The notes beneath the pieces were generated by a model. That model did not search any database. It was not told the origin of the DNA and was given only the letters and a program-made list of their open reading frames with translations. DNA of 64,000 bases. It comes from Streptomyces sp. DG2A-72. GTDB taxonomy: Bacteria; Actinomycetota; Actinomycetes; Streptomycetales; Streptomycetaceae. Where the stretch lies: positions 6,472,001-6,536,000 of the forward strand of contig NZ_JASTLC010000001.1 in assembly GCF_030499575.1 (NCBI RefSeq), given 5' to 3'. The translations under genes and the position numbers were made by a program. Position 1 is the first letter of the stretch. Each line of letters begins with the position of its first letter. Positions 1 to 64,000 of the stretch are shown here, piece by piece.

Positions 1-98
1 GGGCTGTTCCGGAACCCGGCTGGGAACACGGTCACCCTGTCCGACGGCAGCCGACGACCGTTTCGCTGGGAGTACGAACAGCGAGAACGGAGACGCCC

Positions 99-428
99 GT
101 GGCATCCCGAGGACGTACGACAGCCGACACGACGGACGCGACCGCGCCCACCACGGGCACTGCCCGCACACCCCACCCCGACCGTGCCGAACTTGAGGCG
201 TCCCGGCTCCCTGTCGGTCAACCCGCCCACGACACACGGCTGGAGAGGCGCGGGATCGTCATGGACCACCAGGACGGGCTCGTGTGGCTGCGCCCCGAAG
301 GCGGCGGCACGGAGTGGACGGCGCGTCCCGGCGACGTACAGCCGCTGCATGTGCGCGAGCAGGCGGAGGCCCTGATGTGGGCGCGGGTGGCCCACGCCAA
401 CGCCCGCAGCCGAGGGGAGGTTCTGTGA
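99..428 (+). CDS. Small hypothetical protein
   Basis: This 109-residue protein is not one I recognise. The first 45 residues are rich in Thr, Ala and Pro and look disordered; the second half (from about residue 54) is a more ordered acidic region with several Trp residues. It begins with GTG at 99, after a weak purine stretch (GAACGGAGA). It lies about 100 bp upstream of the putative toxin pair in the same orientation, so it could share a transcript, but nothing shows a functional link. No signal peptide or membrane segment is visible. The reading frame that starts at base 1 stays open to about 375, so the extreme left end may also hold the tail of another gene. Confidence 0.5.
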   Translation: MASRGRTTADTTDATAPTTGTARTPHPDRAELEASRLPVGQPAHDTRLERRGIVMDHQDGLVWLRPEGGGTEWTARPGDVQPLHVREQAEALMWARVAHANARSRGEVL

Positions 429-530
429 GCTTGAGACTGTCCCCAGGGCGCTTGCGGAGTTCGTCGGAACATACGGGAGGAGAGCCCCGTATCCGCCCTG
501 CCGCCGCCGCTCAGCAGCGATACTGGACGC

Positions 531-893
531 ATGGACGCGACGACCACCGCCCCCCGCGCCGAGGTACTGCGGGACCGTTACCGCAATCGGCTGCCCGAGC
601 GACTGCAGGAGTTGACCGGCCCCGTCGAGGGCACCGTAGACCTGCCGCTCCACATCGTCTGGTCCGGGCGGACGAGCTACAGTCTGGACCGCCCGAAGGC
701 CCGCATGACGCTCTATCGGACCGTCCTCGCCGAGGGCTTGCGCGGGGATCTGGTGGCCTTCCTTCACCACCGGCTGCTCGCCGAGCAGTGGCCCATTCTG
801 CGTCGCTTGGTCAGCCCCTACATCCGCGAGGTCTGGGAGGACGCGTTCCCCGAACTGCCCCGCACCGCTCCGGACGACGCGACCGCGGCGTGA
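531..893 (+). CDS. Putative partner protein of the AbiEii-like toxin
   Basis: This 120-residue protein has no family I can name with certainty. It is mostly helical and charged, with a Trp-containing core around WSGRTSYSL, a helical stretch ending in IREVWEDAF and an acidic/Ala tail. It starts with ATG at 531, and its TGA overlaps a GTG at 890 that is the natural start of the downstream nucleotidyltransferase (GTGA overlap), which implies translational coupling. AbiEii-type toxins are normally paired with a small antitoxin encoded immediately upstream, so the position suggests an antitoxin-like partner. It lacks an obvious winged-helix of the AbiEi type, so the role is inferred from context only. 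Confidence 0.5.
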   Translation: MDATTTAPRAEVLRDRYRNRLPERLQELTGPVEGTVDLPLHIVWSGRTSYSLDRPKARMTLYRTVLAEGLRGDLVAFLHHRLLAEQWPILRRLVSPYIREVWEDAFPELPRTAPDDATAA

Positions 894-1548
894 AGCTCAC
901 CCGCTCCATGAGCGTCTCCTCGCCGACATCCTCGACCTCGGCTCTCCCTATCCTCTGGTCCTCACCGGCGGATACGCCGTGCAGGCCCACGGCCTGGTTG
1001 AACGCTTCAGCCGCGACCTCGACGTCGCCACCGAGAACCCCGCCCCGATGGACGAGATCGTTGCCTCCCTCACCGTCGGCCTCGCCGCGCGCGGCTGGCG
1101 GACCACGCATGTCCAGACCGACCCGCTCAGCGGCCGGTTCCTCGTCACCGATCCGGAGACCGGCGAGGAGTGCGAGGTCGACGTCCTCAAGGAGGCGTCC
1201 TGGGCCCCACCCGCCCAGACCCGGTACGGCCCCGTCCTCTCCCTCGACGACGTGATCGGTACCAAGGTCCGTGCCCTCGCCGACCGCGGCACCGTCCGCG
1301 ACCTCATCGACGTCCAGGCCGCCTCCCGCCACCGCTCCACCGCAGACCTCGAATCCCTCGGCCGTCGCCGCGCCCACGACGAGTTCAGCCTTGAGGACCT
1401 CCGCGACCGGCTCACCGGTGCGGACTGGTACGAGGACGAGGACTACGCCGCGTATGGCCTCACCTCCCGGCAGATCGATGAGCTCAAGATGTGGGCGCTG
1501 GCGTGGGCGGAGGATCTGGGGGCGCGGATCCACGACGAGAACGCCTGA
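890..1548 (+). pseudogene. AbiEii/AbiGii-type nucleotidyltransferase toxin, frameshifted near its 5' end
   Basis: The protein belongs to the AbiEii nucleotidyltransferase family, toxins of type IV toxin-antitoxin or abortive-infection pairs that transfer nucleotides to RNA targets. The diagnostic core LTGGYAVQAH (DNA 961-990) and RFSRDLDVA is present, followed by the acidic C-terminal part of the family. The conserved N-terminus (LHERLLADILDLGSPYPLV) lies in the same frame but has no start codon. The natural GTG start at 890, overlapping the upstream stop, is in a different frame: restoring one base around 902-906 would join VKLTR to LHERLL. As it stands, translation could only restart at GTG 979, removing the GG nucleotide-binding motif. 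It is therefore either a broken gene or a sequencing error; the remainder to the TGA at 1548 is intact. Confidence 0.7.
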
Positions 1549-1675
1549 ACAAGCCGTACGCCTCTCCGGTCGGCGTGCTCAGGCACTGGTCGTGGTGCCG
1601 TGAGCTCGGGTGACCGGTTCCCGACGCGTTGTCAGTGGGGCGTCCCAGAGTGTTCCGTGACACGGATATCGGCGC

Positions 1676-2029
1676 TTGTGCCGTGGGGATACCCGGGTGC
1701 GTGGGCGCGCCGGCCCGCTGGACGAGGGCGACGGGTACGCAGTGGTCCTCAAGGACGTGCTCGCCGAGGCGCTGCGGGTCAGACTCGATGTCCGGGGACA
1801 GGGTGCGCTGGGCGCCGATGCCAGGCGGCGGGTGGTTGACGGGGTGCTCGGCGGTCTCGCCGTCGCGCACGCCCACCGGGTCGTGCACCGCTACCTCAGC
1901 CCGGACACCGTGCTCATCGGGCGCAACGGCACCACCATGCTCACCGGTTTCGACTACGCCCACCCCGGGCCGCCGCGCCCGCACGACGAGTCCCGGGGCA
2001 TCGAGGCGTATGGGCCAGGCGGCCCCTTG
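1676..2029 (+). pseudogene. Ser/Thr protein kinase fragment
   Basis: The only recognisable part is a kinase catalytic-loop region: VVHRYLSPDTVLI (an HRD variant with Tyr in place of Asp) followed by LTGFDYAHPG, which corresponds to the DFG segment. It resembles kinases that carry HRNLSPD-type loops, including NERD/PglW-like proteins. Everything upstream of the C-lobe and everything after the activation segment is missing. The fragment stops abruptly near 2010-2030, where a transposase-like remnant on the other strand begins. The catalytic Asp substitution and the truncation both argue that it is non-functional. No credible ribosome binding site precedes it. Confidence 0.45.
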
Positions 2030-2044
2030 TTGTCATGTGGTGGC

Positions 2045-2260
2045 CCGGTTTGATCGTCCAGGTGCCGTCGGTGACGTGGAGTCCGAGGTTGACCAGTCGG
2101 CGGAGGTTGAGGGCGGCCGCCCGGTGGTGGAGTCAGGCGTCGTTCTTCAGGACACCTCGGTAGCGGAGTCTGCGGCCGTGGTGGGTGAGCCAGGCGATGC
2201 CGCGTTCGACGAGGGGGCGCCAGTGGCGATATTCGTCCTGCTCACGCAAGATCTTCAGAA
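2045..2260 (-). mobile_element. Transposase C-terminal remnant (IS5/IS1182-like)
   Basis: Read on the minus strand, this stretch encodes a typical transposase tail: RHWRPLVERGIAWLTHHG, then LRYRGVLKNDA, then RAAALNLRRLVNLGL and a final DGTWTIKP. A TGA (plus-strand TCA at 2133-2135) stands where a Trp codon is expected between NDA and LHHR. The N-terminal and DDE catalytic parts are absent, and no terminal inverted repeat was found. It lies between the kinase fragment and the MFS gene, and looks like the scar of an old insertion. Confidence 0.6.
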
Positions 2261-2265
2261 GTCTC

Positions 2266-3798
2266 CTAGGAGGGCTTTCTCCCCCGCAGCGGGACCTCCC
2301 GGATCAGCCAGGACACCGCGAACGTCACGGCGCACAGCGCGGCCGTGCCGAGCGCGACACCGTGCATGCCGTCGACGACACCTGCCCGGAACGCGTCCTG
2401 GACCGGCTCCGGCAGGTCCCGCAGCAGCGCGGGCGTGAGCTCCCCGCCGGTCAGCCGCTGCCCGTCGGCGCCGAGCCGGTCCGTGACGGTGGCGTCGAGA
2501 CGGCTCGTGTAGACGGAGCCGAGGATCGCGACGCCGAGCGAGCCGCCGATGGTGCGCAGCAGCGTCTGGGTGCCGCTGGCCGCGCCCATGTCGCGGGGCT
2601 CGGCACTGTTCATCGTGATCAGCATCGTTGGCTGCATCAGGCAGCCGATTCCCACGCCCAGCACGGATGTCAGGCCGGAGGCCAGACCTGCGGTCGTGCC
2701 GGTGCCGAGTGTCAGCAGGGCCAGGGCGCCCACCGTGGCCAGTGCGCCGCCCGCGATCGGGTAGCCGCGGTAGCGACCGCCATCGCTCACCCGCCGCCCG
2801 ATGGCGAGCTGCGCGCCGATCATGCCGAGCATCAGCGGGATGAGCAGCAGACCACTCTCCGTGGACGACATGTCCCGCACGAACTGCATGTACTGCGGCA
2901 GATAACTCGCCGCCGCCAGCATGGCCGCACCCGTGACGAAGCTCAGGACCTGCGCCACGGTGAAGTTGCGGTCCCGGAACAGCCGTGGCGGGATCACCGG
3001 CTCCAGGGCGCGCCGCTCCACGCGTACGAAGGCGGCGACCGCGGCAACGGACACCAGGCCGAGGCCGATGATCTGCGGTGACGTCCAGGCGTACGTCGTC
3101 CCTGCCCAGCTCGCGAGCAGCGTCAGGGCGAGGATCGCGCCGGTCAGCAGCCCCGCGCCGGCGAAGTCGATCCGTGCCTTGACGCGTTCGCCGCGCAGCC
3201 GCACCCCGAAGCCGATGAGGGCGAGCGCCAAGGCGCCGACCGGCACATTGACGTAGAACACCCATCTCCAGTCCCACTGATCGGTGAGGAAGCCGCCGAT
3301 CAGTGGCCCGCCGATCATCGCGGCCGGCAGCAGCACCCCGATCAGCGACTGGGCGCGCCCGGCCTCCGCGGGAGCCAGCAGCGTCCCGATGAGCGAGAGG
3401 GCCCCCACGAACAGGCCGCCCGCGCCGATGCCCTGCAGCGCCCGGAAGGCGATCAGCTGCCCCATGTCCTGGGCGAGTCCGCACAGCACGGAACCGATGA
3501 GGAAGACGGTGATGGAGGCGAGGTAGCTGCCCTTGCGGCCGTACAGATCGCCGAGCTTGCCCCAGATCGGTGTGGAGACGGCCATCGTGAGCAGATAGGC
3601 GGTGAGCACCCAGGACAGTTGGTCGAGGCCGCCCAGTTCGCCGACGATGGTGGGCAGCGCGGTGCCGACGATGGTGCCGTCGAGCGTGGCGAGCACGATG
3701 CCGAGCAGCAGGCCGAGGATGACGAGCCGGGTGGGCGGGGCACCGGTCTCGTCCCCCGCGGCGGCTCCGGGCGGCTTCTCGTCCGTATGTTGCTTCAT
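2266..3798 (-). CDS. MFS drug exporter, DHA2 (EmrB/QacA) family, 14 TM
   Basis: This 510-residue membrane protein is a proton-driven multidrug exporter of the DHA2 family. Hydrophobic segments run throughout its length in the number expected for 14 helices. Motif A is seen as WGKLGDLYGRKG after the second helix, and the motif-C-type stretch GPLIGGFLTDQWDWRWVFYV after the fifth. The ATG at 3798 is preferred to the in-frame GTG at 3810 because GGGGGAA lies just before it. It sits 27 bp downstream of the FMN reductase and probably forms an operon with it under the divergent TetR regulator. This arrangement is common for inducible resistance pumps; the substrate cannot be read from the sequence. 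Its TAG stop lies at the edge of the transposase remnant. Confidence 0.9.
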   Translation of the reverse strand: MKQHTDEKPPGAAAGDETGAPPTRLVILGLLLGIVLATLDGTIVGTALPTIVGELGGLDQLSWVLTAYLLTMAVSTPIWGKLGDLYGRKGSYLASITVFLIGSVLCGLAQDMGQLIAFRALQGIGAGGLFVGALSLIGTLLAPAEAGRAQSLIGVLLPAAMIGGPLIGGFLTDQWDWRWVFYVNVPVGALALALIGFGVRLRGERVKARIDFAGAGLLTGAILALTLLASWAGTTYAWTSPQIIGLGLVSVAAVAAFVRVERRALEPVIPPRLFRDRNFTVAQVLSFVTGAAMLAAASYLPQYMQFVRDMSSTESGLLLIPLMLGMIGAQLAIGRRVSDGGRYRGYPIAGGALATVGALALLTLGTGTTAGLASGLTSVLGVGIGCLMQPTMLITMNSAEPRDMGAASGTQTLLRTIGGSLGVAILGSVYTSRLDATVTDRLGADGQRLTGGELTPALLRDLPEPVQDAFRAGVVDGMHGVALGTAALCAVTFAVSWLIREVPLRGRKPS

Positions 3799-3825
3799 GA
3801 CTTCCCCCACGGTTCTGGCGCCGAC

Positions 3826-4422
3826 TCAGGCGACGTACGAGCGAACGGCCCTGGCGTCGCGCAAGGCGTGTCCCCACCAGGCCAGCTGGTCGAGCAGCGC
3901 CTTTGCGGCGGTGTCGGCGGCCGGGTCCTTGACGGCGCCGGACTCGTCGAAACAGCTCCACGCCTCGTGGAAGCTGACCGTGTTGCGGATGGTCGTGGCG
4001 TTCAACTCGGCCATGACGACCCGCAGATGCTCCACCGCGCGCAGACCGCCTGACAGGCCCCCGTACGAGACGAACGCGACCGGCTTGCCGTGCCACTGCT
4101 CGTTGTGCCAGTCGATGGCGTTCTTCAGGGGCGCCGGATAGCTGTGGTTGTACTCGGGCGTGACGAAGACGAACGCGTCGGCGGCGGCGAGCCGCGGCGT
4201 CACTAGGGCCAGCGCCTCCTCGGTGCCAGGCGGCGGCTGCTGACCGAAGGCCGGGAACACCGTCGGCAGCGGGGTCTCCGCGAGGTCGGCGACATCGGCC
4301 TGCATGTCTTCGCGCTGCTCGAGGTGGCCGCTGAGCCAGTTCGTCACGACGGGACCGAAGCGGCCCTCGCGGGTGGAGCCGACGAGTACGGCGACGCGGA
4401 GCGGCTCGGTGGTGGCAGGCAT
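3826..4422 (-). CDS. NAD(P)H-dependent FMN reductase family protein
   Basis: This 198-residue protein has the flavodoxin-like fold of NADPH-dependent FMN reductases. The FMN phosphate loop is seen near the N-terminus as LVGSTREGRFGP and the family signature as FVTPEYNHSYPAPLKNAIDW, followed by PVAFVSYGGLSGGLRA. It probably reduces FMN, quinones or azo compounds in the cytoplasm. The start ATG at 4422 has AAGGGG upstream. It leads a two-gene unit with the MFS exporter and is divergent from the TetR gene, with an operator-like repeat cluster in the shared 114-bp gap, so it is probably induced together with the exporter by a toxic small molecule. Confidence 0.85.
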   Translation of the reverse strand: MPATTEPLRVAVLVGSTREGRFGPVVTNWLSGHLEQREDMQADVADLAETPLPTVFPAFGQQPPPGTEEALALVTPRLAAADAFVFVTPEYNHSYPAPLKNAIDWHNEQWHGKPVAFVSYGGLSGGLRAVEHLRVVMAELNATTIRNTVSFHEAWSCFDESGAVKDPAADTAAKALLDQLAWWGHALRDARAVRSYVA

Positions 4423-4438
4423 GGACGACCCCTTGGTT

Positions 4439-4490
4439 GTGTACGTCGTATCTTTATGAGTACAACGTACACTCTGATGTGTACATCGTC
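4439..4490. promoter_or_regulatory. Operator-like repeats in the reductase/tetR divergent promoter
   Basis: GTGTACGTCGTA (4439-4450) and TACAACGTACAC (4461-4472) form an inverted repeat with a 10-bp spacer and one mismatch; a third, direct copy of the left arm, GTGTACATCGTC, follows at 4479-4490. The only large gap between the divergent genes holds these repeats, so they are the likely binding sites of the adjacent TetR protein. Confidence 0.65.
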
Positions 4491-4536
4491 TACTGGCGAT
4501 ACGCTGTACGCGATGTCGACGGAGAGGAGCCGTGCA

Positions 4537-5277
4537 ATGGCCGCCCGGAAACAGGAAGAGAGCGACGGGAGCAAGGTCGTGGAGCCCTCTCTCTGGGAGC
4601 GCATGGAGCGGCCCGCCCCCGCGCCCCGAGCCTCACTGACCCTGGAGCGGATCGCCGCTGCCGCGGTCGCGATCGCCGACGAAGAGGGCGGCGGCGCCGT
4701 CACCATGCGCCGTCTCGCCACGAAGCTCGGCGTCGCCCCCATGGCGGCCTACCGGCATGTGGCGGGCAAGGACGATCTCTGGGCGCTCATGATCGACCGG
4801 GTCTCCCGGCAGCTGGCCGTGCCGGACGACGCGACGGACTGGCGGGAGGTGCTGCGCTCCTTCGCCCTGCAGACACGGGAGTTGATGTTGGTGCACCCGT
4901 GGATGGGATCCATTCCGCTGATCTCGCTCACGCCGTCGCGGATGGCCGTGGCCGAACGGCAGTTGGCGGCGCTCGCCGCGTGTGACCTGGACGCCGACTC
5001 GGTGATGGCCGCCTTCCGGGCCGTCGGCTCCTACGTGCACGGCTCGACCCAGGCCGAGATCGTCCTGCGCGAGTTCCAGGAGCGGCACGGCTGGGCCGGC
5101 GGTGACGAGACCCGTCAGGCGCTCGCTCCGCAGATGAACTACCTGATGAGCACGGGCCGTTATCCGACCTACGAGCGTTACGCCCTGGAGGCGGCGCGCA
5201 AGGACGATCACACCTGGGCGTTCGAGTTCGGCCTCGACTGCGTGCTCGACGGCATCGCCCAGCGCCTCGGCATCTGA
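4537..5277 (+). CDS. TetR family transcriptional regulator (TetR C-terminal class)
   Basis: This 246-residue repressor has an N-terminal helix-turn-helix (about residues 30-75: ERIAAAAVAIADEEG, then MRRLATKLGVAPMAAYRHV) and a large ligand-binding C-terminal domain of the class seen in TetR itself. The start is ATG 4537 with GGAGAGGAG 7 bases upstream; an in-frame ATG at 4513 lacks such a site. It is divergent from the reductase-exporter pair and probably represses both promoters until a ligand binds. A rho-independent-like hairpin follows directly. The ligand is unknown. Confidence 0.85.
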   Translation: MAARKQEESDGSKVVEPSLWERMERPAPAPRASLTLERIAAAAVAIADEEGGGAVTMRRLATKLGVAPMAAYRHVAGKDDLWALMIDRVSRQLAVPDDATDWREVLRSFALQTRELMLVHPWMGSIPLISLTPSRMAVAERQLAALAACDLDADSVMAAFRAVGSYVHGSTQAEIVLREFQERHGWAGGDETRQALAPQMNYLMSTGRYPTYERYALEAARKDDHTWAFEFGLDCVLDGIAQRLGI

Positions 5278-5287
5278 CCGGAAGAAA

Positions 5288-5319
5288 CCCCGGCCCTCCT
5301 GGACGGAGGAGAGCCGGGG
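5288..5319 (+). terminator. Hairpin terminator after tetR
   Basis: CCCCGGC pairs with GCCGGGG, extended inwards by CTCCT/AGGAG around a short loop. It lies 10 bp after the regulator stop codon, between convergent genes. Confidence 0.7.
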
Positions 5320-5411
5320 CTTCGGTCTGTGCGGTTCCTTGTGCGCCTGGTGCGAGGAACGTACCTAAGCGCTCCGCGGGAAGTGCGGTACGAAAGCTGC
5401 GGGCCGTCCGT

Positions 5412-5450
5412 GGCTGGTCGCGCAGTTCCCCGCGCCCCTTACGGGGCGCG
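5412..5450 (+). repeat. Dispersed intergenic repeat, copy 1
   Basis: It contains the element GGCTGGTCGCGCAG plus TTCCCCGCGCCCCTT, here followed by a complementary GGGGCGCG that makes a hairpin with CGCGCCCC. It lies between convergent genes. Five further copies occur at 8837, 31286, 39790, 53815 and 62047. Confidence 0.85.
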
Positions 5451-5478
5451 GTACAGCACCGGACTTCGCCACATCCGC

Positions 5479-6369
5479 TTAGTAGGAGGAACCGGAAGCG
5501 CCCAATGAACCCGTCGGGTGCCAGACCGTCTTCGTCTCCAGGAATGCCGTCAGGCGCTCGGTGCCCGGGGTCTCCGTGTAATCCACAGGCTGTGGACGCA
5601 GGACGCGCTTGAGGTTGTCGGCCGCCGCGATCTCCAGTTCCTTCGCCAGGCCAGCGTCGGTGCCGGCGCCCGCGAGGTCGATCGCGTTGACGTCCTGGTG
5701 CGCGGCGAGGGGCGCCGCGATCTCCGCCGTACGGCCGGAGAGGACGTTGACGACACCGCCGGGCAGGTCGGAGGTGGCCAGTACTTCGCCCAGCGACAGG
5801 GCGGGCAGCGGGGACTTCTCGCTCGCCACCACGATCGCCGTGTTGCCGGTCGCGATCACCGGGGCGACGACCGAGACCAGGCCCAGGAACGACGACTCCT
5901 GGGGGGCCAGGACCGCTACCACGCCCGTCGGCTCGGGCGAGGAGAGGTTGAAGAACGGGCCCGCGACCGGGTTGCCGCCGCCGACCACCTGGGCGATCTT
6001 GTCGGTCCAGCCCGCGTACCAGACCCAGCGGTCGATCGTGGCGTCCACGACCACGGCCGCCTTGGACTTGGAGAGTCCTTCGGCGTCGGCCACTTCACGC
6101 GTGAACTGATCGCGGCGGCCCTCCAGCATCTCCGCGACGCGGTAGAGGATCTGCCCGCGGTTGTACGCGGTCGCGCCGGACCAGCCGCCGAAGGCCTTGC
6201 GGGCGGCGACGACCGCGTCACGGGCGTCCTTGCGGGAGGAGAGTGGCGCGTTGGCCAGCCACTTGCCCTTCGAGTCCGTCACCTCGTACACCCGGCCGCT
6301 CTCGGAACGCGGGAACTTCCCGCCGACGTACAGCTTGTAGGTCTTGAAGACGCTCAAACGGTCAGACAT
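5479..6369 (-). CDS. Catalytically incomplete aldehyde dehydrogenase paralogue
   Basis: This 296-residue protein matches the N-terminal NAD-binding half of aldehyde dehydrogenases (YVGGKFPRSESGRVY, AARKAFGGWSGATAYNRGQILYRVAE, VATGNTAIVVASEKSPLPAL). It contains no cysteine at all, and the usual LELGGK general-base segment is replaced by DLAGAGTDAGL, so it cannot perform the normal thiol chemistry. Its ATG overlaps the last 8 bases of the full-length dehydrogenase gene upstream, so the two are translationally linked. I recall the same pair next to deoC in other Streptomyces, which suggests a conserved structural or regulatory partner rather than decay. A normal family member has about 480 residues. 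Confidence 0.8.
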   Translation of the reverse strand: MSDRLSVFKTYKLYVGGKFPRSESGRVYEVTDSKGKWLANAPLSSRKDARDAVVAARKAFGGWSGATAYNRGQILYRVAEMLEGRRDQFTREVADAEGLSKSKAAVVVDATIDRWVWYAGWTDKIAQVVGGGNPVAGPFFNLSSPEPTGVVAVLAPQESSFLGLVSVVAPVIATGNTAIVVASEKSPLPALSLGEVLATSDLPGGVVNVLSGRTAEIAAPLAAHQDVNAIDLAGAGTDAGLAKELEIAAADNLKRVLRPQPVDYTETPGTERLTAFLETKTVWHPTGSLGASGSSY

Positions 6370-7792
6370 CGAGGTACGCCTCCAGGCCGTGGCGACCGCC
6401 CTCGCGGCCGAAGCCCGACTCCTTGTAGCCGCCGAAGGGCGAGGTCGGGTCGAACTTGTTGAACGTGTTGGACCAGATCACGCCCGCGCGCAGCTTGTTC
6501 GCCACCGCCAGGATCCGCGAACCCTTCTCGGTCCAGATGCCCGCCGACAGCCCGTACGGCGTGTTGTTGGCCTTGGCGACCGCCTCGTCCGGGGTGCGGA
6601 AGGTGAGGACGGACAGCACCGGGCCGAAGATCTCGTCGCGGGCGACGGTGTGGGCCTGGGTGACGTTCGTGAAGAGCGTCGGGGCGAACCAGTAGCCGGA
6701 GGAGGGGATGTCGCACGGCGCGGACCAGCGCTCGGCGCCTTCCGCCTCGCCCTGCTCCACCAGGGACGTGATGCGCGACAGCTGTTCGGCCGAGTTGATC
6801 GCGCCGATGTCCGTGTTCTTGTCCAGCGGGTCACCGAGGCGCAGCGTCGACAGACGGCGCTTCAGGGAGGCCAGCAGCTCGTCCTGGATGGACTCCTGCA
6901 CCAGCAGCCTTGATCCCGCGCAGCACACCTGGCCCTGGTTGAAGAAGATCCCGTTGACGATCCCCTCCACCGCCTGGTCGATCGGGGCGTCGTCGAAGAC
7001 GATGTTCGCGCCCTTGCCGCCGAGTTCGAGGGTGAGCTTCTTGCGGGTGCCCGCGACCGTCTTCGCGATCTCCTTGCCGACGGCGGTGGAGCCGGTGAAG
7101 GCCACCTTGTTCACATCCGGGTGGGCCACCAGGGACGCGCCCGTGTCGCCGTATCCCGGAAGGATGTTGACGACGCCCTTGGGCAGACCGGCCTGGCGGC
7201 AGATGTCCGCGAAGAACAGGGCGGACAGCGGGGTCGTCTCGGCGGGCTTCAACACCACCGTGTTGCCCGTCGCCAGCGCCGGAGCGATCTTCCACGCCAG
7301 CATCAGCAGCGGGAAGTTCCAGGGGATGACCTGGCCGGCGACGCCCAGCGGCCGGGGGGCGGCACCGAAACCGGCGTGCTCCAGCTTGTCCGCCCAGCCC
7401 GCGTAGTAGAAGAAGTGCGCCGCTACGAGGGGAAGGTCGGCGTCCCTCGTCTCCTTGATGGGCTTTCCGTTGTCCAGGGTTTCCAGGACGGCGAGCTCGC
7501 GGGCGCGCTCCTGGATGATCCGGGCGATACGGAAGAGGTACTTCGCACGCTCGGAGCCGGGCAGCGCCGACCACTTCTCGAACGCCTTGCGGGCGGCCTT
7601 GACCGCCCGGTCGACGTCCGCGGTACCGGCCTGGGCGACCTCGGAGAGGACCTCTTCGGTGGACGGCGAGACCGTCTTGAAGACCTTGCCGTCGGCCGCC
7701 TCCACGAACTCGCCGTCGATGAACAGGCCGTAGGACGGGGCGATGTCGACGATCGAGCGGGACTCGGGTGCGGGTGCGTACTCAAAAGCCAT
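6362..7792 (-). CDS. NAD(P)-dependent aldehyde dehydrogenase
   Basis: This 476-residue enzyme oxidises an aldehyde to the acid with NAD(P)+. It shows the cofactor segment IPWNFPLLMLAWKIAPALATGN, the general base in LTLELGGKGANIV and the catalytic Cys in FFNQGQVCCAGSRL, followed by FGPVLSVLTF. It lies 6 bp downstream of deoC and overlaps the truncated paralogue, forming a three-gene unit. DeoC yields acetaldehyde and glyceraldehyde 3-phosphate from deoxyribose 5-phosphate, so acetaldehyde is a reasonable substrate, though this is inferred from context. The ATG at 7792 follows the deoC stop closely, with GATCCATC between. Confidence 0.9.
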   Translation of the reverse strand: MAFEYAPAPESRSIVDIAPSYGLFIDGEFVEAADGKVFKTVSPSTEEVLSEVAQAGTADVDRAVKAARKAFEKWSALPGSERAKYLFRIARIIQERARELAVLETLDNGKPIKETRDADLPLVAAHFFYYAGWADKLEHAGFGAAPRPLGVAGQVIPWNFPLLMLAWKIAPALATGNTVVLKPAETTPLSALFFADICRQAGLPKGVVNILPGYGDTGASLVAHPDVNKVAFTGSTAVGKEIAKTVAGTRKKLTLELGGKGANIVFDDAPIDQAVEGIVNGIFFNQGQVCCAGSRLLVQESIQDELLASLKRRLSTLRLGDPLDKNTDIGAINSAEQLSRITSLVEQGEAEGAERWSAPCDIPSSGYWFAPTLFTNVTQAHTVARDEIFGPVLSVLTFRTPDEAVAKANNTPYGLSAGIWTEKGSRILAVANKLRAGVIWSNTFNKFDPTSPFGGYKESGFGREGGRHGLEAYLDV

Positions 7793-7798
7793 GATGGA

Positions 7799-8749
7799 TC
7801 AGTCCACCGTCACGTAGTCGGGACCGGAGTAGCGGCCGGTGGCCAGCTTCTGACGCTGCATCAGCAGATCGTTCAGGAGCGAGGACGCGCCGAAGCGGAA
7901 CCAGTGGTTGTGCAGCCAGTCCTCCCCGGCGGTCTCGTTCACCAGGACCAGGAACTTGATCGCGTCCTTGGAGGTGCGGATGCCGCCGGCGGGCTTCACG
8001 CCGACCTGGATGCCGGTCTGGAGACGGAAGTCGCGCACGGCCTCCAGCATGAGGAGTGTGTTCGCGGGAGTGGCGTTGACGGCGACCTTGCCGGTCGACG
8101 TCTTGATGAAGTCGGCGCCCGCCAGCATGCCGAGCCAGCTCGCGCGCCGGATGTTGTCGTACGTCGACAGCTCGCCGGTCTCGAAGATGACCTTCAGGCG
8201 GGCACTCGCCCCGCAGGCCTCCTTCACGGCGACGATCTCGTCGTACACCTTCATGTAGTTCCCCGCGAGGAAGGCCCCGCGGTCGATGACCATGTCGATC
8301 TCGTCGGCGCCCGCGGCGACGGCTTCCCGCACGTCGGCCAGCTTGACGGCGATCGGCGCGCGGCCCGCCGGGAAGGCGGTGGCGACGGAGGCGACCTTGA
8401 CCGTGGAGCCGGCGACGGCCGCCTTCGCGGCGGGCACCATGTCGGGGTAGACGCAGACCGCGGCCGTGGCGGGGGCCGTACGGTCGGTCGGGTCGGGGCG
8501 GACCGCCTTGGCGCCGAGCGCCCGGATCTTGCCCGGAGTGTCCGCGCCTTCCAGCGTCGTCAGGTCGACCATCGAGATGGCGAGGTCGATGGCGTACGCC
8601 TTCGCGGTCGTCTTGATGGAACGGGTACCGAGCGAGGCGGCACGCGCCTCCAGGCCGACCGCGTCGACGCCGGGCAGCCCATGGAGGAAGCGGCGCAGCG
8701 TGCTCTCGGAGGCCGCCACGTCCGTGAGGGTGTGTGCAGTGGTGGGCAT
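7799..8749 (-). CDS. deoC: Deoxyribose-phosphate aldolase
   Basis: This class I aldolase splits 2-deoxyribose 5-phosphate into acetaldehyde and glyceraldehyde 3-phosphate during deoxynucleoside catabolism. The catalytic elements are visible: DEIDMVIDRGAFLAG (acid residue), FIKTSTGK (Schiff-base Lys) and VGVKPAGGIRT (second Lys). The ATG at 8749 (MPTTAHTL) gives 316 residues; a longer start at 8791 would add a basic stretch not expected in the family. No strong Shine-Dalgarno sequence is seen. It is first in a unit with two aldehyde dehydrogenases, and purine nucleoside phosphorylase and a phosphohexomutase family gene lie about 17 kb away on the same strand, a pathway split here by the transporter block. 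Confidence 0.93.
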   Translation of the reverse strand: MPTTAHTLTDVAASESTLRRFLHGLPGVDAVGLEARAASLGTRSIKTTAKAYAIDLAISMVDLTTLEGADTPGKIRALGAKAVRPDPTDRTAPATAAVCVYPDMVPAAKAAVAGSTVKVASVATAFPAGRAPIAVKLADVREAVAAGADEIDMVIDRGAFLAGNYMKVYDEIVAVKEACGASARLKVIFETGELSTYDNIRRASWLGMLAGADFIKTSTGKVAVNATPANTLLMLEAVRDFRLQTGIQVGVKPAGGIRTSKDAIKFLVLVNETAGEDWLHNHWFRFGASSLLNDLLMQRQKLATGRYSGPDYVTVD

Positions 8750-8836
8750 GGTCACCAGACGAGCATATCTACGCGCGTAGCGGCTGTACACCCCGAGAAA
8801 GGGTTCCTTCTAGGAGAGGGGGAGGTGTCCAACGTG

Positions 8837-8865
8837 AAGGGGCGCGGGGAACTGCGCGACCAGCC
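8837..8865 (-). repeat. Dispersed intergenic repeat, copy 2
   Basis: The reverse complement of the 28-bp element (AAGGGGCGCGGGGAACTGCG and on through CGACCAGCC) lies in the divergent gap between deoC and the PH-domain gene. Confidence 0.85.
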
Positions 8866-8956
8866 ACAACGCACCTGCACCCGCGTACGGTCGTCCCCTC
8901 CACGGCGCCCAGGCGCATCGGCCGAGCCGCCGCAGGCATGGGGCAGAATCAACGGC

Positions 8957-9592
8957 ATGACCACCCCGGACCCCGAGAACAAGGACCGCGTCTTCCGATC
9001 CTCCGGCGGCATCGCAGGCGGCGTCCTCCTGCTGGGCCTCGTCGCCTGGCTCGGCATCGACGCCCTGTTCCAGGGCAACGGCCGCACCCCCTGGCTGGCC
9101 CTCGCCGCGATGATCCTCGTCGTCCCGCTGATCGTCGCCTTCACCGTGCGCCCCGCCGTGTACGCGAACGAGGACCGCCTCCGCATCCGCAACCCCTTCC
9201 GCGTGATCGTGCTGCCGTGGGGACAGGTCGCCTCGTTGCGCTCGGGCTACTCGAACGAGGTCGTCGACCGGTCCGGCAAGAAGTTCCAGCTCTGGGCCAT
9301 CCCGGTATCGCTGCGCGCCCGCAAGAAGGCGGCCCGGCGCGAGGCGAGAGCGATGGCGAGCGGCGAGGACACCACGCGTGGCCTCGTGCAGGGTGGTCTC
9401 CGGAACGTGCCGGACGGCCCGACCCGGGCGGCGAGCGACCAGGCCATGGACGATCTGCGTGAGCTGCAGGAGGCCCGGGGGGCGGCGGTGACCGCGCAGG
9501 ACGAGGGGATTGTCGTGCGCTGGGCGTACGAGATCGTGGGCCCCGCGGCGGCGGGCGCGGTGCTGCTGGCGATTCTGCTGGCGGTGGGCTGA
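8957..9592 (+). CDS. PH-domain membrane protein
   Basis: This 211-residue protein has two N-terminal transmembrane helices (GGVLLLGLVAWLGIDALF and LALAAMILVVPLIVAFTV), a bacterial PH domain (RLRIRNPFRVIVLPWGQVASLRSG), a charged linker and a C-terminal hydrophobic helix. PH-domain proteins of this type are common in actinobacteria and of unknown function. ATG at 8957 is the first plausible start after the repeat element. It is divergent from deoC, and as I recall it accompanies deoC in other Streptomyces, so it marks the left border of the inserted transporter block. Confidence 0.85.
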   Translation: MTTPDPENKDRVFRSSGGIAGGVLLLGLVAWLGIDALFQGNGRTPWLALAAMILVVPLIVAFTVRPAVYANEDRLRIRNPFRVIVLPWGQVASLRSGYSNEVVDRSGKKFQLWAIPVSLRARKKAARREARAMASGEDTTRGLVQGGLRNVPDGPTRAASDQAMDDLRELQEARGAAVTAQDEGIVVRWAYEIVGPAAAGAVLLAILLAVG

Positions 9593-9621
9593 CGGGCGAT
9601 CCCCGCAGGCCGGATGATCGA

Positions 9622-9651
9622 TGCCGGGCCGCCCGTGTGGGCCGCCCGGCA
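9622..9651. terminator. Bidirectional hairpin between convergent genes
   Basis: TGCCGGGC pairs with GCCCGGCA, with an inner GCCC/GGGC stem around GTGT. T-rich sequence follows (CGCTTTCT). It separates the PH-domain gene from the convergent secreted-protein gene. Confidence 0.65.
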
Positions 9652-9655
9652 CCGC

Positions 9656-9728
9656 TTTCTCAGGTTGAGCGCACGTCTTTCTCAGGTTGAGCGCACGTCC
9701 ACTTTCTCAGGGTTCAGCGCACGTCCAC
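9656..9728. repeat. Triplicated 3' end of the secreted-protein gene
   Basis: Three adjacent units start with TTTCTCAGG and carry the GCGCACGT core (9656-9677, 9678-9702, 9703-9728). The third is slightly diverged and contains the stop codon and last codons of the minus-strand gene; the first two are copies placed after the stop. Confidence 0.8.
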
Positions 9729-10478
9729 GAAGTCGCCCTCGGACACAGCGGCCGCGGTCTTGTCCGTGCCGGCGTAGGACCAGCGGTAGTCACCGTCGGA
9801 GTACGCGCGGACGGTGGTGGAGAGGGTGCCGCCGGCGGCGGTCTTGACGGTCTTGACGGTGGTGTAGGTGGTGCAGCCCTTCTCGCGGAACTGCAGAGCC
9901 ACGGACTGGCCGGCCTCGGCGGCGACGTTCGTGCCGTTCGCCCAGCCGGCGTTCTGCATGCCGCCCTTGACGGTGAGGACCTTGCCCCGCTTCACCGGCT
10001 CGGGGGTGGCGTCGACGGTGAGCTTGGTGTCGCGCTGCAGGGAGAAGGTGGCCGCGCTGTCCAGGAACTCGGCGTCGCCGTCGGCGGCGATCGCGAAGGC
10101 GCTCACGCTCCAGGAGCCGGCCAGCGCGTCGTTGGCCGGGGCGGTGCCGGGGGCCAGGTCGAAGGTCAGGGTGCAGGTGCTGGTCGCGGCGGCCGTCGGC
10201 CCGCAGGCCGCCGTCGAGGCCACGGTGGCGTCCTGGGCGTCGTACGAGCCGTGGTACAGCGTGGCGTTGATCGTGTCGAAGCCTGCCGGGTCGGTCGCGG
10301 TGACCTTGACGGTGACGGTTCTCGCGCTCGTACCGACGACGACGGGGTTACCGCTGTTGACGACGACGCCGGTGATGTCGGTGTCGCCGAACTGCTCGTC
10401 CGCCTGGGCGGCCGGAACGGCGAGTGCGGACAGGGCTATGACGCCGCACGCGGCGACGGCAGCAGAGTAAATGCGCAT
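9714..10478 (-). CDS. Secreted protein of unknown function
   Basis: This 254-residue protein begins with a clear signal peptide (MRIYSAAVAACGVIALSALA to AAQA), starting at ATG 10478 with GGGGAA before it. The mature part looks like beta-sandwich domains: an N-terminal domain with one disulfide-like Cys pair (AACGPT, STCTL) and a C-terminal domain with the pattern LQFREKGCTTYTTVKTVKT then SDGDYRWSYAGT, which is frequent in Streptomyces secreted proteins. It has no catalytic motif and no wall anchor. Its promoter is in the 338-bp gap to the right. It may or may not belong with the transporter block. Confidence 0.75.
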   Translation of the reverse strand: MRIYSAAVAACGVIALSALAVPAAQADEQFGDTDITGVVVNSGNPVVVGTSARTVTVKVTATDPAGFDTINATLYHGSYDAQDATVASTAACGPTAAATSTCTLTFDLAPGTAPANDALAGSWSVSAFAIAADGDAEFLDSAATFSLQRDTKLTVDATPEPVKRGKVLTVKGGMQNAGWANGTNVAAEAGQSVALQFREKGCTTYTTVKTVKTAAGGTLSTTVRAYSDGDYRWSYAGTDKTAAAVSEGDFVDVR

Positions 10479-10816
10479 CCGAATTCCCCAAGTTTGAATG
10501 CCACGACCCGCCAATCCCCGTTCGGCGGGCCCGAATTGACGTGTGCAGCGTACTCATGTCGTGGAGATTTCGGAACGTTTTTGGCGGCGGAGTGAAGAAG
10601 GTTGCCGATTTTTCGGGAAAGGATGTGCGGCCGAATATCGGGTGCGCCGATTCCACGGAAAACCGAGGGGAAAACTCAACCGGAATTTCAGCGGACCTGG
10701 CGACCACCTACGCGCACCGCGGGTCCGGCGGCCGCCGCGCGACGGCCGCCGGAGGGCCCTCGTTCCCCTCTCGCGCCCGCCATGGGGCCGCTGTGTGAAC
10801 GAGGGGCAACTTTCGA
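10479..10816. other. Intergenic region with a 10-bp perfect hairpin
   Basis: This 338-bp gap holds the divergent promoter region between the secreted-protein gene and the YegP-like gene. It is relatively AT-rich at 10550-10690. CCGGCGGCCG (10725-10734) and CGGCCGCCGG (10743-10752) form a perfect 10-bp stem with an 8-base loop. I see no further gene and cannot assign -35/-10 boxes with confidence. Confidence 0.4.
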
Positions 10817-11341
10817 ATGAAGCATGCCGGGTGCGCTTGGGGCAGGGCGAACGCTGTCACTCGTGTCTCACTACCCTGCGGGTGCCGCATGAACGGCGAA
10901 CCATCGTCGGCGCATGCGGCCTTCCTGAAGACGGGATCCGCAGGGGTGGGGATGGATGGCGGCAAGACAGGGGGCGCGGCCGTACCCGGCACGCGCTGCC
11001 AAATAGACATATCCGCAGACGGCAGTTACCTGTGGCGGCTCACGGCCACGAACGGGCGGGTGGTCGCCGTAGCGGCCCTGACGTACCGCAGCTACGCCGA
11101 GTGCAGAGCGGCGTTCGAGGAAATGTGCGCGGGAGTCGAGGGTTTACCGGGGGGCGTGCACCACACCTCCGAAGGAAACGGCTGGGTCTGGCGACTTCGT
11201 GAACCGGCCGGCGGCGCTCTGGCGGTGTCGTCGCGTTCTTATGAGCGGCACTCGACGTGCCAGGCCGCGTATGAGCGGTTCCGGGCGCTCCTGGGCGATC
11301 TCGGTTCGGGGGGCGTGATCGCCTGGGACGACATGGACTGA
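10817..11341 (+). CDS. Protein with two YegP/DUF1508-like repeats
   Basis: The C-terminal two thirds contains two similar segments: SYLWRLTATNGRVVAVAALTY with YAECRAAFEEM, and GWVWRLREPAGGALAVSSRS with HSTCQAAYERF. This matches the YegP-type pattern of a W-R-L strand, a nucleic-acid-like 'NG' turn and a short helix; the function of the family is unknown. The start is uncertain: ATG 10817, ATG 10889 and ATG 10952 are all in frame, and the first 45 residues look non-conserved. The last has a purine-rich GGGGTGGGG before it. A strong terminator follows, so it is probably independent of the transporter operon. Confidence 0.6.
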   Translation: MKHAGCAWGRANAVTRVSLPCGCRMNGEPSSAHAAFLKTGSAGVGMDGGKTGGAAVPGTRCQIDISADGSYLWRLTATNGRVVAVAALTYRSYAECRAAFEEMCAGVEGLPGGVHHTSEGNGWVWRLREPAGGALAVSSRSYERHSTCQAAYERFRALLGDLGSGGVIAWDDMD

Positions 11342-11374
11342 GCCGGCCGAGCCAGGGGCTCGGCGATTCACGGG

Positions 11375-11416
11375 AGGGGCCGGGGCCCGCCGAGAAGGCG
11401 GGTCCCGGCCTCTTTT
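11375..11416 (+). terminator. Strong rho-independent-like terminator
   Basis: GGCCGGGGCCCGCC and GGCGGGTCCCGGCC form a 14-bp stem (one G-T pair) around GAGAA, followed by TCTTTT. It isolates the transporter operon from the upstream gene. Confidence 0.85.
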
Positions 11417-11433
11417 GTGCTCCTGCGTCGCCG

Positions 11434-11483
11434 CGTTCACGTCAATCCCGGATGTTGCCTCTCGGGGTCGTCTCGTTCACGTC
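11434..11483 (+). promoter_or_regulatory. Direct repeats CGTTCACGTC upstream of the pst-like operon
   Basis: Two identical decamers begin at 11434 and 11474, 40 bp apart, just before pstC. GTTCAC resembles the core of Streptomyces PHO-box units bound by PhoP, but genuine PHO boxes are 11-bp units in tandem, and here the intervening sequence does not match. Treated as a weak candidate. Confidence 0.25.
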
Positions 11484-11526
11484 CGTGTGCGCAGAAGTCC
11501 ACCAGGCCTCAGGAGCGTCGGCACAT

Positions 11527-12543
11527 GTGACGACGCGAATGTATGAGCGACCTGTGGTTCCGGCGGACGACCCTCCGAGACGCCTGCACGCCGACACGGG
11601 CGTGCCCGACCGCGTTTTCCGAGGCGTCCTGCGTGGGGGCGGCGCCCTCGTGCTGGCCATCATGCTGCTCGTCGGCGGCTTTCTGACGTACCGGGCCTGG
11701 CAGGCGCTGTCCATCGCGAAGTGGGGCTTCATCACCACCGAGGCCTGGGAGCCCGACGGGGGCAACTTCGGTATCGCGGCCGTCCTCGTCGGCACGATCC
11801 TCATCGCACTCGTCGCCATCGTCTTCGCGGTACCGCTGGCACTGGGCACCGCGCTCTACATCTCCGAGTACGCGCCGCCGCGGATCAAGCAGACCCTCAT
11901 CAGCATCGTGGACCTGATGGCCGCCGTACCGTCGGTGGTCTACGGCCTGTGGGGCCTGTTCTTCTTCCAGGGCCACGTGGTCACCCTGTCGCGCTGGATC
12001 TCCACGTACTTCGGCTGGATACCGCTCTTCAAGGTCGACGGCGCCGATCCGGGGGACCCGCTCGCCACCGCCACCGTCTACACCTCCGGCTCCTTCATCG
12101 CCGGCATGGTCGTGTCGCTGATGGTCGCGCCGATCATCTGCTCGGTGATGCGGGAGGTGTTCTCGCAGGCTCCGGTCGGCGAGCGGGAAGGGGCGTACGC
12201 ACTCGGCGCGAACCGCTGGGGCATGATCCGCAGCGTCGTCCTGCCCTTCGGCAAGGGCGGCATGATCGGCGGCACCATGCTGGGCCTGGGCCGGGCGCTC
12301 GGCGAGACGATCGCCGTGTACCTGATCATCTCGCCGCTGTTCGTGATCCAGCCGCACATCCTGCAGAACGGCACCAGCTCGGTGTCCTCGCTGATCGCCC
12401 TGCGCTACGGCGAGGCGAGCGAAATCGGCATGTCGGCGCTGATGGCCGCGGGCCTCGCGCTCTTTCTGATGACCCTCGTCGTCAATTTCGTCGCGTCGTC
12501 GATCGTCGCCCGCAGCCGTTCCGGCGCGGCGAGCGACTCCTAG
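11527..12543 (+). CDS. pstC: Pst-like ABC transporter permease PstC
   Basis: This permease of about 338 residues belongs to the PstC family of phosphate-type importers. It has about six transmembrane helices and the cytoplasmic EAA loop seen as EREGAYALGANRWGMIRSVVLP, then GTMLGLGRALGETIAVYLI, the PstC signature. GTG at 11527, with AGGAG upstream, is the best start; a longer start at 11452 would add residues with no family counterpart. It opens a tightly packed operon: pstA follows after 13 bp. It pairs with PstA to form the membrane channel that PstB (21.9 kb) would energise. Confidence 0.9.
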   Translation: MTTRMYERPVVPADDPPRRLHADTGVPDRVFRGVLRGGGALVLAIMLLVGGFLTYRAWQALSIAKWGFITTEAWEPDGGNFGIAAVLVGTILIALVAIVFAVPLALGTALYISEYAPPRIKQTLISIVDLMAAVPSVVYGLWGLFFFQGHVVTLSRWISTYFGWIPLFKVDGADPGDPLATATVYTSGSFIAGMVVSLMVAPIICSVMREVFSQAPVGEREGAYALGANRWGMIRSVVLPFGKGGMIGGTMLGLGRALGETIAVYLIISPLFVIQPHILQNGTSSVSSLIALRYGEASEIGMSALMAAGLALFLMTLVVNFVASSIVARSRSGAASDS

Positions 12544-12556
12544 GAGACCGAGCACG

Positions 12557-13825
12557 ATGACCGTCACCACCGCACAGAGCCCGCCCGGCGACCAGGGACC
12601 GCGGACGAGTCCCGCGAAACCGCCGGCGCCCGGCACCACCCTGCCCGCACGCCGCAAGACACGCACCGAGTCGCGCCGCAACCTGGCCACGCTGCGCGCC
12701 ACCGACGTGTACGCCATGCTCGGCGCCGGCGCCGCCGCCCTCTGCATCACCTGGCTGATGTTCGACCGGATGCTGCCCTTCAACGGCGCACTGGGCTTCG
12801 TCGTCATCGCCTACGTGCTCTTCATCGGCCTGTACGCGCTGCTGGTCTCCTTCGACGAGGACGGCCCCGCGGTGCGCGACCGGGTGGCCGCCGCCATCAT
12901 CCAGAGCCTCGGCATAGTGATGCTGGCCGTGCTGGCGTTCGTGGTCGTCTACACCCTCTGGGAGGGCCGCGACGCGCTGCCGCACCTGAACTTCTATACG
13001 GAGTCGATGGCCGACGCGGGTCCGGTCGAGCCGCTCAGCGTCGGCGGCATCCTGCACGCGATCGTCGGCACGCTGTGGCAGATCTCCATCGCCCTGCTGA
13101 TCTGCATCCCGGCCGGGCTGGTGTGCGCGGTCTTCCTCAACGAAGTGCCGGGCGCCTTCAGCCGGTTCGTCCGCACCATGGTCGAGGCGATGACGGCGTT
13201 GCCGTCCATCGTCGCCGGCCTGTTCATCTACGCGACCTTCATCCTGGCGCTGGGCTTCGACCGCTCCGGCCTCGCCGCCGCGCTGGCGATCTGCGTGATG
13301 ATGCTGCCGATCATCATCCGCGCGGCGGACGTGGTGATCCGGCTGGTGCCCGGAACGCTGCGCGAGGCGTCGTACGCACTCGGCACCTCCCGCTGGCGCA
13401 CGGTCTGGCACGTCGTGCTGCCCACCTCCCGGTCCGGCCTCACCACGGCGATCATCCTGGGCACGGCCCGCGGCGTCGGCGAGACCTCGCCGGTGCTGCT
13501 GACCGCCGGCTACACGGCGGAGCTCAACGCCAACCCGCTCCACGACCCGATGGTGTCGCTGCCGCTGGCGGCCTTCGAACTCGTCAAGTCCCCCGAGCCC
13601 ACCTACATCGCCCGCGGTTTCGGCACCGCGGCGGTGCTTCTGGTGCTGGTGCTCGTCCTGTTCGTCATCGCCCGTGTCCTCGGCGGCCGTGGACCGGGCC
13701 AGCTCACCCGCCGCCAGGAACACCGTCGCGTCAAGGCGTCCCGCCGTGACGCGAAGCGTTTCGCGGCGAAGCCCCCCGCAGACCAGCCGTCAGACCGTCC
13801 CGCACCGACGAGGAGCACTTCGTGA
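12557..13825 (+). CDS. pstA: Pst-like ABC transporter permease PstA
   Basis: This 422-residue permease has an N-terminal cytoplasmic Pro-rich extension of about 50 residues, two extra helices (DVYAMLGAGAAALCITWLMF, LGFVVIAYVLFIGLYALLV) and then the PstA core. The core shows EAMTALPSIVAGLFIY, LREASYALGTSRWRTVWHVVLP (EAA loop) and GTARGVGETSPVLLTAG. A basic C-terminal tail is unusual. Its ribosome binding site (TAGGAGA) overlaps the pstC stop, and its own stop overlaps the GTG of the next gene (GTGA), so the four genes from pstC to the second binding protein are translationally coupled. Confidence 0.9.
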   Translation: MTVTTAQSPPGDQGPRTSPAKPPAPGTTLPARRKTRTESRRNLATLRATDVYAMLGAGAAALCITWLMFDRMLPFNGALGFVVIAYVLFIGLYALLVSFDEDGPAVRDRVAAAIIQSLGIVMLAVLAFVVVYTLWEGRDALPHLNFYTESMADAGPVEPLSVGGILHAIVGTLWQISIALLICIPAGLVCAVFLNEVPGAFSRFVRTMVEAMTALPSIVAGLFIYATFILALGFDRSGLAAALAICVMMLPIIIRAADVVIRLVPGTLREASYALGTSRWRTVWHVVLPTSRSGLTTAIILGTARGVGETSPVLLTAGYTAELNANPLHDPMVSLPLAAFELVKSPEPTYIARGFGTAAVLLVLVLVLFVIARVLGGRGPGQLTRRQEHRRVKASRRDAKRFAAKPPADQPSDRPAPTRSTS

Positions 13826-15546
13826 AACCCGCACCTGTCCGTCGTTCGCGCGCTACGCGCGTGTACCAGGCGCTGGCGCTGTTCGTCGCCGCGGTCTGCG
13901 CGCTGCTGGCCATCAACCCACCGAATGCCTCCGCGGCCACCTACACCAAGATCAGCGGCTCCGGCTCGACCTGGAGTGCCAACGCGATCGAGCAGTGGCG
14001 CCGCAACGTCCGCCAGCAGGGCATGACCGTGAACTACTCGGCGGTCGGCTCGTCGGTCGGCCGCCAGCAGTTCAAGAACGGCACCTCCGACTTCGGTGTG
14101 TCCGAGATCCCCTACGGCCTCAACGACCTCGGCCAGTCGGACCCGCCGCCCACCCGCAAGTACGCCTACATACCGATCGTGGCCGGCGGTACGTCGTTCA
14201 TGTACAACCTGAAGATCGGCGGCAGGCAGGTCACCAACCTGCGGCTGTCCGGTGACGTCCTCACCAAGATCTTCACCGGCAAGCTCACCCAGTGGAACGC
14301 TCCGGAGATCAAGGCGGACAACCCCAAGCTGGCCCTGCCGGCCCGGCGTATCGTCCCGGTCGTCCGCTCCGACGGCTCGGGTACGACCGCGCAGTTCACC
14401 CTGTGGATGTCCAAGCAGCACGGCTCGCTGTGGAACGACTACTGCCGCCGCGCGGGCAAGCAGACCCCCTGCGGCCTGACGTCGTACTTCCCCGTGGTCC
14501 CCGGCTCCGGCTTCGTCGCCCAGTCCAGTTCACTCGGTGTCGCGGGCTACACGAAGCAGTCCCAGGCCGAAGGCGCCATCACCTACGTCGAGTACTCGTA
14601 CGCCAGGAACGCGGGCTTCCCGGTGGCCAAGGTGCTCAACAGGTCCGGCTACTACGTCGAGCCGACCGCCTCCAGCGTCGCAGTCGCCCTGACCAAGGCC
14701 CGGATCAACAATGACCCGCGCTCCGCGAACTACCTGACCCAGAACCTGGACAGTGTCTACACCTTCGGGGACCGGCGCACCTACCCGCTCTCCAGCTACA
14801 GCTACATGATCATCCCGACCAAGGTGGAGAGCGGCTTCACCGCGGCCAAGGGGAAGACGCTGAGCGCGTTCAACAACTACTTCCTCTGCGACGGCCAGCA
14901 GCAGGCCGACCGGCTCGGCTACTCGCCGCTGCCGAAGAACCTGGTGGAAGCGGCGATGGCGCAGACGCGGAAGATCCCTGGTGCCGACTCGAGCAGGATC
15001 GACATCAGCAAGTGCAACAACCCGACGTTCTCCGGCGGGCGGAACACCCTGATCGAGAGCGCGCCCTACCCGGCGGCGTGCGACAAGAAGGGCCCGGACC
15101 AGTGCAAGACGGGTACCGGCGGCAACAAGAACGAGACGCCGGTCAACGGGGGCAGTTCGGGTGGGTCCGGCTCGGGCGGTTCGAGCTCGGGCGGCTCCGG
15201 CTCGACCGGTGGCTCGGGATCGACGGGCGGATCGGGCTCCACGGGCTCGGGAGGCGCCACGGGCGGCTCCGGCGGTGATACGGCAGGCAGCACCGGCGGC
15301 GCGGGCGCAGCGACCGGCGGCACGGTCGTCGACCCCGACACCGGCGAGGTCATCAGCGGCGACCAGGCCACCGGGGACACCTCCGTCGCCGCCAGCCCGG
15401 TCTCCCTGGGCGCGGACGACGCCCTCGGTCTGCGTACGGCGCTGATGGCGCTGTCGGCCGCGCTGCTGGTCGGCGTGGTCGTCGGGCCACCGGTCGTCGG
15501 GCGTCTGATGGCCAGCCGGACGCGTCGTAAGGGGGGTGTGGCATGA
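13822..15546 (+). CDS. PstS-like substrate-binding protein with Gly/Ser stalk and C-terminal membrane anchor
   Basis: This 574-residue exported protein has an N-terminal signal (about residues 1-39), a PstS-type binding domain and an unusual tail. The binding domain shows ISGSGSTWSANAI, the hinge IPIVAGGTSFMYNL followed by LSGDVLTKIFTGKLTQWN, and the phosphate-loop motif RSDGSGTT (about residues 182-189) as in true phosphate-binding proteins. A Gly/Ser/Thr linker occupies about residues 440-500, and a transmembrane helix (LMALSAALLVGVVVGPPVV) with a basic end tethers it to the membrane. Normal PstS proteins are about 370 residues and lipid-anchored at the N-terminus; this one is anchored at the other end on a flexible stalk. 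Its ATGA overlap couples it to the next gene. Confidence 0.88.
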   Translation: MKPAPVRRSRATRVYQALALFVAAVCALLAINPPNASAATYTKISGSGSTWSANAIEQWRRNVRQQGMTVNYSAVGSSVGRQQFKNGTSDFGVSEIPYGLNDLGQSDPPPTRKYAYIPIVAGGTSFMYNLKIGGRQVTNLRLSGDVLTKIFTGKLTQWNAPEIKADNPKLALPARRIVPVVRSDGSGTTAQFTLWMSKQHGSLWNDYCRRAGKQTPCGLTSYFPVVPGSGFVAQSSSLGVAGYTKQSQAEGAITYVEYSYARNAGFPVAKVLNRSGYYVEPTASSVAVALTKARINNDPRSANYLTQNLDSVYTFGDRRTYPLSSYSYMIIPTKVESGFTAAKGKTLSAFNNYFLCDGQQQADRLGYSPLPKNLVEAAMAQTRKIPGADSSRIDISKCNNPTFSGGRNTLIESAPYPAACDKKGPDQCKTGTGGNKNETPVNGGSSGGSGSGGSSSGGSGSTGGSGSTGGSGSTGSGGATGGSGGDTAGSTGGAGAATGGTVVDPDTGEVISGDQATGDTSVAASPVSLGADDALGLRTALMALSAALLVGVVVGPPVVGRLMASRTRRKGGVA

Positions 15547-18055
15547 CGACTGTGCTGACCAAGCCCCGGCCGCGCATTCTTATCGCCGTGGGCTGTCTGC
15601 TGGCCGCGCTCGTGGTGGCGTTGTTGCCGGTGCCGCCGGGGACGACGCCGGCTGCGGCGGCGACCGGTGAGGACTCCGCGGTGACGAAGTCGGGGAAGAA
15701 GGGGAAGTACGACGACTTCTCCGATCTGAAGGTGACCGTTCACCAGACGAAGAATCTGCGCTCGCAGAGTGTGCGGGTCAGTTGGGAGGGTGGGGCGCCG
15801 ACGGCGCCGAGCACCCTGTACAACATCAACTACCTGCAGATCATGCAGTGCTGGGGTGATGACCCTTCCGGTCCTGATCGGGAGCAGTGTGCCTTCGGTG
15901 CCGCTACCACGGGCGGGGCTGGAATCGGCCGGGTTGTGCGCTATGGGACCGGGACGCTTCCGGGTAGTGACGAGGACCCCGAGGAGGACGAGAAGTACAC
16001 GGGTTCGCTTCCCTTCGTCCCCTTTCGCCCGGCCAATGGTGAGCCACCCACCACGTCCGCGACGGACTACACCTACTTCGGTCCCCTGGACACCAACGAG
16101 CAGAAGGCTGTCCGGACCTTTGCGAACGGCACGGGCGAAACGGAATTCGAGGTGCAGGACGGGATTCAAGCGGACTACCTCGGCTGCGGTGTGAACGCGG
16201 CGGCCGCCGGTAATACCCCCGCCCCGCGCCCTTGCTGGCTGGTGGTCGTGCCACGCGGCACCCACGACGCCAACGGCGTAGAAATCACCAACCCCGACGG
16301 CACTACCAACCAGCTCCGTTCCTCGCCGCTGTCTGCGACGAACTGGGCTCAGCGGATGGTCTTCCGCCTGGACTTTCAGCCGGTCGACGAGTACTGCCCG
16401 GAGGGCCAGCCCGAGCGAGCCGTACCCGGCTCCGAACTCGCAGACGATGCCGTCTCGTCGTGGGCGCCGAAGTTGTGCACGTCCACGGGGAACACCTTCA
16501 CCTTCAACCGCGGGCCCGAGGACGCTGCCAGGAACGAGGTGCTGAGCACGACCGAGGAGACGCCCGCCATGGGCATCACCGTCGATCCGGTGGCTCAGTC
16601 GGTAGATGGACCACGGGTCGTGCATGCACCGGTGGCAGTGTCCGGGCTCGTGATCGCGTTCTTCATCGAAACTCCGTCCGGTGTGCTACAGGAAATGAAG
16701 CTGACTCCGCGGCTTGTGGCCAAGATGCTCACTCACTCCTACGTGAGAGATGTCCCATGGACGAATGTCTGCAACACCTCTCCCTGCCCACCTGGTGAGC
16801 CGGCCCCGCCCGAGCATCTCAAAGACAATCCACTGTATTACACTCTGGATGAGGAATTCTTGAACCTCAATCCGGAATTTGCCGAGTTGCGCATTACAAC
16901 CGCACCATTGAGTCTCATGGTCCCGCAAGGGAATTCCGACACAGCGCGAGTGATATGGAACTGGCTTCAGTCGGACAAAGAAGCCCGGGATTTCCTCTCG
17001 GGGAAGCCGGATCCCCATGGCATGGTGGTCAATAAGTACTACAAGGACTTGGATCTTGCGGACCTGACTGACTACCCCAAGTCGGACCCGACAGTAGCGC
17101 CGGCAATCGACAACAGATTCAACGACCCGCTCTCAGAATCCGTTACCTACACAATCTTGGACCTGGACCCGTATACGGCTGACCTGCACGACGGAGCCGT
17201 GAAGGCCCGACGAGGCAACAGCGGTCGCACCACCCTGTATGCGATCAGGGACGGCGAAATCCCGGCCAAGGTCGTCAACGTGCCTCCGACGCCGGGCTTT
17301 CGTAGTGCAATGGCGATCGTCGATGCCGCGTCGGCGGAACGTTACGGGTTGCAGACTGCGGCCCTGCGTAACGGGGACGGAAACTTCGTGAAGCCCTCGG
17401 GCGACACACTTCAGGCGGGCGTCAACGCCATGCAACCGTGGTCGGACAACTCCGATGTGCTCAAGCCCGATCCGGCGCGGGCGAAGGGTCGGGCCTATCC
17501 GTTGACTGCCGTGACTTACGCCGCGGCCTCGGTGAACCAAGACGCGAAGGACCGCAAGGCTTACGCGGAATTCATCAGGTACGCCGCGGGACCGGGCCAG
17601 ACGCAGGGCCTGTCGGTCGGCGAACTTCCCCCGGCTACGCACCGTTGCCGGCGAAGCTGCGCCAGCAGGCCAAGGCTGCGGCCGACGACCTGGAGCGCGG
17701 CGACCCCGGGAGCGATCCGTCGAGCGACGATCCGAACGGTTCAGGGGGACCGGCAGGCGGAGCCGGCACCGGCGGAGGGACCTCCTCCGGTACGGCCGGC
17801 GGGGGAGCGTCCGCAGGTGGACCGGGCGGCGGCGACGACCCCGGCTCGTCGGCGTCGGCAGCCTCCGCTCCGAATGGCTCCGCGCCTCCCACGTCAGGGT
17901 CTCAGCAGAATGTCGCACAAGCCGAGCCAGGAATCACACCCGGCGACATCCTCGGCATTATCCGCTGGATCCTTCTTGCCGTTCTGTTTGTAGGTGGAGC
18001 AGCAGGACTGGCAGGTCCCGTAATGCTTCGCTACGCGCAACGGCGGACTCCCTAG
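15543..18055 (+). CDS. Large PstS-related extracellular binding protein, C-terminal anchor, frameshifted
   Basis: The frame from ATG 15543 runs to 17993, but at the C run 17628-17632 the conserved reading moves to another frame ending at TAG 18055: one extra C would give GELPPGYAPLPAKLRQQ. The corrected protein has about 837 residues: a signal peptide, an N-terminal domain (YLQIMQCWGDDPSG, several Cys), a PstS-like core (HAPVAVSGLVIAFF, then MKLTPRLVAKMLTHSY near residue 386), a Gly/Ser/Pro-rich stalk and a terminal helix (IIRWILLAVLFVGGAAG) with a basic end. The RSDGSGTT phosphate loop is absent, so the ligand may differ. Uncorrected, the protein loses its anchor. The central part has unusually low G+C. 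It is coupled to the preceding binding-protein gene. Confidence 0.75.
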
Positions 18056-18225
18056 GAGGCGCCTAGGAAGCCTCCCCGTAACCTGTCCCTCGTCGGGAAT
18101 TGGTTGGCCGCCGTGTCAAATTCTGGAAATGTATCCGGTGGCCGACCGACGGGTCGGCAGCACGAAAATCCGGATTCAGCTTGAACGTCCAGCCTTCGAA
18201 AATCCAGAAAGCAAGGGGTTCAGAA

Positions 18226-19245
18226 GTGAACGTCAAGTCCTACGCCAAGGTCGGTGCTGCTTTCGGCGCCGCGGCTCTCGGTCTCGGCATCCTGGCCGCT
18301 CCGGCCTCTGCGGACCCGTCCACGTCGACCGACTACCGCACCCTGGCCGTGGTCGGCTCGGACACCACGCAGTACGTCATGAACGGCCTCGCCAACGGCA
18401 CCGCTGTCGTGGACGCCGGCGGCAACAAGCTCATGGCGTCGTGGAACGCCATCGGCGGCCTCTCCGACCCGTACAACACCAAGGCCACTGGCTGCTCGTA
18501 CACCCGCGCCCAGACCAACGGCTCCAGCAACGGCGTCGCCCGGCTGTCCGAGGACATCGCCAACGGTGGCACCACCTGCATCGACATGGCCCGCTCCTCG
18601 CGTGGCCCGAAGGCCTCCGTGCCCGGCACCGACCTCACCTACGTCCCCTTCGCCCGTGACGCCGTCACCTACGCCACGGACCTCGGCAGCACCGTGCCGA
18701 CGAACCTGACCAAGGCGCAGCTGAAGCAGATCTACCTGAACTGCACCTACACGAACGCCTCCGGCAACACGGTCACCGTGGCGCCGCTGCTGCCGCAGGC
18801 CGGCTCCGGTACGCGGCAGTACTGGCTGGACTCGATCGGGTTCACCGCGTCGGACACGATCGGCTCTTGCGTCAACCAGAACGCCCAGGAGCACGACGGT
18901 ACGGCGATCACCGCTGCCAACCAGCTCATGCCGTACTCGGTCGCTCAGTGGATCGCCCAGGGCAAGAGCATCGCGGACGTCCCGAACCGTCGTGGTGAGT
19001 CGCGTCTGCGCAACATCGACGGCCAGGCTCCCACCACCGGCTCGGGCGCCGCGCTCGCGCTCAACCCGAGCTTCGTCTTCTCCCGTGACGTCTACAACGT
19101 CGTTCAGACGTCCCGGCTGAACGAGCCCGCGGTCTCCGAAGCGCTCGCGGACATCTGTGCGGCGTCCACCACCATCACGACCTACGGCTTCGGCCCCATC
19201 TCCAACTGCAACGCGCGCAATGTCACGGGCGGCCTGAACTCGTGA
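18226..19245 (+). CDS. Secreted PstS-like substrate-binding protein
   Basis: This 339-residue protein has a signal peptide ending in APASA and no lipobox or C-terminal anchor, so it should be freely secreted. It has a PstS-like fold: VVGSDTTQYVMNGLA (about residue 43), a Cys-containing segment CIDMARSSRGP, the hinge YVPFARDAVTYA with LTKAQLKQIYLNCTYT, and LPQAGSGTRQYWLD near residue 191, which resembles the GSGT loop of phosphate-binding proteins. GTG at 18226 is chosen because AAGGGG lies 7-8 bases upstream and the signal peptide starts there. It is the third PstS-like protein in the operon. A perfect hairpin after it suggests that its transcript is a stable 3' end. Confidence 0.85.
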   Translation: MNVKSYAKVGAAFGAAALGLGILAAPASADPSTSTDYRTLAVVGSDTTQYVMNGLANGTAVVDAGGNKLMASWNAIGGLSDPYNTKATGCSYTRAQTNGSSNGVARLSEDIANGGTTCIDMARSSRGPKASVPGTDLTYVPFARDAVTYATDLGSTVPTNLTKAQLKQIYLNCTYTNASGNTVTVAPLLPQAGSGTRQYWLDSIGFTASDTIGSCVNQNAQEHDGTAITAANQLMPYSVAQWIAQGKSIADVPNRRGESRLRNIDGQAPTTGSGAALALNPSFVFSRDVYNVVQTSRLNEPAVSEALADICAASTTITTYGFGPISNCNARNVTGGLNS

Positions 19246-19268
19246 TCGTCGTCTGATCCTCGCGTGAC

Positions 19269-19295
19269 GGCCGGGCACCCTCGGGGTGCCCGGCC
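19269..19295 (+). terminator. Perfect 12-bp intra-operon hairpin
   Basis: GGCCGGGCACCC and GGGTGCCCGGCC pair fully around the loop TCG. It lies between the secreted binding protein and the LAxTG protein, with no T run, so it may attenuate transcription or protect the upstream mRNA. Confidence 0.75.
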
Positions 19296-19348
19296 CCACG
19301 TGCTGTCCCGGTATCCATCAATCGACCGTCCCCCGGGGGGCCTTCGCA

Positions 19349-20800
19349 ATGACAGTGCTACACCCGTTCCGAAGAGCGGCCGCCATCGTGGCCGCCTGCG
19401 CCGTGCTCGCCCTGGGCGTTGTGGCCCTGGTGGCGTCCCAGTCCCAGCCTGCCCGGGCGGCGTCGGTCGGCGAGTTCACGATGACGCCGAACACCGGCAA
19501 GGTGACCGATTCGCAGCCGTTCGCCGGTTCCATCCAACTCCCCGCGGCCTGCCCGGTGTTCGAGGACGGCGGCGAAACAATCCCCTTCAACTACGACCTT
19601 GTCCTCGGAGTGGTCGGTCCCGATGGTCAGGAGGTCCGCGCGCTGGACAACATCAGGGACGGGTCGCCCTACAGTGAACCGACCTCAACGGTTTCGCTGG
19701 CCCCTGAGGACAACCCGGGCATGACGGTGCTCGATCTGTCGAATGTTCTCAACAGCGATGGCACCTACGAGCTGCGTGTACGGTGCAGGGACGATTTTGG
19801 GGGCTTTGCCCCGGGTGAGCCGTACTGGTCGCAGAAGATCAGTGTGTCCGGCGACACCTGGATGGTCGGGGAGGGCGTGCAGGCCACCAGCGTTGTTCTG
19901 GGCGCCGATGACCTCGACGCCGAGATCGGCCAGGAGGTAACGCTCACCGCGACGGTCACACCGACGGATGCAGCCGGCACCGTGGCATTCCTGGAAGGCG
20001 AGACATCGCTGGGTGAGGCCACGGTCGCCAACGGCAAGGCCGAGTTCAAGACGAAGACGCTGTCCGAAGGGTCCCACGACATCGTCGCCCGATTCACGCC
20101 GACGGATGCCACGAAGTTCGGGTCCTCCGAATCCGCGTCGGCCAGAGTGCAGGTGCGGTTGGCGCGGTACGAGATGCAGGACGGATCGGGCAAGCGGCTG
20201 GCCGAAAACCCCGCACTGGAGCGGGGGCAGAAGGTGAAGCTCATCGTCCGGAGATGCCAGCCTGATACGACATTCGCCCTTGCCATGGAACGGAACGACG
20301 CCGAGTTCCCCAGCGCGAAGTCCGACGCCGGCGGAACCGTGACCTGGCAGGAACTCGCCATTCCGGATGACGCGGTCGAGGGTGATAGCGCGTGGACGCT
20401 CAGCCCGGGCTGCACAGGCGAAGTTGTTACCGACGGTACGTTGGCGGCCGTGCCGTTCACCGTGCCCGCCCCGTCCTCCGAGTCCCCCGGCGACGACCCG
20501 TCGGACGAACCCTCCGACGACCCGTCGGACGACCCCTCCGGTGAGCCGAGCGACGACCCTTCGGGCGACACGTCCGGCACCACATCGGGCACGACGTCCG
20601 GCGCGGCCGACGGAGGAAGCACCACCGGCGGCGACTCCACCTCCGGCGGCACCTCGCCGCAGGGCGGCCTCGCCTCCACCGGTAGCCAGATCGCGCTCTT
20701 CTCCGGCATCGGCGCCATCGTCCTCACCGCGGCCGGCATCGCCTTCGTGCGCTACGGCCGCCGCAACGGGCTGCTGAACTTCGGCGACCCGAACGCGTAA
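19349..20800 (+). CDS. Cell-wall-anchored Ig-like protein with LAxTG sorting signal
   Basis: This 483-residue surface protein has a signal peptide (ending near QPARA), an N-terminal beta domain with Cys pairs, a bacterial Ig-like domain (EVTLTATVTPTDAAGTVAFL to EGSHDIVARFTPTD), a further domain and an Asp/Ser/Pro/Gly-rich stalk. It ends with a sortase signal: LASTG (about residues 441-445), a hydrophobic helix and a basic tail RYGRRNG. LAxTG is the motif of class E sortases in Streptomyces, which would link it to peptidoglycan. ATG 19349 is chosen over GTG 19286, which lies inside the preceding hairpin. A sortase-like gene follows after 89 bp. Confidence 0.85.
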   Translation: MTVLHPFRRAAAIVAACAVLALGVVALVASQSQPARAASVGEFTMTPNTGKVTDSQPFAGSIQLPAACPVFEDGGETIPFNYDLVLGVVGPDGQEVRALDNIRDGSPYSEPTSTVSLAPEDNPGMTVLDLSNVLNSDGTYELRVRCRDDFGGFAPGEPYWSQKISVSGDTWMVGEGVQATSVVLGADDLDAEIGQEVTLTATVTPTDAAGTVAFLEGETSLGEATVANGKAEFKTKTLSEGSHDIVARFTPTDATKFGSSESASARVQVRLARYEMQDGSGKRLAENPALERGQKVKLIVRRCQPDTTFALAMERNDAEFPSAKSDAGGTVTWQELAIPDDAVEGDSAWTLSPGCTGEVVTDGTLAAVPFTVPAPSSESPGDDPSDEPSDDPSDDPSGEPSDDPSGDTSGTTSGTTSGAADGGSTTGGDSTSGGTSPQGGLASTGSQIALFSGIGAIVLTAAGIAFVRYGRRNGLLNFGDPNA

Positions 20801-20816
20801 CACACCGACGGAGCAC

Positions 20817-20843
20817 GGGCGGCGGGCCCCCACCCCGCCGCCC
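20817..20843 (+). terminator. Intra-operon hairpin
   Basis: GGGCGGCGGG and CCCGCCGCCC form a 10-bp stem with a 7-base loop, 17 bp after the LAxTG gene. No T run follows, so readthrough into the sortase-like gene is likely. Confidence 0.6.
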
Positions 20844-20889
20844 GCGCCCCCGTTTCTCCACTCCACCCTTCTTCACAGGAGCGCACCCC

Positions 20890-21837
20890 GTGACCGTGCT
20901 GTCCCCGCCCCCGCCGGCCGTGGCGCCGCCGGCGCCGGAGCCTTCCCCCGAGCCCGAGCCCGAGCGCAGCTCCGGGGCGCCGCGCGCGGAACGCGCAGGC
21001 TTCGCGTTCGCCGGGGCCGCGCTGTGCGTGCTCGCCGCCCTGCTGCTCGGCTTCGCCGCCAACCTCACGATCGTGGGCCACCTCCAGCACTCCCGCGACC
21101 AGCAGACCGCGTACGACGAGTTCCGCCGTCAACTCGCCCTCGGTGTCGCGCCGGTGGGCCAGCAGACGTACGACGGCAAGCTGCTGGATCCGGGCGCGCC
21201 CGTCGCGCTGCTGCGCATTCCGGCCCTGGGCCTGAAGGAAGTCGTCGCGGAAGGCACCGCTTCCGGTGTGCTGATGTCGGGCCCCGGCCACCGCCGGGAC
21301 ACCCCGCTGCCGGGACAGGCCGGCACGAGCGTGATCATGGGCCGCCAGTGGGGATACGGCAGCCCGTTCAACAGCCTGCACGAGTTGCCCGTAGGCACCG
21401 AGATCCGGGTGACGACCGGTCAGGGCACGGCCACCTACGAGGTCACGGCCATCCGCCGCGAGGGCGACCCGTTGCCGCCCACGCTCAAGCAGGACGAGGG
21501 CCGGCTCACGCTCATCACCGCCGAGGGCAGGCCGTACACCCCCTCCGGCACGATCCGCGTCGACGCGACGCTCACGAGCGACGTACAGCCCGCTCCGCCG
21601 CGCCCGCTCGCCCCCGGCTGGATAGACGACTCCGAGCAGTCCCTGGGCAGTGAGGACACCGCCTGGCTCCCGGTCTTCCTCTGGTCGCAGGGGCTGCTCC
21701 TGGCCGCCCTGCTCACCATGGCCGCGTATCGCGCGTGGGGCCGCTGGCAGACGTGGATCGTCGGCGTACCCGTACTGGCCGCCTTCGGCCTCGCCGTCTC
21801 CAGCGCCGCCACCCGCCTTCTGCCCAACCTGCTCTGA
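20890..21837 (+). CDS. Sortase E-like protein lacking catalytic His and Cys
   Basis: This 315-residue membrane protein has a Pro/Glu-rich cytoplasmic N-terminus, one transmembrane helix, a sortase domain and two C-terminal helices. The sortase fold is recognisable (LLRIPALGLKEVVAEG, GPGHRRDTPLPGQAGTSVIM, GSPFNSLHELPVGTEIRV). In active class E enzymes the catalytic His lies in a V-I-x-G-H motif; here it is VIMGRQW, with Arg at about residue 152. The catalytic Cys normally ends an L-T-L-x-T-C motif; here it is LTLITAEG, with Ala at about residue 211. Both catalytic residues are therefore missing, so it probably cannot perform transpeptidation and may act as a scaffold or receptor for LAxTG substrates. 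GTG 20890 follows AGGAG. It sits directly before pstB. Confidence 0.85.
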   Translation: MTVLSPPPPAVAPPAPEPSPEPEPERSSGAPRAERAGFAFAGAALCVLAALLLGFAANLTIVGHLQHSRDQQTAYDEFRRQLALGVAPVGQQTYDGKLLDPGAPVALLRIPALGLKEVVAEGTASGVLMSGPGHRRDTPLPGQAGTSVIMGRQWGYGSPFNSLHELPVGTEIRVTTGQGTATYEVTAIRREGDPLPPTLKQDEGRLTLITAEGRPYTPSGTIRVDATLTSDVQPAPPRPLAPGWIDDSEQSLGSEDTAWLPVFLWSQGLLLAALLTMAAYRAWGRWQTWIVGVPVLAAFGLAVSSAATRLLPNLL

Positions 21838-21858
21838 CCGCCGAGGAGTTCAGCCATC

Positions 21859-22746
21859 ATGTCCGACACCACCGACACGACCGACACCCTCGCCGACGAG
21901 ATCCTCGATCCGACGAGAAGTATGACGGCCGTCAGATCACCCAAGCTCGGCGCGGCCACCGCGGACAGCAACCCGGCCACCCTGGAGGCCGACGCCATCT
22001 CGGCCTGGTTCGGCAACCACAAGGTCCTCGAACAGGTCTCGCTGACCATGCCGGCCCGCAAGGTCACCGCGCTCATCGGCCCGTCCGGCTGCGGCAAGTC
22101 CACGTTCCTGCGGATCCTCAACCGCATGCACGAACTGGTCGGCTCCGCCTCCCTCGCAGGCCGGGTGCTCCTCGACGGCGACGACATCTACGACCGTGGC
22201 CGCCGCATCACCCACGCCCGCCGCCAGATCGGCATGGTCTTCCAGAAGCCCAACCCCTTCCCCGCGATGTCGATCTACGACAACGTCACGGCCGGCCTGA
22301 AGCTCGCCGGCATCAAGGCGGGCCGCGAGGACAAGGACTGGCTGGTCGAGGAGTGCTTGACCAAGGCGGGCCTCTGGAAGGAAGTCCGCGACCGCCTCCG
22401 CCAGCCCGGCGGCGCGCTCTCCGGCGGCCAGCAGCAGCGCCTGTGCATCGCGCGCTCGCTGGCGGTACGTCCGCGCGTGTTGCTGATGGACGAGCCGTGC
22501 TCGGCGCTCGACCCGACCTCCACGCGACGCATCGAGGAGACGATCCACGAGCTCTCCGGAGAGGTCACGATCGTCATCGTCACCCACAACATGCAGCAGG
22601 CGGCCCGAGTCTCCGACCAATGCGCGTTCTTCCTGGCGGCGCAAGGCACCCCGGGAGTCATCGTCGAACACGGCGCCACCGACGCGATGTTCAACAGCCC
22701 GCAGGACCCGCGCACGACGGATTACGTGAACGGCCGCTTCGGCTGA
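21859..22746 (+). CDS. pstB: Pst-like ABC transporter ATPase PstB
   Basis: This 295-residue cytoplasmic ATPase is a PstB family member. Walker A is GPSGCGKST (about residues 74-82), the Q-loop segment is [20 protein letters not shown], which is characteristic of PstB, the signature is LSGGQQQR, Walker B is VLLMDEP and the switch His is in [12 protein letters not shown]. An N-terminal extension of about 45 residues is longer than usual. The gene is separated from pstC and pstA by about 8 kb of exported-protein genes, all on the same strand, whereas classical pst operons place it directly after pstA. No PhoU gene follows. It lies 21 bp after the sortase-like gene. Confidence 0.92.
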
Positions 22747-22777
22747 GGGAACGGCCCTGGAACAGGAGGTTCTGAGC

Positions 22778-23581
22778 GTGACGACCACGGGACGATCCGG
22801 CCGTACGGTGGCCCGTACCACCGCCCTCGTGACCGTGGCCGTGGTCGCGTCCGCCGCCCTGGCGGGATGTGCCGTTCCCGGCGTCGACGACAAGTCGCTC
22901 GCGGGCCCGCCCGCGAGCGCCCCGGCCACCGTCCCGTCTCCCGATCAGGTGCCCACAACGCCGACCGAGCCGACCCGCCACGGCACACCGACCCCAACCG
23001 TCACGCCTGAACCCGCTCCCACGGCATCCACCCGCCAACCCCCGCCGTCCCCCGGCAAGCCCACCACCATCCCGAAGGCGAAGCTCCCGGACCTGTCCGC
23101 CACCGCGCCCCCGTCCGCCCCCTCGCGCCCCCGCAGCACGCCCGTGAAGCCCTCGCCGAAGCCGTCCGCCGTGCCCCGCGCGGAGGCGTTCGGTGGGCGC
23201 AGCGAGGACGGCTCGACCACCCTGCGGGTGGGCTCCTGGTCCACCGAGGTCGTCCGCGGTGGGCAGGACGCGGTGGACGCCTGCGACGACGCCGTGCAGT
23301 GGACCGGGCCCGACCTGGGGACGGAGGACGGCCACGCGCTGCGCACCACCGTCATCGTCGGCCACGACTACTGCGGCTTCGCGCAGTTCGCCAAGTTGCC
23401 GGTGGGCACGACGGTCACCGCCACCACCCCGCGCGGCACCTTCAAGTACCGCGTCTACGCCAACTACGTATCGCCCGGCCGCGGTACGCCCTCCAGCGGC
23501 CTCTACTGGGGCGACCTGACGCTCCAGTCCTGCGTCGGCCCGAACACGGGATTCAGCTATCTCACGCGGGTCGAGTCATAG
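22778..23581 (+). CDS. Lipoprotein with a sortase-like domain (His/Cys/Arg intact)
   Basis: This 267-residue protein has a lipoprotein signal (lipobox ALAGC near residue 30), a Pro/Thr-rich spacer of about 110 residues and a C-terminal sortase-like domain. The catalytic elements are all present: TVIVGHDYCGF (His about 196), DLTLQSC (Cys about 252) and an Arg at about 264 near the C-terminus. Sortases are normally held by a transmembrane helix; a lipid-anchored one is unusual. GTG 22778 is preceded by AGGAGG. It lies 31 bp after pstB and closes the operon. It could supply the activity missing from the upstream sortase homologue, which is my inference. Confidence 0.75.
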   Translation: MTTTGRSGRTVARTTALVTVAVVASAALAGCAVPGVDDKSLAGPPASAPATVPSPDQVPTTPTEPTRHGTPTPTVTPEPAPTASTRQPPPSPGKPTTIPKAKLPDLSATAPPSAPSRPRSTPVKPSPKPSAVPRAEAFGGRSEDGSTTLRVGSWSTEVVRGGQDAVDACDDAVQWTGPDLGTEDGHALRTTVIVGHDYCGFAQFAKLPVGTTVTATTPRGTFKYRVYANYVSPGRGTPSSGLYWGDLTLQSCVGPNTGFSYLTRVES

Positions 23582-23769
23582 CCTCGCCGACACCCCCGTC
23601 ACATCCGCCAGTTGTTCATCTCCCCTTAGCCCTCCGGAGTCGGCCAGGCGTCCCGCCGCGGTCGCCCGCTGTCTAGCGTCGGGCGCGGCAACCGGAACTG
23701 GCACCTCACGCCCCGTGCGCCCCCGATGGGCCTATGCGCCTCGAACTCCCGACCGTCAGGAGTGACTTC

Positions 23770-25107
23770 ATGTCCCGTCCGCTCACCAGACCCTTCCGCC
23801 GAGTGGGCGCACGGCTGCGCACCCGGCGTGGCCTGCGCGGTACGGCCGTTGCCACGTTCGCCACGGTTGCCGCGGCTCTGCTCACCGCGGGTTCCCAGGC
23901 GCCGGGGCCCGTAGGGGCGACTCGGGCGGCGGGGGAGGACGAGGGGATGAGGGTGCCCGGTGGATTCGTGGCGCCGGACGCCCCGCTGCCGGAGGTTCCC
24001 TCGCAGGGCGACGACTCCTACCACGTCGAACTACCGCCGCTGAACGGCGTGTCGGGCGCCGAGAAGCTGTGGGGCGAGAAAGCCGTGACGGCCTCTGAGC
24101 AGCAGGTCGCGGCGGAGGCCGGTCTGCCGGTGAGTGTGCTCGGCGCCTATCGGAAGGCCGCGCAGTCGGTCGGCCGTACGGACCCCGGCTGCGGTCTGCG
24201 CTGGGAACTGCTCGCCGCGATCGGCAAGGTCGAGTCGGGGCACGCGGGCGGCGGCGCCGTCGCGGCGAACGGCGACACCCTCACCCGGATCACCGGACCG
24301 GCCCTCGACGGCAACGGCTTCGCGCTGATCCTCGACAGCGAGGGTGGCGCATGGGACGGGGACGCCGTCTACGACCGGGCCGTGGGGCCGATGCAGTTCC
24401 TGCCGACTACATGGAAGACGTGGGGTGCCGACGGCAACGGCGACGGCACCGCGAACCCCAACAACATCCACGACGCCGCCCTCGCCGCCGGTCACTACCT
24501 GTGCGCGGGCAAGCGGGACTTGGGCACCGCGGCGGGACTCGAGCGGGCGATCCTCAGCTACAACTACTCGCGCGACTACCTCAACCTCGTCCTCGGCTGG
24601 ATGGAGTTCTACCTGCGCGGTGTGCACACTGTGCCCGACGGCGAGGGTGTCGTTCCCAAGAGCCCCGGAGCGGGTGGCACCACGCCGCCCAGGAGGCCCG
24701 TACGCGAAGGCGATGTGGGAGGCGGGGACATCCCCGAGGCCCCGGACACCACCGCGCCCGGCGACAGTGCCACGCCGTCGCCCTCGCCCGCCACGCCCAC
24801 TCGGCCGGCGTCCCCCAAGCCGTCCCTGCCCTCCCCGCCGTTGCCGAGCGCCAGCCCCACGCCGACCACCACTCCGAGCCCGACGGCCGAGCCCACGCCC
24901 AGCGACACCCCGAGCGAGACCCCCGCAGAATCACCCACAGCCTCCGAGCCCGTACCCACGGAGACACCCACGGAGACCGCCACCCCGGATCCCGGGCCGT
25001 CCACCGAAACCCCGGCATCCCCCACACCCACCGGGACGACCCCTGAACCCACCCCGTCCGACACCACCGCCGCCGCTTCCGAGGCATCCGTCACGCCCAC
25101 TGGCTGA
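23770..25107 (+). CDS. Secreted lytic murein transglycosylase (SLT type)
   Basis: This 445-residue exported protein has an N-terminal signal, a lytic transglycosylase domain and a long Pro/Thr/Ser-rich tail of about 140 residues. The catalytic Glu is in LAAIGKVESGHA, and the fold is supported by YDRAVGPMQFLPTTWKTWGA and NIHDAALAAGHYLCAG. Such enzymes cleave peptidoglycan glycan strands to give 1,6-anhydro ends and remodel the wall, which would suit the insertion of wall-spanning components by the neighbouring operon. ATG 23770 is chosen for its AGGAG; an upstream ATG at 23734 lacks one. A 188-bp gap separates it from the sortase-like gene, so it may have its own promoter. Confidence 0.85.
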   Translation: MSRPLTRPFRRVGARLRTRRGLRGTAVATFATVAAALLTAGSQAPGPVGATRAAGEDEGMRVPGGFVAPDAPLPEVPSQGDDSYHVELPPLNGVSGAEKLWGEKAVTASEQQVAAEAGLPVSVLGAYRKAAQSVGRTDPGCGLRWELLAAIGKVESGHAGGGAVAANGDTLTRITGPALDGNGFALILDSEGGAWDGDAVYDRAVGPMQFLPTTWKTWGADGNGDGTANPNNIHDAALAAGHYLCAGKRDLGTAAGLERAILSYNYSRDYLNLVLGWMEFYLRGVHTVPDGEGVVPKSPGAGGTTPPRRPVREGDVGGGDIPEAPDTTAPGDSATPSPSPATPTRPASPKPSLPSPPLPSASPTPTTTPSPTAEPTPSDTPSETPAESPTASEPVPTETPTETATPDPGPSTETPASPTPTGTTPEPTPSDTTAAASEASVTPTG

Positions 25108-25130
25108 CAAGGCACATCCCTGACACACGA

Positions 25131-25186
25131 GGGACCCGGCACAGAGTTCAGCTGACTCATGTGGGTCTGAACCCCGTGCCGGGCCC
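25131..25186 (+). terminator. Long hairpin after the transglycosylase gene
   Basis: GGGACCCGGCAC (25131-25142) pairs with GTGCCGGGCCC (25176-25186), with an inner GTTCAG/CTGAAC stem. It closes the transporter block. Confidence 0.75.
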
Positions 25187-25372
25187 TTACACGCGGTATG
25201 CCGGAGTCCCGCCTGATGTGTTGGGGCGGCGGAACGCCTGGGGGCGGATGCCTCCAAGGGGGGCAAGGAGAGCACCCATACCGCGGTTACAGCCTGCGGC
25301 GACTGCCGCCTCAGCGGGCGTCCGAGGAGCAAGCGACAGCCCAACTCCCGGTGAACCAGGGGTGTCTACGGC

Positions 25373-27004
25373 TCAGATGCCGGCCGCCGCGGAAAGGTCC
25401 CGCTTGATGGCGTCCAGCAGCTCGGCGGCCGTCGCGCGTGCCGCGGGCAGCCCGTCGTGCGCGGCGACCGGCACGACGACCTCCAGGTAGCACTTCAGCT
25501 TCGGCTCCGTGCCGCTGGGGCGTACGACGACCCGGGCGCCGTCGAGCGTGTAGCGCAGGCCGTCCGTGGGCGGCAGCCTGTCCGTGCCCCGCGTCAGGTC
25601 TTCGGCGTCGGTGATGGCCAGTCCCGCCAGCTCGGTCGGCGGCTGCTCGCGCAGGCGCCGCATGGCGTCCGCGATGACCGACAGGTCGTCCACGCGGACG
25701 GAGAGCTGGTCGGTGGCGTGCAGGCCGTGCTCCACGGCGAGGTCGTCGAGGAGGTCGAGAAGTGTGTGTCCCTGCTCCTTCAGCTCGGACGCCAGCTCGG
25801 TGACGAGGAGGGCCGCGGTGATGCCGTCCTTGTCGCGTACGCCGTCGGGGTCGACGCAGTAGCCGAGGGCCTCTTCGTAGCCGTAGCGCAGACCGTCCAC
25901 GCGGGCGATCCACTTGAAGCCGGTGAGCGTCTCCTCGTACGGCAGTCCCGCCTTCTCGGCGATCCGCCCGAGCAGGGACGACGACACGATCGACTCGGCG
26001 AACGTGCCCTGTGCGCCGCGCCGGACGAGGTGGGCGGCGAGGAGGGAGCCGACCTCGTCGCCGCGGAGCATGCGCCAGTCGGCGCCGTCCTTGACGGCCA
26101 CCGCGCACCGGTCGGCGTCGGGGTCGTTCGCGATGATCAGGTCCGGCTCGGTCTCGCGGGCCTTGGTGAAGGCCAGGTCCATCGCGCCGGGCTCTTCCGG
26201 GTTGGGGAAGGCGACGGTCGGGAAGTCCGGGTCGGGCTCGGCCTGCTCGGCGACGAGCACCGGCTCAGGGAAGCCGGCGCGGGCGAACGCGGCCAGCAGG
26301 ACGTCCTTGCCGACGCCGTGCATCGCCGTGTAGACGGTGCGGGCGGTGCGCGGGGTCCCGGCGGTCAGGACGGCGTCCGTGCGGGCGAGGTAGGCGTCGA
26401 GGACGGCGTCGTCGAGCGTTTCCCAGCCGGAGTCGGGGCGGGGGACATCGGCGAGGGCGGCGATCGCGTCGATCTCGGCCGCGATCTCCGCGTCCGCCGG
26501 CGGAACGATCTGCGAGCCGTCGCCGAGGTACACCTTGTAGCCGTTGTCGCGGGGCGGGTTGTGGCTGGCGGTGACCTCCACACCGGCGACCGCGCCCAGG
26601 TGCCGTATGGCGTAGGCGAGGACGGGGGTGGGGAGGGGGCGGGGCAGGACGGCCGCGCGCAGGCCCGCGCCCGTCATCACGGCGGCGGTGTCGCGGGCGA
26701 AGTCGGCGGACTTGTGGCGGGCGTCGTAGCCGACTACGACCAGCCCGCCGGCCTGACCGTTCTTCCTCAGGTACGCGGCGAGACCCGCCGCCGCGCGGAT
26801 GACGACCGAGCGGTTCATGCGCATCGGGCCGGCGCCCAGCTCACCGCGCAGACCGGCCGTACCGAACTGGAGCGTGCCGGCGAAACGCTCGCCCAGCCCT
26901 GTGACGTCCCCGGCCTCGATGAGACCCGCGAGCTCGTCGCGGGTCTCCGCGTCGGGGTCCTCGGCGAGCCACGCCTGGGCCCGGGCGATGAGATCGTCGT
27001 GCAC
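25373..27004 (-). CDS. Phosphomannomutase/phosphoglucomutase family enzyme
   Basis: This 543-residue alpha-D-phosphohexomutase shows FGTAGLRGELGAGPMRMN at the N-terminus, the phosphoserine loop VEVTASHNPPRDNGYKVY, the metal loop NDPDADRCAV, the sugar-binding segment GFKWIARVDGL and the phosphate-binding RPSGTEPKLKCYLE. It interconverts hexose 1- and 6-phosphates and, in the deo context, possibly pentose phosphates. GTG 27004 with GAGAGG upstream is chosen; an upstream extension to 27160 is low-complexity repeat sequence. It precedes no close downstream gene and lies downstream of the nucleoside phosphorylase, consistent with a role after phosphorolysis. The family assignment is firm; the exact sugar is not. 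Confidence 0.9.
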   Translation of the reverse strand: MHDDLIARAQAWLAEDPDAETRDELAGLIEAGDVTGLGERFAGTLQFGTAGLRGELGAGPMRMNRSVVIRAAAGLAAYLRKNGQAGGLVVVGYDARHKSADFARDTAAVMTGAGLRAAVLPRPLPTPVLAYAIRHLGAVAGVEVTASHNPPRDNGYKVYLGDGSQIVPPADAEIAAEIDAIAALADVPRPDSGWETLDDAVLDAYLARTDAVLTAGTPRTARTVYTAMHGVGKDVLLAAFARAGFPEPVLVAEQAEPDPDFPTVAFPNPEEPGAMDLAFTKARETEPDLIIANDPDADRCAVAVKDGADWRMLRGDEVGSLLAAHLVRRGAQGTFAESIVSSSLLGRIAEKAGLPYEETLTGFKWIARVDGLRYGYEEALGYCVDPDGVRDKDGITAALLVTELASELKEQGHTLLDLLDDLAVEHGLHATDQLSVRVDDLSVIADAMRRLREQPPTELAGLAITDAEDLTRGTDRLPPTDGLRYTLDGARVVVRPSGTEPKLKCYLEVVVPVAAHDGLPAARATAAELLDAIKRDLSAAAGI

Positions 27005-27050
27005 GTCGGGTACCTCTCGTTGTGTCCGTACGGTGTCGGGTGCGGGCCGG

Positions 27051-27180
27051 GTTTTCGCCCCCGCCGCCCCGACCCGTCCCATCCTGAAGGGGCTCCGCCC
27101 GGGGGGCTCTGCCCCCCTGGACCCCCGCTCCTCGAACTCCCCCAGAGGGGGGACCCCCAAGGGGCTGGTTCTTAGGGGCG
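27051..27180. repeat. GC-rich Streptomyces repeat (short form of the 41-kb array)
   Basis: It starts with CGCCCCCGCCGCCCC, then CCCGTCCCATCC and AGGGGCTCCGCCC, the same order as at 41343-41390 before the long array. Several C/G palindromes (GGGGGGCTCTGCCCCCC) follow. No gene is apparent. Confidence 0.7.
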
Positions 27181-27198
27181 GCGGGGGCGAGAAACGCC

Positions 27199-28029
27199 CT
27201 ACAGCCGGCCCAGCACCTGCGCCAGCAGCGACCCCATCTGCGTCGCGCTGTCCCTTCCCGCCTGCAGAACCTCCTCGTGGTTCAGCGGCTCCCCCGTCAT
27301 ACCCGCCGCGAGGTTCGTCACCAGCGAGATGCCCAGGACCTCGGCGCCCGCCTCACGCGCGGCGATGGCCTCCAGCACGGTGGACATGCCGACCAGGTCC
27401 GCGCCGATGACGCGGGCCATGCGGATCTCCGCCGGGGTCTCGTAGTGCGGGCCGGGGAACTGGGCGTAGACGCCCTCTTCCAGCGTGGGGTCGATCTCCT
27501 TGCACAGCGCGCGCAGGCGCGGCGAGTACAGGTCGGTGAGGTCGACGAAGTTGGCGCCGACGATCGGGGAGGTCGCGGTGAGGTTGATGTGGTCGCTGAT
27601 GAGGACCGGCTGCCCGGGGCGCATGCCCTCGCGCAGACCGCCGCAGCCGTTGGTGAGGACGACCGTCTTGCCGCCGGCCGCCACCGCCGTACGGACGCCG
27701 TGCGCGACGGCGGCCACGCCGCGGCCCTCGTAGTAGTGCGTACGCCCAAGGAAGACCAGCGTCCGCTTGTGCCCGATCTTGTACGAGCGGACCTTGCCGC
27801 CGTGGCCTTCCACCGCCGGTGGCGGGAAACCGGGCAGCTCGGTGACCTGGAACTCGGCGTCGGGTACGCCGAGGGCATCCACGGCCGGTGCCCAGCCGGA
27901 GCCCATCACAAGGGCGACGTCGTGGGTCTCGGCGCCGGTGAGTTCGCGCAGGCGCGCGGCGGCGGCGTCGGCGGCGGCGTAGGGGTCGCCCTGGATGTCG
28001 TCCGGAAGAAGAGATGCGTTCACGCGCAT
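27199..28029 (-). CDS. Purine nucleoside phosphorylase
   Basis: This 276-residue enzyme of the trimeric PNP/MTAP family cleaves purine (deoxy)ribonucleosides with phosphate to base and (deoxy)ribose 1-phosphate. Visible elements are [17 protein letters not shown] (phosphate loop), [42 protein letters not shown] and [15 protein letters not shown]. The start is ATG 28029 or GTG 28023; neither has a clear ribosome binding site. It lies 195 bp upstream of the phosphohexomutase gene in the same direction, and deoC further left on the same strand would take the pathway to central metabolism. Confidence 0.92.
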
Positions 28030-28126
28030 GAGGGTAGCCGGTCCGGGCCTACGCGCGTAGATGACAGAGCTCACGGGATGGCGATCGTTGTCTTGTTGTT
28101 TCCGACGAAGCCGGCCGGCCGGGTGC

Positions 28127-28564
28127 TCAGCAGGGCCGCTTGCGCAGCTCCATCACGTAGTCGTGCGGCGCCCCGGCCGACTCGGCGGCGTCGGCGATCT
28201 CGCCCAGGTAGCGGGCCGACGGCAGGCCGCCCTCGTAGCCGTTCAGGACGTACACCCAGGCCGGCTCCTCGCCGTCCAGCGTGACCACGCGCACGCGGGC
28301 CCGGCGGTAGATGCCGAGGCCGACGCCCACCCAGCGGTCCAGGGACTCCTCGTCCATCGGCGCGATCTCGTACAGCGCCACGAAGACCTGCTCCATCGGG
28401 TCCTCGACGATGGTCGCGAGCGCGCCTTCCCAGCCCATCTGCTCGCCGCCGAAGGTCAGCCGCCACCCGTTCAGCCAGCCGGTGGCGCGCATCGGCGAGT
28501 ACGGTGCGCGGCGGGTCATCAACCGCGCGTCGAGATTGCCCGCGTAGGCGGCGTAGAGCGACAT
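28127..28564 (-). CDS. Gamma-glutamylcyclotransferase-like protein
   Basis: This 145-residue protein has the AIG2/GGCT fold: the N-terminal [13 protein letters not shown] glycine-turn motif, [24 protein letters not shown] with the acidic catalytic-type Glu, and [18 protein letters not shown]. Members release pyroglutamate from gamma-glutamyl peptides, but many bacterial homologues are uncharacterised. ATG 28564 is the family start. It lies downstream of a divergent promoter shared with the flavoprotein gene and about 100 bp upstream of the phosphorylase on the same strand. Confidence 0.8.
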
Positions 28565-28660
28565 GGGTCGAGCGTACGGCAGCCGAATCGGCCGTCCCTC
28601 CCGTAACAGTGGTATCTCGGGCGGCCCCCAGGGCAGGACCACCCTGAAGCGTGCGGGACA

Positions 28661-30109
28661 ATGGAGTACGTGACTCGGATCGTGATCATCGGTGGCGGAC
28701 CCGGCGGATATGAAGCGGCGCTGGTGGCCGCGCAGCTCGGCGCGGAGGTGACCGTCGTCGACTGCGACGGTCTGGGCGGGGCGTCGGTGCTCACCGACTG
28801 CGTGCCGTCGAAGACCCTGATCGCCACGGCCGAGGTGATGACCACCTTCGACTCCTCGTACGAAGAGCTGGGCATCATCGTCGCCGACGACACCCCGCAC
28901 ATCGACACGCCCGCACGGGTCGTCGGTGTCGACCTCGGCAAGGTCAACCGGCGTGTCAAGCGCCTCGCACTCGCCCAGTCGCACGACATCGCCGCGTCCG
29001 TGACCCGGGCCGGCGCGCGCGTCCTGCGCGGGCGCGGACGGCTGGAGGGCATGCAGGCCCTCGACGGTTCGCGCAAGGTCGTCGTACGGGCCGCCGACGG
29101 GACCGAGGAGAGGCTCACCGCCGACGCCGTCCTCATCGCCACCGGCGGTCACCCGCGCGAGCTGCCCGACGCCCAGCCCGACGGCGAGCGCATCCTCAAC
29201 TGGACCCAGGTCTACGACCTCGACGAGCTGCCCGAGGAGCTCATCGTGGTCGGTTCCGGCGTCACCGGCGCCGAGTTCGCCGGCGCCTACCAGGCCCTCG
29301 GCTCCAAGGTCACCCTCGTCTCCTCCCGCGACCGCGTGCTGCCGGGTGAGGACCCGGACGCCGCCGTCGTCCTCGAGGACGTCTTCCGCCGCCGCGGCAT
29401 GAACGTCATGGCCCGCTCCCGCGCCGCATCCGCCAAGCGCGTCGGGGACCGGGTGGAGGTGACGCTCTCCGACGGCCGGGTGATCACCGGGTCGCACTGT
29501 CTGATGGCCGTCGGCGCCATTCCGAACTCCGCGGGCATGGGCCTGGAGGAGGCGGGCGTGAAGGTCAAGGAGTCCGGTCACATCTGGACCGACAGGGTCT
29601 CCCGTACGACCGCCCCGGGCGTGTACGCCGCCGGTGACGTGACCGGCGTCTTCGCCCTCGCCTCCGTCGCCGCCATGCAGGGCCGCATCGCCATGTACCA
29701 CTTCCTCGGCGACGCGGTGGCCCCGCTGAATCTGAAGACGGTCTCGTCCAACGTCTTCACCGACCCCGAGATCGCCACCGTCGGCTACTCCCAGTCCGAC
29801 GTCGACGGCGGCAAGATCGACGCCGTCGCCGTCAAGCTGCCGCTGCTGCGCAACCCGCGCGCCAAGATGCAGGGCATCCGCGACGGCTTCGTCAAGATCT
29901 TCTGCCGCCCGGGCACCGGCATCGTGGTCGGCGGTGTGGTCGTCGCGCCGCGCGCCTCGGAACTGATCCATCCCATCTCGATCGCCGTCGACAACAATCT
30001 GACGGTCGAACAGATCGCGAACGCGTTCACCGTGTACCCCTCCCTTTCGGGGTCGATCGCCGAGGTGGCCCGCCAGCTCCACACCCGCAAGACGAACGGC
30101 GATGCCTGA
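28661..30109 (+). CDS. LpdA-like NAD(P)H-quinone dehydrogenase
   Basis: This 482-residue flavoprotein has the disulfide-oxidoreductase fold: FAD motif RIVIIGGGPGGYEAALVA, NAD motif ELIVVGSGVTGAEFAGAY, GVYAAGDVTGVFALASVA and a C-terminal dimer domain. In true lipoamide dehydrogenases the redox pair is a C-x4-C before IPSK. Here the segment reads GGASVLTDCVPSK, so only one of the two cysteines remains, and the terminal HxxxxE His-Glu pair is not conserved. Mycobacterium tuberculosis LpdA (Rv3303c) is similarly modified and acts as an NAD(P)H:quinone reductase, so that function is likely. ATG 28661 is used; GTG 28670 is an alternative. Confidence 0.88.
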   Translation: MEYVTRIVIIGGGPGGYEAALVAAQLGAEVTVVDCDGLGGASVLTDCVPSKTLIATAEVMTTFDSSYEELGIIVADDTPHIDTPARVVGVDLGKVNRRVKRLALAQSHDIAASVTRAGARVLRGRGRLEGMQALDGSRKVVVRAADGTEERLTADAVLIATGGHPRELPDAQPDGERILNWTQVYDLDELPEELIVVGSGVTGAEFAGAYQALGSKVTLVSSRDRVLPGEDPDAAVVLEDVFRRRGMNVMARSRAASAKRVGDRVEVTLSDGRVITGSHCLMAVGAIPNSAGMGLEEAGVKVKESGHIWTDRVSRTTAPGVYAAGDVTGVFALASVAAMQGRIAMYHFLGDAVAPLNLKTVSSNVFTDPEIATVGYSQSDVDGGKIDAVAVKLPLLRNPRAKMQGIRDGFVKIFCRPGTGIVVGGVVVAPRASELIHPISIAVDNNLTVEQIANAFTVYPSLSGSIAEVARQLHTRKTNGDA

Positions 30110-30121
30110 CGGCTTGAACCG

Positions 30122-30144
30122 ACTCCCCGCTGGTCACGGGGAGT
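30122..30144 (+). terminator. Hairpin after the flavoprotein gene
   Basis: ACTCCCCG and CGGGGAGT pair around a 7-base loop, 12 bp after the stop codon. Confidence 0.65.
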
Positions 30145-30275
30145 TGTCGAGCATTCGTACGGCATAGTCGGAGGGACTAGGCCCTATACCACTTCCCGCG
30201 TTCCTGTGCGAACAACTTCTGTTATTCGGCGCAAACTGCTGAAAGCAGACGGTCGTTGGGGTTACTGTCAGTTTC

Positions 30276-31229
30276 GTGTTCGCTGCAGAACGTCGCCAAT
30301 TGATCCTCGAAATGGTGCGAGCGAACGGGGCCGTGTCGCTCCGTGAGCTCGCCCGCGTCGTCCAGACCTCCGAAGTGACCGTACGGCGGGACGTGCGCGC
30401 ACTGGAGGCAGAAGGACTCCTCGACCGCCGGCATGGCGGTGCGGTATTGCCGGGCGGGTTCACGCGAGAGTCCGGCTTTCCGCAGAAATCACATCTCGCG
30501 ACCGCCGAGAAGACGGCCATCGCCGATCTCGCCGCGAACCTCGTCGAAGAGGGCGAGGCCATCGTGGTCGGGGCGGGTACCACCACACAGGAGCTGGCCC
30601 GCCGGCTCGCCCGGGTCCCCGGACTCACCGTCGTCACCAACTCCCTCCTGGTGGCCCAGGCGTTGGCCCACGCCAACCGGGTGGAGGTCGTGATGACCGG
30701 CGGCACCCTGCGTGGCTCCAACTACGCGTTGGTGGGCAGCGGCGCCGAGCAGTCCTTGCAGGGGCTGCGGGTGTCGCGGGCGTTCCTCTCCGGGAGCGGG
30801 CTCACCGCGGAGCGCGGGCTGTCCACGTCCAACATGCTGTCGGCGTCCGTGGACCGGGCGCTGGTGCAGGCGGCGGCGGAGGTCGTCGTGCTCGCCGATC
30901 ACACGAAGCTCGGTACGGACACGATGTTCCAGACCGTGCCTACGGATGTGATCACCCGGCTGGTGACGGACGAGCCGCCCGCGCATGACGACCGTGCGGC
31001 CACGGAGTTGCAGGCGCTTGCCGACCAGGGCGTGCAGATCGCTGTGGCGGGGGCGTCGGGAAACGCGGGGGGCGGTGATCCGGTCCCGGCGCGTCAACAG
31101 CGCCGGGACGTGCCGTTGCCTGGGCCGCGTCGGGGGGTTCCTGCGGGGCAGGGGTTGCGGACGGCGGTGCTCGGTGAGACTTCGGCGGGCTCTGAGCGGG
31201 CGCGGGTTGCGGATATGCGGCGGCGTTAG
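30276..31229 (+). CDS. DeoR/GlpR family transcriptional regulator
   Basis: This 317-residue regulator has an N-terminal DeoR winged helix (ERRQLILEMVRANGAVSLRE, QTSEVTVRRDVRALEAEGLL, RRHGGAVLPGG) and a sugar-phosphate-binding C-terminal domain (VVGAGTTTQELARRL, LTVVTNSLLVAQAL, VVMTGGTLRGSNYALVG, VVVLADHTKLG). About 60 residues at the C-terminus are low-complexity and beyond the usual family length of 250-260. GTG 30276 has no Shine-Dalgarno sequence, so the mRNA may be leaderless. The effector is probably a phosphorylated sugar. The nearby deoC, phosphorylase and mutase genes are natural candidates for its targets, but no operator was identified. Confidence 0.88.
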   Translation: MFAAERRQLILEMVRANGAVSLRELARVVQTSEVTVRRDVRALEAEGLLDRRHGGAVLPGGFTRESGFPQKSHLATAEKTAIADLAANLVEEGEAIVVGAGTTTQELARRLARVPGLTVVTNSLLVAQALAHANRVEVVMTGGTLRGSNYALVGSGAEQSLQGLRVSRAFLSGSGLTAERGLSTSNMLSASVDRALVQAAAEVVVLADHTKLGTDTMFQTVPTDVITRLVTDEPPAHDDRAATELQALADQGVQIAVAGASGNAGGGDPVPARQQRRDVPLPGPRRGVPAGQGLRTAVLGETSAGSERARVADMRRR

Positions 31230-31285
31230 GGGCGCCTGTTCGCGGCAGGGCTTGCGGTTGTTGCGCGGCTGCGGGTGCGTGGGGG

Positions 31286-31313
31286 TTGTTCGCGCAGTTC
31301 CCCGCGCGCCTTA
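31286..31313 (+). repeat. Dispersed intergenic repeat, copy 3 (degenerate)
   Basis: TTGTTCGCGCAG plus TTCCCCGCGCGCCTTA lies between convergent regulator genes and touches the stop codon of the TetR gene. Confidence 0.75.
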
Positions 31314-31895
31314 GGCCAATCCCCGCAACGTCAGTTTCAGCAATCGGTCGGCCAAGTCCGGGTCCGTCGGTGTCTCTTCCGCTGCCAGCGCGATCGCGTG
31401 AGTCAGCTGGAGGAGGTCGCCGATGGCCACGTCGTCACGCACCGCGCCCGCCTCCTGGGCCCGAGTCAGCAAGGCCTGCCCTGCCTTCCGCATCGGGTCG
31501 CTGCACCGGGCCAGAGCCGAGGTGTGGTCGTGGGAGACGGACATCAACGCCTTTGCCAGGCCTCGGTACTCGCTGGCGTGGGTGACGATCTCGCGTAGCC
31601 AGGTGACCAGAGCCGTACACGGATCCGGGGCGCCCAGCAGCTCGCGGGCCTGCGCGAGCAGGTCGCTCACGCCGTCCTCGAAGACCGCGCTCAGCAGGGC
31701 GTGGCGGTTGGGGAAGTGGCGGTAGAGGGTGCCGATGCCTACGCCGGCGCGGCGGGCGACGTCTTCCAGGGAGGTGTCGGTGCCGTGGGCGGCGAAGGCG
31801 GAGCGGGCCTCGGTGAGCAGGCGGTCGTAGTTGCGGCGGGCGTCGGCGCGCATGGGGCGCTGCGGGGTCGTCTCCTGTGAGGTCGCGGCCGCCAT
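31311..31895 (-). CDS. TetR/AcrR family transcriptional regulator
   Basis: This 194-residue repressor has the classic N-terminal HTH: ARRNYDRLLTEARSAFAAHG, then SLEDVARRAGVGIGTLYRHFPN. The C-terminal ligand domain resembles the SACE_7040/TetR_C33-type group (WLREIVTHASEYRGLAKALM, DLLQLTHAIALAAEE). It is transcribed in the same direction as accA2, whose stop codon lies 118 bp upstream, and converges on the DeoR gene. It might control a fatty-acid-related or exporter gene elsewhere; there is no divergent partner to indicate a target. Confidence 0.85.
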   Translation of the reverse strand: MAAATSQETTPQRPMRADARRNYDRLLTEARSAFAAHGTDTSLEDVARRAGVGIGTLYRHFPNRHALLSAVFEDGVSDLLAQARELLGAPDPCTALVTWLREIVTHASEYRGLAKALMSVSHDHTSALARCSDPMRKAGQALLTRAQEAGAVRDDVAIGDLLQLTHAIALAAEETPTDPDLADRLLKLTLRGLA

Positions 31896-32013
31896 GGCTT
31901 ACACCTGTCCTCTCGTCCGCCCGGGTGTCTCTCCAGAATGCCATCGGGACATGAGCGCGCCCGGCGGGGCGACCGCTGTGGTCTCCGCCGGGCGCTTCAG
32001 GATGTCGTACGAC

Positions 32014-33786
32014 TCAGTCCTTGATCTCGCAGATCACGGCGCCGGAGGTGATGGAGGCGCCGACCTCCGCGGACAGGCCCTTGATGGTGCCGGTCTTGTG
32101 GGCGTTGAGGGGCTGCTCCATCTTCATGGCCTCCAGGACGACGATCAGGTCGCCCTCCTTGACCTCCTGGCCCTCCTCGACGGCGATCTTGACGATGGTG
32201 CCCTGCATCGGGGAGGCGAGGGTGTCGCCGGAGGCGGCGGGGCCGGACTTCTTCGCCGCCCGGCGCTTGGGCTTGGCGCCCGCGGCGAGGCCGGTGCGGG
32301 CCAGCGACATGCCGAGCGAGACCGGGAGGGAGACCTCCAGGCGCTTGCCGCCGACCTCGACGACGACCGTCTCGCGGCCCGGCTCCTCGTCCGTGTCCAC
32401 GTCGGCGGGGGCGGCGAAGGGCTTGATCTCGTTGACGAACTCGGTCTCGATCCAGCGGGTGTGGACCGTGAACGGGGCCTGGTCGCCGGTGAGTTCGGGG
32501 GCGAACGCCGGGTCCTGCACCACCGCGCGGTGGAACGGGATGGCGGTCGCCATGCCCTCGACCTGGAACTCCTCCAGCGCCCGGGAGGCCCGCTGCAGCG
32601 CCTGCCGGCGGGTGGCGCCGGTGACGATCAGCTTGGCGAGCAGCGAGTCCCAGGCCGGGCCGATGACCGAGCCGGACTCGACGCCCGCGTCCAGGCGGAC
32701 GCCCGGACCGGCCGGCGGGTCGAACCTGGTGACCGTGCCCGGCGCCGGCAGGAAGCCCCGGCCCGGGTCCTCGCCGTTGATGCGGAACTCGAAGGAATGG
32801 CCGCGCAGCTGAGGGTCGTCGTAGCCGAGGGCTTCACCGTCGGCGATGCGGAACATCTCGCGCACCAGGTCGATGCCGGTGACCTCCTCGGTGACCGGGT
32901 GCTCGACCTGGAGCCGGGTGTTGACCTCCAGGAAGGAGATCGTGCCGTCCGTGCCGACGAGGAACTCCACGGTGCCCGCGCCGACGTAACCGGCCTCCTT
33001 CAGGATGGCCTTGGAGGCGCGGTACAGCTCGGCGTTCTGCGCCTCGGAGAGGAACGGCGCCGGGGCCTCCTCCACGAGCTTCTGGTGCCGGCGCTGCAGC
33101 GAGCAGTCACGGGTCGATACGACGACCACGTTGCCGTGGGTGTCGGCCAGGCACTGCGTCTCCACGTGCCGCGGCTTGTCCAGGTACCGCTCGACGAAGC
33201 ACTCGCCGCGTCCGAACGCGGCGACGGCCTCACGGACCGCCGAGTCGTACAGCTCGGGCACCTCTTCGAGTGTCCGCGCGACCTTCAGACCGCGGCCGCC
33301 GCCACCGAAGGCGGCCTTGATCGCGATCGGCAGCCCGTGTTCCTGGGCGAAGGCGACGACCTCGTCGGCGCCGGAGACCGGGTCGGGCGTACCGGCGACC
33401 AGTGGGGCGCCGGCGCGCTGGGCGATGTGCCGGGCGGCGACCTTGTCGCCGAGGTCCCGGATGGCCTGCGGCGGCGGCCCGATCCAGATCAGGTCCGCGT
33501 CCAGGACCGCCTGTGCGAACTCGGCGTTCTCGGAAAGGAAGCCGTATCCGGGGTGGACCGCGTCCGCGCCGGACTCCCGGGCGGCGTTCAGGACCTTCTC
33601 GATGTCCAGGTAGCTGCTCGCCGGGGTGTCACCGCCCAGGGCGAACGCCTCATCCGCGGCGCGGACATGCAGAGCGTCCCGGTCCGGGTCGGCGTATACG
33701 GCCACGCTCGCGATACCGGCATCCCGGCAGGCCCGGGCCACGCGGACAGCGATTTCGCCACGGTTGGCGATGAGCACCTTGCGCAC
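32014..33786 (-). CDS. accA2: Acyl-CoA carboxylase biotinylated alpha subunit
   Basis: This 590-residue protein fuses biotin carboxylase and biotin carboxyl carrier domains, making malonyl- or methylmalonyl-CoA with PccB and AccE. It shows [20 protein letters not shown], the ATP-grasp loop [30 protein letters not shown] and the biotin site [17 protein letters not shown] near the C-terminus. GTG 33786 has GGAGGGAG upstream. In S. coelicolor, as I recall, two nearly identical alpha subunits (AccA1 and AccA2) serve both AccB and PccB; the position beside maf and pccB identifies this as accA2. These carboxylases supply extender units for fatty acids and polyketides. Confidence 0.93.
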
Positions 33787-34153
33787 GATTGAGGCTCCCT
33801 CCTTGAAACAAGCCGAGTTTAGGGACTGCCGACACGGCACTTCGACCCGTCCTCAATGGTGAGCTTGCCCACACGGAGCGTGATTCGAGGCTCGCTCGAC
33901 CTGTGAAATCCCTTGTCGCACCTCGGTACGCAGGACTCCTCCGGGAAACCCTAGCCCCCCGATGTGGCCAAGGTCTCTGTGAGAGCGTGCTGCGCCCCAC
34001 TCTGTTTCTTTGTTGAGTCCCTACGAATGGCCCAATGATTCTTTGCCCTCCGTCGAACCCTTGTCCCGCGGTTTACCCGTTAGTAGCGTTCACGGTGTAT
34101 CGAACGTACTTGAGGTAACAAGGGCTCGGCTTGAGAGTGGGTGGGGACCGGTG
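33787..34153. promoter_or_regulatory. Divergent promoter region of accA2 and a membrane-protein gene
   Basis: This 367-bp gap separates divergent genes and should contain the promoters of both. It has AT-richer patches (33900-33920, 34005-34040). I see no RNA gene and cannot place promoter boxes or an operator with confidence. Confidence 0.3.
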
Positions 34154-34630
34154 GTGCGCAGACCGGTGGCGTGGGTCGTGGCGGTCGTGCTCTTCGTTGA
34201 GGCGCTCTTCATCGCCGGGCTGAACTGGTTCCTGGGGATCGTGGTCGAACGTCAGGACATGTCGCTGGCGGGCCTCGACCCGGACATGATGTCGGTGTCC
34301 TCGAAGATCGGCGGCGTGGTCTTCGGCCTCTACTTCGCCTTCTGCGGCCTGGTCGCCCTGCTCGTGGCCCTGCGCGACCGCCGCCCCGCCGGCTTCGGCC
34401 GCGTCCTGCTCATCAGCGGCGCCGTGGTGCACGGCCTGCTGGGCGCCTTCGCCTGGGGCCTGGTGGGCTGGCCGGCGTTCCTGTTCATGGTGCTGGTGCT
34501 CGGCCTCATCGTGCTGCTGCTGATGACGTACGACGCGGAGGAGCGGCCCGCCGCCCAGGAGCCCGAGGACATTAGGCCCGGCAACGGCGGCTCCCCGGTC
34601 AGTCCTCCGCCGGCGCCCACAACTCCGTGA
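34154..34630 (+). CDS. Four-helix integral membrane protein
   Basis: This protein of about 158 residues has four hydrophobic helices: [59 protein letters not shown] and [19 protein letters not shown], with an acidic, Pro-rich tail. The function is unknown. GTG 34151 or 34154 after a GGGTGGGG stretch is the best start, because upstream residues look non-coding. The 3' end overlaps the convergent maf gene by 32 bp. I recall a similar protein in this position in other Streptomyces. Confidence 0.7.
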
Positions 34631-35219
34631 TCTGCACGCCGAGTTCGGCCAGCAGGCGGCGTACGAGGGGCAGGCTGATGCCGATCACATTGCCGTGGTC
34701 GCCGTCGATGCCGTCGATGAACGGCGCGGACCGGCCGTCGAGCGTGAACGCCCCGGCGACGTAGAGGGGTTCGCCCGAGGCGACGTACGCGGCGATCTCC
34801 CTGTCGGTCGGCTCGCCGAAGCGGACGACGGTGGAGGCGACGCCGGAGACGTACCGGCCGGTGGCCGTGTCGTAGATGCAGTGCCCGGTCTGCAGGGTGC
34901 CCGCACGGCCGCGCATCGACTTCCAGCGGGCGGTGGCCTCCTCCGCGTCCGCGGGCTTGCCGAGCGCTTGTCCGTCCAGATCGAGGACCGAATCACAGCC
35001 GATCACCAGCGCGCCCTTGACCTCCGGTTTCGCGGCGACGACGGAGGCCTTGGCCTCGGCGAGGGCGAGGGCCAGCTCGGCGGGGGTGGGGGCGGTGACG
35101 GCGTCCTCGTCCACGCCGCTCACGATCACTTCGGGGTCCAGGCCTGCCTGCCGCAGGAGGTTCAGGCGGGCGGGGGACTGGGAGGCGAGTACGAGATGGC
35201 GGCGGCGCTGATCGGTCAT
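34599..35219 (-). CDS. Maf-like nucleoside triphosphate pyrophosphatase
   Basis: This 206-residue Maf/Ham1-fold enzyme hydrolyses non-canonical or particular (d)NTPs to monophosphates, a house-cleaning function, with links to septation in other bacteria. It shows [18 protein letters not shown] (Maf signature), [42 protein letters not shown] and [29 protein letters not shown] 35219 is the family start. It lies downstream of mmpB, accE and pccB on the same strand, so it may be cotranscribed with the carboxylase genes. Confidence 0.92.
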
Positions 35220-35250
35220 ACGGTCAGGGTATCGGCGGCGTTTCGCTCCG

Positions 35251-35379
35251 CTAGGACAGGCCGATCACGAGCATGGCCAGCAGCATGGCCAGGGCCATGA
35301 GAAAGCCGAGCCGCCGTAGCATTTGCTGCGTTTCGCGCAGTTCTTCGGGCGGCTCGTTCTCGGGGTCGGACCACAGCAT
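35251..35379 (-). CDS. mmpB: Small morphogenic membrane protein (MmpB-like)
   Basis: This 42-residue protein begins [20 protein letters not shown] and ends in a single transmembrane helix ([18 protein letters not shown]). Its sequence and location between maf and accE match what I recall as the morphogenic membrane protein MmpB annotated in Streptomyces genomes. An in-frame start further upstream (35445) would add residues that do not look conserved. The name is from memory and should be treated as provisional. Confidence 0.65.
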
Positions 35380-35514
35380 GGCACCAGCGTGCGGCTGGGC
35401 GGTGGGGTGCGCCTGAGTACGGGTACTCAAGTTGTGGTCCGGCATCGGCGTACTGTGCGCCCACGCGGCGGAGCCGCAAATTGATACAGCCCCGCGCCCC
35501 TGGGTGGGTTGCCT

Positions 35515-35724
35515 CTAGCCCGGCCAGTAAGTGCGGGTCCATGCCGTGGGCCCGGGCTGCGGTACGTGTCGCGCCGCAAGCCTTGCCGGGTCCGACCAGG
35601 CGTCTCTGTTTCGCGTCGCGCCCGGCGGCTCTGTGGCTGCTGCCGCGGCGCGGGCCCGGACTACCGCCAGGGCGGCGGCGAGTTCTTCCGGGGTGGGGTT
35701 GCCCCGTACGACCTTGATCGTCAT
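35515..35724 (-). CDS. accE: Acyl-CoA carboxylase epsilon subunit
   Basis: This 69-residue protein has the epsilon-subunit pattern IKVVRGNPTPEELAAALAVV at the N-terminus and SDPARLAARHVPQPGPTAW at the C-terminus. Epsilon subunits of actinobacterial acyl-CoA carboxylases bind the beta subunit and raise the activity of the complex. The ATG at 35724 lies 9 bp after the pccB stop codon, with TAGGAGCCGCC between, so the two are cotranscribed. The C-terminal motif ending in TYWPG is typical. Confidence 0.85.
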   Translation of the reverse strand: MTIKVVRGNPTPEELAAALAVVRARAAAAATEPPGATRNRDAWSDPARLAARHVPQPGPTAWTRTYWPG

Positions 35725-35732
35725 GGCGGCTC

Positions 35733-37352
35733 CTAGAGGGGGATGTTGCCGTGCTTCTTCGGGGGCAGGGATTCCCGCTTGGTGCGCAGCTGACGCAGGC
35801 CGCGTACGACGTGGCGGCGGGTCTCGGAGGGCATGATCACGGCGTCGACGTAGCCGCGCTCGGCCGCGATGTAGGGGTTGAGGAGGGCGTCCTCGTACTC
35901 CTGGATCACGCGGGCGCGGGTGGCCTCGCCATCTTCTGAGGCCTCCGCCTCGGCGATCGTGCGGCGGTGCAGGATGTTGACCGCGCCCTGGGCGCCCATG
36001 ACGGCGATCTGGGCGGTCGGCCAGGCGAGGTTGAGGTCGGCACCCAGGTGCTTGGAGCCCATGACGTCGTAGGCGCCGCCGAAGGCCTTGCGGGTGATGA
36101 CCGTGATGAGGGGGACGGTGGCCTCGGCGTAGGCATAGATCAGCTTGGCGCCGCGGCGGATGATGCCGTCGTGCTCCTGGTCGACGCCCGGGAGGAAGCC
36201 GGGGACGTCGACGAAGGTGATGACCGGGACGTTGAACGCGTCGCAGGTGCGGACGAAGCGGGCGGCCTTCTCGGAGGCCTTGATGTCCAGGCAACCCGCG
36301 AACTGCATCGGCTGGTTGGCCACGATGCCGACGGGGCGGCCCTCGACGCGGCCGTATCCGGTGAGGATGTTGGGGGCGTAGAGAGGCTGGGTCTCGAAGA
36401 ACTCGGCGTCGTCCAGGATGTGCTCGATCACCGTGTGCATGTCGTACGGCTGGTTCGCGCTGTCGGGGACGAGCGTGTCCAGCTCGCGGTCCTCGTCGGT
36501 GAGGACGAGGTCCGCCTCCTCCGGGAAGGCCGGGGGTTCGCTGAGGTTGTTGGACGGCAGGTACGACAGCAGCTGCTTGATGTACTCGATCGCGTCCTTC
36601 TCGTCCCCGGCCATGTGGTGGGCCACGCCCGAGGTGGAGTTGTGGGTGCGGGCGCCGCCCAGCTCCTCGAAGCCGACGTCCTCGCCGGTGACCGTCTTGA
36701 TGACGTCCGGGCCGGTGATGAACATGTGCGAGGTCTGGTCGACCATGATCGTGAAGTCGGTGATCGCGGGGGAGTAGACCGCGCCGCCCGCGCAGGGGCC
36801 CACGACCAGGCTGATCTGCGGGATCACGCCGGAGGCGTGCGTGTTCCGGCGGAAGATCTCGCCGTACGCCCCGAGGGAGGCCACGCCCTCCTGGATGCGG
36901 GCGCCGCCGGAGTCGTTGATGCCGATGACCGGGCAGCCGGTCTTCAGCGCGAAGTCCATGACCTTGACGATCTTCTGGCCGTAGACCTCGCCGAGGGCGC
37001 CGCCGAAGACGGTGAAGTCCTGCGAGAAGACGGCGACCGGGCGGCCGTCGACGGTGCCGTATCCGGTGACGACGCCGTCGCCGTACGGCCGGTTCTGGTC
37101 GAGGCCGAAGTTGGTGGAGCGGTGCCGGGCGAACTCGTCGAGTTCGACGAACGACCCCTCGTCGAGCAGGAGCTCGATCCGCTCACGGGCCGTCAACTTG
37201 CCCTTGGCGTGCTGCTTTTCGACGGCGCGTGCGGAGCCGGCGTGCGTCGCTTCCTCGATACGGCGCTGGAGATCCGCGAGCTTGCCCGCGGTGGTGTGGA
37301 TGTCGATCCCTGAGGACTCTTGGATCTCGTGACGCTCTTCCGGCTCGGACAT
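35733..37352 (-). CDS. pccB: Acyl-CoA (propionyl-CoA) carboxylase beta subunit
   Basis: This 539-residue carboxyltransferase transfers CO2 from biotin on AccA2 to acyl-CoA. Its two crotonase-like halves are visible: [40 protein letters not shown] and [18 protein letters not shown] in the first (oxyanion Gly residues), and [20 protein letters not shown] and [20 protein letters not shown] in the second. The residue corresponding to the substrate-specifying position cannot be assigned here without an alignment, so propionyl-CoA is inferred from synteny. It is transcribed with accE and is divergent from the biotin ligase gene. Confidence 0.92.
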
Positions 37353-37462
37353 CGGGATGTGGCTCCCTGCCTGCTCAAAAGGGGGGACGGTTACTCATCC
37401 GTAGAGTAGTGGGGTGCCTACCAATCGGCAGTGCGGCGTTTACCACATCTAGGGTGGCTTGC

Positions 37463-38341
37463 ATGACGCCGCGAGATGCAGCAGAGCCGAACGACAGCAG
37501 CAGGTGGTCCGACCTGGACCGGCCGCCCCTGAACGCCGCCGCGCTGCGGCGAGGACTTGTGCGGGACGGCGGACATGGTGGTTTGTACTGCGACGTGGAG
37601 GTGGTGCGCAGCACCGGCTCCACCAACTCCGACCTTGTGGCCCTGGCGAATGCTGGGAAGGCGGCCGAGGGCGCGGTCCTCGTGGCCGAGGAGCAGACAG
37701 CGGGGCGCGGGCGCCTCGACCGGCAGTGGACCGCTCCGGCCCGCTCCGGACTCTTCTTCTCCGTCCTGCTCACGCCCACAGAGGTGCCGGTGGGGCGGTG
37801 GGGGTGGGTGCCGCTGCTCACCGGCGTCGCGGTGGCGTCCGGGCTGTCGCGGGCCGCGGGCGTCGATACGGCACTCAAGTGGCCCAATGACCTGCTGCTG
37901 ACTGTCGGCGGCGAGGAACGCAAGGCCGGCGGAATCCTGGCGGAGCGGGCGGGCGGTCACGGCGTGGTGGTCGGCGTCGGCATCAATGTCACCCTGCGCG
38001 AGGACGAGCTTCCCGTGCCGGGCGCGGGGTCGCTGGCGCTGGCGGGGGCCGTGACGACAGACCGGGATCCCTTGCTGCGGGCCGTGCTGCGGTCGCTGGA
38101 GGAGTGGTACGGGCGGTGGCGCTCGGCCGGGGGCGATCCGGGCGCGAGCGGGCTGCAGGAGACGTATGCGGCGGGCTGCGCAACGTTGGGGAGGAGGGTG
38201 CGGGCCGAGTTGCCGGGCGATCGGTCGATCATCGGAGAGGCGGTGGCGATCGACGGGGACGGGCGGCTGGTGCTGGCGACGGGGGAGGGTGTGCAGGAGC
38301 CGGTGGGGGCGGGGGACATCGTTCACTTGCGAACGGCGTGA
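37463..38341 (+). CDS. birA: Biotin--[acetyl-CoA-carboxylase] ligase (group I)
   Basis: This 292-residue enzyme biotinylates the Lys of AccA-type carrier domains using ATP. It shows STGSTNSDLVALANAGKAAE, the biotinyl-AMP loop TAGRGRLDRQW, LKWPNDLLL, KAGGILAE and GVGINV, followed by the small C-terminal SH3-like domain. There is no N-terminal winged helix, so it is not a DNA-binding repressor. ATG 37463 is preferred, as the preceding open frame is intergenic. It is divergent from pccB across a 110-bp gap, a fitting arrangement for the enzyme that activates the carboxylase. Confidence 0.9.
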   Translation: MTPRDAAEPNDSSRWSDLDRPPLNAAALRRGLVRDGGHGGLYCDVEVVRSTGSTNSDLVALANAGKAAEGAVLVAEEQTAGRGRLDRQWTAPARSGLFFSVLLTPTEVPVGRWGWVPLLTGVAVASGLSRAAGVDTALKWPNDLLLTVGGEERKAGGILAERAGGHGVVVGVGINVTLREDELPVPGAGSLALAGAVTTDRDPLLRAVLRSLEEWYGRWRSAGGDPGASGLQETYAAGCATLGRRVRAELPGDRSIIGEAVAIDGDGRLVLATGEGVQEPVGAGDIVHLRTA

Positions 38342-38393
38342 ACGCTTCAGTCTGTGCGGTGCTTCTCGATGCCGGTCTGGGCATTTCAGCCCG

Positions 38394-38452
38394 TCCGGCG
38401 TTTGAGGACGAGGCCGAAGGCCGAAGCGGGGTCTGGGGGCGGCGGCCCCCAG
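38394..38452 (+). repeat. CCGTCCGGCGTTTGAGGACGAGG element with terminator-like hairpin
   Basis: GTCCGGCGTTTGAGGACGAG is a common Streptomyces intergenic element; its reverse complement recurs at 42125-42146. It is followed by CTGGGGG (38433-38439) pairing with CCCCCAG (38446-38452). It lies after birA and may terminate its transcript. Confidence 0.65.
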
Positions 38453-38589
38453 CGAGGCCGGCACCAGCGCCGGGTGCCTTCCGGCCGACGGTGCGAAAGC
38501 ATCGGCGCCACGGAGTGACCTGCCGCACATCTGCCGTAAAGTTGACCGCGGTCGATACCTGACCGCGGCAGATCGGAAGGGCAGCAGGC

Positions 38590-39762
38590 GTGACCGTCGA
38601 CGACACGGGCTCCGGCAGGGACCCGGACGGCCGGGTGGATGCTCTCTCGGCTTCGATCGAGCGGGGCGACCCCGACGACCGGCGGGACCCCGACGCCACC
38701 GACCCCGGCGAGGACCCCCTCGCCCTCCGCCTCGAACAGCTCATCCTCGGCGCGGAACGGCGTTACACCCCCTTCCAGGCGGCCCGCAGCGCGGGTGTCT
38801 CCATGGAGCTGGCCTCCCGTTTCTGGCGGGCGATGGGCTTCGCCGACATCGGCCAGGCCAAGGCGCTCACGGAGGCCGACGTACTGGCGCTGCGGCGGCT
38901 CGCCGGTCTCGTGGAGGCGGGGCTGCTGAGCGAGGCGATGGCCGTGCAGGTGGCGCGTTCCACCGGGCAGACCACCGCCCGGCTGGCCGAGTGGCAGATC
39001 GACTCCTTCCTGGAGGGTCTGACCGAGCCGCCCGAGCCCGGCATGACGCGCACCGAGGTGACGTACCCGATCATCGAGCTGCTCCTGCCGGAGCTGGAGG
39101 AGTTCCTCGTCTACGTCTGGCGGCGTCAGCTAGCCGCCTCGGCCGGCCGGGTCGTCCAGGCCGCCGACGACGAGGAGATGGTCGACCGGCGCCTTGCCGT
39201 GGGCTTCGCGGACCTCGTCGGGTTCACGCGGCTGACCCGCCGTATGGAGGAAGAGGAACTCGGCGAACTGGTCGAGGCCTTCGAGACCACCGCCGCCGAC
39301 CTGGTGGCCGCGCACGGTGGACGGCTCGTCAAGACGCTCGGGGACGAGGTGCTGTACAGCGCCGACGATGCGGGTGTCGCCGCGGAGATCGCGCTGCGTC
39401 TGATCGAGACGATGGCGAACGACGAGACGATGCCGGAGCTCCGCGTGGGCATCGCGTTCGGCACGGTGACCACTCGTATGGGCGATGTCTTCGGTACGAC
39501 CGTGAATCTGGCGTCCCGGCTGACGTCGATAGCTCCCCGTGATGCCGTGCTCGTCGACAGTGCCTTCGCGGAGGATCTGATCCGGACCGGGGACGCGCCC
39601 GCCTCCGAGGCGGAGGCTGCCGAGGCGGCTGCGGCTGCGGAGAAGGAGGGGGAGGAGCCGCCGACGTATCGCTTCGCGCTTCAGCCGATGTGGCAGCGGC
39701 CGGTGCGGGGGCTGGGTGTGGTGGAGCCGTGGTTGCTTACTCGGCGGGCGCCGTCGGGGTGA
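38590..39762 (+). CDS. cya: Class III adenylate cyclase
   Basis: This 390-residue enzyme makes cAMP, which in Streptomyces influences germination, development and antibiotic production through Crp. The N-terminal 190 residues form a regulatory helical domain (LEQLILGAERRYTPFQAARS, EADVLALRRLAGLVEAGLLS). The catalytic domain follows with the metal-binding Asp residues in VGFADLVGFTRL and VKTLGDEVLYS, and TTVNLASRLTSIAPRDAVL with the transition-state Asn and Arg. The substrate-selecting Lys is present in VKTLGDE. GTG 38590 follows GGAAGGGCAG. It stands alone between birA and a convergent hypothetical gene. The gene symbol is by synteny as I recall. Confidence 0.9.
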   Translation: MTVDDTGSGRDPDGRVDALSASIERGDPDDRRDPDATDPGEDPLALRLEQLILGAERRYTPFQAARSAGVSMELASRFWRAMGFADIGQAKALTEADVLALRRLAGLVEAGLLSEAMAVQVARSTGQTTARLAEWQIDSFLEGLTEPPEPGMTRTEVTYPIIELLLPELEEFLVYVWRRQLAASAGRVVQAADDEEMVDRRLAVGFADLVGFTRLTRRMEEEELGELVEAFETTAADLVAAHGGRLVKTLGDEVLYSADDAGVAAEIALRLIETMANDETMPELRVGIAFGTVTTRMGDVFGTTVNLASRLTSIAPRDAVLVDSAFAEDLIRTGDAPASEAEAAEAAAAAEKEGEEPPTYRFALQPMWQRPVRGLGVVEPWLLTRRAPSG

Positions 39763-39789
39763 CGGTTGTGTGTCGGCTGCGGGCTCGTT

Positions 39790-39820
39790 GTGGCTGGTCG
39801 CGCAGTTCCCCGCGCCCCTT
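39790..39820 (+). repeat. Dispersed intergenic repeat, copy 4
   Basis: A full match to GTGGCTGGTCGCGCAG plus TTCCCCGCGCCCCTT lies between the convergent cya gene and the following minus-strand gene. Confidence 0.85.
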
Positions 39821-39838
39821 CTCGGCGCTGCACTTCCG

Positions 39839-40339
39839 TCAGTCGTTGGTGATCAGTGGGTCTACGCACAGGCCGATGACCGGAACGCAGATGTCGGGCT
39901 GATCCGGAGTGGGGGCCGGGGAGTTGGTGGCCGTGGGCGTCGGCTGTGGGGCGGTGCTTGTCGGCGGTGAGCCGGGCGTCACGGGGATGGTGGTGGGCGC
40001 TTCTGTCGGCGCCGGGGTTGTCCTCGTGGACGGTGTGAAGGGCGTCTTCGTCGGGGTGGGTGGTGTGCTGGGGGCGCCCATCACGGAGGCGGCCGTGGGG
40101 AGCGCGGTGGGGGTGGAGGCGGTGGTGGCTGCCGTGTTCGTCGAGCGGTCGGTGCCCGGATCCGGGCGAGGCTCGGGCTCCACGGTTCCGAGATGGCTGA
40201 CGTCGGAGTCGGGGGTCAGGCGTACGAGGCTCAGTACGCCGGCGGCCACGGCGAGGCCTCCGGCGGCGAGCAGCAGCTTGCGGGGGCGGGGTTTGCGGTG
40301 GCGGCCCCGCTGACGTGCTGGTGTGTTCTGGTTCGTCAC
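39839..40339 (-). CDS. Membrane-anchored Thr/Pro-rich hypothetical protein
   Basis: This 166-residue protein has a basic N-terminus (RQRGRHRKPRPRK), one hydrophobic segment (LLLAAGGLAVAAGVLSL), a long Thr/Pro/Ala-rich extracellular stretch and a short conserved-looking C-terminus (DICVPVIGLCVDPLI) with two Cys that could form a disulfide. No catalytic motif is seen. GTG 40339 is the start. Proteins of this build are frequent in Streptomyces and their role is unknown. It converges on cya and is divergent from the hydratase gene. Confidence 0.7.
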   Translation of the reverse strand: MTNQNTPARQRGRHRKPRPRKLLLAAGGLAVAAGVLSLVRLTPDSDVSHLGTVEPEPRPDPGTDRSTNTAATTASTPTALPTAASVMGAPSTPPTPTKTPFTPSTRTTPAPTEAPTTIPVTPGSPPTSTAPQPTPTATNSPAPTPDQPDICVPVIGLCVDPLITND

Positions 40340-40538
40340 CGCGGTCCCTCCCCGTTGCGCGTGGCGCAGCGCACGTTATGCGCTGGTGTGGGCGGTCGGG
40401 TGGGAGTCGGGCGGGATGTCACTCGAAGGGGGAGTTCGGGGGTGGGCCGGGAACCGGCGTCGGCCTTTTCCCGGCCCGGGATGGCTGCGATGATCGGGGC
40501 GCATGCTGTTGTTAACCCGCGTTAACCCGGAGGGTGTC

Positions 40539-41339
40539 ATGAGCGAGGAACGGTTCGGGGAGTTCGTGCTGGTGCGGCGGCACGGGGAGGGGTATGTCAC
40601 CGAGCTGGCCCTCGACCGGCCCAAGGCCATGAACGCCGTGTCGACGGAGATGGCTCGCTCCATCGCGGCGGCGTGTACGGCGCTGGGGGGCGACAAGGGC
40701 GTACGGGTGGTCGTGCTGACGTCGACCCATGAGCGGGCGTTCTGTGTGGGGGCGGACCTGAAGGAGCGGAACTCCTTCACCGATGCCGAGCTGGTGCGGC
40801 AGCGGCCGGTGGCGAGGGGGGCGTACACCGGGGTGCTGGAGCTGCCGGTGCCGGTGATCGCTGCGGTGCATGGGTTTGCGCTGGGGGGTGGGTTCGAGCT
40901 GGCGCTGTCGTGTGACGTGATCGTGGCCGACCGGACGGCGGTGGTGGGGCTGCCCGAGGTGTCGGTGGGGGTGATTCCGGGGGGCGGGGGGACGCAGTTG
41001 CTGCCGCGGCGGGTGGGGGCGGCGCGGGCGGCCGAGCTGATCTTCTCTGCGCGGCGGGTCGAGGCGGTTGAGGCGCGGGAGTTGGGGTTGGTCGATCAGC
41101 TGGTGGAGGCGGGGCGGGATCGGGAGGAGGCGCTGGCGTTGGCGTCCCGGATCGCGGCGAACTCTCCCGTGGGGCTGCGGGCGGCCAAGCGGGCGTTGCG
41201 AGTGGGGTTCGGGCTGGATCTGCGGGCCGGGCTGGAGGTCGAGGACTCGGCGTGGCGGGCGGTGGCGTTTTCGGGGGACCGGGCGGAGGGGGTGGCGGCG
41301 TTCAACGAGAAGCGGCGTGCTGAGTGGCCGGGCGAGTGA
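40539..41339 (+). CDS. Enoyl-CoA hydratase/isomerase family protein
   Basis: This 266-residue crotonase-fold enzyme shows the oxyanion segment ERAFCVGADLKE, HGFALGGGFELALSCDVIVA with the first catalytic Glu, and GLPEVSVGVIPGGGGTQLLPR with the second, both in positions used by genuine hydratases. It probably hydrates 2-enoyl-CoA in beta-oxidation or a related acyl-CoA pathway. ATG 40539 with GGAGG 6-7 bases upstream is chosen over ATG 40503. It stands alone and is followed by the long GC-rich repeat array. The region before it has TGTTGTTAACCCGCGTTAAC, a near-palindromic AT-richer site that may be regulatory. Confidence 0.88.
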   Translation: MSEERFGEFVLVRRHGEGYVTELALDRPKAMNAVSTEMARSIAAACTALGGDKGVRVVVLTSTHERAFCVGADLKERNSFTDAELVRQRPVARGAYTGVLELPVPVIAAVHGFALGGGFELALSCDVIVADRTAVVGLPEVSVGVIPGGGGTQLLPRRVGAARAAELIFSARRVEAVEARELGLVDQLVEAGRDREEALALASRIAANSPVGLRAAKRALRVGFGLDLRAGLEVEDSAWRAVAFSGDRAEGVAAFNEKRRAEWPGE

Positions 41340-42110
41340 CTCGCCCCCGCCGCCCCTACCCGTCCCATCCCAAAGGGGCTCCGCCCCTTCGACCCCGACC
41401 AGAGGCCTGCGCCCCCTGGACCCCGGCGGGGCTCCGCCCCTGCACCCCTGCGGGGCTGCGCCCTGGACCCCGGCGGGGCTTCGCCCCTGCACCCCTGCGG
41501 GGCTGCGCCCTGGCCCCCGGGCGGGGCTTCGCCCTGCACCCCTGCGGGGCTTCGCCCCTGCACCCCTGCGGGGCTGCGTCCCGGACCCCGGGCGGGGCTT
41601 CGCCCTGCACTCCATCGGGGCTGCGCCCTGGACCCCGGGCGGGGCTTCGCCCTGCACCCCTGCGGGGCTGCGCCGCGGACCCCGGCGGGGCTTCGCCCCT
41701 GCACCCCATCGGGCCTGCGCCCCGGACCCCGGCGGGGCTTCGCCCCTGCACCCCATCGAGCCTGCGCCCTGGACCCCACCGGGGCTGCACCCCCCACCCC
41801 CACCGGGGCTGCGTACCGGACCCCGGGCGGGCTTTTGCCCCTGCACCCCATCGAGCCTGCGCCCTGGACCCCACCGGGGTTGCACCCCCCCACCGCCACC
41901 GGGGCTGCGTCCCGGACCCCGGGCGGGCTTTTGCCCCTGCACCCCATCGGGGCTGCGTCCCGGACGCCGGCGGGGCTTCGCCCCTGCACCCCATCGAGCC
42001 TGCGCCCTGGACCCCACCGGGGCTGCACCCCCCACCGCCACCGGGGCTGCGCCCCGCCCCCCACCGGGCGTTCGCCCCCGCACCCCCACCAGGCCTTCGC
42101 CCCTGGACCC
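41340..42110. repeat. GC-rich minisatellite of about 21-22 bp units
   Basis: About 35 imperfect units follow the consensus CGGGGCTKCGCCCCTGSACC plus CC. Many units are self-complementary (GGGGC-TTC-GCCCC). A higher-order unit (ATCGAGCCTGCGCCCTGGAC onwards) recurs from 41755, 41850 and 41992. The units contain almost no stop codons on either strand, so several frames stay open, but there is no coding signature and no ribosome binding site. The array starts with the same sequence as the short element at 27051-27180. Confidence 0.85.
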
Positions 42111-42116
42111 GATCGG

Positions 42117-42235
42117 ACTGAACGGCCTCCTCCTCAAACGCCGGACGGGGTGAGTGTGGTGTGCCTTTCGAGATGCCGAGTCGGGTGGTGGGTGGGGATA
42201 GGCCCGGGGGGCTGGGGGCGGAGCCCCCAGGGGCC
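42117..42235. repeat. Inverted CGTTTGAGGA-type element and CTGGGGGC hairpin
   Basis: The reverse complement of the 38394 element (CTCCTCAAACGCCGGACGGG, 42128-42147) is followed by CTGGGGGC (42212-42219) pairing with GCCCCCAG (42223-42230). Both types are common Streptomyces intergenic sequences; the hairpin may act as a terminator. Confidence 0.6.
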
Positions 42236-42324
42236 GTCACCCGCCACGACCCGCAGGGACCTCGTGCCCACCTGTTCGCCGCATCAATGTCCCGGTTCGC
42301 CTATTTCCTCCCTAGCCTGGAGTG

Positions 42325-43467
42325 ATGGGTGAGGACATCCGGCTCGCGGCGGTCGTGGCGTTGGCGCAGGGTATGGCGGCTGCGCATGGGTCGCGGGATG
42401 CGTGGCGGGCGGCGGCTGTCGGGGCTTGTCGGGCCTTGGGGGGGAGTTTTGCGGCGCTGTCGGTGTGGGAGCGGGATCTGGGGCGGCTGCGGGTGCTGGT
42501 GAATGTGGGGGAGCGGGCGGCCGGGGAGGTGGAGTTCCCGGAAGATGAGGCTTACCCGGTGCATCAGTTCCCCGAGATCACCGAGTTTCTGCACGAGCGG
42601 TGGGCCGGGGGCGGTGAACCCGACGCCTGGGTCGAGACCGCTGATGGGCCTACGACAGGGCGGCCCGGTTATGTCCATCAGCGCGTTGCCGCCCTGCGCC
42701 GCCGTGGCCGCGGCTGCTGTGTCGTCGCCCCGATCGTGCTGCACGGGCGGGCCTGGGGGGAGCTGTATGTCGCCCGGGCTGTCGGAGAGCCCGTCTTCGA
42801 CCGGGCCGACGCCGACTTCGCCACCGTCCTCGCTGCCGTCGTCGCCGCCGGGATCGCCCAGGCCGAGCGGCTGGAGGAGGCGAGGAGGCTGGCGTACACC
42901 GACGCGCTCACCGGACTCGCCAACCGCCGCGCCGTCGACGTACGTCTGGAGGAGGCCGTCGAGCGGCATCGCACTCAGGGGGTCGTCGTCAGTCTGGTCG
43001 TCTGTGATCTCAATGGGCTCAAGCGGGTCAACGACACGCGCGGGCATGCCGTCGGGGATCGGCTCCTCGAGCGGTTCGGGTCGGTGCTGTCCCTGTGCGG
43101 GGCCATGCTTCCGGGCGCGCTTGCCGCCCGGCTCGGCGGTGACGAGTTCTGTCTGCTCGCGGTCGGGCCGCCCGCCGACGAGGTCGTCCGGGCCGCCGGC
43201 GAACTGTGCCGCCGGGCCGCCGAGTTGGAGCTGGGGGAGGGCGTCGCCTGCGGGGTCGCGTCGACGGGCGATCAGATCGGGCCCGTTCGCTCTGCCCGGC
43301 GGCTGTTCCGGCTCGCGGACGCCGCCCAGTACCGCGCCAAGGCCGTACGGGCCACCAAACCCGTCGTCGCCGGACGCGAAGGGCCGGACGATCCCGTCGT
43401 ACGGCTGGCCGACGAACCGTCCCGCGACACCGGTGCCGAGCGGCGCCGGTTCCGGGGGCGGCGCTGA
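42325..43467 (+). CDS. GAF-GGDEF protein, probable diguanylate cyclase
   Basis: This 380-residue cytoplasmic protein has an N-terminal GAF-like sensory domain (about residues 10-180; ALGGSFAALSVWERDLGRLR, VVAPIVLHGRAWGELYVAR) and a GGDEF domain starting at LAYTDALTGLANRRAVDVRL. The active-site signature is intact (RLGGDEFCLLAVG), with VVCDLNGLKRVNDTRGHAVGD as the metal and substrate segment, so it should make c-di-GMP. No EAL domain and no transmembrane helix are present. It lies 4.7 kb from cya, so both second-messenger cyclases share this neighbourhood. ATG 42325 or GTG 42322 is the start; AGCCTGGAG lies close by. c-di-GMP controls development in Streptomyces through BldD. Confidence 0.87.
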   Translation: MGEDIRLAAVVALAQGMAAAHGSRDAWRAAAVGACRALGGSFAALSVWERDLGRLRVLVNVGERAAGEVEFPEDEAYPVHQFPEITEFLHERWAGGGEPDAWVETADGPTTGRPGYVHQRVAALRRRGRGCCVVAPIVLHGRAWGELYVARAVGEPVFDRADADFATVLAAVVAAGIAQAERLEEARRLAYTDALTGLANRRAVDVRLEEAVERHRTQGVVVSLVVCDLNGLKRVNDTRGHAVGDRLLERFGSVLSLCGAMLPGALAARLGGDEFCLLAVGPPADEVVRAAGELCRRAAELELGEGVACGVASTGDQIGPVRSARRLFRLADAAQYRAKAVRATKPVVAGREGPDDPVVRLADEPSRDTGAERRRFRGRR

Positions 43468-43556
43468 CGCCGGCGTGACGGTGTGACCAAATCGGTAAGG
43501 GGTGAAACCAGCACCCACTCGTGACATCTTCGAATTCACTCACTACTCTCCTGAAT

Positions 43557-45101
43557 ATGGATATGCACACTGTGGTGGTGGGGACGTCCGGGGCGACCGC
43601 GTCCGACGTTCTCGCCGTGGCGCGCGCCGGCGCCCGGGTCGAGCTCTCCCCGGAGGCCGTGGCCGCGCTTGCCGCGGCCCGCGAGATCGTGGAGGCGCTG
43701 GCGGCCAAGCCCGACCCCGTCTACGGCGTGAGCACCGGCTTCGGCGCCCTGGCGACCCGGCACATCAGCCAGGAGCTGCGGGCCCAGCTGCAGCGCAACA
43801 TCGTCCGCTCGCACGCCGCCGGGATGGGGGCGAGGGTGGAGCGGGAGGTCGTACGAGGCCTGATGTTCCTGCGCCTGAAGACCCTCTGCTCGGGGCACAC
43901 CGGTGTCCGGCCCGAGGTCGCGCAGACCATGGCCGACCTGCTCAACGCCGGAATCACCCCCGTCGTGCACGAGTACGGCTCCCTCGGCTGCTCCGGCGAC
44001 CTGGCTCCGCTGTCCCACTGCGCCCTGACGCTGATGGGCGAGGGGGAGGCGGAGGGCCCGGACGGGACCCTGAGGCCCGCCGCCGAGCTTCTCGCCGAGC
44101 ACGGGATCCGGCCCGTCGAACTCCGTGAGAAGGAAGGCCTCGCCCTCCTCAACGGCACCGACGGCATGCTCGGCATGCTGGTGATGGCCCTCGCCGACCT
44201 CGACACCCTCTACAAGTCCGCCGACGTCACCGCCGCCCTCAGCCTCGAAGCCCTCCTCGGGACGGACAAGGTGCTCGCGCCCGAGCTGCACGCCATCCGG
44301 CCGCACCCGGGCCAAGGCGCCTCCGCCGCCAACATGCTGGCCGTGCTGAAGGGCTCGGGCCTGACCGGGCATCACCAGGACGACGCGCCCCGCGTCCAGG
44401 ACGCGTATTCCGTGCGGTGCGCTCCGCAGGTCGCCGGCGCCGGACGCGACACCATGGCCCACGCCCGGCTCGTCGCCGAGCGCGAACTCGCCTCCGCCGT
44501 CGACAATCCCGTCGTACTGCCCGCCGGACGCGTCGAGTCCAACGGCAACTTCCATGGCGCGCCCGTGGCTTATGTCCTCGACTTCCTCGCCATCGCCGCC
44601 GCCGACCTCGCGTCGATCGCCGAGCGCCGTACCGACCGGCTGCTCGACAAGAACCGCAGCCACGGGCTGCCCCCGTTCCTCGCGGACGACCCGGGGGTGG
44701 ACAGCGGGCTGATGATCGCTCAGTACACGCAGGCCGCGCTGGTGAGCGAGATGAAGCGGCTGGCCGTACCGGCGTCGGCCGACTCGATTCCGTCCTCCGC
44801 GATGCAGGAGGACCATGTCTCCATGGGCTGGTCGGCGGCTCGTAAGCTGCGTACGGCCGTCGACAATCTGACCCGGGTCGTCGCCATCGAGCTGTACGCC
44901 GCCACGCGCGCCGTCGAGTTGCGCGAGGGGCTGACCCCGGCGCCCGCGTCGCGGGCCGTCATCGAGGCCGCACGTGCGGCGGGTGTGGCGGGTCCCGGTC
45001 CGGACCGGTTCCTGGCGCCCGATCTCGCGGCGGCGGACGCGTTCGTACGGGACGGGCGGCTGCTGGCGGCCGTGGAGTCAGTCACCGGGCCGCTCCAGTA
45101 G
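43557..45101 (+). CDS. hutH: Histidine ammonia-lyase
   Basis: This enzyme of about 514 residues deaminates L-histidine to urocanate, the first step of histidine use. The MIO cofactor is formed autocatalytically from three residues in HEYGSLGCSGDLAPLSHCAL; here they are Cys-Ser-Gly (about 145-147) instead of the common Ala-Ser-Gly, a variant I believe is usual in Streptomyces. Other family elements are YGVSTGFGALATRHI, RVQDAYSVRCAPQV and QEDHVSMGWSAARKL. Start ATG 43557 or 43563; no Shine-Dalgarno sequence is seen, so the mRNA may be leaderless. The other hut genes are not in the window. Confidence 0.92.
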   Translation: MDMHTVVVGTSGATASDVLAVARAGARVELSPEAVAALAAAREIVEALAAKPDPVYGVSTGFGALATRHISQELRAQLQRNIVRSHAAGMGARVEREVVRGLMFLRLKTLCSGHTGVRPEVAQTMADLLNAGITPVVHEYGSLGCSGDLAPLSHCALTLMGEGEAEGPDGTLRPAAELLAEHGIRPVELREKEGLALLNGTDGMLGMLVMALADLDTLYKSADVTAALSLEALLGTDKVLAPELHAIRPHPGQGASAANMLAVLKGSGLTGHHQDDAPRVQDAYSVRCAPQVAGAGRDTMAHARLVAERELASAVDNPVVLPAGRVESNGNFHGAPVAYVLDFLAIAAADLASIAERRTDRLLDKNRSHGLPPFLADDPGVDSGLMIAQYTQAALVSEMKRLAVPASADSIPSSAMQEDHVSMGWSAARKLRTAVDNLTRVVAIELYAATRAVELREGLTPAPASRAVIEAARAAGVAGPGPDRFLAPDLAAADAFVRDGRLLAAVESVTGPLQ

Positions 45102-45108
45102 GACGGGT

Positions 45109-45144
45109 GAGGGGCCCTGCCGTACGACCGGAGCAGGGCCCCTC
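45109..45144. terminator. Bidirectional terminator between hutH and a convergent gene
   Basis: GAGGGGCCCTGC and GCAGGGCCCCTC form a perfect 12-bp stem with a 12-base loop, 4 bp before the stop codon of the convergent lipoprotein gene. Confidence 0.8.
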
Positions 45145-45147
45145 GGA

Positions 45148-45933
45148 TCACTTGAGCTTGGCCGCCTGCGCGTCGACCACGGCCGAGGGGACCTCGGCCG
45201 CCTTGCCGGTGCCCATCTGCGCGAAGTCCACCGTGTAGTACGTCGAGACGGTGCCGCCGTGGCGTAGCACCCGCGTGTTGAAGGTGGCCGTGCCCTCGCC
45301 GTCCATGTCGGAGTCCACGGAGAACGCGACGGACTCGTCGCCGCCTGTGGGGGCCTGCTGGGAAGAGACCTTGGTGATCTTCTGGGTCTCGCCCTGGGCG
45401 GTGATGGTGAACCCGCCGGAGCAGGCCGCGATGCCGTCGGAGACGGCCTTGATCGCCTGCGCGGCGCCGTCGCCTTCGTATGAGGAGAGGCCCACGAAGG
45501 TCATGTTGACCGAGAAGGCGTTCTCGATGTCGGCCTCCGTGAGCTCCTCGGCGGACTTGGCGGCGGCGTCCGACGACGGGTCCGCGGTGACCGTGTTGCT
45601 CACGCTCGCGTCCGTGTCACCCGGCGCGAGACCGGCCATGGCCCAGGCGAGCGGCGCGCACGCGGCCTTGTCGGTCTTCACGACGCTCTTGGACTTCGGC
45701 AGGGTGTCGTCGCCGGTGGCGACCTTGTAGCCCTTGATCTCGCCCTCGGCGAGCAGCAGCTTCTCCAACTCGCCCGCGCTGCGCGCCTTGGCGGCCCGAG
45801 CCGGCGCGGCGGACTCGGAGCCGAGCGCCTTGGAGCCGCCCGACTCCTCGGTGGAACAACCGGTGACAAGGGCGAGCGCCAGCGTGCTCACGGCGACCGT
45901 GGCGGCTGTGCGCGCGCCCGATGATCTCTTCAT
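45148..45933 (-). CDS. Putative lipoprotein
   Basis: This 261-residue protein has a lipoprotein signal peptide with the lipobox LVTGCSTEE. The mature part is acidic and Ala/Ser/Thr-rich, with one pair of Cys (AACAPLAWA, IAACSGGFTI) that could form a disulfide, and a C-terminal beta-rich region (RVLRHGGTVSTYYTVDF). No enzyme motif is visible; it is a lipid-anchored surface protein of unknown function. ATG 45933 is the start. The LAxTG gene lies upstream in the same direction, about 41 bp away, so the two surface proteins may be cotranscribed. Confidence 0.8.
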   Translation of the reverse strand: MKRSSGARTAATVAVSTLALALVTGCSTEESGGSKALGSESAAPARAAKARSAGELEKLLLAEGEIKGYKVATGDDTLPKSKSVVKTDKAACAPLAWAMAGLAPGDTDASVSNTVTADPSSDAAAKSAEELTEADIENAFSVNMTFVGLSSYEGDGAAQAIKAVSDGIAACSGGFTITAQGETQKITKVSSQQAPTGGDESVAFSVDSDMDGEGTATFNTRVLRHGGTVSTYYTVDFAQMGTGKAAEVPSAVVDAQAAKLK

Positions 45934-45974
45934 GGGCGGACTATGCGGCCCAAGTCAAAGACACGTCAAGTGGG

Positions 45975-46280
45975 TTAAAAACCCAGTCGCTCACGCCGTA
46001 CCGAATACACCACGAACCCGGCACCGAGGGCGAGGCAGAACGTCCCGCCGATGACATACGGGGTGGTGTCGAAGCTTCCGGTGTCGGCGAGTTGAGTGCC
46101 GTCGGCGGAAGCCTCAGTGGTGACCCGGGCCTGCGTGGTGACCTGCGACGTCGGGGGCGCCGAGGGCTCCGCTCTTGCCGGGCCGTCCATCGTCGCGTTG
46201 GCGGACGGAACGAACCACAGGGCACCCAGCAGGGTGCCCGCGGCGGCGGCGGTCAGCAACGGACGGCGAGCGGATGACAC
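45975..46280 (-). CDS. Small LAxTG-anchored surface protein
   Basis: This 101-residue protein has a signal peptide (to about SANA), a short spacer and a sortase sorting signal: LADTG (about residue 64), a hydrophobic helix (YVIGGTFCLALGAGFVVYSV) and the basic tail RRERLGF. The motif is that recognised by class E sortases in Streptomyces. The mature wall-linked part is only about 35 residues, very short for a display protein. GTG 46280 is the start. It is the second LAxTG protein in the window, but lies 25 kb from the sortase-like genes. Confidence 0.78.
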   Translation of the reverse strand: MSSARRPLLTAAAAGTLLGALWFVPSANATMDGPARAEPSAPPTSQVTTQARVTTEASADGTQLADTGSFDTTPYVIGGTFCLALGAGFVVYSVRRERLGF

Positions 46281-46389
46281 GGAATATCGATCCCCTTGTG
46301 GCGCTGGCGAATTGGCCGTGTGAGGCGATGTTAGTGAAAGGCGAGGGTCACGGGAAAGTCACGGGGGCTGTAGGCCGTACGCTCCGGGC

Positions 46390-46749
46390 ATGAGCACTGC
46401 AGAGACATCACGATTTGTACGGCTTCGCGTGGAGCTCGTGATCGAGGTCGACGACGCCGACGACCTCACGAAAGCGGCACTTCAGCGCATCGCGGATCAC
46501 GCTGATATGCCGCAGGACGAACGGGTACACGCACAGAGCGCTGTGACGGAAGACACGGCGGAGGCCCTCGCGTATCTCGTGGACCCGTTCGACCTGGTCA
46601 GCGAGGTGCCGGGAATCGAGCTCCAGCAGGCCTCCTGGAGCAGTGAGCAGATCGAATACGACCCGGAGTCGCCCGAGTGGGACCTCGACGAGGATGATGG
46701 CGACTACGGCGACGGTGACGAGGAAGACGCCGAGAAGGCGGTCGGCTGA
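46390..46749 (+). CDS. Conserved acidic hypothetical protein
   Basis: This 119-residue cytoplasmic protein has an N-terminal ordered region (RFVRLRVELVIEVDDADDLT, then helix KAALQRIADHADM) and a very acidic C-terminus (DLDEDDGDYGDGDEEDAE). No catalytic motif or known family can be assigned. It starts with ATG 46390 and is divergent from the LAxTG gene across a 109-bp gap. The 230-bp gap downstream contains the region upstream of the transpeptidase gene. The function is unknown. Confidence 0.7.
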   Translation: MSTAETSRFVRLRVELVIEVDDADDLTKAALQRIADHADMPQDERVHAQSAVTEDTAEALAYLVDPFDLVSEVPGIELQQASWSSEQIEYDPESPEWDLDEDDGDYGDGDEEDAEKAVG

Positions 46750-46980
46750 CGCTGCTTGGGAAATTCGTGACCCTGGGCGGCAACCGCCGTCCGGGGTTTC
46801 GTCGTCTCAGGGGGCGCACTGACCGACATGGACACCACCCGCCCCGCGAACGTGGTGTGCCCCACACATCCGACGGATGTGGAACGGGACGAACCGGTCT
46901 TGGCGTTTATGTTTCTTACGGATGTTGGTTAACGGGGACACTCGGGGTTTGGGGATTCGGCAGCGATGGAGAAGCGTGTG

Positions 46981-48228
46981 ATGACGAACAGTAAGCGGCG
47001 CAGGGGCCTGATGGCCGCGTCCGCACTGCTCGGCGGTGTCCTGGTGCTCTCGGCCTGTTCCGGCGGCGACGGCGACGCCTCCGGCGGGGGCAACGACACC
47101 TCGCAGGCGAAGGTCGACGAGGCGGCGGCCAAGAAGACCTCCGAGGCCCAGATCAAGATCACGCCGAAGGACGGCTCGGACAACGCCTCCATCAACAAGG
47201 GCACCGCCGTCACCGTGAGCAAGGGCACGCTCACCGAGGTGAAGATGACCACGGACGACGGCACCGCCGTCGAGGGCGAGATATCCGCCGACAAGACCAG
47301 CTGGAAGCCCAGCGTCCAGCTGGAGCGGTCCACCACCTACAAGGTGACGGCGGAGGCCAAGGACTCCGAAGGCCGCGTCGCCCACGAGAACGCCTCGTTC
47401 TCCACGGTCTCCCCGGACAACAGCTTCCTCGGCTACTTCACGCCGGAGGACGGCTCCACGGTCGGTGTGGGCATGCCGGTGTCGCTCAACTTCGACAAGG
47501 CGATCACCAACAAGGCGGACGTCCAGAAGGGCGTCACCGTCACCTCCAGCAGCGGCCAGGAAGTCGTCTGCCACTGGTTCAACGACACCCGCATGGACTG
47601 CCGGCCGGACGAGTACTGGAAGGGCGGCTCCACCGTCACGCTGAAGCTCGCGCTCGACGGCGTCGAGGGCTCCGAGGGTGTCTACGGCGTCCAGCAGAAG
47701 ACGGTCACCTTCAAGATCGGCCGCAACCAGGTCTCCTACGTCGACGCCAAGACCAAGCAGATGAAGGTCACGCAGGACGGCAAGACGATCAAGACCATTC
47801 CGATCTCCGCCGGTTCGCCCGAGAACAAGACGTACGAGGGCCAGATGGTGATCTCCGAGAAGTTCAAGGAGACCCGGATGAACGGCGCGACGGTCGGTTT
47901 CACCGACGATGACGGCAAGGGCGAGTACGACATCAAGGACGTCCCCCATGCCATGCGCCTGTCGACCTCCGGCACGTTCATCCACGGCAACTACTGGGGC
48001 GCCAACTCCATCTTCGGCAGCGTCAACACCAGCCACGGCTGCGTCGGCCTGAACGACACCAAGGGCGCCAACGACAAGGGCACGGCGGCCTACTGGTTCT
48101 ACAACAACTCGATCGTCGGTGACGTCGTGGTCGTCCAGAACACCGGCGACAAGACCATCGCCCCGGACAACGGCCTGAACGGCTGGAACATGGACTGGGC
48201 GCAGTGGAAGGCGGGGTCGGAGGTCTGA
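46981..48228 (+). CDS. L,D-transpeptidase lipoprotein
   Basis: This 415-residue protein is lipid-anchored (lipobox VLSACSGG) and has two Ig-like domains followed by a YkuD catalytic domain. The active site is seen as GTFIHGNYWGANSIFGSVNT and SHGCVGL, with the catalytic Cys in SHGC. L,D-transpeptidases make 3-3 crosslinks in peptidoglycan, which are prominent in Streptomyces and mycobacteria. ATG 46981 is chosen because GGAGAAG lies 6 bases upstream and the signal peptide fits; ATG 46966 is an alternative. A strong terminator follows. Confidence 0.92.
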   Translation: MTNSKRRRGLMAASALLGGVLVLSACSGGDGDASGGGNDTSQAKVDEAAAKKTSEAQIKITPKDGSDNASINKGTAVTVSKGTLTEVKMTTDDGTAVEGEISADKTSWKPSVQLERSTTYKVTAEAKDSEGRVAHENASFSTVSPDNSFLGYFTPEDGSTVGVGMPVSLNFDKAITNKADVQKGVTVTSSSGQEVVCHWFNDTRMDCRPDEYWKGGSTVTLKLALDGVEGSEGVYGVQQKTVTFKIGRNQVSYVDAKTKQMKVTQDGKTIKTIPISAGSPENKTYEGQMVISEKFKETRMNGATVGFTDDDGKGEYDIKDVPHAMRLSTSGTFIHGNYWGANSIFGSVNTSHGCVGLNDTKGANDKGTAAYWFYNNSIVGDVVVVQNTGDKTIAPDNGLNGWNMDWAQWKAGSEV

Positions 48229-48266
48229 CGCCGACCTGTGCGCTGACGCGCTGACTTCAGTCGACT

Positions 48267-48298
48267 GAGGGCGGTCACCCGATCGGGTGGCCGCCCTC
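48267..48298 (+). terminator. Terminator of the L,D-transpeptidase gene
   Basis: GAGGGCGGTCACCC and GGGTGGCCGCCCTC form a 14-bp stem with one mismatch around GATC, followed by AAGTTTCGCTT. Confidence 0.8.
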
Positions 48299-48665
48299 AA
48301 GTTTCGCTTCGAATAAGGGAGTTGCCGGTAATATCCGGCATGTGACGCGCCTCGGGTGCGCCTCCCTTGTTCGGTGGGACGTCACGCCAAGCCGAAACCG
48401 ACTCTCATGTGTCGGCTCACCCGGTTGCTGCCGGAAGCGTGGGCCAAGCATGTGAGGAGGTGGTGGCTCACCAGGTAGCGGGAGATCCCCAGTAGTACTA
48501 GGGACCTCCCGCCGAGCTCCTGAGTGAGCTGGAGCCCCTGTCACGGTTTTTCTTCACCCGGCCGTGGCGGGGGCTTCGTGCTCCTAGGAAAGTACATCCC
48601 GGCCCTCCGCCGCAACCCCGACTCGGCCAGTCGGCGATCAGTTCGACTTGAGTGCCGCGATGATT
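48299..48665. other. Intergenic stretch with strong secondary structure, possible small RNA
   Basis: No gene is visible in this 367-bp region. It has several stems: GCGGGAG (48478-48484) with CTCCCGC (48506-48512), extended by TCCC/GGGA; GGCATGTGACGCGCCTCGGG nearby; and GAGCTCC/GGAGC at about 48514-48536, followed by a TTTTT run near 48545. This is more structure than an ordinary gap between two genes whose own terminators lie at either end. No known riboswitch class fits. Confidence 0.35.
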
Positions 48666-48698
48666 CGGGCCCTTCGAGATTCACTCTCGAAGGGCCCG
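48666..48698 (-). terminator. Terminator of the subtilisin gene
   Basis: CGGGCCCTTCGAGA and TCTCGAAGGGCCCG form a perfect 14-bp stem with a 5-base loop, 24 bp after the protease stop codon. Confidence 0.85.
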
Positions 48699-48722
48699 AT
48701 CCTGTGGTCCGATCTCAGCTAC

Positions 48723-51700
48723 TCACTTGCCGTAGTACGCGTTGTAGATCGAGATCGTCGACTTGTTGTTCTTCTTGTCGGTGATCTTGGCGTGGAAGGA
48801 GATCGCCTTCCCCTTCGCCGGGTTCTTCACGGTGATCTTGCCGCCCGAGACGGTGACCTTCTTCCAGGTCTGGCCGTAGTCGTACGACACGTACACCGTC
48901 AGCGACTTGAGGTTGCTGCCCTTGGCCGAGCCCTGGACGGTGACCGGGATCTTGACCGTCTTGTCGGCCTCGACGCGGCTGTCCGGGCCCGTGGCCGCGC
49001 TGAAGCGGACCGTGGACGCGGGGAGCTTGGCGAAGTCGGCGGACGGCTTCTTGGAGCGGAAGGTCCAGCTCGCGTCGATCCGCGTGGACGCGGCGGCGAC
49101 CTTGACGCTCCGCTTGACCGACGTCGTCAGCTTGTACTCGGCGTCGCCGGACGGGACCTTGAACCTGTCCTCGCCGAGCAGCGGGTCGTCGTTGCTGCCG
49201 ACCTTGGTGCCGTTGCGGTAGAGCGAGGTGTTCACCGAGGTGAACAGCGACGAGCCCGCGTGTCCCACGCTGTCCGCGAACAGCGGCAGGTACCCGTAGA
49301 TGTCGTTGCCCTCGCGGAACAGCCCGAACTGGGAGTTCAGATGCGGGCCGAAGACCGCCCGGTTGAAGGTCTTCTTGTAGGTCTTGCCACCCTGGAACTT
49401 CTGGAAGTTGCCGAGCGTGTAGGACGCCTCCAGGATCGGGAAGCCGTCCGCGTCCGTGCCGCCGTACTGCTGGACGTCGTACGTCCACTCGATCTTGTCG
49501 GACGTCGACAGGTACAGCGTGCGTGTGCCGGGCAGCTTCTGCTCGACCGGGTTGCCGATGACGACGTCCTCGGGGAAGGCGCCGACCGTGAGGATGCCGC
49601 CGGTCTTTCCGGCGGTGGCGGCACCGATGTCGTTCTTCACCTTGGCGAGTTCGCCCGCCTTGAAGTGGCGGACCTTGTCGCCCTGGATCTTCTTGACCTT
49701 GGCGGTGGTGGCGACGTCGTACTCGGTGTCGTCGCCCTTGGTCCACTGGCCGTTCCAGGTCTGGGTGAGGCCGCTGACCTCCCCGCCGAGGTGGGCCATG
49801 CGCAGGTCGGCGAAGGAGTCGAGGCCAAAGCTGAAGCCGCCGCCCGCTGCCTCGTAGCCGTAGCCGATCATGCCGAACGTCTGCTTGGCCGCGGCGTCCG
49901 GCACCGTGATGTCGGCCGCCTTGGTCTTACGGGCGTCGATCGTCACCGAGGTGTCCTTGGTGACGGTCAGCCTCGGCTGCACCAGCCAGTCGAGGCCGCC
50001 CTCGAAGGTCACGAAGTCCTTCGCGATCCAGGCGTCCAGCAGATAGGTGCCCTTGGCCACGCGCATGGTGGTCGTGCCGGACTCGGAGGCCGGGACCGAG
50101 TAGTTGCGGTTCGCGCCCAGGCCCGCGTAGCCGAGCAGCACGGTGTTGTACTCGGACGGCTGCCCGTCCTTGCCGATGTGCTTGACCTTGAGGTCGTACG
50201 ACTCGACCTCACGCTGCACCGCGGCCGCCGTACGGACGCTCTGGCCGCCGCCCGTCGCCGTCACATAAGCCGAGTACGCACCGTCGACGGTGCCGCCCAG
50301 CTTGGTGTTGACGGACATGTCGACGCTGGCCTTGCCGCCCGCCGGGACGGTCACCGTGGTGGCACCCAGCTTGAAGAAGCCGGCCGGAGCGGCCTGCCCC
50401 TTCGGGTTGGTCGCCGTGGAGGTCAGCTTGAGCGTGACGGCCGTCGTACCGAGGTTGCGGTACGTCAGCTTCTTGGTGACCGGTGTGTCGTCGGTGTGCG
50501 GCCACTGCTGCGTACCGAAGCTCACCGACACCGGGTCGGCGATCACGGTCTGCTTGATGGCCTTGTCGACCTGGATGCGGCCCGAACCCTGCTGGAACGG
50601 CGTGTACTTGCCGCCCTTGGTGGAACCGGTCAGCGCGCCCTTGATCTCGGCGTAGGTCCAGTCCGGGTGCTGCTGCTTCAGGATCGCCGCCGCGCCCGCG
50701 ACATGCGGGGTCGCCATCGACGTACCGTCGATGGTCAGGTAGCCGGCCGGGTTCTCGCCGACTTCCTGCGCGATGACGCTGCCCTTGGCCGAGGCGGCCG
50801 TGATGGCCACGCCCGGCGCGGTGACGTCCGGCTTGATGGCGCCGTCACCGGTGCGCGGGCCGGTGCTGGAGAACGGGGCGAGGACGTCCTTGTCGTCGAC
50901 GGCGCCGACGGTGAGCGCGGCGTCCGCGGAGCCGGGCGAACCGACCGACTCCGGGCCGGAGTTGCCCGCGGCGATGGCGAAGAGCGTGCCCGTCTCGGCG
51001 GAGATCTTGTTGACCGCCGCCTCCAGCGGGTCGATCTCCGGGGTGTCGCCGCCGCCCAGGCTCATGTTGATGACGTCGGCGCCCTGTGCGGCCGCCCACT
51101 CCATGCCGGCGAGGATGCCGGAGTCGTCACCGAAGCCGTTGTCGTCGAGGACCTTGCCGTTGAGGATCTTGGCGCCCGGAGCGACGCCCTTGTACTTGCC
51201 GCCCGACTTGGCGCCGGTGCCCGCCGCGATGGACGCGACGTGCGTGCCGTGGCCGTAGCGGTCGGTGGCGTCGGCGGCCGTGGTGAAGTTCTTGGACTCC
51301 ACGACCTGGTTCTTCAGGTCGGCGTGGGTGGCGTCCACGCCGGTGTCCAGGACGGCGATCTTGACGCCCTTGCCGTCGTAACCGGCCGCCCATGCCTTGG
51401 GGGCGCCGATCTGCGGCACGGACTTGTCGAGGCTGGCCTTGCGGACCCCGTCGAGCCAGATGTGCGCGATGCCGGAGGCCGTCTTGTCGCCGTTGGTGAC
51501 GGCGTCCCACAGCTCGGGCATGTCCTTCTGCGGCGTCTGTACGGCGTCCGCGTTGAGGGAGGTGAGGGTCCTGCGGAGCGTGCCCGCGTCCCGGACGTCG
51601 GACTTGGCGGCGGTGGCGGCGCCCTTGTAGCCGATGATGACCTTCAGGCCGTTCTTCTGGGACGAACGGGTCGCGGTCTTGTTCAGCTCGGTGATGTCGA

Positions 51701-52028
51701 ACAGCCGCTGGTCGAGCTTGCCGGCGGCGACCAGTCGGGCCGCGTCGGCGGGTATGACGAGCGTGTGTCCGTCGGCTTCACGGACCTGCACGGGTATGTG
51801 CTTGCGCCCCTCCGCCCGCTCCAGGCCCACCACTTGGCCCTTCGCGTCCACGGCGATCCGGTCACCCGTGATGAGGGTGATGCGGTGGGGCGCGGCGAGC
51901 TTCGCGGAGCCGGTGGCACCGCTCTGCTCGGGTTCCGCCGACGCCGGGCTGGTCATGCCCGCTGCGAGGGCGACGGCGGCCGCTGTGGCGACAGTGGCCG
52001 CGCCTGCTCTTTTCACTTGTCTGCGCAA
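48723..52028 (-). CDS. Secreted subtilisin-like serine protease (S8), 1101 residues
   Basis: The catalytic triad is visible: Asp in VKIAVLDTGVDATHADL, His in RYGHGTHVASIAAGT and Ser in DGTSMATPHVAGAAAIL, with the oxyanion Asn in AIAAGNSGPESVG. An N-terminal signal peptide and propeptide of about 180 residues precede the catalytic domain; about 600 C-terminal residues form beta-rich domains (VTVPAGGKASVDMSVNTKLG and others), as in large Streptomyces extracellular proteases. The 52028 start is TTG with AGGGGGAAA close by; GTG 52016 is an alternative with a poorer spacing. The gene stands alone, flanked by terminators. It is probably released to digest external protein or process surface proteins. 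Confidence 0.92.
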   Translation of the reverse strand: MRRQVKRAGAATVATAAAVALAAGMTSPASAEPEQSGATGSAKLAAPHRITLITGDRIAVDAKGQVVGLERAEGRKHIPVQVREADGHTLVIPADAARLVAAGKLDQRLFDITELNKTATRSSQKNGLKVIIGYKGAATAAKSDVRDAGTLRRTLTSLNADAVQTPQKDMPELWDAVTNGDKTASGIAHIWLDGVRKASLDKSVPQIGAPKAWAAGYDGKGVKIAVLDTGVDATHADLKNQVVESKNFTTAADATDRYGHGTHVASIAAGTGAKSGGKYKGVAPGAKILNGKVLDDNGFGDDSGILAGMEWAAAQGADVINMSLGGGDTPEIDPLEAAVNKISAETGTLFAIAAGNSGPESVGSPGSADAALTVGAVDDKDVLAPFSSTGPRTGDGAIKPDVTAPGVAITAASAKGSVIAQEVGENPAGYLTIDGTSMATPHVAGAAAILKQQHPDWTYAEIKGALTGSTKGGKYTPFQQGSGRIQVDKAIKQTVIADPVSVSFGTQQWPHTDDTPVTKKLTYRNLGTTAVTLKLTSTATNPKGQAAPAGFFKLGATTVTVPAGGKASVDMSVNTKLGGTVDGAYSAYVTATGGGQSVRTAAAVQREVESYDLKVKHIGKDGQPSEYNTVLLGYAGLGANRNYSVPASESGTTTMRVAKGTYLLDAWIAKDFVTFEGGLDWLVQPRLTVTKDTSVTIDARKTKAADITVPDAAAKQTFGMIGYGYEAAGGGFSFGLDSFADLRMAHLGGEVSGLTQTWNGQWTKGDDTEYDVATTAKVKKIQGDKVRHFKAGELAKVKNDIGAATAGKTGGILTVGAFPEDVVIGNPVEQKLPGTRTLYLSTSDKIEWTYDVQQYGGTDADGFPILEASYTLGNFQKFQGGKTYKKTFNRAVFGPHLNSQFGLFREGNDIYGYLPLFADSVGHAGSSLFTSVNTSLYRNGTKVGSNDDPLLGEDRFKVPSGDAEYKLTTSVKRSVKVAAASTRIDASWTFRSKKPSADFAKLPASTVRFSAATGPDSRVEADKTVKIPVTVQGSAKGSNLKSLTVYVSYDYGQTWKKVTVSGGKITVKNPAKGKAISFHAKITDKKNNKSTISIYNAYYGK

Positions 52029-52151
52029 ATTTCCCCCTACCTGAGGTACCGGGCGAATTCCCTGTTCACCCGGCGGGGGGTCGTCTCGTACGCATGTGCG
52101 TGCGCTCCCCCCGGATGACGCAGTATGCCGGGGGGTGATCAGGCCCTCAAT

Positions 52152-52175
52152 AGAGATCTCAAGAGAGGTCTCAAG
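52152..52175 (+). repeat. Tandem 12-bp repeat upstream of the SDR gene
   Basis: AGAGATCTCAAG is followed directly by AGAGGTCTCAAG, and the first contains the palindrome GAGATCTC. It lies about 72-95 bp before the SDR start codon, where an operator could be placed. Confidence 0.6.
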
Positions 52176-52246
52176 ATGGATGTCGAATTCCGGCCACCGG
52201 TCTCGACGTACCCGGGAAAGACGTATCCGGGGAAAGGGGAGCGGAC

Positions 52247-52996
52247 ATGCTGCTGGAGAACAAGGTGGCCGTGCTGTACGGCGCCGGGGGGCCGATCGGA
52301 GGCGCGGTGGCGCACGCCTTCGCCCGCGAGGGCGCGCGGGTCCATCTCGCCGGACGCACCGCGAAGAAGCTCGACGAACTGGCCGACGAGATCCGTGCGG
52401 AGAACGGTGTGGCGGAGCCGGCCGTCGTCGACGCGCTCGACGAGCGGGCGGTGGACACGTACGTCGACGGCATCGCCGCGCGCGAGGGACGGATCGACAT
52501 CTCGTTCAATGTCATCGGCTACGGCGACGTACAGCAGCCGCTGACCGAGATCACCGTCAGCGACTTCCTCCGGCCGATCACCAACGCGATGCGCAGCCAG
52601 TTCCTCACCACCAGGGCCGCGGCACGCCATATGACCCGGCGCGGGTCGGGCGTGATCCTCGCCTTCGGCGGCGGTGGTCCGCAGACCCTGCCCGGACTGG
52701 GCGGCTTCAAGATCGCCCTCGATGCGCTCGAAGGGCTGCGGAGGCAGTGGGCCGTCGAACTCGGTCCGCACGGCATTCGCGTCGTCACCCTCAAGACGGG
52801 CGGCGTGCCGGAAACGCTGCCCGCCGGGTTCGACGGCGCCCAGGAGATCATCGCCTCCATCGAGCGGGACACGCTGCTGGGGCGTGCGGCGACGCTGAGC
52901 GACGTCGGGGACGTGGCGGCGTTCGTGGCGTCGGACAAGGCACGGACGCTGACGTCGACGGACGTGAACATCTCGTGCGGGGCGATGGTGGATTGA
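52247..52996 (+). CDS. SDR family protein without the catalytic Tyr
   Basis: This 249-residue protein has the Rossmann fold of short-chain dehydrogenases: KVAVLYGAGGPIGGAVAHAF (cofactor Gly motif), VHLAGRT and the C-terminal DVNISCGAMVD. The canonical Y-x-x-x-K active site reads LGGFK (Leu 151, Lys 155), so the catalytic Tyr is missing, and the usual preceding Ser is replaced within FGGGGPQ. It can probably bind NAD(P), but classical oxidoreductase chemistry is doubtful. ATG 52247 follows AAGGGGAGCGGAC. It stands alone, with a tandem repeat upstream that suggests regulation. Confidence 0.82.
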   Translation: MLLENKVAVLYGAGGPIGGAVAHAFAREGARVHLAGRTAKKLDELADEIRAENGVAEPAVVDALDERAVDTYVDGIAAREGRIDISFNVIGYGDVQQPLTEITVSDFLRPITNAMRSQFLTTRAAARHMTRRGSGVILAFGGGGPQTLPGLGGFKIALDALEGLRRQWAVELGPHGIRVVTLKTGGVPETLPAGFDGAQEIIASIERDTLLGRAATLSDVGDVAAFVASDKARTLTSTDVNISCGAMVD

Positions 52997-53016
52997 GGGC
53001 GGTGACGCCGTGAGTG

Positions 53017-53051
53017 GACCGCCGGGTCCCGCCCTCCGGGAAACGGCGGTC
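53017..53051. terminator. Hairpin between convergent SDR and ABC genes
   Basis: GACCGCCG pairs with CGGCGGTC around a 19-base loop; the right arm touches the stop codon of the convergent ABC gene. Confidence 0.55.
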
Positions 53052-53751
53052 ACGCACAGTCGTCGGTGCCCTGGACCGCGTTCTCCTTGACCGTGATGCG
53101 GCCCTTCTCGATGGTGGCCAGGCGTGGGGCCTTCTTCGCGATCGCGGAGTCGTGGGTGACCATGATGAAGGTGAGCCCGAACTCCTTCCACATGGATTCG
53201 AGTACGTCCATGATCTCGTCGCGCATCGACTCGTCGAGGTTGCCGGTGGGTTCGTCGGCGAGCAGCACCTTCGGTTGCTTCACCAGCGCCCGGGCGATCG
53301 CCACGCGCTGCTGCTGGCCGCCGGACATCTCGCCGGGCAGATGCGTGCGGCGTTCGCCGAGGCCGACGGAGTTCAGTGCGTCCGCCGCTCGGTCGCGCCG
53401 CTCGGTCGCCTTCACGCCGAGGGGGACGAGGGCGGTCTCGACGTTCTCCTGTGCGGTGAGGGTGGAGATCAGGTTGAACGCCTGGAAGACGAAGCCGATG
53501 TTTTCGCTCCGGACCTTTGTGAGGCGGGTTTCGGGGAGTTTGGCCAAGTCGGTGCCGTCGAGCACGACTTCACCTGCGGTGGGCCGGTCGAGGGCGCCGA
53601 GCATCTGGAGGAGGGTGGACTTGCCGCCGCCGGTGGGGCCCTGGATGACGAGGCGGTCGCCGTCGGGGATGGTGAGGTCTACGGCGTCGAGGGCGTTGAT
53701 GGATTCCTTGCCTCGGGTGTAGCGCTTGGTGACGTTTCTGAGTTCGTACAT
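53050..53751 (-). CDS. MacB/LolD-type ABC transporter ATPase
   Basis: This 233-residue ATPase is of the MacB/FtsE type. Walker A is GPTGGGKST, the signature is MSGGQQQRVAIARAL, Walker B is VLLADEPTGNLDE, and the switch His is in MVTHDSAIAKKA. The Q-loop segment is FVFQAFNLISTL. It energises the FtsX-like permease encoded upstream on the same strand. ATG 53751 begins the family start MYELRNVTKRY. A 239-bp gap containing dispersed repeat copy 5 separates the two genes. The substrate may be a peptide or lipid, but there is no direct evidence. Confidence 0.9.
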   Translation of the reverse strand: MYELRNVTKRYTRGKESINALDAVDLTIPDGDRLVIQGPTGGGKSTLLQMLGALDRPTAGEVVLDGTDLAKLPETRLTKVRSENIGFVFQAFNLISTLTAQENVETALVPLGVKATERRDRAADALNSVGLGERRTHLPGEMSGGQQQRVAIARALVKQPKVLLADEPTGNLDESMRDEIMDVLESMWKEFGLTFIMVTHDSAIAKKAPRLATIEKGRITVKENAVQGTDDCA

Positions 53752-53814
53752 GTGGGTTGCTCCTGGGTTGGGTTCGGGGGTGGTTCGGGTTGTGTTCGGC
53801 TGCGGGTGAGTGAG

Positions 53815-53842
53815 GGCTGGTCGCGCAGTTCCCCGCGCCCCT
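53815..53842 (+). repeat. Dispersed intergenic repeat, copy 5
   Basis: GGCTGGTCGCGCAG plus TTCCCCGCGCCCCT lies in the gap between the ATPase and permease genes of the ABC exporter, the only copy that sits within an apparent operon. Confidence 0.85.
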
Positions 53843-53990
53843 AGGGGGTTGCAGTCCCGTTGGCCGCCGAAGCGGGCCTGCGCAGCTGCGGGCAGTCGTG
53901 CCGCCTGGGGCGGCACGGGTGGGCGCAGGCGGCACCCCGTCAGCGCCGGGCTGCGCGACCCACCCCCGGCCCAGCCACAGCCGGCGTCAG

Positions 53991-55415
53991 CTACTCGACG
54001 CGGCGCAGTGCGTCCGCCGGGCGGAGCCGTGACGCTCGCCAGCCGCCGAATGCTCCCGCGATCAGACCGCCCGTCACCGCAAGGGCAACCGCGAGGGCAA
54101 CGGTCGTAAGACTGACGGGCGCGGTCAGCGCGACGTCGAGTGTCGTGGACGATGCCTGCCGCTCCGGACCGCCCCCCAATCCACCGCCGCCCAACTGCGC
54201 CTGCAACGTGGGGCTGATGGCCGTCACCACATACGCTCCCGCCAAGCCCAGCGCGATCCCCAGCGCACCGCCCAGCAGCCCGTTGACCATCGCCTCTCCG
54301 ACGACCTGCCGGGTCACCCGCCCCGACTTCCACCCCAGCGCCTTGAGCGTGCCGAACTCCCGCACGCGCCGGGACACGGCCGACGACGTGAGCAGCCCGG
54401 CGACCAGGAACGCCGCCACCAGCACCGCGATCGACAGCCACTTGCCGACGCCGGCCGCGAGGTCGGACGCGGTGGAGAGGGAACCGGAGACGGTGTCCGC
54501 GAGATCGGCGGAGGTCGTCACCGTCGTACCGGAAATGTTCTTCTGGATCTCGGACTTGACGGAGTCGATCTGCTGGGAGTCGGTGGCCTGGACGTAGATC
54601 GTGGTGACCTTGTTCTTGGAGTCGCTGAGGGTCTGTGCCTGCTTCAGCGGGATGTAGAGGTTCGCCGCCGAGTCGCCGCTGTCGGCCGTGGCGATGCCGA
54701 TGACCTCGAACTTGGTGCCCTTGATGGTGACCGTGGAGCCGGCCTTCAGCGACTTCTCCTTGGCGTAGGCGGAGTCGGCGATGACGACCTTGGCGTTGGT
54801 CTCCGACGACGTGAACGTACGACCGCTGGTGATCTTCGAGGAGGTCAGCGGACCGAGCGCCGGCTCGGTGACGTCCGTGCCGTAGACCGAGTAGCTGTCG
54901 ACGTCGAAGTCGGCGCCGCCGCCCCGCACTTCGCCGCCCTGCGGCTGGCTGCCGCCGCCACTGCCACCACCGCCGCCACCACCGCCACCGTCCTGCTGGA
55001 ACTGGCCGGGGGTGAAGTTGCCGTTCACCTTGATGACCTGGAGGCTGAGGCCGCCGACCGCGTCGGAGACGCCGTCCTGGTCGCCGACCTCGGCGATGGT
55101 GGAGTCGGCCAGGGTCTCGAAGCCCTGCACCATGACCCGGTCGCTGCTCTGCTCCTCCTCGCCGTTCTGCGCGTCGAACCGGAAGCGAGGACGCTGCCCT
55201 GAACCATCCGATGATGCCGGGGCCGCCTTGGTGACGGTCATGTCCGTGCCGAGCCCGTACAGCGACTCGAGGACCTTGTCCTGCGCCTTCCCCATGCCGG
55301 ACGACACGGAGTTGACCACGATGACCAGCGCGATGCCCAGCGCAAGGCCGGAGGCGACGACGAGGGCCGCCTTTCTGCGGCTGCGCAGCTCGCGTCTCAG
55401 GTAGGTGAAGAACAT
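53991..55415 (-). CDS. MacB-like ABC transporter permease (FtsX family)
   Basis: This 474-residue permease has an N-terminal helix (ALVVASGLALGIALVIVVNSV), a large extracellular MacB-type domain and three C-terminal helices (VLVAAFLVAGLLTSSAV, LGIALGLAGAYVVTAI, VALAVALAVTGGLIAGAF). The extracellular domain carries a poly-Gly insert around residues 140-160 and Tyr-rich segments. ATG 55415 with a basic first helix is chosen over an earlier in-frame start. It works with the ATPase encoded downstream; unlike Gram-negative MacAB, no membrane-fusion partner is encoded here, which is usual in Gram-positive bacteria. It is divergent from the haemoglobin-fusion gene. Confidence 0.88.
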   Translation of the reverse strand: MFFTYLRRELRSRRKAALVVASGLALGIALVIVVNSVSSGMGKAQDKVLESLYGLGTDMTVTKAAPASSDGSGQRPRFRFDAQNGEEEQSSDRVMVQGFETLADSTIAEVGDQDGVSDAVGGLSLQVIKVNGNFTPGQFQQDGGGGGGGGGSGGGSQPQGGEVRGGGADFDVDSYSVYGTDVTEPALGPLTSSKITSGRTFTSSETNAKVVIADSAYAKEKSLKAGSTVTIKGTKFEVIGIATADSGDSAANLYIPLKQAQTLSDSKNKVTTIYVQATDSQQIDSVKSEIQKNISGTTVTTSADLADTVSGSLSTASDLAAGVGKWLSIAVLVAAFLVAGLLTSSAVSRRVREFGTLKALGWKSGRVTRQVVGEAMVNGLLGGALGIALGLAGAYVVTAISPTLQAQLGGGGLGGGPERQASSTTLDVALTAPVSLTTVALAVALAVTGGLIAGAFGGWRASRLRPADALRRVE

Positions 55416-55576
55416 GTGCCGCAAGCTAGGTACGCACCGTGATGAAGGAATAAGCCCGGCATAAGAGATGCATGAGAAGGCTGTATGTGACCCGGGAACC
55501 AACTTTCGCTGAGCGCTGAGCGGACGCCCCGCCGGAGGAGCAGCTTCCGGCGTACCGCCGTGCTTGTGTGGGTCCT

Positions 55577-56347
55577 ATGACCGCGCACAGCGTCGAATAC
55601 ATCCGGTACCGCATCCCCGAGCAGCAGTCGGCGGAGTTCCTCGCCGCCTACACCCGAGCCGCGGCCCAGCTGGCGGCGGCCCCGCAGTGCGTCTACTACG
55701 AACTCGCGCGCTGTGAGGAGGATTTCGAGCACTTCATCCTGCGCATCACCTGGACCTCGACCGAGGACCACCTGGAAGGCTTCCGGAAGTCGGAGCTGTT
55801 CGCCGACTTCCTCGCCGAGATCCGCCCGTACATCGGCAGCATCGAGGAGATGCGCCACTACAAGCCGACGACGGTACGCGGCACGGGCGCGTCCGTCCCC
55901 ACCCTGTACGCCTGGGCGGGCGGCACGGAGGCCTTCGCCCGGCTGACCGAGGTCTTCTACGACAAGGTCCTCAAGGACGACCTCCTCGCCCCGGTCTTCG
56001 CCGGTCTCGTGCCCGAGCACGCCGAGCACGTCGCCCGCTGGCTCGGCGAGGTCTTCGGCGGCCCGCCCGCCTACTCCGAGACCCAGGGCGGCCACGGCCA
56101 CATGGTCGCCAAGCACTTCGGCCGGAACATCACCGAGCCGCAGCGCCGCCGCTGGGTGAACCTCATCCAGGACGCCGCGGACGAGGCGGGCCTGCCGACG
56201 GACGCCGAGTTCCGCTCGGCGTTCCTGGCGTATGTGGAGTGGGGGACGCGGCTGGCCGTGTACTTCTCCGGCCCGGACGCGAAGCCGCCCGCGGAACAGC
56301 CGGTGCCGAGGTGGACCTGGGGGGCGGCGCCGCCGTATCAGGGGTGA
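55577..56347 (+). CDS. ABM monooxygenase/group II truncated haemoglobin fusion
   Basis: This 256-residue protein has an N-terminal antibiotic-biosynthesis-monooxygenase (ABM) domain (YIRYRIPEQQSAEFLAAYTR, FILRITWTSTEDHLEGFRKS) and a C-terminal group II truncated globin (TLYAWAGGTEAFARLTEVFY, the proximal-type HMVAKHF, and RRWVNLIQDAADEAG). I recall that such a chimera has been described in Streptomyces avermitilis, so it is a known but rare architecture. It probably binds oxygen or another gas at haem and may be linked to oxidative chemistry. ATG 55577 is the start, divergent from the ABC exporter. Confidence 0.9.
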   Translation: MTAHSVEYIRYRIPEQQSAEFLAAYTRAAAQLAAAPQCVYYELARCEEDFEHFILRITWTSTEDHLEGFRKSELFADFLAEIRPYIGSIEEMRHYKPTTVRGTGASVPTLYAWAGGTEAFARLTEVFYDKVLKDDLLAPVFAGLVPEHAEHVARWLGEVFGGPPAYSETQGGHGHMVAKHFGRNITEPQRRRWVNLIQDAADEAGLPTDAEFRSAFLAYVEWGTRLAVYFSGPDAKPPAEQPVPRWTWGAAPPYQG

Positions 56348-56351
56348 GCGG

Positions 56352-57266
56352 TCAGCCGGTCGCCGACCGGCCCGTACCCGCCTTCGTCGCGTCGGCTCCC
56401 CAGCTGGCCAGCAGCCGCAGCGCCTCCGCCGACGGTGACCCCGGCTCCGCGTGGTACGTGTTCAGGGTCTGTTCCGTGCCGTCGGAGAGGCGGAACGACT
56501 CGAAGTTCAAGGTCAGCTCGCCGACCAGGGGATGCCGCAGGCGCTTGACGCCGTAGCCCTTCTCCTTGACGTCATGGGTGGCCCACAGCCGCCGGAACTC
56601 CTCGCTCTTGACAGAGAGTTCGCCGACCAGCGCGGACAGCCGCGGGTCGTCCGGGTGACAGCCCGCGTCCATGCGCAGATAGGCGACCACGTCGGACGCC
56701 TTCTGGTCCCACTCCACGAACAGATCGCGGTACTCCGGCCGCAGGAACACCAGCCGTGCCCAGTTCCGCTCCTGCACCGGCAGCTCCGCCCAGTTGCCGA
56801 AGACCGCCGCCGCCATCCGGTTCCAGGCGAGGATGTCCGAACGCCGGCCCGAGGTGTACGCGGGCACCCCGTCGATCGAGTCCAGCAGCTGCGCCAGCGC
56901 GGGCCGTACCTGCTCCGTCCGCGTGGCCTGCTTCTTCTTGTGCTGCTTGGGCTTCGCCAGGTGGGTCAGATGCGCATGCTCGGCGTCGCTCAGCCGCAGC
57001 GCCCGCGCGATCGCGTCCAGCACCTCCGCCGACACGTTCCGCCCGTTGCCCTGCTCCAGGCGCGTGTAGTACGCCACGGACACCCCGGCCAGCTGTGCCA
57101 GCTCCTCGCGGCGCAGCCCCGGCACCCGGCGGTGCCGCCCGAAGTCCGGCAGCCCGACGTCCTCCGGCTTCAGCCGGGCACGCCGGGTGCGTAGGAACTC
57201 ACTGAGCTCGGCACGCCGGTCCAGGGACCCGCCGGTCTCGTGCACGGGTTCGGGCTGTTCGTCCAT
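56352..57266 (-). CDS. XRE-family HTH regulator with MmyB-like ligand domain
   Basis: This 304-residue regulator has an N-terminal HTH (LRREELAQLAGVSVAYYTRLEQ) and an MmyB-like PAS-type C-terminal domain (AYTSGRRSDILAWNRMAAAV, WARLVFLRPEYRDLFVEW, VGELSVKSEEFRRLWATHDV). The MmyB domain is thought to bind a lipid or fatty acid. ATG 57266 is the start. It is divergent from a zinc alcohol dehydrogenase across 170 bp, an arrangement common in Streptomyces, so it probably controls that gene and itself; an operator was not pinpointed. It converges on the fusion gene with only 4 bp between. Confidence 0.87.
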   Translation of the reverse strand: MDEQPEPVHETGGSLDRRAELSEFLRTRRARLKPEDVGLPDFGRHRRVPGLRREELAQLAGVSVAYYTRLEQGNGRNVSAEVLDAIARALRLSDAEHAHLTHLAKPKQHKKKQATRTEQVRPALAQLLDSIDGVPAYTSGRRSDILAWNRMAAAVFGNWAELPVQERNWARLVFLRPEYRDLFVEWDQKASDVVAYLRMDAGCHPDDPRLSALVGELSVKSEEFRRLWATHDVKEKGYGVKRLRHPLVGELTLNFESFRLSDGTEQTLNTYHAEPGSPSAEALRLLASWGADATKAGTGRSATG

Positions 57267-57436
57267 GCCTCAAGTATTCACGGTCGTACGCACCGGAGCC
57301 TGACTCCAGCAGTAGTAGGAACAGTGAACGTACACAGAACTGTGGCCTGGGTGAATGTCGCCGCGTTCCGCACGCTGGACGTCGTGCCCGGTCAGAAGGC
57401 AGCCGGGCGCACATACCCCGCTAGGAGAACCCCGGC

Positions 57437-58477
57437 ATGACCACTGTTGCTGCATACGCCGCACCCGCCGCCAAGGCTCCGCTCGAGCGCACGACGATCG
57501 AGCGGCGCGCGGTCCGCGAATTCGATGTGCTGATCGACATCAAGTTCGCCGGAATCTGCCACTCGGACATCCACCAGGCCCGCGAGGGCTGGGGCGAGGC
57601 CATCTTCCCGATGGTGCCCGGCCACGAGATCGCCGGCATCGTCTCCGAGGTCGGCCCCGGTGTCACCCAGTTCGCCGTCGGGGACCGTGTCGGCGTCGGC
57701 TGCATGGTCGACTCCTGCCGCGAGTGCGACAACTGCAAGGCCGGCCTGGAGCAGTACTGCACCGGTGGCCACGTCGGCACGTACAACGCCGTCGGCAAGG
57801 ACGGCGAGCCCACCTACGGCGGCTACTCGGAGCAGGTCGTCGTCGACGAGAACTTCGTCGTCCGCATCCCCGACGGGCTGAAGCTCGACGAGGCCGCGCC
57901 GCTGCTGTGCGCCGGCATCACCACCTACTCCCCGCTCAAGCGCTGGAACGTCGGCCCCGGCAAGAAGGTCGCCGTCGTCGGCTTCGGCGGTCTCGGCCAC
58001 ATGGGCGTGAAGATCGCCCACGCGCTCGGCGCCGAGGTGACCGTACTGTCCCAGTCGCTGCGCAAGCAGGAGGACGGCCTGAAGCTGGGCGCCGACCACT
58101 ACTACGCCACCAGTGACCCGAAGACATTCGAGGAGCTGAAGGGCACCTTCGACGTCATCCTGTCGACGGTCTCGGCCCCGCTGAACCTGGACGCGTACCT
58201 GTCCCTCCTGAAGTCCGAAGGCGCCTTCGTGAACGTCGGCGCGCCCGAGGAGCCCGTCTCGCTCAACCTCTTCTCGGTGATCGGCGGCGGCAAGACCCTC
58301 GCCGGCTCCATGATCGGTGGCATCGCCGAGACCCAGGAAATGCTGGACTTCTGCGCCGAGCACGGCTTCGGCGCCGAGATCGAGCTGATTGACGCGGACC
58401 AGATCAACGACGCGTACGAGCGGGTGCTGGCGAGCGACGTCCGGTACCGGTTCGTGATCGACACGGCGACGATCTGA
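57437..58477 (+). CDS. Zinc-dependent NAD(P) alcohol dehydrogenase
   Basis: This 346-residue medium-chain dehydrogenase interconverts alcohols and aldehydes with NAD(P). The catalytic zinc ligands are seen in [10 protein letters not shown] and MVPGHEIAG, the structural-zinc lobe in [17 protein letters not shown], and the cofactor fold in [20 protein letters not shown]. It resembles the YahK/cinnamyl-alcohol-type group. ATG 57437 follows TAGGAGAA. It is divergent from the MmyB-like regulator, which is probably its controller. A strong terminator follows. Confidence 0.92.
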
Positions 58478-58493
58478 CGTCCGTCCGACGGAT

Positions 58494-58527
58494 GAGGGCC
58501 CCGGAGCCGCACTGCTCCTGGGCCCTC
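58494..58527 (+). terminator. Terminator of the alcohol dehydrogenase gene
   Basis: GAGGGCCC pairs with GGGCCCTC, with an inner GGAGC/GCTCC stem, 17 bp after the stop codon. Confidence 0.8.
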
Positions 58528-58599
58528 GACGCACTCAGCCTCACCGCACGCGACCTCGGAGTAAGTTGATGGGTGAGGTTGCGTGAGGAGGCCCACACG

Positions 58600-58983
58600 A
58601 TGACTGTCGAGCTGAACCACACCATCGTCGCCGCACACGACAAGAAGGCATCGGCCCGGTTCCTCGCCGACATCCTGGGACTGGAAGTCGGCCCGCCGTA
58701 CGGCCCGTTCATCCCCGTCGAGATCCCCAACGGCGTGACGCTCGACTACATGGACACATCCGGCGAGATCACGCCGCAGCACTACGCGTTCCTGGTCTCC
58801 GAGGACGACTTCGACACGATCTTCGCCCGCATCCAGAACGCCGGCCTGACCCACTGGGCGGACCCGCACCACACCCGCCCCGGCGAGATCAACCACAACG
58901 ACGGTGGCCGCGGCACCTACTTCGACGACCCGAACGGCCACAACCTGGAGATCATCACGCGGCCGTACGGGAGCGGGGGTTGA
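58600..58983 (+). CDS. VOC (glyoxalase/bleomycin-resistance) family protein
   Basis: This 127-residue protein has the vicinal-oxygen-chelate fold: VELNHTIVAAHDKKASARFL at the N-terminus with a metal-ligand His, HYAFLVSEDDFDTIFARI, GGRGTYFDDPNGHNLEIITR with the second-half Glu and the diagnostic DPNGH motif. Members act on small molecules or bind drugs; which applies here cannot be told. ATG 58600 with GAGGAGG upstream is chosen; an upstream in-frame start at 58573 lacks one. It stands alone between the dehydrogenase and a convergent secreted-protein gene. Confidence 0.88.
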   Translation: MTVELNHTIVAAHDKKASARFLADILGLEVGPPYGPFIPVEIPNGVTLDYMDTSGEITPQHYAFLVSEDDFDTIFARIQNAGLTHWADPHHTRPGEINHNDGGRGTYFDDPNGHNLEIITRPYGSGG

Positions 58984-59008
58984 GGCGCACAGCGCACTCC
59001 CGGTGTCG

Positions 59009-60022
59009 CTATTCGGCGTCGCCGAAGGTCCACACGGCGCGGGCGCCCGGGCCGACGGCGAGCGTCGACCGCCCGATGCGTTCTTCGTGCCGGTGTCCCA
59101 CGGGCCGGTTGAGCGACATCTCGACCTGCCGCAGTCCCACGTGGTCGCGCGGGGCGGCGTCGATCCGGATCGTGGTCCCGCCGCCCTTCGCCAGGACACC
59201 GCCGCCCGCCACCGGCCCGACCACGAACCCGCCGGCCCGCAGCAGCGGCACCGTGGCGGCGAGATCGCGTGCGGTGACCGCGAGCCGGACCGAGGTCACA
59301 TCACGCATCAGACGGTCGCGGTAGCCGTCGGACAGATAGCGCTCACGGCCGACGTCACCGGGGTGGGCGGCCGGCTCGGTGTTGCTGCGCGGGTCGGCGA
59401 AGTACTCCGGCAGATACTCCATCCCCCAGGCGCCGAAGGCGTCGTACTCGGTCGTCGTGAAGAGGGCGTCGAACCACGGCACCGGTACGCCGTCCCCGAA
59501 GTCACGCGTCTGCCGGAACTCGACCGGCTCGGCGACGCCCTGCTCCCGCAGCCGCTCGGTCACCGTCGCCAGATCCCCGGCCCGCTCGGTCGACACACCC
59601 ATCCCGGCGGAGCCGAAGTTGCCGTCCTGGCCGGGCAGATCGCCCACCCCGAACAGTTCAAGGTAGGTCTCGCGCCCCATCAGGTAGCGACCGGTCCAGG
59701 TCACTCCACCGGCACCGGTCGTCGTACGGACCTGGAAGTTGGCGAAGTCCCGAAGATAGGCCGAGTGCTCGACGGCGTCGGCGGTCTCCCGGTCGAGCAC
59801 ACCGTAGGCGTGGTTGTAGAACAGCAACTGCCGGTCGGACACCGGCCGGTCGGCTTCGGCCTGCGCCATCCCCGTACCCCCCTGGACCGCCGTCACAAGC
59901 GCCACGGCGAGCACCATCACCATCCGCACCATCCGGCGAAGCAGCATGCGAGCGATCGTAGGCCGGAGCCTCGGCGTCCGCTGCGGCTCGGACGGAATCG
60001 CCGGGGGGATGGGGTTTTTCAT
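59009..60022 (-). CDS. Secreted protein, DUF5829-like
   Basis: This protein of about 337 residues has an N-terminal hydrophobic export signal (MVMVLAVALVTAVQGGTGM). The mature part has YNHAYGVLDRETADAVEHSA, GVTWTGRYLMGRETYLELFG, FGDGVPVPWFDALFTTTEYD and a C-terminal half like VOC-type lactone enzymes. I associate this pattern with the DUF5829 family of unknown function. The start is uncertain: ATG 60022 (with 25 extra residues) or ATG 59947, which would begin directly at the signal peptide. Neither has a good ribosome binding site. It converges on the VOC gene and is divergent from msrA. Confidence 0.65.
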   Translation of the reverse strand: MKNPIPPAIPSEPQRTPRLRPTIARMLLRRMVRMVMVLAVALVTAVQGGTGMAQAEADRPVSDRQLLFYNHAYGVLDRETADAVEHSAYLRDFANFQVRTTTGAGGVTWTGRYLMGRETYLELFGVGDLPGQDGNFGSAGMGVSTERAGDLATVTERLREQGVAEPVEFRQTRDFGDGVPVPWFDALFTTTEYDAFGAWGMEYLPEYFADPRSNTEPAAHPGDVGRERYLSDGYRDRLMRDVTSVRLAVTARDLAATVPLLRAGGFVVGPVAGGGVLAKGGGTTIRIDAAPRDHVGLRQVEMSLNRPVGHRHEERIGRSTLAVGPGARAVWTFGDAE

Positions 60023-60252
60023 GAGCGCATCGATCCCCACGATGAGATCCGGGTGGGGTTCTGCCAGTGCGCTCGGTCACGTGCGCAGGTGCGCCGTGAG
60101 GTCCTCTCCCGTCGGATATGGCCCCGGCCGGTCGGACGGGTACGGAATCGCTGGGAACTCTCGCGCGTTGAGGCGGGTGGGCAGGGGATGCCGGTGGTGT
60201 GCGAGCCGAGCAGCCGCCCGAGTGACCGAGCTGACAGATATTGGAGGTCGCA

Positions 60253-60765
60253 ATGGCTTCGCAGACGCAGAGGGCCGTGCTGGCGGGCGGATGCTTCTGG
60301 GGGATGCAGGACCTGATCCGCCGGCTCCCGGGCGTGACGGCGACCCGGGTCGGATACACCGGGGGTGACGTGCCGAACGCGACGTACCGCAACCATGGCA
60401 CGCACGCGGAGGCCATTGAGATCCTTTTCGACCCCGAGAAGACCGACTTCCGCGCGATCCTGGAGTTCTTCTTCCAGATCCACGACCCGAGCACCAAGAA
60501 CCGCCAGGGCAACGACATCGGCCTCAGCTACCGCTCGGCGATCTACTACGTGGACGACGAGCAGAAGCGGATCGCCGAGGGCACGATCGCGGACGTGGAC
60601 GCCTCCGGACTGTGGCCGGGCAAGGTCGTCACCGAGGTGGAGCCGGTCGGCCCCTTCTGGGAGGCCGAGCCCGAGCACCAGGACTACCTGGAGCGCTACC
60701 CGGACGGCTACACCTGCCACTTCCCGCGCCCGGGATGGCGGCTGCCCGCCCGCGCGGAGGGCTGA
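60253..60765 (+). CDS. msrA: Peptide methionine sulfoxide reductase MsrA
   Basis: This 170-residue enzyme reduces methionine-S-sulfoxide in proteins and free methionine, repairing oxidative damage. The active-site motif is [14 protein letters not shown], followed by [31 protein letters not shown] and [14 protein letters not shown], and the C-terminal [12 protein letters not shown] 60253 has GGAGG 6 bases upstream. metB lies 1.4 kb away on the same strand with a divergent gene between, so methionine synthesis and repair are close neighbours, as I recall in S. coelicolor. Confidence 0.94.
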
Positions 60766-60869
60766 CCGCGCGAGACGGCCCGGCGGAGGGCGGCGGCTGA
60801 GACGGGCAAGACGGGCAAGGGCACCACAAGGGCCGGCGACCCCGATCCGGCAACGTCCCGGGAATTCCG

Positions 60870-61988
60870 TCAGTGCGGCAGCGTCGCCGGGCTGCCGCCG
60901 TTCGCCTCGTAGCCCGCCACCGCCAGCGCGCGGTACACCGCGAACTCGGCCGCCGGGTCGGTGGACAGCGTCCAGGGCAGGGCGCCCACATGGCCGTCGA
61001 CGTGTATCAGCTGGTTCATGGCCTCGGCCCAGCGCTCGGAGCGGACCAGGAAGAAGACCAGAAGGTGGCGGACGTGGGCCAGCATCGGGTCGTCGGGGCG
61101 GGCCGCGTGGACGGCGAAGAGGGCGCCGTGGACCGCCTTCGTCACGACCTCGCTCTGGTAGAAGCCGCTGACCAGGTTCACCTCGGGCAGGTGCTCGAAG
61201 ACCGCGAAGAGCGGCATCGCGGCGAGGAGAGATCCCCGCGGCGCCCGGGCCGCTGCCGCCTCCGCGAAGGACATCGCCAGCTCGCGCGAGCCGTGCCACT
61301 TCTCGCACCAGTAGTGCAGGGCGGCGATATGCGCCCCCATGTGGGCCGGCGCGCGGTCCAGGATCTTCAGCCAGAGCTGCTCGAACTCCGCCCGGGGGTA
61401 GGCCAGTCCACGGGCCACCGACAGCTCGACGATGTACGGGATCGGGTCACCGGGAGCCAGCAGCGCGGCATCGCCGCACGCCGCCTTCGCCTCCTCCATG
61501 ATGATCCGGAACTCGTCCGTGCCGGGCGTCGACGTCCGCCACGCCTGCTGCACCAGGAACTCCGCGTGCACCGCCGCGCCGCCCGCGTCCTTGGGTGACT
61601 CGGTCCGCCACACCCGCAGCCACTGCCCGCCCGGCGTCTCGCCGACCCCGCCCGGCCGCTGGGTGAGCTCCAGCGACGCGGCGCCCGCGAAGGCCTGCAC
61701 ACGCTGCCAGCGCCGCTCACCCTCGGCCTCCGTGCCCGCGAGGAGTTGCGACGCCGCCCGGTAGTCCTGCGTGTGCTGCACCACGTCCAGGACGTCCACC
61801 AGGTCCTGGTCGGGGCCGGGCATGCGGATGTCCAGCTCCTCCTGCAGTACGAACCCGTAGTTCGCGGGGTCCGCGGCGTCCGGGTGGCCCGGCGCGACCT
61901 GCTCGATCACACCGCGCCTGCGCCGCAGGAAGGGCAGCAGTACGAAGCCGAGCAGCACCAGCGCCATCAGGACCCAGATAATCTCCAT
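60870..61988 (-). CDS. Membrane-anchored hypothetical protein
   Basis: This 372-residue protein starts with one transmembrane helix (IIWVLMALVLLGFVLLPFL) and a basic stop-transfer RRRR. The long cytoplasmic part is helical and resembles tetratricopeptide-like or DUF4034-type repeats (DLVDVLDVVQHTQDYRAASQ, GAHIAALHYWCEKWHGSREL, VRHLLVFFLVRSERWAEAMN). I cannot give a function. ATG 61988 is the start, divergent from metB across a gap with repeat copy 6. It converges on msrA with about 100 bp between. Confidence 0.78.
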   Translation of the reverse strand: MEIIWVLMALVLLGFVLLPFLRRRRGVIEQVAPGHPDAADPANYGFVLQEELDIRMPGPDQDLVDVLDVVQHTQDYRAASQLLAGTEAEGERRWQRVQAFAGAASLELTQRPGGVGETPGGQWLRVWRTESPKDAGGAAVHAEFLVQQAWRTSTPGTDEFRIIMEEAKAACGDAALLAPGDPIPYIVELSVARGLAYPRAEFEQLWLKILDRAPAHMGAHIAALHYWCEKWHGSRELAMSFAEAAAARAPRGSLLAAMPLFAVFEHLPEVNLVSGFYQSEVVTKAVHGALFAVHAARPDDPMLAHVRHLLVFFLVRSERWAEAMNQLIHVDGHVGALPWTLSTDPAAEFAVYRALAVAGYEANGGSPATLPH

Positions 61989-62046
61989 GCCTCCAGCGTT
62001 CCAGACGCCGCCGACAATTGGCCAACGCGGTCCTTCGCGCCCCGAC

Positions 62047-62074
62047 AGGGGCGCGGGGAACTGCGCGACCAGCC
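62047..62074 (-). repeat. Dispersed intergenic repeat, copy 6
   Basis: AGGGGCGCGGGGAACTGCGC plus GACCAGCC lies in the divergent gap before metB. Confidence 0.85.
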
Positions 62075-62131
62075 ACATCCGGCCCGCAGATTTCATACGG
62101 CCTTCCAGCGGAGCGCTTAGGCTCGGTTCCC

Positions 62132-63289
62132 ATGAGCGACAGGCACATCAGTCAGCACTTCGAGACCCTCGCGATCCACGCGGGCAACACCGCCGATCCC
62201 CTCACCGGCGCGGTCGTCCCGCCGATCTACCAGGTCTCGACCTACAAGCAGGACGGCGTGGGCGGCCTGCGCGGTGGCTACGAGTACAGCCGCAGCGCAA
62301 ACCCGACCAGGACCGCCCTGGAGGAGAACCTCGCCGCCCTGGAGGGCGGACGCCGAGGCCTCGCGTTCGCGTCCGGACTGGCGGCCGAGGACTGCCTGTT
62401 GCGTACGCTGCTCAGCCCCGGCGATCACGTGGTCATCCCCAACGACGCGTACGGCGGCACGTTCCGCCTCTTCGCCAAGGTCGTCTCCCGATGGGGCGTG
62501 GAGTGGTCGGTCGCCGACACCAGCGACCCGGCCGCCGTACGAGCCGCGATCACCCCGAAGACCAAGGCCGTGTGGGTGGAGACCCCCTCCAACCCGCTGC
62601 TCGGCATCACCGACATCGCCGCCGTCGCCCAGATCGCCCATGACGCGGGCGCTCGGCTCGTCGTGGACAACACCTTCGCCACGCCCTATCTGCAGCAGCC
62701 GCTGTCGCTCGGCGCCGACGTCGTCGTGCACTCGCTGACCAAGTACATGGGCGGTCACTCGGACGTCGTCGGGGGTGCGCTGATCGTCGGCGACACCGAC
62801 CTGGGCGACGAGCTGGCGTTCCACCAGAACGCGATGGGCGCGGTCGCCGGGCCCTTCGACTCGTGGCTGGTGCTGCGCGGCGCGAAGACGCTGCCGGTGC
62901 GCATGGACCGGCACAGCGAGAACGCCACCAAGGTCGCCGAGATGCTGACCCGGCACGCGCGCGTGACGCGCGTCCTCTACCCGGGCCTGGAGGACCACCC
63001 CGGTCACGAGGTCGCCGCCAAGCAGATGCGGGCGTTCGGCGGCATGGTCTCCTTCCAGGTCGAGGGCGGCGAGGAGGCGGCCGTAGAGGTCTGCAACCGC
63101 GCGAAGGTGTTCACGCTTGGCGAGTCGCTGGGCGGCGTCGAGTCGCTGATCGAGCACCCGGGCCGGATGACGCACGCGTCCGCCGCCGGCTCGGCCCTGG
63201 AGGTGCCCGCCGATCTCGTACGCCTCTCCGTGGGCATCGAGAACGTCGACGACCTCCTGGAGGACCTCCAGCAGGCGCTGGGCCGATAG
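62132..63289 (+). CDS. metB: Cystathionine gamma-synthase / PLP-dependent transsulfuration enzyme
   Basis: This 385-residue PLP enzyme condenses an activated homoserine with cysteine to cystathionine, or runs the lyase direction. Key segments are LAIHAGNTADPLTGAVVPPI, the active-site YEYSRSANPTRTALEENLAA, WVETPSNPLLGITDI, the PLP Lys in HSLTKYMGGHSDVVGGALI and GGVESLIEHPGRMTH. Synthase and lyase forms cannot be separated from these motifs alone; metB is by synteny. ATG 62132 is the family start, following a divergent promoter region. Confidence 0.9.
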   Translation: MSDRHISQHFETLAIHAGNTADPLTGAVVPPIYQVSTYKQDGVGGLRGGYEYSRSANPTRTALEENLAALEGGRRGLAFASGLAAEDCLLRTLLSPGDHVVIPNDAYGGTFRLFAKVVSRWGVEWSVADTSDPAAVRAAITPKTKAVWVETPSNPLLGITDIAAVAQIAHDAGARLVVDNTFATPYLQQPLSLGADVVVHSLTKYMGGHSDVVGGALIVGDTDLGDELAFHQNAMGAVAGPFDSWLVLRGAKTLPVRMDRHSENATKVAEMLTRHARVTRVLYPGLEDHPGHEVAAKQMRAFGGMVSFQVEGGEEAAVEVCNRAKVFTLGESLGGVESLIEHPGRMTHASAAGSALEVPADLVRLSVGIENVDDLLEDLQQALGR

Positions 63290-63295
63290 GTCAGG

Positions 63296-63544
63296 TCACC
63301 AGCCCGTGAGCGGTGGAGTCGTCTCCGACGGCGGCTCCACCCACGGGCGGGCGGTCAGGGCCCACACCAGGAAGGCCACCGACGCCGCGAACAGCAGCAG
63401 CCACAGCATCCGGCGGGCCGCTGTCCTGCGGCGCAGCATGCGGCCGCCGCGGCGCACCGCGTCCGCATGGAGGTCGGGCGGCACGGGTGGCGGGGTCTGC
63501 TCCAGGAGCTGCCGTACGAGGGCTTCACGATCGGGCCGGTTCAT
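63296..63544 (-). CDS. Small single-pass membrane protein, possibly linked to the sigma factor
   Basis: This 82-residue protein has a cytoplasmic N-terminus (NRPDREALVRQLLEQTPPPV), a basic stretch (GGRMLRRRTAARR) and one helix (MLWLLLFAASVAFLVWAL). Its ATG overlaps the stop codon of the sigma-factor-like gene (ATGA), so the two are translationally coupled. Anti-sigma factors are commonly membrane proteins encoded in this way, but it lacks a recognisable zinc-binding H-x3-C-x2-C motif, so the role is only suggested by context. It ends 6 bp from the metB stop codon. Confidence 0.72.
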   Translation of the reverse strand: MNRPDREALVRQLLEQTPPPVPPDLHADAVRRGGRMLRRRTAARRMLWLLLFAASVAFLVWALTARPWVEPPSETTPPLTGW

Positions 63545-64000
63545 GACGGAGCCACCCCCGCTTCCACCACGGCCGGTGCCGGTCCCCGCGGCGGGTGCAG
63601 CAGCGTCGTCGTCGCGCGGTTGCAGATCGCGCGGACCCGCTCGACGGACAGGCCGAGCAGGGCCGCCGTCTGCTCCTCGGCGACCCCCTCGTACAGCCTC
63701 AGCACCAGGATCAACCGCTCCTGCGGCGAGAGCCGGGCCAGCGGGCTGCCGGGGTGCGGGCGGGCGCGGCCGAGTCCGCCGTACTGGTGCCAGGCCGCGC
63801 GGGCGAAACGGGTGGCGAGGTACTGGCGGGTGCGGTCGTACGGGTCCTCGCCGCGCAGCCGGTCCCAGGAGGCGTAGGTGTGGGCGAGGGCCAGGGTGAG
63901 CAGGCGTCGCGCGCGTGGGTTGTCGCCCGGGGTCTCCGCCGTGAGGAGTGTGGCGGCATGCAGCAGCCGCCCTGCCGCGCCCGCCACGAACGCCTCGAAC
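63541..64000 (-). CDS. ECF-like RNA polymerase sigma factor (partial, runs off the window)
   Basis: At least 153 residues are visible, and the frame stays open to the right edge, so the N-terminus lies outside. The C-terminal region 4 helix-turn-helix is clear: LSPQERLILVLRLYEGVAEE, then QTAALLGLSVERVRAICNRA. Upstream, RARRLLTLALAHTYASWDRL and YDRTRQYLATRFARAAWHQY resemble region 2-like and linker helices. It seems to be a sigma-70 family (SigE-like) protein. Its stop overlaps the start of the small membrane-protein gene. What it controls is unknown. Confidence 0.75.
   Translation of the reverse strand, partial: FEAFVAGAAGRLLHAATLLTAETPGDNPRARRLLTLALAHTYASWDRLRGEDPYDRTRQYLATRFARAAWHQYGGLGRARPHPGSPLARLSPQERLILVLRLYEGVAEEQTAALLGLSVERVRAICNRATTTLLHPPRGPAPAVVEAGVAPS

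Follow-up and report, generated by a model that had tools for sequence, protein, structure and literature searches.

A conserved actinobacterial gene cluster joins a predicted second Pst-type importer to a sortase-fold protein that lacks the catalytic His and Cys

Many actinobacteria carry an ordered gene cluster that appears to encode a second Pst-type importer. The other predicted products are PstS-type binding proteins, a protein carrying a wall-sorting signal and a sortase-fold protein, probably catalytically dead. We see about an even chance that these parts form one envelope-spanning relay for phosphate or a similar oxyanion, a reading built on sequence comparisons and structure models. 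The ordered cluster is real and not peculiar to strain DG2A-72. The gene arrangement is far beyond chance, since the set reappears in genomes across the phylum.

Results

Layout of the cluster

The cluster lies on the + strand at positions 11452-23581 of the window, the 64,000-nucleotide stretch of the Streptomyces sp. DG2A-72 genome that we analysed. It consists of nine genes:

11452..12543, + strand: pstC, permease (TIGR02138, 250.5 bits, cut-off 196.45; the start may be 11527)
12557..13825, + strand: pstA, permease (TIGR00974, 213.2 bits, cut-off 193.45)
13822..15546, + strand: S1, PstS with a C-terminal membrane helix instead of a lipid anchor (TIGR00975, 218.4 bits, cut-off 205; matches to PstS in the PDB)
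15543..18055, + strand: S2, large binding-protein-like protein, frame broken near 17630 (weak TIGR00975 match)
18229..19245, + strand: S3, predicted secreted binding protein, start 18229 predicted (weak ptsS_2 match; profile matches to phosphate-binding proteins in the PDB)
19286..20800, + strand: Ig-domain protein with LASTG sorting signal (Big_3_5; NF058582, 23.8 bits, below the cut-off of 27)
20890..21837, + strand: psSrt, membrane protein of sortase fold in which the catalytic His and Cys are replaced (PF04203, 59.2 bits, cut-off 26.6)
21859..22746, + strand: pstB, ATPase (TIGR00972, 341.3 bits, just below the cut-off of 343.2; Walker and signature motifs kept)
22778..23581, + strand: lpSrt, lipoprotein with a sortase-like domain keeping His, Cys and Arg, a patchy accessory (PF04203, 20.0 bits, below the cut-off of 26.6)

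Some of these starts are predicted, that of S3 above all. A preliminary description of this DNA had placed the genes on one strand with 4-bp overlaps or short gaps. Indeed, pstA/S1 and S1/S2 overlap and the other gaps measure 13, 173, 40, 89, 21 and 31 bp. Its naming of the pst genes holds for PstC, PstA and S1, which exceed the NCBIfam equivalog cut-offs, and falls narrowly short for PstB.

Regulatory signals were found in part of the loci. PHO-box-like repeats (12-13 of 14) occur on the coding strand upstream of pstC in 8 of 77 loci, a set that contains repeats, and these eight represent three families. Upstream of pstC in the window (8 of 14) and in its close Streptomyces relatives there is no PHO box. 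A scan for promoters and terminators returned no sigma-70-type promoter. It gave nine terminator-like sites, compared to 5.3 (sd 2.8) in shuffled sequences, and does not settle the operon limits.

Spread and gene order

Relatives of S2 occur in 85 of 297 genomes of the family, in 53 of 394 genomes of the class (25 of 137 genera) and in 7 of 396 genomes across the phylum, the DG2A-72 genome being included in each count. The same gene set surrounds S2 matches in other families, and three genomes from outside the class have it as well. Carriers include many Streptomyces-type genomes as well as small-genome actinobacteria. psSrt is present in 33 of 40 regions around S2; the remaining seven lie on contigs that end about 6.2 kb or less after S2.

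The core order pstC-pstA-S1-S2-S3-[wall protein]-psSrt-pstB is kept in 64 of the 66 loci with long flanks. Hence the order is not unique to one strain, and the link between transporter and sortase-fold genes is conserved: pstB directly follows psSrt in 79 of 80 named loci. In locus L109 there is no pstB within 2.5 kb of psSrt, and none was found in L119, the second cassette of one genome, where psSrt is present. L139 and L142 yielded no S3.

The transporter core

Each of the 18 genomes checked has at least two pstC genes. The PstC copies of the cluster form their own clade, separate from ordinary PstC, with support 100/99, in a tree whose 19 non-cassette copies are those with locus sequence (at least one further copy, in G624, is absent) and include four long branches (L170, L175, L178 and L166). 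Support is 58/99 in another tree, in which the non-cassette rows L170 and L175 are less than half filled. PstB keeps its Walker and signature motifs in nearly all of 125 rows. Judging by these sequences, the cluster codes for an additional importer of Pst type that is distinct from the ordinary pst operon of the genome.

An ordinary second pst operon that came to lie among surface-protein genes by chance is very improbable. Only 12 of 61 surveyed Streptomyces carry the cluster; since so many do without it, it is dispensable, as such a duplicate would be. However, other families and genomes outside the class conserve both gene content and order, and a distinct PstC clade accompanies the recurring surface and sortase-fold genes.

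Three unlike binding proteins

Instead of a single lipoprotein (or periplasmic) PstS, the cluster has three binding proteins that are not equivalent. S1 has a PstS pocket with one change, the pocket of S2 is degenerate by sequence comparison, and S3 belongs to a different branch. A membrane helix is predicted at the C-terminus of S1, as in 111 of 114 S1 rows, and the protein keeps the RSDGSGTT motif. The position of the pocket Asp is occupied by Glu in 97, Asp in 12 and Ser in 2 of 111 rows. Because Glu prevails at this position, the ligand may not be phosphate.

S2 is predicted to consist of an N-terminal beta-rich part, a PstS fold and a C-terminal helix. The AlphaFold2 model of a relative (L042) has a pLDDT of 80.5, and Foldseek assigns it a PstS fold. 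Two C-terminally anchored PstS-like proteins had been proposed. The helix of S1 bears this out, whereas the anchor of S2 is found only in the open reading frame at 17438-18055, past the frame break; the first frame continues past the break near 17630 into an unrelated C-terminus. S2 reads through without a break in the eight genus relatives compared. With its frame broken, the copy in the window may be non-functional, although a sequencing error could also account for the break. S3 lacks a C-terminal helix in 119 of 122 rows, and RSS and GSGTR stand in place of the usual motifs.

A sortase fold without sortase chemistry

PF04203, a sequence profile, and an AlphaFold2 model searched with Foldseek all support a sortase fold for psSrt, and the model carries two extra C-terminal helices. 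The fold and the overall pattern GPGH...G-[HR]...LTL-T are those of the class E sortase SrtE1 (PMC5148588), from which psSrt differs by the extra helices and by replacement of the catalytic His, the catalytic Cys and, mostly, the Tyr that reads LAxTG. Neither catalytic residue occurs in any of 125 rows, and in 124 of them the domain has no Cys at all. Six loci are present twice among the 125; the 119 distinct rows give the same result. The Cys column in the MAFFT alignment is shifted by one position relative to that of HMMER, and Cys is found in neither.

This active-site tally is partly circular for the 80 named loci, as they were picked by two psSrt motifs, one of which includes Arg at the His site. 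The 33 psSrt relatives picked via S2 are free of this circularity. In all 33, Arg or Lys stands at the catalytic His position, and one of Ala, Ser, Gly, Thr and Val at that of the catalytic Cys. From its residues, then, psSrt is predicted to be catalytically dead in every relative examined. An active sortase dedicated to the LAxTG protein is thereby ruled out for psSrt, and the claim of two sortase-like proteins stands for this one in fold only.

The other, lpSrt, is below the Pfam cut-off and keeps its catalytic residues: among 30 rows, His is kept in 28 (two gaps) and Cys and Arg in 29 each. It is present in 25 of the 80 named loci, and its sequence has no match among PDB sequences.

Wall proteins

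The LAxTG protein was described correctly as an Ig-domain protein: Big_3_5 is the only kind of domain found, and the end shows the motif (LASTG), a hydrophobic helix and a basic tail, as in a sorting substrate. Among 123 profile matches 78 end in a helix, and 60 carry L[AP]xT[GA], 57 of these LAxTG. Surface anchoring had been thought to be built into the operon. The sorting signal fits this idea, but the conserved sortase-fold protein has no catalytic His or Cys. Since psSrt cannot do sortase chemistry, the LAxTG protein would need another enzyme; attachment, if any, would fall to lpSrt or to another sortase of the genome, which has 11 other Sortase-domain matches.

In other lineages WxL and WxLIP genes take part. 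They lie side by side in 36 of 131 cluster loci, with Pfam-confirmed examples among the relatives; Pfam finds neither domain among the proteins of the window. With the C-terminal part as query, WxL matches occur in 38 loci. We set aside an earlier count of 135 matches in 112 loci, whose query had still included Ig-type sequence.

Discussion

The cluster shares PstC, PstA, PstB and a PstS with the high-affinity phosphate importer PstSCAB. It departs from PstSCAB in its three unlike binding proteins, in a PstS tethered by a C-terminal helix with Glu for the pocket Asp, in the added wall proteins and dead sortase, and in the separate clade of its PstC.

In the relay that we propose, phosphate or a similar oxyanion would be caught in the thick wall and then passed to the membrane permease. 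S3 and the LAxTG protein (WxL and WxLIP proteins in other lineages) would act in the wall. S1, tethered by its helix, would deliver the ligand to PstC/PstA, and S2, with its degenerate pocket, could be a scaffold or gate between the binding proteins and the permease. psSrt would sit next to PstC/PstA as a docking subunit with no enzymatic activity of its own. In its former active site, Arg mostly occupies the positions of the LAxTG-reading Tyr and the catalytic His, so that the site may accommodate an anion or an acidic peptide rather than a sorting signal.

Alternatively, the dead sortase may serve the wall proteins and not transport: it would retain or chaperone the LAxTG or WxL protein at the membrane before handing it to a real sortase or to WxLIP, and the importer would merely be co-regulated. 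The sortase fold and the wall-protein genes that adjoin psSrt in many loci speak for such a role. However, the residue proposed to read LAxTG is not kept (Arg 110, Leu 8, Gln 5, Lys 1 and Glu 1 at the Tyr position in 125 rows), and psSrt stays with S2 and pstB where the wall genes lie elsewhere or are without LAxTG. Its nearest partner is pstB, almost without exception. We therefore regard a wall-protein role as unlikely, though not negligible.

The importer could also work as proposed with a different ligand: another oxyanion, a phosphate-bearing organic compound or a wall fragment. The changed pocket of S1, the unusual motifs of S3, the other pstC in all 18 genomes and the missing PHO box in the window agree with this. 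Yet S1, PstC and PstA score above phosphate equivalog cut-offs, S1 keeps RSDGSGTT, and some loci do have PHO-box-like repeats, which makes such a ligand quite unlikely in our view. Hardly probable at all is a sensing or adhesion device made from borrowed Pst parts with little or no net transport. It would suit the degenerate S2 pocket and the wall-binding and Ig domains, but not the intact motifs of PstB.

The Isd heme relay of Gram-positive bacteria likewise brings together wall proteins, a member of the sortase family and an ABC importer. In Isd the ligand is bound by the wall proteins, and the sortase works as an enzyme. Our cluster resembles Isd only in this logic: its LAxTG protein shows just an Ig domain, the conserved sortase is dead and lpSrt is patchy. 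A phosphate counterpart of Isd, in which a sortase has turned into an importer subunit and its arginine-refilled site holds the anion or an acidic tail on the way from binding proteins attached to the wall towards the Pst permease, is a tentative and rather doubtful extension of the relay. The WxL/WxLIP surface clusters are related by their adjoining WxL-like and WxLIP-like genes; there, WxL proteins are said to bind hosts and peptidoglycan (PMC10599100). Compared to those clusters, the WxL pair of our relatives goes with an importer, and the window is without the pair.

We recognised no published description of such a cluster or of a conserved dead sortase in a search that took in little of the subscription literature. 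If our reading is true, psSrt would be the first sortase-fold protein known to us in which a conserved role without enzymatic activity is linked to a transporter, and thick-walled bacteria would gain a built-in route for an anion through the wall. The question of how a solute and its binding protein meet across the Gram-positive wall now has named genes.

A transporter cluster with a wall module

The 10.6-Mb genome that holds the window encodes a Pst-type transporter together with three predicted binding proteins: S1 (PstS-type with a C-terminal helix), S2 (large and PstS-like) and S3 (predicted to be secreted). Their genes are interleaved with that of a predicted wall protein and two of sortase type: psSrt, a sortase-fold membrane protein without the catalytic His and Cys, and lpSrt, a lipoprotein with a sortase-like domain.

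11452 to 23581, + strand: pstC, pstA, S1, S2, S3, LAxTG Ig protein, psSrt, pstB, lpSrt
46966-48228, + strand: L,D-transpeptidase with Ig domains, in a lower-G+C stretch
48723-52028, - strand: subtilase of 1101 aa, in the same lower-G+C stretch

The S2 gene (15543-18055) is split over two frames that diverge near 17630, and is unbroken in the eight relatives compared. The break may be either a real mutation or a sequencing error.

A transglycosylase gene (SLT_2, 23734-25107) comes after lpSrt; profile matches to it recur 3' of pstB in five loci of another family (L143, L145, L149, L150, L151). A deoC-like gene lies on one side of the cluster (7799-8791) and phosphomannomutase- and purine nucleoside phosphorylase-like genes on the other (25373-28074; names by eye). 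The latter two border the cluster in many Streptomyces loci, and thus the site looks shared.

Conservation and spread

With the psSrt alignment as query, relatives are encoded at 410 places in named genomes. The best 80 of these, our named loci, come from Streptomyces, Kitasatospora, Streptacidiphilus, Actinacidiphila, Jiangella, Plantactinospora, Dactylosporangium, Allonocardiopsis, Amycolatopsis and others. Gene order was tallied in the 66 that extend far enough upstream of psSrt. S2, S3, psSrt and pstB are present in all 66, and S1 and the LAxTG profile are each matched in 64. PstA is seen in 56 and PstC in 46, the 10-kb flank cutting off both in some loci. The order is consistent in 64 loci; the exceptions, L102 and L116, have one additional pst-type match each. 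Distant families are rearranged, with psSrt directly 3' of S2, pstB first or last, and S3 and the wall genes later. Even so, the parts remain close together.

S2 as query finds 53 of 394 genomes in the class, 85 of 297 in the family and 7 of 396 in the phylum (own genome counted each time). Three genomes of the phylum set of seven fall outside this class: two have the full core (L157, L158) and one lacks S3 only (L159). From 39 of the 53 class genomes we took 40 S2-centred regions. PstC, PstA and S1 occur in 39 (PstA weak in L151; L123 begins at a contig edge), and psSrt in 33. Among these 33, S3 is found in 31 and pstB in 30; L132 and L154 are cut at pstB, and no pstB was found in L119, one of two cluster copies in one genome (L118/L119). 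Streptomyces odonnellii has two copies on one contig (L071/L103).

Within the genus, 12 of 61 genomes have psSrt matches at E 1e-60 or better; weaker matches resemble other sortases. Two of the 12, L031 and L035, are remnants in which the profiles detect just psSrt and pstB. A transposase-like ORF lies immediately upstream of the L031 remnant (by eye), and a WxL/WxLIP pair close to that of L035.

The cluster is distinct from the canonical pst operon, which the same genome also carries (L036). Window PstC, PstA, PstB and S1 share 43-80% identity with cassette counterparts from ten other loci, versus 27-57% with the same-genome canonical copies. In a PstC tree of 44 rows, one branch (support 100/99) separates the 25 cassette rows from all others and is present in all 200 bootstrap trees. 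At least two pstC genes occur in 18 of 18 genomes checked.

A sortase fold without the catalytic His and Cys

Aligned to solved sortases, psSrt has Arg152 at the catalytic His site and Ala211 at the Cys site. PMC5148588 gives the SrtE1 triad as His251, Cys320 and Arg329, and Tyr229 as the proposed LAxTG reader. In the genome's SrtE1-like protein this Tyr aligns with the Y in GHY and precedes the His by 22 residues (counted by eye); the psSrt equivalent is the first R of GHRR.

Across 125 psSrt rows (119 distinct loci), the His site is Arg in 122 and Lys in 3, a partly circular tally since the named loci were picked by two motifs, one containing this Arg. The Cys site holds Ala (105), Ser (9), Gly (9), Thr (1) or Val (1), and the Tyr site Arg (110), Leu (8), Gln (5), Lys (1) or Glu (1). 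Among psSrt found via S2 (window row excluded), the His site is Arg in 30 and Lys in 3, with Cys in 0 of 33. The third triad position varies (Arg in 75 of 92 rows).

The AlphaFold2 model (pLDDT 88.4) has a barrel at about residues 104-228, one long N-terminal helix and two C-terminal helices. The listed Foldseek matches are sortases (best 4d70, 3.1e-11). Across loci psSrt recurs almost as regularly as the ATPase. This dead sortase is best seen as a putative importer subunit.

Binding proteins, wall module and regulation

S1 retains GSGST, GSS and RSDGSGTT. Its SDxP Asp position is Glu in 97 of 111 rows, Asp in 12 and Ser in 2; canonical PstS (L036) has the usual Asp (GSDSA) and a lipobox-like LTAC, by eye. 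The later part of S2 aligns with S1 at 97.7% probability. In a structure model of S2 from a relative, L042 (pLDDT 80.5, low-confidence ends), this part is predicted to adopt the PstS fold (TM 0.80 to 8ods, by target length), but its tested pocket motifs show little conservation. S3 gives weak alignments to S1 (75%) and to phosphate-binding proteins in the PDB, and conserves GSDTTQ, RSS and GSGTR. Predictions give 111 of 114 S1 rows, 115 of 117 S2 rows and 3 of 122 S3 rows a C-terminal helix. In L032, L033 and L034 one ORF apparently joins S3 to Ig-like repeats (by eye), which hints at cooperation between S3 and the Ig protein.

The window's wall module is the LAxTG Ig protein. A WxLIP-like gene occurs in 36 of 131 loci, all 36 with a WxL-like gene, mainly outside Streptomyces; Streptomyces-type loci with the pair are L103, L107, L110, L113 and the remnant L035. 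By Pfam, WxLIP is confirmed in L112 and L137 (below cut-off in L131), as is WxL, at its cut-off, in L112. WxLIP binds peptidoglycan and WxL, according to PMC10599100.

PHO boxes are two 11-nt repeats, with the core GTTCACC in S. coelicolor (PMC4415409). In eight of 77 loci (a set with some duplicate loci), from three families, the coding strand 5' of pstC reaches 12-13 of 14, equalled by at most 1 of 100 shuffles. In a ninth high-scoring locus, L033, the match is on the opposite strand. The window cassette scores 8, versus 13 for the same-genome canonical pst. These scores suggest a phosphate link in some lineages, not in that of the window.

Taken together, the parts fit a putative importer whose capture stage would extend into the wall. 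Its logic would resemble that of the Isd relay; the cluster is not an Isd member.
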